From positions 1 to 21,587 of IMG/VR virus record IMGVR_UViG_3300033141_004853: 21,587 nt of DNA; one strand, given 5' to 3'. The stretch comes from a virus. This document shows, one piece after another, positions 1-21,587 of the stretch; the first letter of the stretch is position 1, and each line of letters opens with the position of its first letter. The notes under the pieces are model-generated. The model was given only the letters and a program-made list of their open reading frames with translations. It searched no databases and had not been told where the DNA came from. The position numbers were made by a program, and so were the translations under genes.

Positions 1-1
1 G

Positions 2-475
2 TACTACGGACAGAATGTTTCCGAGCCGGTACGACGACGGTGTGAGATTTCCGGCTGTACGATTACCCTGAAGGGCAACACCGACAGCACTTCCGAACAC
101 CCGTTGAAGATAGCGGGCATCCGCATCGGAGGCCTAGGGGACTATCAGCAGGACGGCATGAACGGCTGGACTGAAGATTCCGATAAGGGCAACGCTGACG
201 TTTACGTTTCCAATGTGACCGTGAATATTGTCTCGAACAACGTGAGTGGCGGGCCGGGCTCAGACTGTTACGCCGTAGCCTGCTTGGGAGGGCTCGGTAA
301 GATATATATTCGCAACGATGTGAGTCTTTCCGTGCAGAACAACATAGGGGATGAGTACTTGTACTACGCCCCTCAGGGTGAGATTAACATCAGACAACTA
401 AACAACGTCACCGTTCCGGCTTCGGGCCAAGAGAGCGGGAACGTTACCAGAACTCGGTATTTCTTAATGGGATAG
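2..475 (+). CDS. Beta-helix spike/fibre-like protein, 5' end missing
   Basis: The frame is open from the left window edge, so this is the C-terminal part (about 157 residues) of a longer protein; internal TTG codons such as the one at 104 are probably not the start. The visible residues are rich in Asn, Val, Ile, Gly and Thr, with alternating hydrophobic short strands (ISGCTITLKG, VYVSNVTVNIVSNNVSGG, IYIRNDVSLSVQNN, INIRQLNNVTV). This is the look of a right-handed parallel beta-helix, as in pectate-lyase-like phage tail spikes. It ends 10 bp before the next gene. Role inferred: virion receptor-binding or surface-degrading spike. No catalytic residues can be assigned from this fragment. Its base composition is more AT-rich than the portal region downstream. 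Confidence 0.6.
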   Translation, partial: YYGQNVSEPVRRRCEISGCTITLKGNTDSTSEHPLKIAGIRIGGLGDYQQDGMNGWTEDSDKGNADVYVSNVTVNIVSNNVSGGPGSDCYAVACLGGLGKIYIRNDVSLSVQNNIGDEYLYYAPQGEINIRQLNNVTVPASGQESGNVTRTRYFLMG

Positions 476-485
476 GAACAGGAAA

Positions 486-1019
486 ATGAAAATTATAGCT
501 ACGGGAACATCGGCAACCTTAGACTTGACAGATTATGTCAACATTCCTCTGGACGGAACGGACCAATTTATTGATTACGACCTTGCAAACGGGTGGCCGC
601 AGTTGGTTTATGTGGCCGTTGTTTTTTCAGGTCTTACAGCCCAGACGGGAATAACGTTAAAGTGTTATTGGACTTACGCGGGCGCTTTTGTGAAAAAAGG
701 TTCGATTAAGACATACCCTCTTCCTGACAACGCTACAGACGGGAGGGTTTTGACTGGTCCCTTCTTCTTCTACGCCACTGGCACCGTGGAAAGATCCCAC
801 AGGCTATATGTGAAACTGGACGGTTCTACTGATACCGCTGTCGACGTCTATGGTTATGTGCTCACTGCCGATGCGACTGACTCCAACGGTCGTGTCGACG
901 TCGGTCTTGTGGGTGGGCAGACGCCCTTAGACAGCAGCAACGTGGATGACGCGATTTTGGATGCGACCTTGAACGACCACGTAACCAGCGGGTCGGTGGG
1001 GGCGGCGATCTGGATTTGA
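486..1019 (+). CDS. Hypothetical beta-rich structural protein, 177 aa
   Basis: Starts at ATG 486 with a purine-rich Shine-Dalgarno (AGGAACAGGAAA) just upstream. The first ~120 residues look like a beta-sandwich (many aromatic and Val/Thr strands). The last ~55 residues change character to Asp/Gly/Val-rich and end in DHVTSGSVGAAIW, a type of segment I associate with tail-fibre-like phage proteins, where it is usually followed by more sequence. The stop comes directly after this motif, so the protein may be truncated or may continue by frameshift into the next frame. Base composition shifts from AT-richer to GC-rich near 855 inside the gene, suggesting a recombination joint. Probably an accessory virion protein; no specific function recognised. 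Confidence 0.65.
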   Translation: MKIIATGTSATLDLTDYVNIPLDGTDQFIDYDLANGWPQLVYVAVVFSGLTAQTGITLKCYWTYAGAFVKKGSIKTYPLPDNATDGRVLTGPFFFYATGTVERSHRLYVKLDGSTDTAVDVYGYVLTADATDSNGRVDVGLVGGQTPLDSSNVDDAILDATLNDHVTSGSVGAAIWI

Positions 1020-1558
1020 AGGCGGCCTGGAAGAAGCTCAACCAGGCCACGGAAAACGTCAGCGACGGTTTGACGGCGGATATTAACACCTTCGCCCTGG
1101 CTTACGGGACTACTTGGTCCTCGGCGGCGCAGAACCCGGCGAACAAGCCCGCTTCGGGTGTCGTCACCCTGCCGGCGGAGGCTTCCTACGTGTTGCTCAT
1201 GTTCGCCATCGCCGATACCGCCGGTGATGAGTGTACGGCGGTGCTCTGGGGCTGGGACGCCAACGGCCCGGCGTTCGACCTGTTGCGCTTCAGCCAGATT
1301 CAGGCGGGAACCTCGCCGGTCGAGACCGACCCGACCAACGGCGAATCCCTGTCGAACTTCTTCTACGCCGATACGCTGGCGATCTCCACGGACAATACCC
1401 GGGGCGGTGAATACGACGTGACCAACACCGACAACGGCATCGCCGTCGTCAAGTTCGACACCTTCGGGATTCAGTATCTGTTCATGGATTACGACTTCGA
1501 CGCTGCCAGCGGTACGGCGGGCACCGATTGCATCACCTGGTACAAGATAGCGCCATGA
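1016..1558 (+). CDS. Hypothetical structural protein, 180 aa (TTG start)
   Basis: The frame begins at TTG 1016, overlapping the previous stop by four bases (TTGA), with a G-rich stretch (998-1005) as a weak ribosome binding site. No ATG occurs before residue ~60, so either TTG is used by coupling or ribosomes enter from the upstream gene by a -1 shift at the G run. The protein has a short helix (AWKKLNQATENV) and then a beta-rich body with many aromatic and Asp residues (LWGWDANGPAFDLLRF, YLFMDYDFDAAS), which suggests a compact virion domain. It ends with an ATGA overlap onto the portal gene. Family not recognised; the coding call rests on length, composition and tight packing. Confidence 0.6.
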   Translation: MKAAWKKLNQATENVSDGLTADINTFALAYGTTWSSAAQNPANKPASGVVTLPAEASYVLLMFAIADTAGDECTAVLWGWDANGPAFDLLRFSQIQAGTSPVETDPTNGESLSNFFYADTLAISTDNTRGGEYDVTNTDNGIAVVKFDTFGIQYLFMDYDFDAASGTAGTDCITWYKIAP

Positions 1559-3501
1559 CCATTGCAGCATCCCGCAGCTTGGAAGAGTTTGAGACGGCCG
1601 GTATGGAGCCCGTCGGCGCGGCGTCCGCGCAACCGCCGGAGCAGGAGGCCCGCCAGTTGGCGGCCAAGGAACTCCGCGAGCGTATCGACCGCATGGTAGT
1701 GGAATCCCGCCAGCAGCGCGACGCCCTCAAGGGTCGCTACTGGCTGCGCAGCCTGCGCTACTGGGCCGGTCGGCAGTGGATTGACCGGCGGGGCCGCAAG
1801 CGGCGCGGGAAGAACTGGACCGAGGCGGTCGTCAACGAGATTCACCCGGTCGTCGAGCAGAAGGCGGCCATGCTCACCGAGAACAACCCGCGCGGGGTGT
1901 TCCTGCCGGTGGACAACAGCGACGTGCGCTACGCCCAGGACCTGGAGGCCATTACGATGGCCCGGGTGCGGCAGATGCAGGGCCGGACGCACCTGATCCG
2001 CGCGGCCCATAACCTGATGTTGTTCGGCTTTTGTGTGACCAAGGTATTCTGGGACGACACCCTCAGCGGCCAGGCGGACGTCGGCTGGTATCTGGTGCCC
2101 CCGCGGCAGTTCATTATCGACCCGTTGGCCACCGGTATTGATGACGCCGAGTACGTCGGGCTCGAGCGGATGGTGTCTCTGGACTACTGCAAGCAGCGCT
2201 GGGAGGAGTTCGCCGAAGAGCTGGACAGGCAGGCCCGCACGCAGGATATGGATACCGCTCTGGAGAGCTACCCCGACGCCGATACGCTTGAGGAAGAACT
2301 CGGCCATACCACGCGGCGGCAGAGCTACGACGTCGAGCAGCACCTGGAGAACCGCACGGTGCCGATGGTGCGGCTGGTGGAGATGTACTACCGCGACTAT
2401 ACCACCAAGACGGTAGAGGTGGCGATCCCCTTCGAGCAGCTCAAGCGGGACAAGACCATCGTCCAGAACGCCGGCGGCCAGTGGGTCTATCGGGAAACCG
2501 GCCGGCCCTACAGCGTGCTGAACGCCCCGCGGACGGAGGTGGAGGTTCCCGCCTACCCGGAAGGCCGCCTGACCATCAAGATCGGCGAGGTGATCGTCGA
2601 GGATATGCCCTGGGAAGGCCGCTGGCCGTTCGCCTTGGGCGTCAATACCCCGGTACCGCACCGCTGGTACGGCCTGCCGGAGGCGGAGACCTTGATCGAG
2701 CGGCAGGACATCCTCAACGATACCGTCAGCAAAATCGAGGACCACGCGAAATTGGCCCTGCATCCGCGACGCAAGGTGGAGATGGGCGCTCTGGCCGACC
2801 CCAAGAGCCTGCGGAATACGCCCGATGCGGTCATCAAGGTGAACGACGGACGCTCGAACGGGGTTAGTTGGGAACCGGCCCCGGAGATGCCCGCCACCGC
2901 CTGGAACCTGGTGGAGTTCTGCCGCGGCAGTATCGAGAACATCTCCGGCCTGCCGGCGGCCACCCGCGGGCGGCAGTTGCCGCGCTCGGCGACGGCGACG
3001 GAGATCGCCACCCTGGACCGTGCCGGTCGCGGTCGGGTGGGAATGGTCTCCGCCCTGTTCGACGAGTATATCGCCCGGCTGTTCTTCCTGACCGCCCAGG
3101 CGATCCAGAAACACTACGAGCCCGACCGGATCGTGCGGGTCGTCGGCCCCGAAGGCCAGGTGACCGCCGTCCAGATGTCCGAGCAGATCAAGCGCGTCAA
3201 GTACGACGTGACCGTGGAGGCGGGCAGTACCCTGCCGTTCGACCGTCAGGCCCGCAAGGCGGACGCCTTGAGCTTATACAACGTACTGGGTGTGGCGTAC
3301 CTGCCGGAACTCCTGGACGCCTACGAGGTCAAGAACAAACAGGAAGTCTTGCAGCGCTACCAGTTGTGGCAGATGTTCCAGCAGTATGCCCCGCTGTTGC
3401 AAGACCCGCAGTTTCAACAGCTGGCGGCCCAGTACGCCGCGGCCCGCCGGCAGCAGCAACCGCAGCAAACGCAAGGGCAGGAAAATGCCGTTCGTCAGTG
3501 A
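1555..3501 (+). CDS. Portal protein
   Basis: This 648-residue protein would form the dodecameric ring at the capsid vertex through which DNA is packaged and ejected. Size and layout fit podovirus-type portals (P22/SU10-like). An N-terminal helical stretch with Arg/Lys and Trp (RYWLRSLRYWAGRQW) is followed by the typical TEAVVNEIHPVVEQKAAMLTENNPR segment in two parts (residues ~85-115), then LFGFCVTKVFWDD and VPPRQFIIDP in the wing/stem region. A long clip/crown segment and a Gln-rich helical C-terminus (LLQDPQFQQLAAQYAAARRQ) complete it. ATG 1555 is preferred over the in-frame TTG at 1528 because it makes an ATGA overlap with the upstream stop and gives no spurious leader. The downstream scaffold and capsid genes support the assignment. 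Confidence 0.88.
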   Translation: MTIAASRSLEEFETAGMEPVGAASAQPPEQEARQLAAKELRERIDRMVVESRQQRDALKGRYWLRSLRYWAGRQWIDRRGRKRRGKNWTEAVVNEIHPVVEQKAAMLTENNPRGVFLPVDNSDVRYAQDLEAITMARVRQMQGRTHLIRAAHNLMLFGFCVTKVFWDDTLSGQADVGWYLVPPRQFIIDPLATGIDDAEYVGLERMVSLDYCKQRWEEFAEELDRQARTQDMDTALESYPDADTLEEELGHTTRRQSYDVEQHLENRTVPMVRLVEMYYRDYTTKTVEVAIPFEQLKRDKTIVQNAGGQWVYRETGRPYSVLNAPRTEVEVPAYPEGRLTIKIGEVIVEDMPWEGRWPFALGVNTPVPHRWYGLPEAETLIERQDILNDTVSKIEDHAKLALHPRRKVEMGALADPKSLRNTPDAVIKVNDGRSNGVSWEPAPEMPATAWNLVEFCRGSIENISGLPAATRGRQLPRSATATEIATLDRAGRGRVGMVSALFDEYIARLFFLTAQAIQKHYEPDRIVRVVGPEGQVTAVQMSEQIKRVKYDVTVEAGSTLPFDRQARKADALSLYNVLGVAYLPELLDAYEVKNKQEVLQRYQLWQMFQQYAPLLQDPQFQQLAAQYAAARRQQQPQQTQGQENAVRQ

Positions 3502-3616
3502 GGCCCAGAGACGATGGATGTGGAGGCATCACCCCTTGATCGCCCGGCGCTGGCAGCAGCACACGCCGAAGGGCAAGAAACTGCCGTACCACAAGCGAAA
3601 GAAGAAAAAGAGATGA
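3485..3616 (+). CDS. Small basic phage peptide, 43 aa, nested in portal 3' end
   Basis: ATG 3485 lies inside the last 17 bp of the portal gene in another frame, preceded by a GGGCAGG ribosome-binding-like sequence. The product opens MPFVSEAQRRWMWRHHPLIA and ends in a strongly basic tail (HKRKKKKR). I recognise the MPF-SE-QRR-(W/Y)M-W pattern followed by a helical AxRW segment as a small, widespread, usually unannotated phage family found near portal or terminase genes; its function is unknown. The basic tail suggests nucleic-acid or acidic-partner binding (inference); the very acidic scaffold encoded two genes later is one candidate. The stop overlaps the next gene's start (ATGA), so translation is probably coupled on both sides. 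Confidence 0.7.
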   Translation: MPFVSEAQRRWMWRHHPLIARRWQQHTPKGKKLPYHKRKKKKR

Positions 3617-3870
3617 TTGAAAACGCCGGGGACAACGGCGACGGGAAGAAACAGCCGCACGTCTGCGGTACCTGCAGGCATTGGCGGTTGTTTCTCGTCA
3701 ACCCGCAGATACACCAGGCTTTGGGCGTCTGCGGCTGTCAGGACGGTGAAAACGCCCCCTTCGGCGTGGCGACCGCCGGTTGGGCCAAGTGCGACGATTG
3801 GCAGGAAAAACCGGAGGTGAATATCATCAAGGCCCCGGCGGGGGCCATCAACAGACTGCGAAAGAACTGA
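3613..3870 (+). CDS. Cysteine-rich zinc-ribbon-like mini-protein, 85 aa
   Basis: ATG 3613 overlaps the preceding stop as ATGA. An upstream in-frame ATG at 3514 would overlap the whole preceding gene and adds a low-complexity leader, so it is rejected. The protein has Cys18-x2-Cys21 followed by His23-Trp24, then Cys40-x-Cys42 and Cys60-Asp-Asp-Trp63. CGTCRHW at the front and C-x2-W at the end resemble small phage metal-binding proteins with a CxxC-x-HW signature. A zinc or other metal site is inferred, not shown. It sits between portal and scaffold in the head operon; its role is unknown. Confidence 0.65.
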   Translation: MIENAGDNGDGKKQPHVCGTCRHWRLFLVNPQIHQALGVCGCQDGENAPFGVATAGWAKCDDWQEKPEVNIIKAPAGAINRLRKN

Positions 3871-3939
3871 ATGTCGGGCGTTCCGGCAGCAAAAGGGCCA
3901 GGCACAGGACCAGCCAAACTGCCAGCCGGTAACGCATAA
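3871..3939 (+). CDS. Possible 22-residue leader peptide
   Basis: ATG 3871 directly follows the stop of the cysteine-rich gene (TGAATG), giving MSGVPAAKGPGTGPAKLPAGNA, rich in Gly, Pro, Ala and Lys, before a TAA stop. It ends 46 bp before the scaffold start. The composition could be that of non-coding DNA read by chance. Only the TGAATG junction, a re-initiation arrangement used elsewhere in this window (11028-11033), argues for translation. Confidence 0.2.
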   Translation: MSGVPAAKGPGTGPAKLPAGNA

Positions 3940-3970
3940 CGGAGAGGCCGAGAAGGCAAACCCAGAGTGT

Positions 3971-3976
3971 AAGGAG
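3971..3976 (+). promoter_or_regulatory. Ribosome binding site of scaffold gene
   Basis: AAGGAG lies nine bases before ATG 3986. The in-frame TTG at 3980 is only three bases from it, too close for initiation, so the ATG is taken as the start. Confidence 0.7.
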
Positions 3977-3985
3977 TAATTGGAC

Positions 3986-4738
3986 ATGGCGGAAGAACAA
4001 GCCAAAGCACGTGACTTGTCGGAGCTGGAAGAAGCCGACGAGCGGGAAGAAGATACCGCCTCCGAGGAGGAACAAACCGAGGAAGCGGACGAAGCCGGCG
4101 AGGAAGAAGAAACGGAGGACGAAGAAGCCTCCGAGGAAGAAGAAGCCACCAAGCCGGTGATCGACAAGCGCCTGCAACAAGAGCAGCAGTTGCGGGCCAA
4201 CGCCGAGCGGCGGATCGCCCTGCTGCAACAGCAACTGGAGGAGCTTCACGCCAAGCAGCAGAAGATCGATGATGAAGACCTTGACGAAGACCCGATGGAG
4301 GTCATCAAGCAGATCAAGGAGAAGATGCGTCAGTACGACGCCGCTCTGGCGGAGGTGAACGCTCTGCGCGCCAAGCAGACCTACGATACGTTCCTGAACG
4401 AATGTAACGAGGAATTCGGCGAAGACCTCCAGAACGATGCCATCGCTTACGCGCGCGAGCAGGCGATCAAGGCCGGCTACAGTCTCCAGCCGGGCGACGT
4501 GCCCGACGTGCAGACGACCTGTGCCTTGATCCGTGAAGGCTACCTACGGGTGGCCCTGGAGCGCGAGCGGCGCAAGGACGGCTCCGGCAAGGAATCCCGG
4601 ACCCGGTCCGCACGGGTGGACACCGGTCGCCGCGGGTCCGGCGCTTCCAGCGCCAAGCCCGTCAAGGGCTCGGTGGAGGCGGTCAAGGCGGCCATGTTAG
4701 CGGAGAACAAATTCGACAACATTCTGACGGAGACCTAG
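3986..4738 (+). CDS. Capsid scaffolding protein
   Basis: This 250-residue protein lies between portal and major capsid genes, the usual place of the assembly scaffold that shapes the procapsid and is then lost. Residues ~8-52 are almost wholly Glu/Asp with a few Ala/Ser/Thr. Residues ~55-130 form a predicted coiled coil rich in Gln, Leu, Arg and Glu (KRLQQEQQLRANAERRIALL). The C-terminal ~50 residues are basic and Ser/Gly-rich and end in a short helix (VEAVKAAMLAENKFDNILTE), consistent with the capsid-binding ends known in P22- and T7-type scaffolds. No serine-protease signature is seen, so scaffold removal by a built-in protease is not supported. The gene is followed by a terminator-like element rather than running straight into the capsid gene. 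Confidence 0.82.
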   Translation: MAEEQAKARDLSELEEADEREEDTASEEEQTEEADEAGEEEETEDEEASEEEEATKPVIDKRLQQEQQLRANAERRIALLQQQLEELHAKQQKIDDEDLDEDPMEVIKQIKEKMRQYDAALAEVNALRAKQTYDTFLNECNEEFGEDLQNDAIAYAREQAIKAGYSLQPGDVPDVQTTCALIREGYLRVALERERRKDGSGKESRTRSARVDTGRRGSGASSAKPVKGSVEAVKAAMLAENKFDNILTET

Positions 4739-4762
4739 CTCACACGCCGAACAACGGGATAA

Positions 4763-4783
4763 CCGGCGGTAGGCCGCCGCCGG
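4763..4783 (+). other. GC-only hairpin upstream of the terminator
   Basis: CCGGCGG (4763-4769) pairs perfectly with CCGCCGG (4777-4783) across a seven-base loop. There is no T tract, so it is not itself a terminator. It lies 27 bp before the strong hairpin at 4811 and may be an mRNA-stabilising or processing structure for the scaffold transcript. Confidence 0.5.
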
Positions 4784-4810
4784 GATGGTGCTTACCCACC
4801 GCGGCCTGGT

Positions 4811-4853
4811 AAGGGGTCGTGCGGTTCCGAATGAACTGCACGGCCCCTTTTTT
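4811..4853 (+). terminator. Rho-independent terminator between scaffold and capsid genes
   Basis: A 16-bp stem (4811-4826 with 4834-4849; two G-U pairs, otherwise fully paired) closes a seven-base loop and ends in a run of six T (4848-4853). The geometry is that of a strong intrinsic terminator on the + strand. It lies between two genes that must both be expressed late, so it may be partial, or regulated, or may set the scaffold:capsid ratio. No clear sigma70 promoter fits in the 43 bp between it and the capsid start. Confidence 0.75.
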
Positions 4854-4883
4854 GTTCGGCGTACCGAGCCGGGTCGTGGAAGC

Positions 4884-4890
4884 GAGGTGA
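4884..4890 (+). promoter_or_regulatory. Ribosome binding site of major capsid gene
   Basis: GAGGTGA lies six bases before ATG 4897. The same eleven bases AAGCGAGGTGA recur at 5915-5925 before the next gene, suggesting matched high translation of both capsid components. Confidence 0.75.
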
Positions 4891-4896
4891 AGTTAA

Positions 4897-5910
4897 ATGG
4901 CTGTAACACTGAACGTTGACCAACTTACCGCAAGCACCCAGGAACTTTACCTGCGCAGCGTCGAGGACCAGGTCCACGACAGGATACCCTTGGTCTATCG
5001 GCTGCGGCGCATGGGTAAGGTGACGGTCGGCGGGCGCAAGATCAGTAAAAACGTCCGCTACGGAAAGAACACGCAGACCCAGCTCTACATCAAGGGCGAA
5101 ACGCTCAACAGCGGCCGGGAATCGAAGCGCGACCTGGCGAGCTTCGAGTGGGGTCTGACCCAGGTGCCCATCAAGTACGACGTGGACGATGAGATTCAGA
5201 ACAACGGCGCGACCCAGATCGTCGATACCATCGCCGACGAGGTGGCCGCCGCCCAGGAAGACATGATGGATAAGCTCTCCGAAGTCTTCTACGGCGACTA
5301 CGACGGTGATGGCAGTGTGGATGACACGTCCAGCACGGACACCAAGGGCGTCCTGAGCATCAACGCTGCCTTGCTGTACACCACCAGTAAGGGCGGGGTG
5401 GCCACTTACGGCGGTATCAAGCGCACGGCTCTGTCCGATTGGTGGGTGGGCAATATCGACGACGGTTCCACGGTGGGAGCGGCCACCACGGTCAGCTTCA
5501 ACCAGTGGGACTACATGGTTGATAAGTGCCTGCAATACCGCGGCGACCGCCGCAATCTGATGGCGATTACTGGCAGCGCCCTCTACCGCAAGTGGAAGTC
5601 CCTGGTCCGCAGCAAGGAAGGCGACTTGAAGATGGACGGCATGATGGCCAAGGCCGGGTTCGCCGCCTTCAGTATCGACGGGATAGAACTGGTCTTGGAC
5701 GACAACGTGCCGAGCGGCTACTTCTACATGCTCGATTTGAGCAAGTGGGAGTGGCGGATCAATTCCAAGCGTAATTTCAAGATCACCGCCTTCAAGTGGC
5801 AGGGCGAGAACAACAATGGCGTCGATGAGTATCTGGCCCGCGTCCTGCTGGCGCACAACCTGGTCTGCTGGAAGCCGCGGGTGAACTACATCGCCACGAA
5901 CATGAGCTAA
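4897..5910 (+). CDS. Major capsid protein (HK97-fold type)
   Basis: 337 residues, directly after scaffold, with a strong ribosome binding site. The N-terminal region (ELYLRSVEDQVHDRIPLVYR, then KVTVGGRKISKNVRYGKN) looks like the N-arm and E-loop of HK97-fold capsid proteins. The middle helix (IVDTIADEVAAAQEDMMDKL, residues ~108-127) resembles a spine helix, and the C-terminal Trp-rich strands (WEWRINSKRNFKITAFKWQ) fit the P-domain/A-domain end. The fold is inferred from position and pattern. A striking DYDGDGSVDD segment (residues 134-143) matches most of an EF-hand-type calcium loop. No N-terminal delta domain or prohead protease site is seen, in keeping with a separate scaffold. Confidence 0.85.
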   Translation: MAVTLNVDQLTASTQELYLRSVEDQVHDRIPLVYRLRRMGKVTVGGRKISKNVRYGKNTQTQLYIKGETLNSGRESKRDLASFEWGLTQVPIKYDVDDEIQNNGATQIVDTIADEVAAAQEDMMDKLSEVFYGDYDGDGSVDDTSSTDTKGVLSINAALLYTTSKGGVATYGGIKRTALSDWWVGNIDDGSTVGAATTVSFNQWDYMVDKCLQYRGDRRNLMAITGSALYRKWKSLVRSKEGDLKMDGMMAKAGFAAFSIDGIELVLDDNVPSGYFYMLDLSKWEWRINSKRNFKITAFKWQGENNNGVDEYLARVLLAHNLVCWKPRVNYIATNMS

Positions 5911-5931
5911 AAGAAAGCGAGGTGAGTATAT

Positions 5932-6522
5932 ATGTTTCTCAATGCGGAACCTTTGAACGGGTTTGCCGAGACCGGAGTCGGCGGCGTTTACCAGACGCAC
6001 AAGACCACCCACGCCAACGTGGCCAGTGCCGAGGTGTACGAGCCCGGGACCATCTGCCGTTACACCAACAGCTACCTGAAGGGCGAGGGGGCGGCGATCT
6101 ACCTCAAGTACGACCAGGGTAGCGCTTCAAGCGCCGCGGCGGCGGGTACGGGCTGTATTCTCAAGGCCGGCACGGTCTATACGGTGACCAATGATTACTC
6201 GGATGGAAACGCCACCGGCGGCGTGCCGTTCTGCATCGCCCTGATGACGATGACGGACGAGTACTACGGCTGGTTCTGGATATCCGGCGTCCCGCCGTAC
6301 TTCATGACCGATGCCTCCACTCGTCTGGACGAGGCGACCATCGGCACGGACGGCAACCTGGACGCCGGTGAGTGTTTCGTTGCTGGTACTACCGACGGCA
6401 AGATACTGCCGTATGCGAATAGCAGCGTCCAGCAGATCGTCGGGGTCTCCAACGCCGCCGACAGTGCCAGCAATACGGTGGCCCTCTCGGCCCTGCGCCT
6501 CTTCGGAGTGGGCTGGTTCTAG
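5932..6522 (+). CDS. Capsid decoration/head-fibre-like protein, 196 aa
   Basis: Starts at ATG 5932, six bases after GAGGTGA. The protein is Gly/Ala/Thr/Ser-rich and almost all beta in appearance, with a compact core (CIALMTMTDEYYGWFWISGV) and a C-terminal VGVSNAAD...VALSALRLFGVGWF segment. Many phages encode a decoration or head-stabilising protein next to the capsid gene that shares its ribosome-binding signal, and this fits that place. Sequence family not recognised with certainty; another structural role is possible. Confidence 0.6.
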   Translation: MFLNAEPLNGFAETGVGGVYQTHKTTHANVASAEVYEPGTICRYTNSYLKGEGAAIYLKYDQGSASSAAAAGTGCILKAGTVYTVTNDYSDGNATGGVPFCIALMTMTDEYYGWFWISGVPPYFMTDASTRLDEATIGTDGNLDAGECFVAGTTDGKILPYANSSVQQIVGVSNAADSASNTVALSALRLFGVGWF

Positions 6523-6534
6523 AGAAAGGAGGTG
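6523..6534 (+). promoter_or_regulatory. Near-perfect ribosome binding site
   Basis: AGAAAGGAGGTG has a ten-base exact complement to the usual 3' end of 16S rRNA and lies seven bases before ATG 6542. It is the strongest such site in the window and predicts an abundant product. Confidence 0.85.
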
Positions 6535-6541
6535 CTGATTT

Positions 6542-7246
6542 ATGGCACGTGACTACGACAAGCAGCGCCTCAACTGGGTCCCACAGGGCGTCCAGGGCCT
6601 CGGCATCGACTGGGGCATGGTGGCCTTCAGCACGACCGATGCGGAGGTGGAAATCTATACCCACTTCTCCAAGGTGTACGGCGGTTGGTTCACGCCGATC
6701 TACGCCGCAAGCGATACCGACCCGGTGGCCTTGAGCAACGAGCATTTCTGGCTGGATGAGTCGCACGGGTCGGTGGACGGCGGGATCAACGTCTCCGGCG
6801 GGGCCGTAACGTTGCGCCGGGCGGCCGAACCCATCTACCTGATGGGCGTGGCCTCCACGGACTACATCACCAGCAACAACTACACGGAGGTGCCCATCGG
6901 GGTCTGCGAGGTGGCCGGAACGCTCAATGAGGCCTGGTACTACAACGATGTGAAGAACGGCGGGACACCGTTGATCAATATCGGCAAGGTGCCGAGCAAC
7001 GGCACGGGTACGGCGGACGCCGATTACTTCCTGGCCGACGCCAAGTCCGAGGCCGCCCCGGCGAATAGTACCGGCAAGTCGATCACCGACTTTACCGCTA
7101 CCGACGTGGCCGCCGACGACCTGATCACCTTCAGCACCACCGGCGGGACGACCAGCGACCCGCAGGGTGGCTGGTGCCAGGTGAAGATCACCCCCACCCT
7201 GACCAGCGGCTTGAAGGTCGCCTACGTCCTGTTCGGGCTGGATTAA
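6542..7246 (+). CDS. Probable abundant structural protein, 234 aa
   Basis: Preceded by the best ribosome binding site in the window, so high expression is expected. The protein is beta-rich with many Gly, Thr, Ser and aromatic residues (GGWFTPIYAAS, GVCEVAGTLNEAWYYNDVK). A low-complexity Ser/Thr/Asp stretch follows (residues ~165-205), and it ends in strands (WCQVKITPTLTSGLKVAYVLFGL). There is no signal peptide or membrane segment. Its place between capsid and adaptor genes suggests a second head-surface or head-completion protein. Family not recognised. Confidence 0.6.
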   Translation: MARDYDKQRLNWVPQGVQGLGIDWGMVAFSTTDAEVEIYTHFSKVYGGWFTPIYAASDTDPVALSNEHFWLDESHGSVDGGINVSGGAVTLRRAAEPIYLMGVASTDYITSNNYTEVPIGVCEVAGTLNEAWYYNDVKNGGTPLINIGKVPSNGTGTADADYFLADAKSEAAPANSTGKSITDFTATDVAADDLITFSTTGGTTSDPQGGWCQVKITPTLTSGLKVAYVLFGLD

Positions 7247-7257
7247 CGACAAACCAG

Positions 7258-7290
7258 GACGGCCCTCCGTCGGCGCGCGGAGGGTCCGTC
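7258..7290 (+). other. Bulged hairpin without T tract
   Basis: GACGG-CCCTCCG (7258-7269) pairs with CGGAGGG-CCGTC (7278-7290) with one bulged T (7285) and an eight-base loop, giving twelve base pairs. No U run follows, so it is not a standard intrinsic terminator. A role as an mRNA 3' stabiliser or processing site at the end of the head genes is inferred. Confidence 0.5.
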
Positions 7291-7313
7291 CGCAACCTGT
7301 GAGGTATGACAAG

Positions 7314-7496
7314 ATGGCCAAGAAACAGCAGGCTCCCAGGACCGTGAAGGGCTACGTCGCCGAGCCGATCTTTCGCGTGCGACTTTTCGACGGCAAGGAC
7401 GTGGTTCTGGAACGGCGCGTGGCTGCGGAATCGGCGGAACAGGCGATCGCCCTGGTACGACAGGCGAAGGAAAGCTCGACGCCCCTGAAAGGCTAA
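7314..7496 (+). CDS. Small hypothetical protein, 60 aa
   Basis: ATG 7314 follows GAGGT (7301-7305) at a good distance, so it is chosen over the in-frame GTG at 7299. The product starts with a basic stretch (MAKKQQAPRTVKG) and has an alternating strand segment (IFRVRLFDGKDVVLERRV). It ends in a helix (SAEQAIALVRQAKESS), a simple beta-hairpin plus helix design. It may be a head-completion or assembly helper because of its position, but no family is recognised. The adaptor gene follows 9 bp later. Confidence 0.55.
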   Translation: MAKKQQAPRTVKGYVAEPIFRVRLFDGKDVVLERRVAAESAEQAIALVRQAKESSTPLKG

Positions 7497-7505
7497 GGTG
7501 GACCG

Positions 7506-8144
7506 ATGGGAACCCTGACCCGCGCGCAGATGAACAGCGAGGTCGCCACGATCATCGATCGGACCGACCTGACCAGCGAAATCAATACCCGCCTGCAATG
7601 GGCGCTGGACGCAGTGGCCGGCCGGTTTCCTTGGAAAGTCCTGGAGGCGACGGATACTTCCCTGTCCTGCGCCGACGGGACCAAGAGCTACACGATCCCC
7701 TCGTCCTTGCGCCAGGTGCGTTCGGTGCGCTATATCAATGGGACCGACAGCAAATTACTTTTGTACCAGGACGTGGACGACTTCGACGAACAGCATCCTT
7801 ACCCGGAAGGCGACGATGAGGGCGTCCCGGAGATGTGGACCCGCCGGGGCAGCAAAATTGAGTTGTATCCTATTCCCGGCAGCGACGAGGACGGCAACAG
7901 CCTGTATCTGACGGGCACGAAATGGCCCACGGCCTTCAGCGGCGACAGCGACACGTCCGACCTGGAACGCACGTTGGACGCGGCGATCGTCTACGAGGCG
8001 GCGGCCATGTGCTTCGAGTTGCTCCAAGAGGTGGAGGACGCCGCCTACTGGCACCGCCAGGCCGACCGGGTGATCGACGAGGCGAAAGACGCCGAAGAAC
8101 GGTTCCGCAATCTGTATCTCGGGATGATACCGGAGGACTTGTGA
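7506..8144 (+). CDS. Head-tail adaptor (neck) protein
   Basis: 212 residues. The helical N-terminus (LTRAQMNSEVATIIDRTD, then INTRLQWALDAVAGRFPW) leads to a small beta domain (LPSSLRQVRSVRYING; GSKIELYPIPG; LYLTGTKWPT). A C-terminal helical pair follows (AAIVYEAAAMCFELLQEVED, then a Glu/Arg-rich helix). This matches the adaptor proteins of podoviruses (P22 gp4 / SU10 adaptor / T7 gp11 type), which bind below the portal and carry fibres and nozzle. Gene order (head genes before, fibre and nozzle after) supports it. Start ATG 7506 follows AAGGTGG. Confidence 0.7.
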   Translation: MGTLTRAQMNSEVATIIDRTDLTSEINTRLQWALDAVAGRFPWKVLEATDTSLSCADGTKSYTIPSSLRQVRSVRYINGTDSKLLLYQDVDDFDEQHPYPEGDDEGVPEMWTRRGSKIELYPIPGSDEDGNSLYLTGTKWPTAFSGDSDTSDLERTLDAAIVYEAAAMCFELLQEVEDAAYWHRQADRVIDEAKDAEERFRNLYLGMIPEDL

Positions 8145-8145
8145 G

Positions 8146-9207
8146 ATGGCGAATGTGAACGCCTCTGAAGATGATTGGTACGAAGATGCCCCTGACCACA
8201 GCACCGGAGAGATAAGCTACGGTGACGACGAGATAAGATACCTGCGGATGGCGGTCAGGTCCCGCCTGGAGAAGGAACACCTTACTCCTGCGGGCAGCGG
8301 TGCCGGAGGCGAGCACCGGGAAGGCTCGGCCAAGATTTGGACGGCCACCAGCGCCCCGACCACCCTGCCGGACGGTTCGACCTCCATTACCGGCAACGAG
8401 GGTATCGCCGAGGGGATGGTCTGGACGGATACCGGCAACGACTACGTCTGCCAGGTGTATGCCGGCGGTGCTTGGCATGATTTGGGATATGTCAAGAGTT
8501 CTCTGACGCTTTCCAGCGGCAACGGCTGGACCGTCACCAACAACGGCACCGGTGATATCGCCAATCTGACCAATGCCTCTACCGGCGATGGCATCGGCCT
8601 TACCAACAGTTCCACCGGTAAGGGAATCAATCTTACCAACTCGTCCACCGGTAACGGTATCGTCATCGCCAATAGCGGCGGCGGTGATGGCATCAACATC
8701 AACAATACCAATGCCGATAGTCAGGGTATCGTTATAACCTCCGGCGGGGCCTCCAACAACAAAGGAATCTGCATTGCGCATACGGGCGCTACGGGCAACC
8801 CGGCGGGCTTGGTGATTAGTGTCTCCGATAGTGGTGCGGCGGGAACGGGAATCTCGATTTCAGCGTCCGACGCAAGTAGGGGTGTACTGATAAGTAGCAC
8901 CAGCACTACAGAGGCGGTTCATATTGACCACAGCGGCAGCGACAATGCCGTGGGAATAAAGCACAGCGGCATTGGCACGTGTGTGCTGGCTCACGCTACC
9001 GGGGGTAGCCATCCGGTGATCAGCGTGACATCAGACGGTTCGGCCAGCGGCCCGTCCTTGAAATTGGATAATCAAGTTAATGCCGCTCACATTCGCTTTA
9101 CAGGCGATCCTTCTCCGGCCTCCCCGCAAGACGGTGATTTCTGGTTCGACGGAACCGACCTTAAGCTGAGAGTGGGAACGACGACTTATACCATAAGCAA
9201 GACATGA
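8146..9207 (+). CDS. Tail fibre protein with 11-residue beta repeats
   Basis: 353 residues, starting one base after the adaptor stop. The N-terminus (GEISYGDDEIRYLRMAVRSR, then EHLTPAGSGAGGEHREGSA) resembles the virion-anchoring start of podovirus fibres, with a D-E-I-R-x-L-(K/R) helix and a Gly/His linker. Residues ~138-285 are a run of I-x-L-x-N-S-x-T-G-x-G repeats forming a beta-helical or triple-beta shaft. The C-terminus (PQDGDFWFDGTDLKLRVGTT) is the common GD-x-W-x-DGT-x-LK-x-R-x-G fibre ending. It overlaps the next gene by ATGA. Predicted role: side fibre bound at the adaptor/nozzle. No separate receptor-binding head domain is visible, so host recognition may rely on another protein. 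Confidence 0.75.
   Translation: MANVNASEDDWYEDAPDHSTGEISYGDDEIRYLRMAVRSRLEKEHLTPAGSGAGGEHREGSAKIWTATSAPTTLPDGSTSITGNEGIAEGMVWTDTGNDYVCQVYAGGAWHDLGYVKSSLTLSSGNGWTVTNNGTGDIANLTNASTGDGIGLTNSSTGKGINLTNSSTGNGIVIANSGGGDGININNTNADSQGIVITSGGASNNKGICIAHTGATGNPAGLVISVSDSGAAGTGISISASDASRGVLISSTSTTEAVHIDHSGSDNAVGIKHSGIGTCVLAHATGGSHPVISVTSDGSASGPSLKLDNQVNAAHIRFTGDPSPASPQDGDFWFDGTDLKLRVGTTTYTISKT
8557..8727 (+). repeat. Tandem 33/36-bp repeats in the fibre gene
   Basis: Five clear units begin with ATC at 8557 (36 bp), 8593 (33), 8626 (33), 8659 (33) and 8692 (36). Each encodes about eleven residues of the type I-x-L-T-N-S-S-T-G-x-G; more diverged units continue to about 9000. Units two and three are nearly identical in protein (GLTNSSTGKG / NLTNSSTGNG). 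Unit gain and loss could change shaft length. Confidence 0.8.
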
Positions 9208-11030
9208 GACGCGCCCAGACTATTCCCATACCGATGCCCGACCGGGGCGTGGACCTGTCCAACCCGGAAACGCAACTGGACTTGCGCTACGCCGCCGACG
9301 CCGCCAACTGCCGCTACGATTACGGCGTGGTCGGTCCCCGCGGCGGCCTGCGCCGCATGGGGGTCGGCAGCGGCACGGCCATGCCCTTCACGGGAGAAAT
9401 CCCCCTGAAGCTGGCGACCTTCTACGACCTGAACGGCACGCAATACTTTCTGTGCATCACCGATACGCACATCTATAAGTACGATTCCGTCAACGATAAG
9501 TGGGACCGCTGTTACGACGGGACCAACACCAAGGCGATAAGCAATGTCACCGCAGATAACCCCGCCAAAATAACGACCTCGGCGAACCACGGCTTGACCA
9601 CCGGCGATTACGTCTATATCTCCGGTATCGTCGGGGACGTGGGCGACTTATTGAACAACAAGGAATTCGCCGTTACGGTGGTGGACGCCACGAACTTTAC
9701 CGTGGCGGTCGATACTACCGGCAAGACCTACACGTCCGGCGGCACCGTCTATCCTACGGTCAACCTGAGCGGTTCCATCGCCAATCCCGTTTCCACCTGC
9801 CACCATGCCCACGACGGCAGCGGCAGCCTCAGCGCCGATTACTACTTCGTTATTTCCAACGGGGTTGACCCGGTTCTCTACTGGGCCGGTGGGAGCGACT
9901 TCTTCTACGAGTTGACGGACACCGATTCCAATACCCACGTCGCCTTGCAGATTTTCTCCTACAAGGAAAGCTTGATCCTGCTCGGGGCCGACAGCGAGCC
10001 GCACAAGGTGCTCTGGAGCGCCACGGGTACCATCAACGAGTTCGACGATACCACCACCAGCGCCGGGTACTTGTATCTCTACGATACGCCGGGGGAGATC
10101 TCCTGGGGCGGTCTGCTCGGTGACAACCTGGCGGTGGCCAAGGAGGACGCCATCGGCTTTTTGAGCTTCACGGGCAACAGCGACATGCTGTTCCGCTGGG
10201 ATACCGTTCTGCGCGGCGGCGGGCCTATCAAGCCGGGCATGATCGCCATGCTCAAGGACCGCTGGATCATCCTCACGAAAGAGAACGTAGAAATCTGGGC
10301 GGGCGGTCCCAGCACGGCAATGGTCGGAGATGCCATATTCGGCGAGTTGATGGACGAGAGCACCGGTCTGAACTGGGACAACGCCGCCAACGGGCGGGTA
10401 CTGACCGACAAGGCCAACACGCGGGCGATATTCTACGTGCCGACCGGTTCGGATACTTACGCCAAAACGGCCTACATCTACAACTGGCGCAAGGGAACCT
10501 GGGAAATCGACGAGTTGACCTATGCCGTCACCGCCTGTGGGAGCTACAGCAGCTACACCTTGACGACCTGGAGCAGCCTGGCGGGCCTTACTTGGGCCGA
10601 TCTCGCCAATACGACCTGGAGCGACTACGAGGCCACGGAAGGAACGAATATTCCCGTAGTGGCCGACGACAACGGCTACGTCTATCAGCAGACCGTCGCC
10701 GCCAAGGCGGACCATACGACGGTCTTTACACAGAGGCACGTTACCCCGGCGTTCATTCCCGACCGCACGGAGTATCAGGGCCGGCACGTGCGTTATTTAC
10801 GGGTATCGTTCGAGGCCAAGGGCGATTACGTCAAGGTGGAATATTCCACCGACGGCGGGACGACCTGGAACAACATCGGCACGCAAAGTTTGACCGACGA
10901 CTGGGCTTGGTATCGCTTGGACTTCTCCACGACCGCCCGAAGGATTCAGTTTCGTTTTACCAACGTGAGCGGAGTGTTCTACCTGCGGGAAGTAACGGTC
11001 CTGGCCCTGCCGCGCGGGAGGGCGGCCTGA
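9204..11030 (+). CDS. Tail nozzle/hub protein
   Basis: 608 residues, beginning in the fibre stop (ATGA). The opening (PIPMPDRGVDLSNPETQLDL) and the GGLRRMG strand are typical of podovirus nozzle/tail-stabilisation proteins. Residues ~111-185 (NPAKITTSANHGLTTGDYVY onward) match a small FCCH-like beta-barrel insertion known in phage tail proteins. Next comes a propeller-like series (LLGDNLAVAKEDAIGFLSFT; KDRWIILTKENVEIWAG) and a Trp motif (TWSSLAGLTWADLANTTW). A beta-sandwich finishes the protein (VEYSTDGGTTWNNIG). It should form the ring that closes the tail and opens for DNA ejection. The nozzle name is inferred from layout. Confidence 0.7.
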   Translation: MRRAQTIPIPMPDRGVDLSNPETQLDLRYAADAANCRYDYGVVGPRGGLRRMGVGSGTAMPFTGEIPLKLATFYDLNGTQYFLCITDTHIYKYDSVNDKWDRCYDGTNTKAISNVTADNPAKITTSANHGLTTGDYVYISGIVGDVGDLLNNKEFAVTVVDATNFTVAVDTTGKTYTSGGTVYPTVNLSGSIANPVSTCHHAHDGSGSLSADYYFVISNGVDPVLYWAGGSDFFYELTDTDSNTHVALQIFSYKESLILLGADSEPHKVLWSATGTINEFDDTTTSAGYLYLYDTPGEISWGGLLGDNLAVAKEDAIGFLSFTGNSDMLFRWDTVLRGGGPIKPGMIAMLKDRWIILTKENVEIWAGGPSTAMVGDAIFGELMDESTGLNWDNAANGRVLTDKANTRAIFYVPTGSDTYAKTAYIYNWRKGTWEIDELTYAVTACGSYSSYTLTTWSSLAGLTWADLANTTWSDYEATEGTNIPVVADDNGYVYQQTVAAKADHTTVFTQRHVTPAFIPDRTEYQGRHVRYLRVSFEAKGDYVKVEYSTDGGTTWNNIGTQSLTDDWAWYRLDFSTTARRIQFRFTNVSGVFYLREVTVLALPRGRAA

Positions 11031-11333
11031 ATGGAAAAGCAGACGCCGAGAAGTTACCGCCTGCCGGTGCTGATGGGCAACCTGACGGAGGCCTGGCGGA
11101 TACTGGCGACGGAACTGCGGGAACTCGTCCGCAAGCTGCGGAACGACCTGGACAACGGCAGCATGACCTTTCCCCGGCGGGACGTGGCGGGTATCGCCAA
11201 CGTCGACAGTGATGATTTCCACTGCGAAAACAACGAAGCGCAAATACGGTTCTACACGGACACGTCCGACGGCGACCGGACCTACCTGGTGGTCCGTCTG
11301 GAAGGAACGTTGAAGAAGGTCGAATTGACCTGA
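11031..11333 (+). CDS. Small tail-associated protein, 100 aa
   Basis: ATG 11031 follows the nozzle stop with no gap (TGAATG), so re-initiation is likely. The N-terminal half is helical and charged (LTEAWRILATELRELVRKLR). The C-terminal half is a beta strand set (AQIRFYTDTSDGDRTYLVVRLEG), ending KKVEL, and resembles the short strands that close fibre shafts. It may trimerise or attach to the tail tip. Family not recognised. Confidence 0.6.
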   Translation: MEKQTPRSYRLPVLMGNLTEAWRILATELRELVRKLRNDLDNGSMTFPRRDVAGIANVDSDDFHCENNEAQIRFYTDTSDGDRTYLVVRLEGTLKKVELT

Positions 11334-11334
11334 C

Positions 11335-11340
11335 GAGGTG
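11335..11340 (+). promoter_or_regulatory. Ribosome binding site deciding the start at 11347
   Basis: GAGGTG lies six bases before ATG 11347. The GTG at 11338 is part of this site, so the longer reading from it is rejected. Confidence 0.75.
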
Positions 11341-11346
11341 AATATC

Positions 11347-13128
11347 ATGGGTTGGTTTTCCGGCAGCAAGCCGAAGGTGAAAGTACTCCCGACGCTCAGT
11401 CCCCATCAATACCATTTCGGGATGCCTATCCTGCTGAGCTACCTGACCGGCGGGCAGTTCAAGCCCAGCGAGATGGGTAATATCTACGACCTGATTACGG
11501 ATATCCGCGAGGGACGGTTCGACGAACTTCCCTGGCTGGACCCGAAACGCTACGTCTATCAAGGCCCGCGGGTGGCGGAGTTGACCGGTACCCAGCAATC
11601 TCTACTGGGCGAGGCGGCCGGGTTGACTGGCAATATCGCCAACCCCTTGACGGACTACGATACCGCCGTAAAGAACGTCTTGGCCCGCCGAGGATTGGCT
11701 GGCGAGCCGGTGGGTGAGCAAGGCCCCGAACGCGTCACCGCCCGTACGGATACCTACATCCTGCCTTCGCTGGTTTCACCCTTGGGCCAAGTGTCAAACT
11801 CGCCCGTCGCCGAGAGTAACGACGTAGGGGCCGACAGTGAGCAACTGAAACGCCGCTGGCGGCTGCCGGGGTTCGCCACCGGGGGCTATCTGCCACGCGG
11901 CAAATCGGCGGTGGTCGGTGAGCGCGGCCCGGAGACGGCGATACCGGTCAACCCGCTCATGCAGCAGACCCGCCAGGCGGCCGGTCGGGCCTTGAGCGGA
12001 AGACCCTCGGTACAGGTCAACCCGCAGACCACCGAGCAGTATATCCAGAAGGCCATCGCCGAACCGCTCCGCAAGCAATACGCCGAGAACACCCGCTGGG
12101 CGGTGCGGGGCGCTTACGCCGGGCCGGGGTTCTGGGGTTCCTCGCGGGCCAAGGCGGAGACCAAGGCGGCCCAGGATACCGAACAGCAAATCGCCGCTCT
12201 GGCGGCCCAGGCCCGCTACGCCGACGAGCAGGCCCGCCGGCAACTGGCCGAATCGGCGGCCAACCGCAGCCTCCAGGCCATCCCGACGGCCCTGAACGTC
12301 CAGCAGAATCCCTTGATCATGCAGCAGATGGCGGCCAACACGGAGGCCACACGGTTCGCCACCGAACGCGGTCGGGCACTCCTGCCGGGCGAAATTGGCC
12401 AGCAGCAGGCCCGCATCGAGCAGACATTGGCCAACGTCGGCCTGACCACCGAGCAGGCCCGGCGCATTGGCGGGTTGATCCAGCAAGACCTCGCCCAGAC
12501 CGGACGCATCCAGGCGGATACCATCGGCGCCTTGGAACGGGCGGGCCTGACCCGGGCGCAGATCGACCAGGTGAAGGCCAACACCGCCGCGACCGATATC
12601 AGCACCCTGCTGGCCAGCCAGGCCGGTCGCCAGCAGGTTATCGCTTCGCAACTGGACAACCTGGCCCGGGCGATGGAACTGGCCGGCGTCGAACAGGCAC
12701 AGAACCAGCGGGTGATCAACGCCGAGATGGCCAAGTGGCTGGAAGAAAACCCCAACCTGCTGAACACCTTCATGGACTTCATGAACATGACCCAGCAGAC
12801 GGCGGTGGGGATTCCAGGCACGGAGGGGATGGGCGGTAGTCTGATAAGTGCAGGCGGGCAACTCGCAGGGGCGGCTATTATGGCGGCAATGCTTTCGGAC
12901 GAAGTACTAAAAGAGAACATTGACTATATTGGTACTACTGTCGGCCCATTGCCTGTAGCAATTTGGCGCTGGAATCAGCTTGGTGAACGAATTAGCGGAA
13001 AATCCGGCTGGGAAATCGGGTTCATCGCCCAGGATGTGCAACGTATTTATCCGCAGGCTGTTTTCACGGGGCCGGATGGTTTTCTGCGAATCAATCTGAA
13101 TGAACTCGCAAATTGCTTGAGGAATTGA
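11347..13128 (+). CDS. Helical virion protein with tape-measure-like motifs and C-terminal S74 chaperone
   Basis: 593 residues. Two VGExGPE motifs (residues 122-128 and 190-196, the second followed by TAIPVNP and preceded by GGYLPRGKSA) are a signature otherwise seen in tape-measure and related tail proteins. Residues ~210-490 are a long Ala/Gln/Arg/Glu-rich helical region. Residues 517-593 look like an intramolecular chaperone of the endosialidase type (peptidase S74): S517-D-E-V-L-K522, then W-R-W-N, GFIAQDVQRIYPQAV and DGFLRINLNEL. The Ser and Lys five apart match the family's self-cleavage dyad, so cleavage before S517 is predicted. Codon use becomes AT-richer from ~12830. Likely an internal or tail-tip protein; the combination is unusual. 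Confidence 0.7.
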   Translation: MGWFSGSKPKVKVLPTLSPHQYHFGMPILLSYLTGGQFKPSEMGNIYDLITDIREGRFDELPWLDPKRYVYQGPRVAELTGTQQSLLGEAAGLTGNIANPLTDYDTAVKNVLARRGLAGEPVGEQGPERVTARTDTYILPSLVSPLGQVSNSPVAESNDVGADSEQLKRRWRLPGFATGGYLPRGKSAVVGERGPETAIPVNPLMQQTRQAAGRALSGRPSVQVNPQTTEQYIQKAIAEPLRKQYAENTRWAVRGAYAGPGFWGSSRAKAETKAAQDTEQQIAALAAQARYADEQARRQLAESAANRSLQAIPTALNVQQNPLIMQQMAANTEATRFATERGRALLPGEIGQQQARIEQTLANVGLTTEQARRIGGLIQQDLAQTGRIQADTIGALERAGLTRAQIDQVKANTAATDISTLLASQAGRQQVIASQLDNLARAMELAGVEQAQNQRVINAEMAKWLEENPNLLNTFMDFMNMTQQTAVGIPGTEGMGGSLISAGGQLAGAAIMAAMLSDEVLKENIDYIGTTVGPLPVAIWRWNQLGERISGKSGWEIGFIAQDVQRIYPQAVFTGPDGFLRINLNELANCLRN

Positions 13129-13132
13129 AGCT

Positions 13133-14209
13133 ATGCCTTACATGCCATTTCTAGGGTGGGCGCCTTATCGGCGGAATCCTATCGGTCGGGGAATAGAACA
13201 GGCTGCCGAGGGTATCGCCGGGGGAATAAGTGATGCGGCCTTGTGGAAGTTCCGCGCGCAGGAAAGCGAGAAAGAACGCACGAGCCGCGAAAAGCAAGCC
13301 AAAGAAGAGCGCAAAAGTCGGGAAAGACAAGCCGAAGAAGACCGTAGAATCCGCGAGCAACGGTATAAAAATCTCTACGACTTGGGGGAGCGCCAGCTTG
13401 GAATTGAAGAACGACGACTTGGCATAGCTGAACAGGACAATCTCGCCGCCGAACGCTGGCGACGGATGAATTTCTGGAATCAGTTTCAGAACAACGCCGT
13501 TAATTTCGGCATAAAGGCGGTGCCGGTGGATAAGCAGCCAGAGTACTTCCAGAAACTGGCAGAGTTGGGGGCCGGGATATTGTCGCCGGTCTTTTCGAAT
13601 ATCACACCAACAAATCTTCTGAACAATTACAACGAAGCCCTCGGCAAAACCCCCATCAACGACCCCACTAACGCCGTCATCGACAACCCCTTGCGCCAGC
13701 AGGCCCGTCAGACCAAAGCGGTGCTGCAAAAGCAGGCCATGGCGCCGGGACCGAACGTTACGGAAGAAACGGCCAATCCGCTGGTGGCGCTCGGGGAGAT
13801 GATCGGAATGCTCGGCGGGCCGCAGGCGCCGGTCAATATCCAGCCGGAAGTTTCTGCCCCGGATACGACCGAGATGCGACCGCAGGATTTAATCAGCTTA
13901 CGCCGCCAAATTGTCCAAGATATCAGCGATACTCAAATCGACTTGACCAATACCAAGGCCCCGCCTGATCCTGCTACACGATTCCGCCTGCAAAGACGAT
14001 TGGAAAGTCTCAATCAACAATTAGAGGCGATCGACAGTCGCTTGGGAATAAGCACCGGCCCGGAGGAACCGGTAAAGACCGCTGAGGAAGCGATTCGGCG
14101 TATCGTGCGGGAGGGGGCTGCCCGCAAGGTGGACATCAGCAACCTCGGACCGGTGGAGCGTGCTGTCTTGCGTGATTGGCTCCAACGGCACAAGGAATAC
14201 CAGCAATGA
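13133..14209 (+). CDS. Helical internal virion protein candidate, 358 aa
   Basis: Starts four bases after the S74-protein stop. The N-terminus is hydrophobic and Gly-rich (IEQAAEGIAGGISDAALWKF). It is followed by a dense charged coiled coil (residues ~40-115; Glu, Arg, Lys, Gln), a mixed helical middle, a Pro/Gly linker around residues 215-250, and a second helical part (LQRRLESLNQQLEAIDSRL, then EEAIRRIVREGAARKVDI). It lacks any enzyme motif. Place and composition fit the set of ejection proteins stored in podovirus heads (compare T7 gp14-gp16 or P22 gp7/16/20 in role only). Its first ~550 bp are AT-richer than the rest, continuing the composition of the upstream S74 tail. The stop overlaps the next start as ATGA. 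Confidence 0.6.
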   Translation: MPYMPFLGWAPYRRNPIGRGIEQAAEGIAGGISDAALWKFRAQESEKERTSREKQAKEERKSRERQAEEDRRIREQRYKNLYDLGERQLGIEERRLGIAEQDNLAAERWRRMNFWNQFQNNAVNFGIKAVPVDKQPEYFQKLAELGAGILSPVFSNITPTNLLNNYNEALGKTPINDPTNAVIDNPLRQQARQTKAVLQKQAMAPGPNVTEETANPLVALGEMIGMLGGPQAPVNIQPEVSAPDTTEMRPQDLISLRRQIVQDISDTQIDLTNTKAPPDPATRFRLQRRLESLNQQLEAIDSRLGISTGPEEPVKTAEEAIRRIVREGAARKVDISNLGPVERAVLRDWLQRHKEYQQ

Positions 14210-17200
14210 CCACGGCTTTGGACCTGCTGCAAGAATCAATAACCGAGCCCAATGCCGTTCGCCAGCCCCGGACGGCATTGGATTTACTGCGTGCTGAACC
14301 TGACCTTGAGCTTTCCTCTCCGGAAGTGGACCAGCCGGTCCAACCGACGCCTCAAGGCCCCTCACTCTGGCAACGGGCCAAGCACGCCCTGCGCCGCGCC
14401 GTTTCCCCGCTGGTGCCCGAGATGACCGATTGGGAGCGGGCCAGTCCATCCTTGCCCCCTCGCAGCCAGTGGAGCTTTCGCACCGCCGCCACGCCGACCA
14501 ACCTCTACAATCCTTTGACGGCCCAGGCCCAGGCCGAGGCCGCCTTCTTCGAGAGCATTACGCCTCGAAAGCCGACTCCCTACCAGATGCCCCGTACGAT
14601 GCCCCTGCCGCCGCGTGGCGAGCCGAAACCGCCCAAACCCTGGGAAAGTATCGTCCCCATCCCCCAAGGCGCTGACGAACGGCTGGCGGGCTATATTGAG
14701 TACTTCATGGAGCTACCGAAACTCCCACGAGCGGTCATGCTGGCCGGGGCTCGCCAAGGCGACCTCTACGGTGCTTTGAGCTACCTGTCCCGCAAGGGCC
14801 TGCTGCCGTTCGACGTAGAGAAAGGCGACGCCGCCAAGGCCAAGGAGGCCGCCGAGTACGTCCAACAAAAGCTCAACGAGGCCGACCCGGTGACTCTGGA
14901 GCGGGCCTTGGGCATCAGCATGGGCGGCGTGAAACTCCTGACCGAGTTCATGGCCCCGGCGAAGCTGGCCGGCAAGGGCCTTAAGGCTTTAGGTATTTTA
15001 GGCAAGACAGGCAAGGCGGCTACCAAGGCCGAGGCGATTCTACATGGGGCGGGGACTTTCGGGCTGCACGAGGCCATGCAGGCCCCGCGGGAAGGCGAGA
15101 CCGTCGCTCAGCGGGCTCGTGGAGTTCGCGGCTCGGCCTTGACCGGCGGACTGTTCGGAGCGGGAGCGGCCCTGCCGGCCAAGGCCCGGATACCTGCAGC
15201 GGTCGGCGGATTGATGGGGGCCACTTACGCCGAAACCGGTGATATCGACCAGGCCATTGAGACGGGCATCTTAGCCCTGGGCCTGGAGGCTTTCGGCAAC
15301 GTCGGGCGGATTGCCGATGTGGTCAAGCAGCGGGTCCGCAACCGCCTGGCGGGCAAGGCGATAACTCCGGCACGCGTCAAGGCCGCCGTGAACGCCGAGG
15401 AATTACAATTGCGGAGGGACATCACCCGGGCGAAGGCATACAAGGCGAAACACGGGGTCTTTCCGCAGGATATCCTTGACAAGTACGTTCTCGGCAAGCA
15501 GCCGGGGACGGCCAAAGGCAAGCAGGCCCGCAAGCCCATCGTCACGCCCCCGCCAAAGGAGACGGCCCTTGATTTGGTAAGGCCGCCGAAGGAAGCCAAA
15601 CAACCCGCAGCCGTGGCAGAAGTGCCGAAGCCTCACCTTCCAAAGGAAAAGCCCGCAAGGGTAACAGTTGAGCCATCGGCAAAAGCGAAAACCCTTTCGG
15701 AGCCTATGACTCGGGGAGAGGTTGAAGCAAGAGAAATAGGGCCAGCAGAAGGTCAGTTGAATAATGCCAAACGACTGAAGAAGTTGACTTGGAAGAAACT
15801 CAAGCTGTTACGCGAACAGCTAAAGGAAGAACCGCTAGGAGGCAATCGCCACAGACTAGAATTAGAAATCTTGCGAGCCAAGGAAGACCACCAAGAAGCC
15901 TTGCGCATGGAGCGTGAGGCCAAAAAGGCAATCGCCAAACGCAAGGCAGAATTAGGATTGACTGCGCAGAAACCCGCCGAGCGTACCGGGGCGGAGATCC
16001 AAGAACCGGCGATGCCCCGGGAAAAGGCGGGCAAACAGCCGTGGGAGATGTCCGAGGAGGAAATTAAGGCGAAGTTCCCCAACCCACTGGGAGATGATGA
16101 AGTCCGTGAGGCCTGGATGATGCCAGCAGAGTATTGGGCAGGGTATGAAGCCGCCGTCATGCAACAATCGCCCAGACCACCATCGGCAAGGGCAAAACAG
16201 TGGCACAAAGATCAAGTGCGGGATGCTCTCGTTGAAGGCAAGCCCGTCCCCGCCGAAGTCCTGAAAGACTACCCCAACTTGGCCAAAAAATACGGCAAAG
16301 GTCCCGCGCAACTTGGCAAGAAACCCTCTGTAACTCGGCAACCTGCCAAGTTAGCAAAACAACCGCAACCTGAGACAGCACCAGAAGTTACGAAACCGGC
16401 ACCCGTCCAGCCTCCTGCGCAACTTGGCACCGAAGCGGGCGCAACTCGGCAGCCTGCCAAGTTGGAAAAGACAGCCTCCCAAGTCGTCATTTCGGAATCT
16501 GACCGCAGGCAAAACGAAGATTTTGCCCGACGGATTGAAGCCATTTTATCCGAACAACAATATCGTGGTAAGCCAGCGGTGGCTTCCTACCCCTACATCT
16601 GGGTGCGCGATGGTCTTTTTAGATATGATCCGCTTACGCGAAGGTTGAAGCTGCTACATCCTTATACGAAGGAAGGAATTAAGCGAGCCATAGAAGATAA
16701 TTTAGACCCTTCCGGCGCTTATAGTTCTTACAACCAAGCCGCCAAAGACCTTGTAGAAAAGATAAAAGCCGAGCGCGAAGAGCGGCAGCGGCAAGAATCG
16801 CAAGCTGAGGCGGAATATTTTGCGGAACTAGGGCGGCAAGGCGAAGAACGTTATCGGCGTATCCAAAAGTTGCAAGAACTAGCTCGCTCACGCCGATTCA
16901 AGAAGCAAACTATTGCTCTTGCCGTACCTGAAGGGGAAGCCCCTCTCAAGGCGACCGGTCAGGCTTACAAGGGCCTGATGGTCCATCATCCAGAAGGAGA
17001 GGGTTTACCAGAAAAAAGCCGACAAAAGTGGCAAGTGACACATATCAATAGCGGTCTTCGCGTATCTCCACTGTTTGATACGCGTAAAGAGGCGAGAATG
17101 TTTGCTATTCGTCTGGCCGACCGGTTTGATATGACGCGCCCGGCGGAAGAAGTCAAAAATAATCAAGATATTGCCAAGGCTATCCGAGCATTAGCAGAGG

Positions 17201-19920
17201 ACGTTTACGCCGAATTGCCTTCCATCAAGAGCGTGGCGACAGAGACACAGAAAACTTCCAAGGCCAAAACGTCCCCGCGCGAAAAACCGAAGGCCACCAA
17301 GCCGAAAAAGACTGCGGCCCCTCCTAGCAAGCTTGTTAATCTTCGGGCCAAGGGCGGCACCACCCTGATAACCGATATGGCCGAGGAAATCGCCGGGACC
17401 GTCAAACGCGCAACGTCAGCCACGTGGGGGGTAACTACTGGTGGCAAAGAAGTCGCTCATCGACTGTTGGGCCGTGGAACACGGTGGATGGAGCGATTGG
17501 GCGAAAGCGGCAAGAAAATCGCCGACGACATCCGCCATGTGGATATGCGAGCCGCCAAGCGCGCGGCAAACAATGAGTGGGACGTACGCAAGTTATTGCA
17601 CGGCCTGAACAAAGCCGACCGTGAGTTGGTTGCTAAGCTGATCAACTATACCGCCGGTGGCAAGAGCAAGCGTGTCATTTCCAAGAAGACACTTTCAAAT
17701 ATACCAAAAGCCAAACTGGAGCGGCTGGCGAAGCTGGCTGCCGAATTGCGAGACATTCTTGACCGCGACATGAACGAGGCGGCCAAGTTGGGCATGACCC
17801 GCAAGACCAGCAAAGGCAGGATACCGGTCGGCGGGCGGGGCGAGGCATTCCCGCAGGTGCCCAATGCCGAGGGGCGTCGGGTGCTGGAAGAAGCGGAAAT
17901 CCGCGGCCTAGCTTCCCCGCGAGTGCGGGAAACCGCCGAGAAGATGGTGGAAAACGGCGTAGCGCCTGATATCAATAAAGCCCATGTCATGCTTCGCAAC
18001 TATCGCCAGGCCATGATGCGTGGCGTGAATCCCTATTTTGAAAGAATACGGGCGGTCCTGCCGCCCAGCCTGGTGGAATGGGATCCGGTTAAAGTATTGC
18101 CGAAGCTATTCATGCGCAACGCCATGACGGTTGAAGGCGTTCGTCAATGGGGCAACAACTTTGAAGCATTGCGGCCGCTGATTGACCAAGTAGGAACCGA
18201 GGCAGGCGATCCTGCTTATTCTTACCTTATAGACCGCTATATCAAACAGAATTTCGATGTGGGCGGCATGGTCCCCAAGGTGGACAGTCGCGTTGCCGGG
18301 GCCATCAGCAATTACGAGACTTTAGCGCGGCTGGGCGGTAGTCTGTTGAGTGCCATGCGGAACATGGGTCAACGTTTCACGAATACCGTGAAATATCCTC
18401 TCTCCGTCCAACTGAAAGCCCTGAAAGATTTTCCGCCGATTGCCAACGTCTTTATGAAAAATGCCCAGTCGCTCAAGGAAAAAGTTGAGCGTACCGGGGC
18501 GGTCAGGTCGGCGACGGTTTTGAGCGAGCTGGAGAATATCGCTCCGGGCCATCGGATAACCGCCTTGAGCATGATGCCGTTTACCAGAGTTGAGCGTGGT
18601 AATCAGATTCATACTGCACTTATGGCCGGTTATGGTCTGGAACGCGATTTGGAACTACTCGCGTCCCTGGAAAATAAAGGCAGGTTGCGAACAGCAATAG
18701 ATGCCCTTCTTTCTCTCGGCGACAAATCGCCTGCGGCTATCAGGCGGAGGCTCAAATCGTCGGCTCTGTCCGATATGACCGATGAGCAGTTGATTCAGGT
18801 CTTAAGGGACAACAACGGCAAGATAACGCCTCAGCAGTTGCAAGAGGCCATGCATCGCCTGGTTGCCGATGCTCAGTTCCCGCAAACCTTGGTGACGAAG
18901 CGAATATGGTGGGACAGCCACCCGTGGGCCAGGTTGCTGATGAAATTCAAGCCTTTCGGGTTAGAGCAGGTAGGTTTTATTTATCGCTACGTGGTCAAGG
19001 AAGCCAGCAAGGGTAATTTCGCCCCCTTGGTGCGATTCGTCATCTGGACGACCCTGATGGGCGAGATATACAACATTCTGCGCGACAATCTGGTCGGTGA
19101 CAACGAGTCGGTTTTTTTCAAGCTGAAAGAGGGCTCGGAGAAGAAAAAGGTCATATACCATTTAGCCAAGGACTTCGCCGACGGTGGGGGAGTGGGGATT
19201 CTGGCCGACTTGATATGGGGGATAGGCGACATGCTGGGCGGGCCGGTGTACAGCACCTTGAAGAATGCCGGGCGCGCGGTGGGTGACATCGCCCGCGACC
19301 CGCGGGCCAAGCAAGTCATCATGTCGCTGCGCGATTTCTTCGGTCGGGAGATATCGGTATCCCGGCAATTACGGGGTTTTATGAACCGACTGGACCGCAA
19401 AATCTTAAACGAGAACAATCGCTACTTTGAATATCGCAAGTGGCGCCAGCGGGCCTATGAATACAAGCGAAAAGACGAGAGGATCGCCGATAAATTCAAT
19501 CGAATCATTCAGGGCAAGTCCTCGTTCGAGAGAACGGAAAAGACCTCCAAGTACGAGTACGCGGCCCGCCAGATAACCGCTGGCGATCTCCGCGATGCCA
19601 TGGATTATCTGGTGCTCTTGATGGAGAAAGCGGAAACGCCGGAGGAACGCCGGGAGATCATGCGCGGCCTCAAATTGAGCATGAAAGCCAAATCACCGCT
19701 CGGCCCGGTAGCCAAGGCCGATCGGCGGGAATTCCTCTCGCAGTTCAGCGAGAAAGAAAGAATGGAAGCTCGTGCCTTGCAGAACGCCTGGGAACACGAC
19801 TACCGCAGAGCCATGACTGCGGCGGCCAAAAAGGCCTGGGGCTACGTGCCTATGGTCGGAAGCCGCACGACCCGCGCGCGTCCTCGCCGTCCTAGTCGCC
19901 CGCGGCGGGTTCGGCGCTGA
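14206..19920 (+). CDS. Giant polyvalent-type internal/ejection protein, 1904 aa
   Basis: ATG 14206 overlaps the previous stop (ATGA) and is preferred to TTG 14176. TALDLL motifs occur at residues 3-8 and 23-28, and TALDLV at 453-458. Residues ~229-380 are Gly/Ala-rich and hydrophobic, with possible membrane-inserting helices (AVGGLMGATYAETGD). A Lys/Pro linker and coiled coil (~516-585) follow. Then come WHKDQVRDALVEGKPVPAEV with DYPNL (666-692), a type seen in phage polyvalent proteins; a duplicated AQLG...TRQPAKL linker (701-753); and a W-x-VTH-x-x-SGL module at 942. The C-terminal half is helical, with HPWARLLMKFKPFGLEQVGF (1572-1591) recalling LPD38-type domains, a hydrophobic segment (~1607-1625) and an Arg-rich tail. 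No lysozyme, transglycosylase or polymerase motif was found. Predicted role: DNA ejection or early host takeover. Confidence 0.72.
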   Translation: MTTALDLLQESITEPNAVRQPRTALDLLRAEPDLELSSPEVDQPVQPTPQGPSLWQRAKHALRRAVSPLVPEMTDWERASPSLPPRSQWSFRTAATPTNLYNPLTAQAQAEAAFFESITPRKPTPYQMPRTMPLPPRGEPKPPKPWESIVPIPQGADERLAGYIEYFMELPKLPRAVMLAGARQGDLYGALSYLSRKGLLPFDVEKGDAAKAKEAAEYVQQKLNEADPVTLERALGISMGGVKLLTEFMAPAKLAGKGLKALGILGKTGKAATKAEAILHGAGTFGLHEAMQAPREGETVAQRARGVRGSALTGGLFGAGAALPAKARIPAAVGGLMGATYAETGDIDQAIETGILALGLEAFGNVGRIADVVKQRVRNRLAGKAITPARVKAAVNAEELQLRRDITRAKAYKAKHGVFPQDILDKYVLGKQPGTAKGKQARKPIVTPPPKETALDLVRPPKEAKQPAAVAEVPKPHLPKEKPARVTVEPSAKAKTLSEPMTRGEVEAREIGPAEGQLNNAKRLKKLTWKKLKLLREQLKEEPLGGNRHRLELEILRAKEDHQEALRMEREAKKAIAKRKAELGLTAQKPAERTGAEIQEPAMPREKAGKQPWEMSEEEIKAKFPNPLGDDEVREAWMMPAEYWAGYEAAVMQQSPRPPSARAKQWHKDQVRDALVEGKPVPAEVLKDYPNLAKKYGKGPAQLGKKPSVTRQPAKLAKQPQPETAPEVTKPAPVQPPAQLGTEAGATRQPAKLEKTASQVVISESDRRQNEDFARRIEAILSEQQYRGKPAVASYPYIWVRDGLFRYDPLTRRLKLLHPYTKEGIKRAIEDNLDPSGAYSSYNQAAKDLVEKIKAEREERQRQESQAEAEYFAELGRQGEERYRRIQKLQELARSRRFKKQTIALAVPEGEAPLKATGQAYKGLMVHHPEGEGLPEKSRQKWQVTHINSGLRVSPLFDTRKEARMFAIRLADRFDMTRPAEEVKNNQDIAKAIRALAEDVYAELPSIKSVATETQKTSKAKTSPREKPKATKPKKTAAPPSKLVNLRAKGGTTLITDMAEEIAGTVKRATSATWGVTTGGKEVAHRLLGRGTRWMERLGESGKKIADDIRHVDMRAAKRAANNEWDVRKLLHGLNKADRELVAKLINYTAGGKSKRVISKKTLSNIPKAKLERLAKLAAELRDILDRDMNEAAKLGMTRKTSKGRIPVGGRGEAFPQVPNAEGRRVLEEAEIRGLASPRVRETAEKMVENGVAPDINKAHVMLRNYRQAMMRGVNPYFERIRAVLPPSLVEWDPVKVLPKLFMRNAMTVEGVRQWGNNFEALRPLIDQVGTEAGDPAYSYLIDRYIKQNFDVGGMVPKVDSRVAGAISNYETLARLGGSLLSAMRNMGQRFTNTVKYPLSVQLKALKDFPPIANVFMKNAQSLKEKVERTGAVRSATVLSELENIAPGHRITALSMMPFTRVERGNQIHTALMAGYGLERDLELLASLENKGRLRTAIDALLSLGDKSPAAIRRRLKSSALSDMTDEQLIQVLRDNNGKITPQQLQEAMHRLVADAQFPQTLVTKRIWWDSHPWARLLMKFKPFGLEQVGFIYRYVVKEASKGNFAPLVRFVIWTTLMGEIYNILRDNLVGDNESVFFKLKEGSEKKKVIYHLAKDFADGGGVGILADLIWGIGDMLGGPVYSTLKNAGRAVGDIARDPRAKQVIMSLRDFFGREISVSRQLRGFMNRLDRKILNENNRYFEYRKWRQRAYEYKRKDERIADKFNRIIQGKSSFERTEKTSKYEYAARQITAGDLRDAMDYLVLLMEKAETPEERREIMRGLKLSMKAKSPLGPVAKADRREFLSQFSEKERMEARALQNAWEHDYRRAMTAAAKKAWGYVPMVGSRTTRARPRRPSRPRRVRR
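16306..16463 (+). repeat. Duplicated 47-bp unit carrying inverted 9-mers, inside the giant gene
   Basis: Units 16306-16352 and 16417-16463 are 111 bp apart and encode AQLGKKPSVTRQPAKL and AQLGTEAGATRQPAKL. In each unit AACTTGGCA (16310, 16421) is followed by its exact reverse complement TGCCAAGTT (16344, 16455), so each could fold into a hairpin. The duplication keeps the reading frame. Confidence 0.7.
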
Positions 19921-20299
19921 CCTTGCGGCGGCCAGGTGGCAAGAGGACGATTATCGCCCCGGCGATGCTCCAAATAGCCAAGACCTGCAAGATTAGTCCT
20001 TGCCAATAGATACGAGCTAATCGGTAAGTAGTCGTAGTTTGTGGCGGCGACCATATCCACCGATAATTAATGACCTCAAGGACAAGTCCTGTGAATATCG
20101 TTCTCTTGGCTGGTCTTTCCGACGAGTAAGATTCATAAAATAAATCTAGGGCTGTTTGAGGATGTGGACGATTGGGACCGCTAGTCCTGGCTTGGGGCTG
20201 CGAGATACACAGCTTCTCTCGTTCCCATACACGCCACGGGGGGCACAGAAAACACCATCCTGTTAGAATACATGCCAACAAGATCACCAAAGTACGCAT
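19892..20299 (-). CDS. Small membrane protein downstream of integrase, 135 aa
   Basis: Minus-strand ATG at 20299 follows AAGGAG at six bases; that site begins within the integrase stop, so the two genes probably form one transcript. An N-terminal hydrophobic segment (LVILLACILTGWCFLCPPW) and a second near the C-terminus (GLILQVLAIWSIAGAIIVLL) give two membrane spans. The loop between them has YRWIWSPPQTTTTYRLARIY, a pattern (aromatic-x-SPP then a short helix before the last span) I have seen in small phage and plasmid membrane proteins of unknown role. No proper lipobox is present. The 3' end overlaps the giant gene by 29 bp in convergent orientation. Co-transcription with integrase suggests expression in the lysogen, for example exclusion (inference). 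A holin is less likely, given the locus. Confidence 0.6.
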   Translation of the reverse strand: MRTLVILLACILTGWCFLCPPWRVWEREKLCISQPQARTSGPNRPHPQTALDLFYESYSSERPAKRTIFTGLVLEVINYRWIWSPPQTTTTYRLARIYWQGLILQVLAIWSIAGAIIVLLPPGRRKVSAEPAAGD

Positions 20300-20310
20300 G
20301 TCCGTCTCCT

Positions 20311-21165
20311 TCAAAACGCCTCCTCGATTCGCTCATCGTATTCTTCGGCGGCCTTCAGGTACCGTTCGGTCGTCTGTAAGTGGCTGTGCCCCAGCCAAGC
20401 TTGCACGTTACGGATGGGACAAACGCGGGCCACGCGGGTCGCGTAAGTGCTGCGCAGCCCGTGGAACAAACTCCCTGCTCCACCGGTGGTTCGCTGTCGA
20501 AAAATATGCGGCAAGGCCCGCTTGAGCCGTGCCCCGCGCTGATAGAGCAGGCAAAGACTCGCCGGCCGCTGGCGGTCACGTGCTGCCGGTACTACCGGGC
20601 CGGCATCTTGTCGCAGGGGCCGCAAAATCTCCGCCAATGCGTTGGGGATGGGCACCCGCCGTTGCTTGCCCCCCTTGCCGTGCCGAACCGTGACCATGCG
20701 ACCGGCCAAATCAACATCCTCCCAGTAAAGTAGCCGTGCTTCGTTGGCCCGCAGGCCCAGATAATAGCACAAGGCCACGAACGGCCAAAGTTTTACTTCT
20801 CGGGCCACAGAGAAAATCTCAGAAATTTCCAAGTCATTATAGCAGACTATCGCTGGCGGCGGAGGCTGGCGCAATGGTAGTCGCCCAACGGGATTAGCGA
20901 CTATTTCCCCACAACGCAAAAGATAGTTGCCAAACGCTCGGATTCTCCCTAAATAGAGATAAATCGTAGCGCCACTGAGCCCTCGGAGTCGCAAATGCAG
21001 CCAATAATCGCTAATTTTGGCCTCCGTAAACTGCTCAAGGTAAGCAATCCCCTCCTCACGACAGAATCTTCGCACCATCCATGTCATAATCCGCGCATAC
21101 ATTTTACTGGTGCGCGCATACAAATCGGCTTCCCAGCGGTTGATCAATGGTCCGATAGGCTTCAT
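20311..21165 (-). CDS. int: Tyrosine integrase/recombinase
   Basis: 284 residues from the ATG at 21165. A core-binding helical domain (PLINRWEADLYARTSKMYAR onward, residues ~1-100) is followed by the catalytic domain with all six residues: R139 (GLRANEA), K164 (GKGGK), H235 and R238 (HGLRST), H260 (LGHS) and nucleophile Y269 (ERYLK). It cuts and rejoins DNA at att sites to integrate or excise the phage. These positions are all about nine below those of XerD, which supports this start. The frame stays open to ATG 21297, but that start would lie 4 bp after a -10 box and across the control region. It is encoded opposite to the structural genes. Neither start has a strong ribosome binding site. 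Confidence 0.88.
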   Translation of the reverse strand: MKPIGPLINRWEADLYARTSKMYARIMTWMVRRFCREEGIAYLEQFTEAKISDYWLHLRLRGLSGATIYLYLGRIRAFGNYLLRCGEIVANPVGRLPLRQPPPPAIVCYNDLEISEIFSVAREVKLWPFVALCYYLGLRANEARLLYWEDVDLAGRMVTVRHGKGGKQRRVPIPNALAEILRPLRQDAGPVVPAARDRQRPASLCLLYQRGARLKRALPHIFRQRTTGGAGSLFHGLRSTYATRVARVCPIRNVQAWLGHSHLQTTERYLKAAEEYDERIEEAF

Positions 21166-21185
21166 GCCCTCTTTTTCGGTCCTAC

Positions 21186-21197
21186 CAAAAATTTTTG
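21186..21197. promoter_or_regulatory. Perfect 12-bp AT palindrome in the integrase leader
   Basis: CAAAAATTTTTG is a perfect palindrome 21 bp upstream of the integrase ATG, followed by further A/T runs (to 21220) that would bend DNA. It may be an operator, an accessory-protein site or part of the attachment region; which of these cannot be told from the sequence. Confidence 0.35.
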
Positions 21198-21221
21198 TCA
21201 CTTTTTTTCGAATTTTTACTA

Positions 21222-21249
21222 TTGACCCCGGCTGAAAATGCCGTATATT
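21222..21249 (+). promoter_or_regulatory. Sigma70-like promoter reading right
   Basis: TTGACC (21222-21227; five of six consensus bases), a 16-bp spacer, and TATATT (21244-21249; five of six). Transcription would start near 21256 and read into the partial gene at the right edge. Confidence 0.5.
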
Positions 21250-21300
21250 TCTAATAGTTGCTCGCGAAACATGAGTGTTTTTGTTCAGGTTGCACATACA

Positions 21301-21329
21301 AGTATAACGCGCTTTTGAGGGTTAAGCAA
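21301..21329 (-). promoter_or_regulatory. Sigma70-like promoter for integrase
   Basis: On the minus strand, TTGCTT (21329-21324), a 17-bp spacer and TATACT (21306-21301; five of six bases of the -10 consensus). Transcription would start near 21294, giving an integrase leader of about 130 nt that includes the opposing promoter and the AT palindrome. Confidence 0.45.
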
Positions 21330-21362
21330 ATCGGGAGATCGAGTTATGACGGAGAGCGGCAA

Positions 21363-21587
21363 TTGCAAATCTGGAATCTTGCCTATGCCACCGTCCGCGG
21401 TCTCGGTATTCCCCAGGGGCGAGGCTATCGGGCGATGGTGCAACTAACGCGTGACCTTCTTTCTGCGCGGGGTCGGGTTGACCCTCCGAGCCCGGCCCCC
21501 TTGGTAATCATCGGCCAGGGCGCGTATGCCCGGCGGATTTACGGCCGATCGGAAAACGGCCGCGTTCATTTTACGACGGACGGGTCC
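21363..21587 (+). CDS. Unknown protein, 3' end beyond window
   Basis: An open frame runs 75 codons to the right edge. TTG 21363 is chosen because GGAGAG (21351-21356) precedes it at six bases; the frame itself stays open back to 21258 with no ATG. The translation looks protein-like (IWNLAYATVRGLGIPQGRGY, then VQLTRDLLSARGR, PLVIIGQGAYARRIYG). A competing ATG at 21346 with GGGAG upstream gives only 33 residues of poor composition. Divergent from integrase and downstream of the right-reading promoter, it could be an early phage gene or the start of host sequence. Family not recognised. Confidence 0.4.
   Translation, partial: MQIWNLAYATVRGLGIPQGRGYRAMVQLTRDLLSARGRVDPPSPAPLVIIGQGAYARRIYGRSENGRVHFTTDGS

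Follow-up and report, generated by a model that had tools for sequence, protein, structure and literature searches.

What is a self-cleaving S74 domain doing at the end of a helical phage protein? In beta-fibres (and in MYRF), such domains are currently viewed as sensors of folding that depend on a trimer. The window analysed here is the whole 21,587-nt stretch of IMG/VR record IMGVR_UViG_3300033141_004853, a 21.6-kb linear virus record that is a metagenomic fragment, and one of its genes (11347..13128, + strand) encodes a 593-aa protein that ends in an S74 domain and that we describe as a putative ejection protein. An in-frame GTG at 11338 provides an alternative start, giving 596 aa. The initial annotation, made from the sequence alone, read the product as a trimeric coiled-coil ejection needle or tail-tip rod with tape-measure-like motifs, matured by autocleavage.

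The S74 domain on this protein is genuine. The Pfam profile PF13884 (Peptidase_S74) matches residues 517-572 over profile positions 1-57 of 58, scoring 37.7 bits where the cut-off is 22, with an E-value of 2.5e-9, and the signature first noticed in the sequence is present in full: the catalytic motif S517-D-E-V-L-K522 (SDxxxK; 12895..12912, + strand) with its Ser-Lys dyad intact, followed by GFIAQDVQ and DGFLRINL. The short S74/ICA domain occupies residues 517-593 (12895..13125, + strand), and the predicted cut between residues 516 and 517 would release a fragment of 77 residues, as had been anticipated. It is the sole S74 domain found in the record. In the profile alignment, with residue positions counted on the printed alignment, S517, D518, K522 and G558 fall on MYRF S578, D579, K583 and G626. 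In MYRF, changing S578 or K583 to alanine blocks cleavage, and the same change at D579 or G626 markedly reduces it (PMC3742443).

The predicted structure of the domain agrees with this assignment. When it was compared with 809 re-aligned PDB chains, the top three were all S74/ICA domains, namely MYRF 7dc3 (Z 4.4, rmsd 2.3 over 63 residues), 3gud (Z 3.0) and 3gw6 (Z 2.9), with the best unrelated chain at 2.2. A Foldseek search with the same model gave an E-value of 0.058, which is weak alone, and a phmmer search of the full protein against the PDB returned no meaningful match. Matches of the A1 profile, which also finds S74 structures, to SUMO chains were rejected as spurious, those chains lacking the motif region. 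The window protein thus has the fold core, Ser-Lys dyad, Asp and Gly of the endosialidase and neck-appendage chaperones and the MYRF ICA (3GW6, 3GUD, 7DC3), but its carrier is not a beta-helix fibre and the trimerising C-terminal helix is missing.

What precedes the domain is equally unlike a fibre. Residues 226-485 (12022..12801, + strand) form an Ala/Gln-rich region (32% Ala+Gln) that is predicted to be helical, being nearly all helix in a full-length AlphaFold model, as first proposed; the mean pLDDT of that model is 39.6, a low confidence, and we therefore make no claim on the shape of a rod. Two PHROG profiles, each covering a helical part plus an S74 domain together, match this architecture: phrog_4287, 'DNA ejection protein', over residues 237-588 (E 3.5e-7, to which the S74 domain itself contributes part of the score), and phrog_6121, 'virion structural protein', over residues 270-589 (E 6.1e-6). 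Both were built from other phages and leave the N-terminal ~230 residues of the window protein uncovered.

That N-terminal part holds the two VGExGPE motifs that had suggested a tape measure. A motif scan places the first at residues 122-128 (11710..11730, + strand) and the second at residues 190-196 (11914..11934, + strand), the latter within a tape-measure-like FATGGYLP...VVGERGPETAIP stretch. Four tape-measure PHROGs do match this stretch with their C-terminal part, two of the four at E < 0.01, and the top match is to phrog_30701, a family of unknown function. It is nevertheless very improbable that the protein is the tape measure of a long-tailed phage and ends in S74, since the VGExGPE stretch alone points there and the rest of the record points to a podoviral head-tail gene set. 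Judging from its P22/SU10-type portal (1528-3501, Pfam/PHROG profile match), its SU10-type adaptor (212 aa, 7506..8144, + strand; PF24175, E 3e-21) and its neck genes, the record has the layout of a podophage, and the record ORFs searched include none recognisable as a tail-tube or sheath gene. A SU10-type capsid protein is also encoded (4897-5910; phrog_9953, 2.9e-29, with a Pfam score just below the cut-off). Moreover, VGExGPE was found in none of the other proteins among 1,701 ORFs of at least 120 aa from the loci fetched by then, other S74 carriers included, which makes the motif a peculiarity of the window protein.

From the adaptor onward, the gene order is adaptor, 353 aa, neck, 100 aa, S74, 358 aa and 1914 aa. 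The 353-aa ORF (8146-9207) has repeated TNxSTGxGI-type units and no family match among Pfam and PHROG profiles; it looks like a fibre or decoration protein. The neck/tail-tube-B-like protein (608 aa, 9204..11030, + strand; phrog_3287, E 2.6e-25) stands upstream of the S74 gene in the same order as in relatives, and its homologues precede the S74 gene in five of the loci collected (L006, L023, L105, L115 and L123). Between the two lies a 100-aa ORF (11031..11333, + strand), at a place often taken by an acyltransferase in relatives. Past the S74 gene, the 358-aa ORF (13133..14209, + strand) and the 1914-aa ORF (14176..19920, + strand) would be the second and third genes of a putative ejection block. 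The former has no family or relative in Pfam, the PHROGs or neighbouring ORFs of relatives' loci, and the latter no detectable relative in the PHROGs, Pfam, cultured phages or relatives' loci, so the ejection block of the window is assigned by position. Near the right end, a tyrosine integrase (20311-21297, - strand; PF00589, E 2.7e-22) suggests a temperate phage.

Direct relatives of the whole protein, the neck protein or the portal were absent from the matches listed among viral contigs, and a plasmid search for direct relatives found none. The architecture is common: S74 on a helical carrier turns up again in dozens of independent contigs, as well as in cultured phages with complete genomes, so that the pairing with a non-fibre protein, rightly singled out by the initial annotation, is not peculiar to this phage. 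Recurrence on this scale refutes the idea that chance or faulty assembly, in what is after all a metagenomic fragment, had joined to the carrier an S74 domain read through from an adjoining fibre gene; the closest relatives among the matches listed (L011 and L032) share the window's layout, and we regard such an artefact as next to impossible.

In phages RHph_I3_18, phiGT1, Mx8, H6/1 and Octadecabacter DB2, the S74 gene comes after the neck and before the ejection genes. In Pseudoalteromonas phage H6/1, a member of the P22 gp10 family (pfam11134) comes first; a small gene, a pfam11039 gene annotated as head assembly and a hypothetical protein then lead up to the S74 protein, gp17, itself annotated as 'putative ejection protein, pfam13884', and two more ejection proteins and then the tailspike follow. 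Gp17 and the structural proteins annotated as 'peptidase_S74-domain' in Rhizobium phage RHph_I3_18 and Sulfitobacter phage phiGT1 occupy the same slot as the window gene, between the neck (and acyltransferase) and the large ejection proteins, and all have a short S74 with SDxxxK. These carriers differ in sequence from the window protein and have in common with it the S74 domain and a helical, Gly/Ala-rich design. Across the collected loci, ORFs upstream of helical-S74 genes match the same neck families and acyltransferases. The 40 ORFs downstream mostly have no match or fall in unnamed families, with one or a few matching P22 injection translocase, 'DNA transfer protein' or transglycosylase families, and one or a few matching a family described as 'released from the phage upon host infection'. 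Set against the P22 gene order, this arrangement makes the slot of P22 gp7 and T7 gp14 a well-supported assignment for the short-S74 class as a whole. The window gene would sit in that slot by position, and its product probably enters the host by injection and there clears the way for the DNA.

Two lineages link the class to proteins without S74. The first is that of Salmonella phage 7-11, whose 'DNA injection protein', together with its relatives in the Grimontviridae, is likewise a helical ejection protein with a short S74. Its homologue of the SU10/phiEco32 gp22 kind, SU10 gp22 (30% over 241 aa, E 4e-14), is an S74-less orthologue whose sequence ends ...GPWGALAGGVIGGLAST. SU10 virions contain gp20-24, which are gone once the genome has been released (PMC9509320); this places gp22 among the proteins shown to leave the particle. 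The window protein is longer than the 7-11 protein and gp22 and has VGExGPE, and its similarity to gp22 was detected only as a general helical design. In the second lineage, ctMlz233 and ppBjS10J-1 have no S74, and their alignments with S74 carriers reach 4-17 residues before the catalytic Ser (9-16 residues for ctMlz233 against the S74 proteins of RHph, L011 and L020). Beyond the aligned part, ctMlz233 ends after 3-10 residues, with 10 given for those three, and ppBjS10J-1 after 41. The S74-less orthologues, SU10 gp22 among them, thus end about where S74 begins, which marks the domain as an optional C-terminal addition and means that a cut before the Ser would leave a similar end.

These relatives also bear on the needle or tail-tip rod of the initial annotation. 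Its ejection role is supported, and its needle or rod is not, because gene order and the homology of relatives point to an internal or ejection protein. The idea draws on the helical region of the window protein, on the part played by S74 as a trimerising chaperone in fibres and on a gene not far past the neck gene, near which the P22 needle gene lies. However, the PHROGs that match the helical part are ejection and virion proteins, and relatives occupy the gp7/gp14 slot, one of them having as its homologue a protein that the particle loses along with its genome. No needle family matched the window protein. The C-terminal helix that would hold a trimer of the MYRF or endosialidase type is moreover missing, in the window as in the whole short class, which also removes the ground for the trimer that had been proposed. 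A trimeric coiled-coil needle or rod matured by S74 is accordingly improbable.

S74 domains were gathered from IMG/VR by an alignment-based search and then by a pattern that excluded the catalytic motif, and a crude rule based on composition alone divided their carriers into a helical (Ala/Gln-rich) and a beta group. At least about 130 viral S74 domains fall into two classes: short ones on helical carriers from the ejection block and longer ones on beta-fibre carriers. Among the matches listed, the distance from Ser to the end is 62-98 residues with a median of 73 in the helical class (n=80) and has a median of 96 in the beta class (n=41); the difference has a Mann-Whitney p of 3e-17 with each sequence counted as independent, only identical sequences having been de-duplicated and relatives left unweighted. 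Past the last strand, (V/I)(N/D)Y, the median chain continues for 7 residues in the helical class and for 26 in the beta class, again among the matches listed, and the extra C-terminal residues of the beta class make up an amphipathic helix of the type LVPLLIESIKELKQEVEDLKKK. Cellular genomes, taken as a contrast set, gave 92 beta carriers and one clear short helical case (L166).

MYRF trimerises chiefly through its C-terminal helix or coiled coil, and it has to be a trimer in order to be cleaved (PMC8326128). The MYRF alignment of the window model stops at MYRF residue 680, early in helix alpha4, where the model ends; together with the short tail of the class, this means that most of the trimer helix is missing in the window protein and the class alike. 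It follows that the short domain may have no activity, or may be triggered in some other way. On the former reading, S74 has been kept for its fold, as a stable C-terminal docking or folding module that stays uncut in the virion; it would account for the loss of the helix that MYRF needs for activation and for the domain's position inside a longer chain in some related proteins.

Conservation argues against that reading. Because the search for the first set of loci had used the motif, we discounted the SDxxxK conservation seen there and repeated the analysis with a motif-free set. In that set, among the matches listed, Ser, Asp and Lys are kept in 31/31 helical and 12/12 beta S74 domains, and Ser and Lys are invariant in 84/84 helical carriers among the matches listed. 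A check made without a profile found S[DN]xxxK within 75 residues upstream in 60 of the 63 distinct matches listed, against 5% by chance; in the other three, it sits in the preceding overlapping ORF. This fixity coexists with low overall identity: in 61 aligned C-termini among the matches listed, with a mean column identity of 29%, no columns are invariant other than S, D, K, G, A and G, and the first four of them correspond to MYRF S578, D579, K583 and G626. Exactly the residues needed for cleavage are fixed, which a purely structural role would not explain. A fold-only domain is accordingly unlikely, though it deserves to be taken seriously; the case that the short class still cuts is good but indirect, and autocleavage of the window protein before Ser517 is likely on the same grounds of conservation.

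As a separate observation on the fibre-type domains, three long S74 domains are each divided, at a common position, between two overlapping ORFs (L138:6956-7225, L048:5331-5591 and L042:499-753). The upstream ORF ends shortly past SDxxLKxNI...NALNRL, and the remainder is an 84-89-aa ORF that starts at or beside the stop. These could be split chaperones or cases of programmed frameshifting.

If the short domain cuts, attention turns to the end that it would expose. Directly N-terminal to the predicted cut lies a Gly/Ala-rich hydrophobic segment (residues 494-516; 12826..12894, + strand) with no charged residue and 52% Gly+Ala; the hydrophobicity of the protein peaks here, in a 19-mer with a mean Kyte-Doolittle value of 1.51. 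Over 81 helical carriers among the matches listed, the 30 residues before Ser have a mean hydrophobicity percentile of 0.91 within their own protein. The class-wide median for the best 19-mer among the helical carriers listed is 0.87, which is moderate and below usual transmembrane values. T7 gp14 has four or five predicted membrane helices and the window protein a single hydrophobic segment, for which reason we file the latter only as an occupant of the gp14 slot and not as a gp14 homologue.

The explanation that best fits these observations, to which we assign a probability of roughly 0.6, is that the window gene codes for a podophage's first ejection (internal virion) protein, with a short S74 domain serving as a self-removing C-terminal cap. 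The domain would cut the chain before Ser517 and so remove itself, and the Gly/Ala-rich hydrophobic segment that it caps would become the new C-terminus. Until the protein is placed in the head, the cap may keep this segment soluble or guide assembly of the carrier. As the domain's own trimer helix is absent, the trigger for cleavage would likely be the oligomerisation of the carrier itself. The cut would give the protein an end of the type seen in the orthologues that never carried S74, and the freed segment may then act on membranes. T7 gp14, water-insoluble alone, is kept in the core by gp15 (PMC8954989), and a removable cap could, by analogy, meet the same need.

The internal position of S74 in a few relatives (L055, L058 and ct7L0027) is at odds with a simple C-terminal cap. 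In L055:5255-9583, L058:5795-10240 and L155:7176-10733 (phage ct7L0027), the domain lies mid-chain in an ORF of 1,185-1,481 aa, behind an ejection-like N-terminal part. More than 1,000 residues follow it in L055 and L058, and a transglycosylase SLT domain follows it in ct7L0027. If such an internal domain cuts, a fused ejection polyprotein would be split. A more general proposal, which we put forward tentatively and hold to be rather less probable than the cap, is that these are stripped-down S74 proteases, incapable of trimerising by themselves and switched on by the assembly of ejection proteins, and that they serve the DNA-ejection machine as a switch for its maturation; the internal domains of ct7L0027, L055 and L058 would then process an ejection polyprotein. 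Another helical carrier (L073:5363-7639) has two S74 domains, with Ser at about 277 and 547.

The presence of S74 on such proteins is already annotated in GenBank (phiGT1, RHph_I3_18, phiM5 and H6/1) and implicit in the PHROGs. In the open-access literature, we found no paper treating S74 on ejection proteins, and the combination is widespread and apparently unstudied. If our reading is true, a large class of S74 domains with fixed catalytic residues and no trimer helix would separate cleavage from its known trigger, and a step of proteolytic maturation would be added to podophage DNA ejection, a machine whose assembly is poorly understood.
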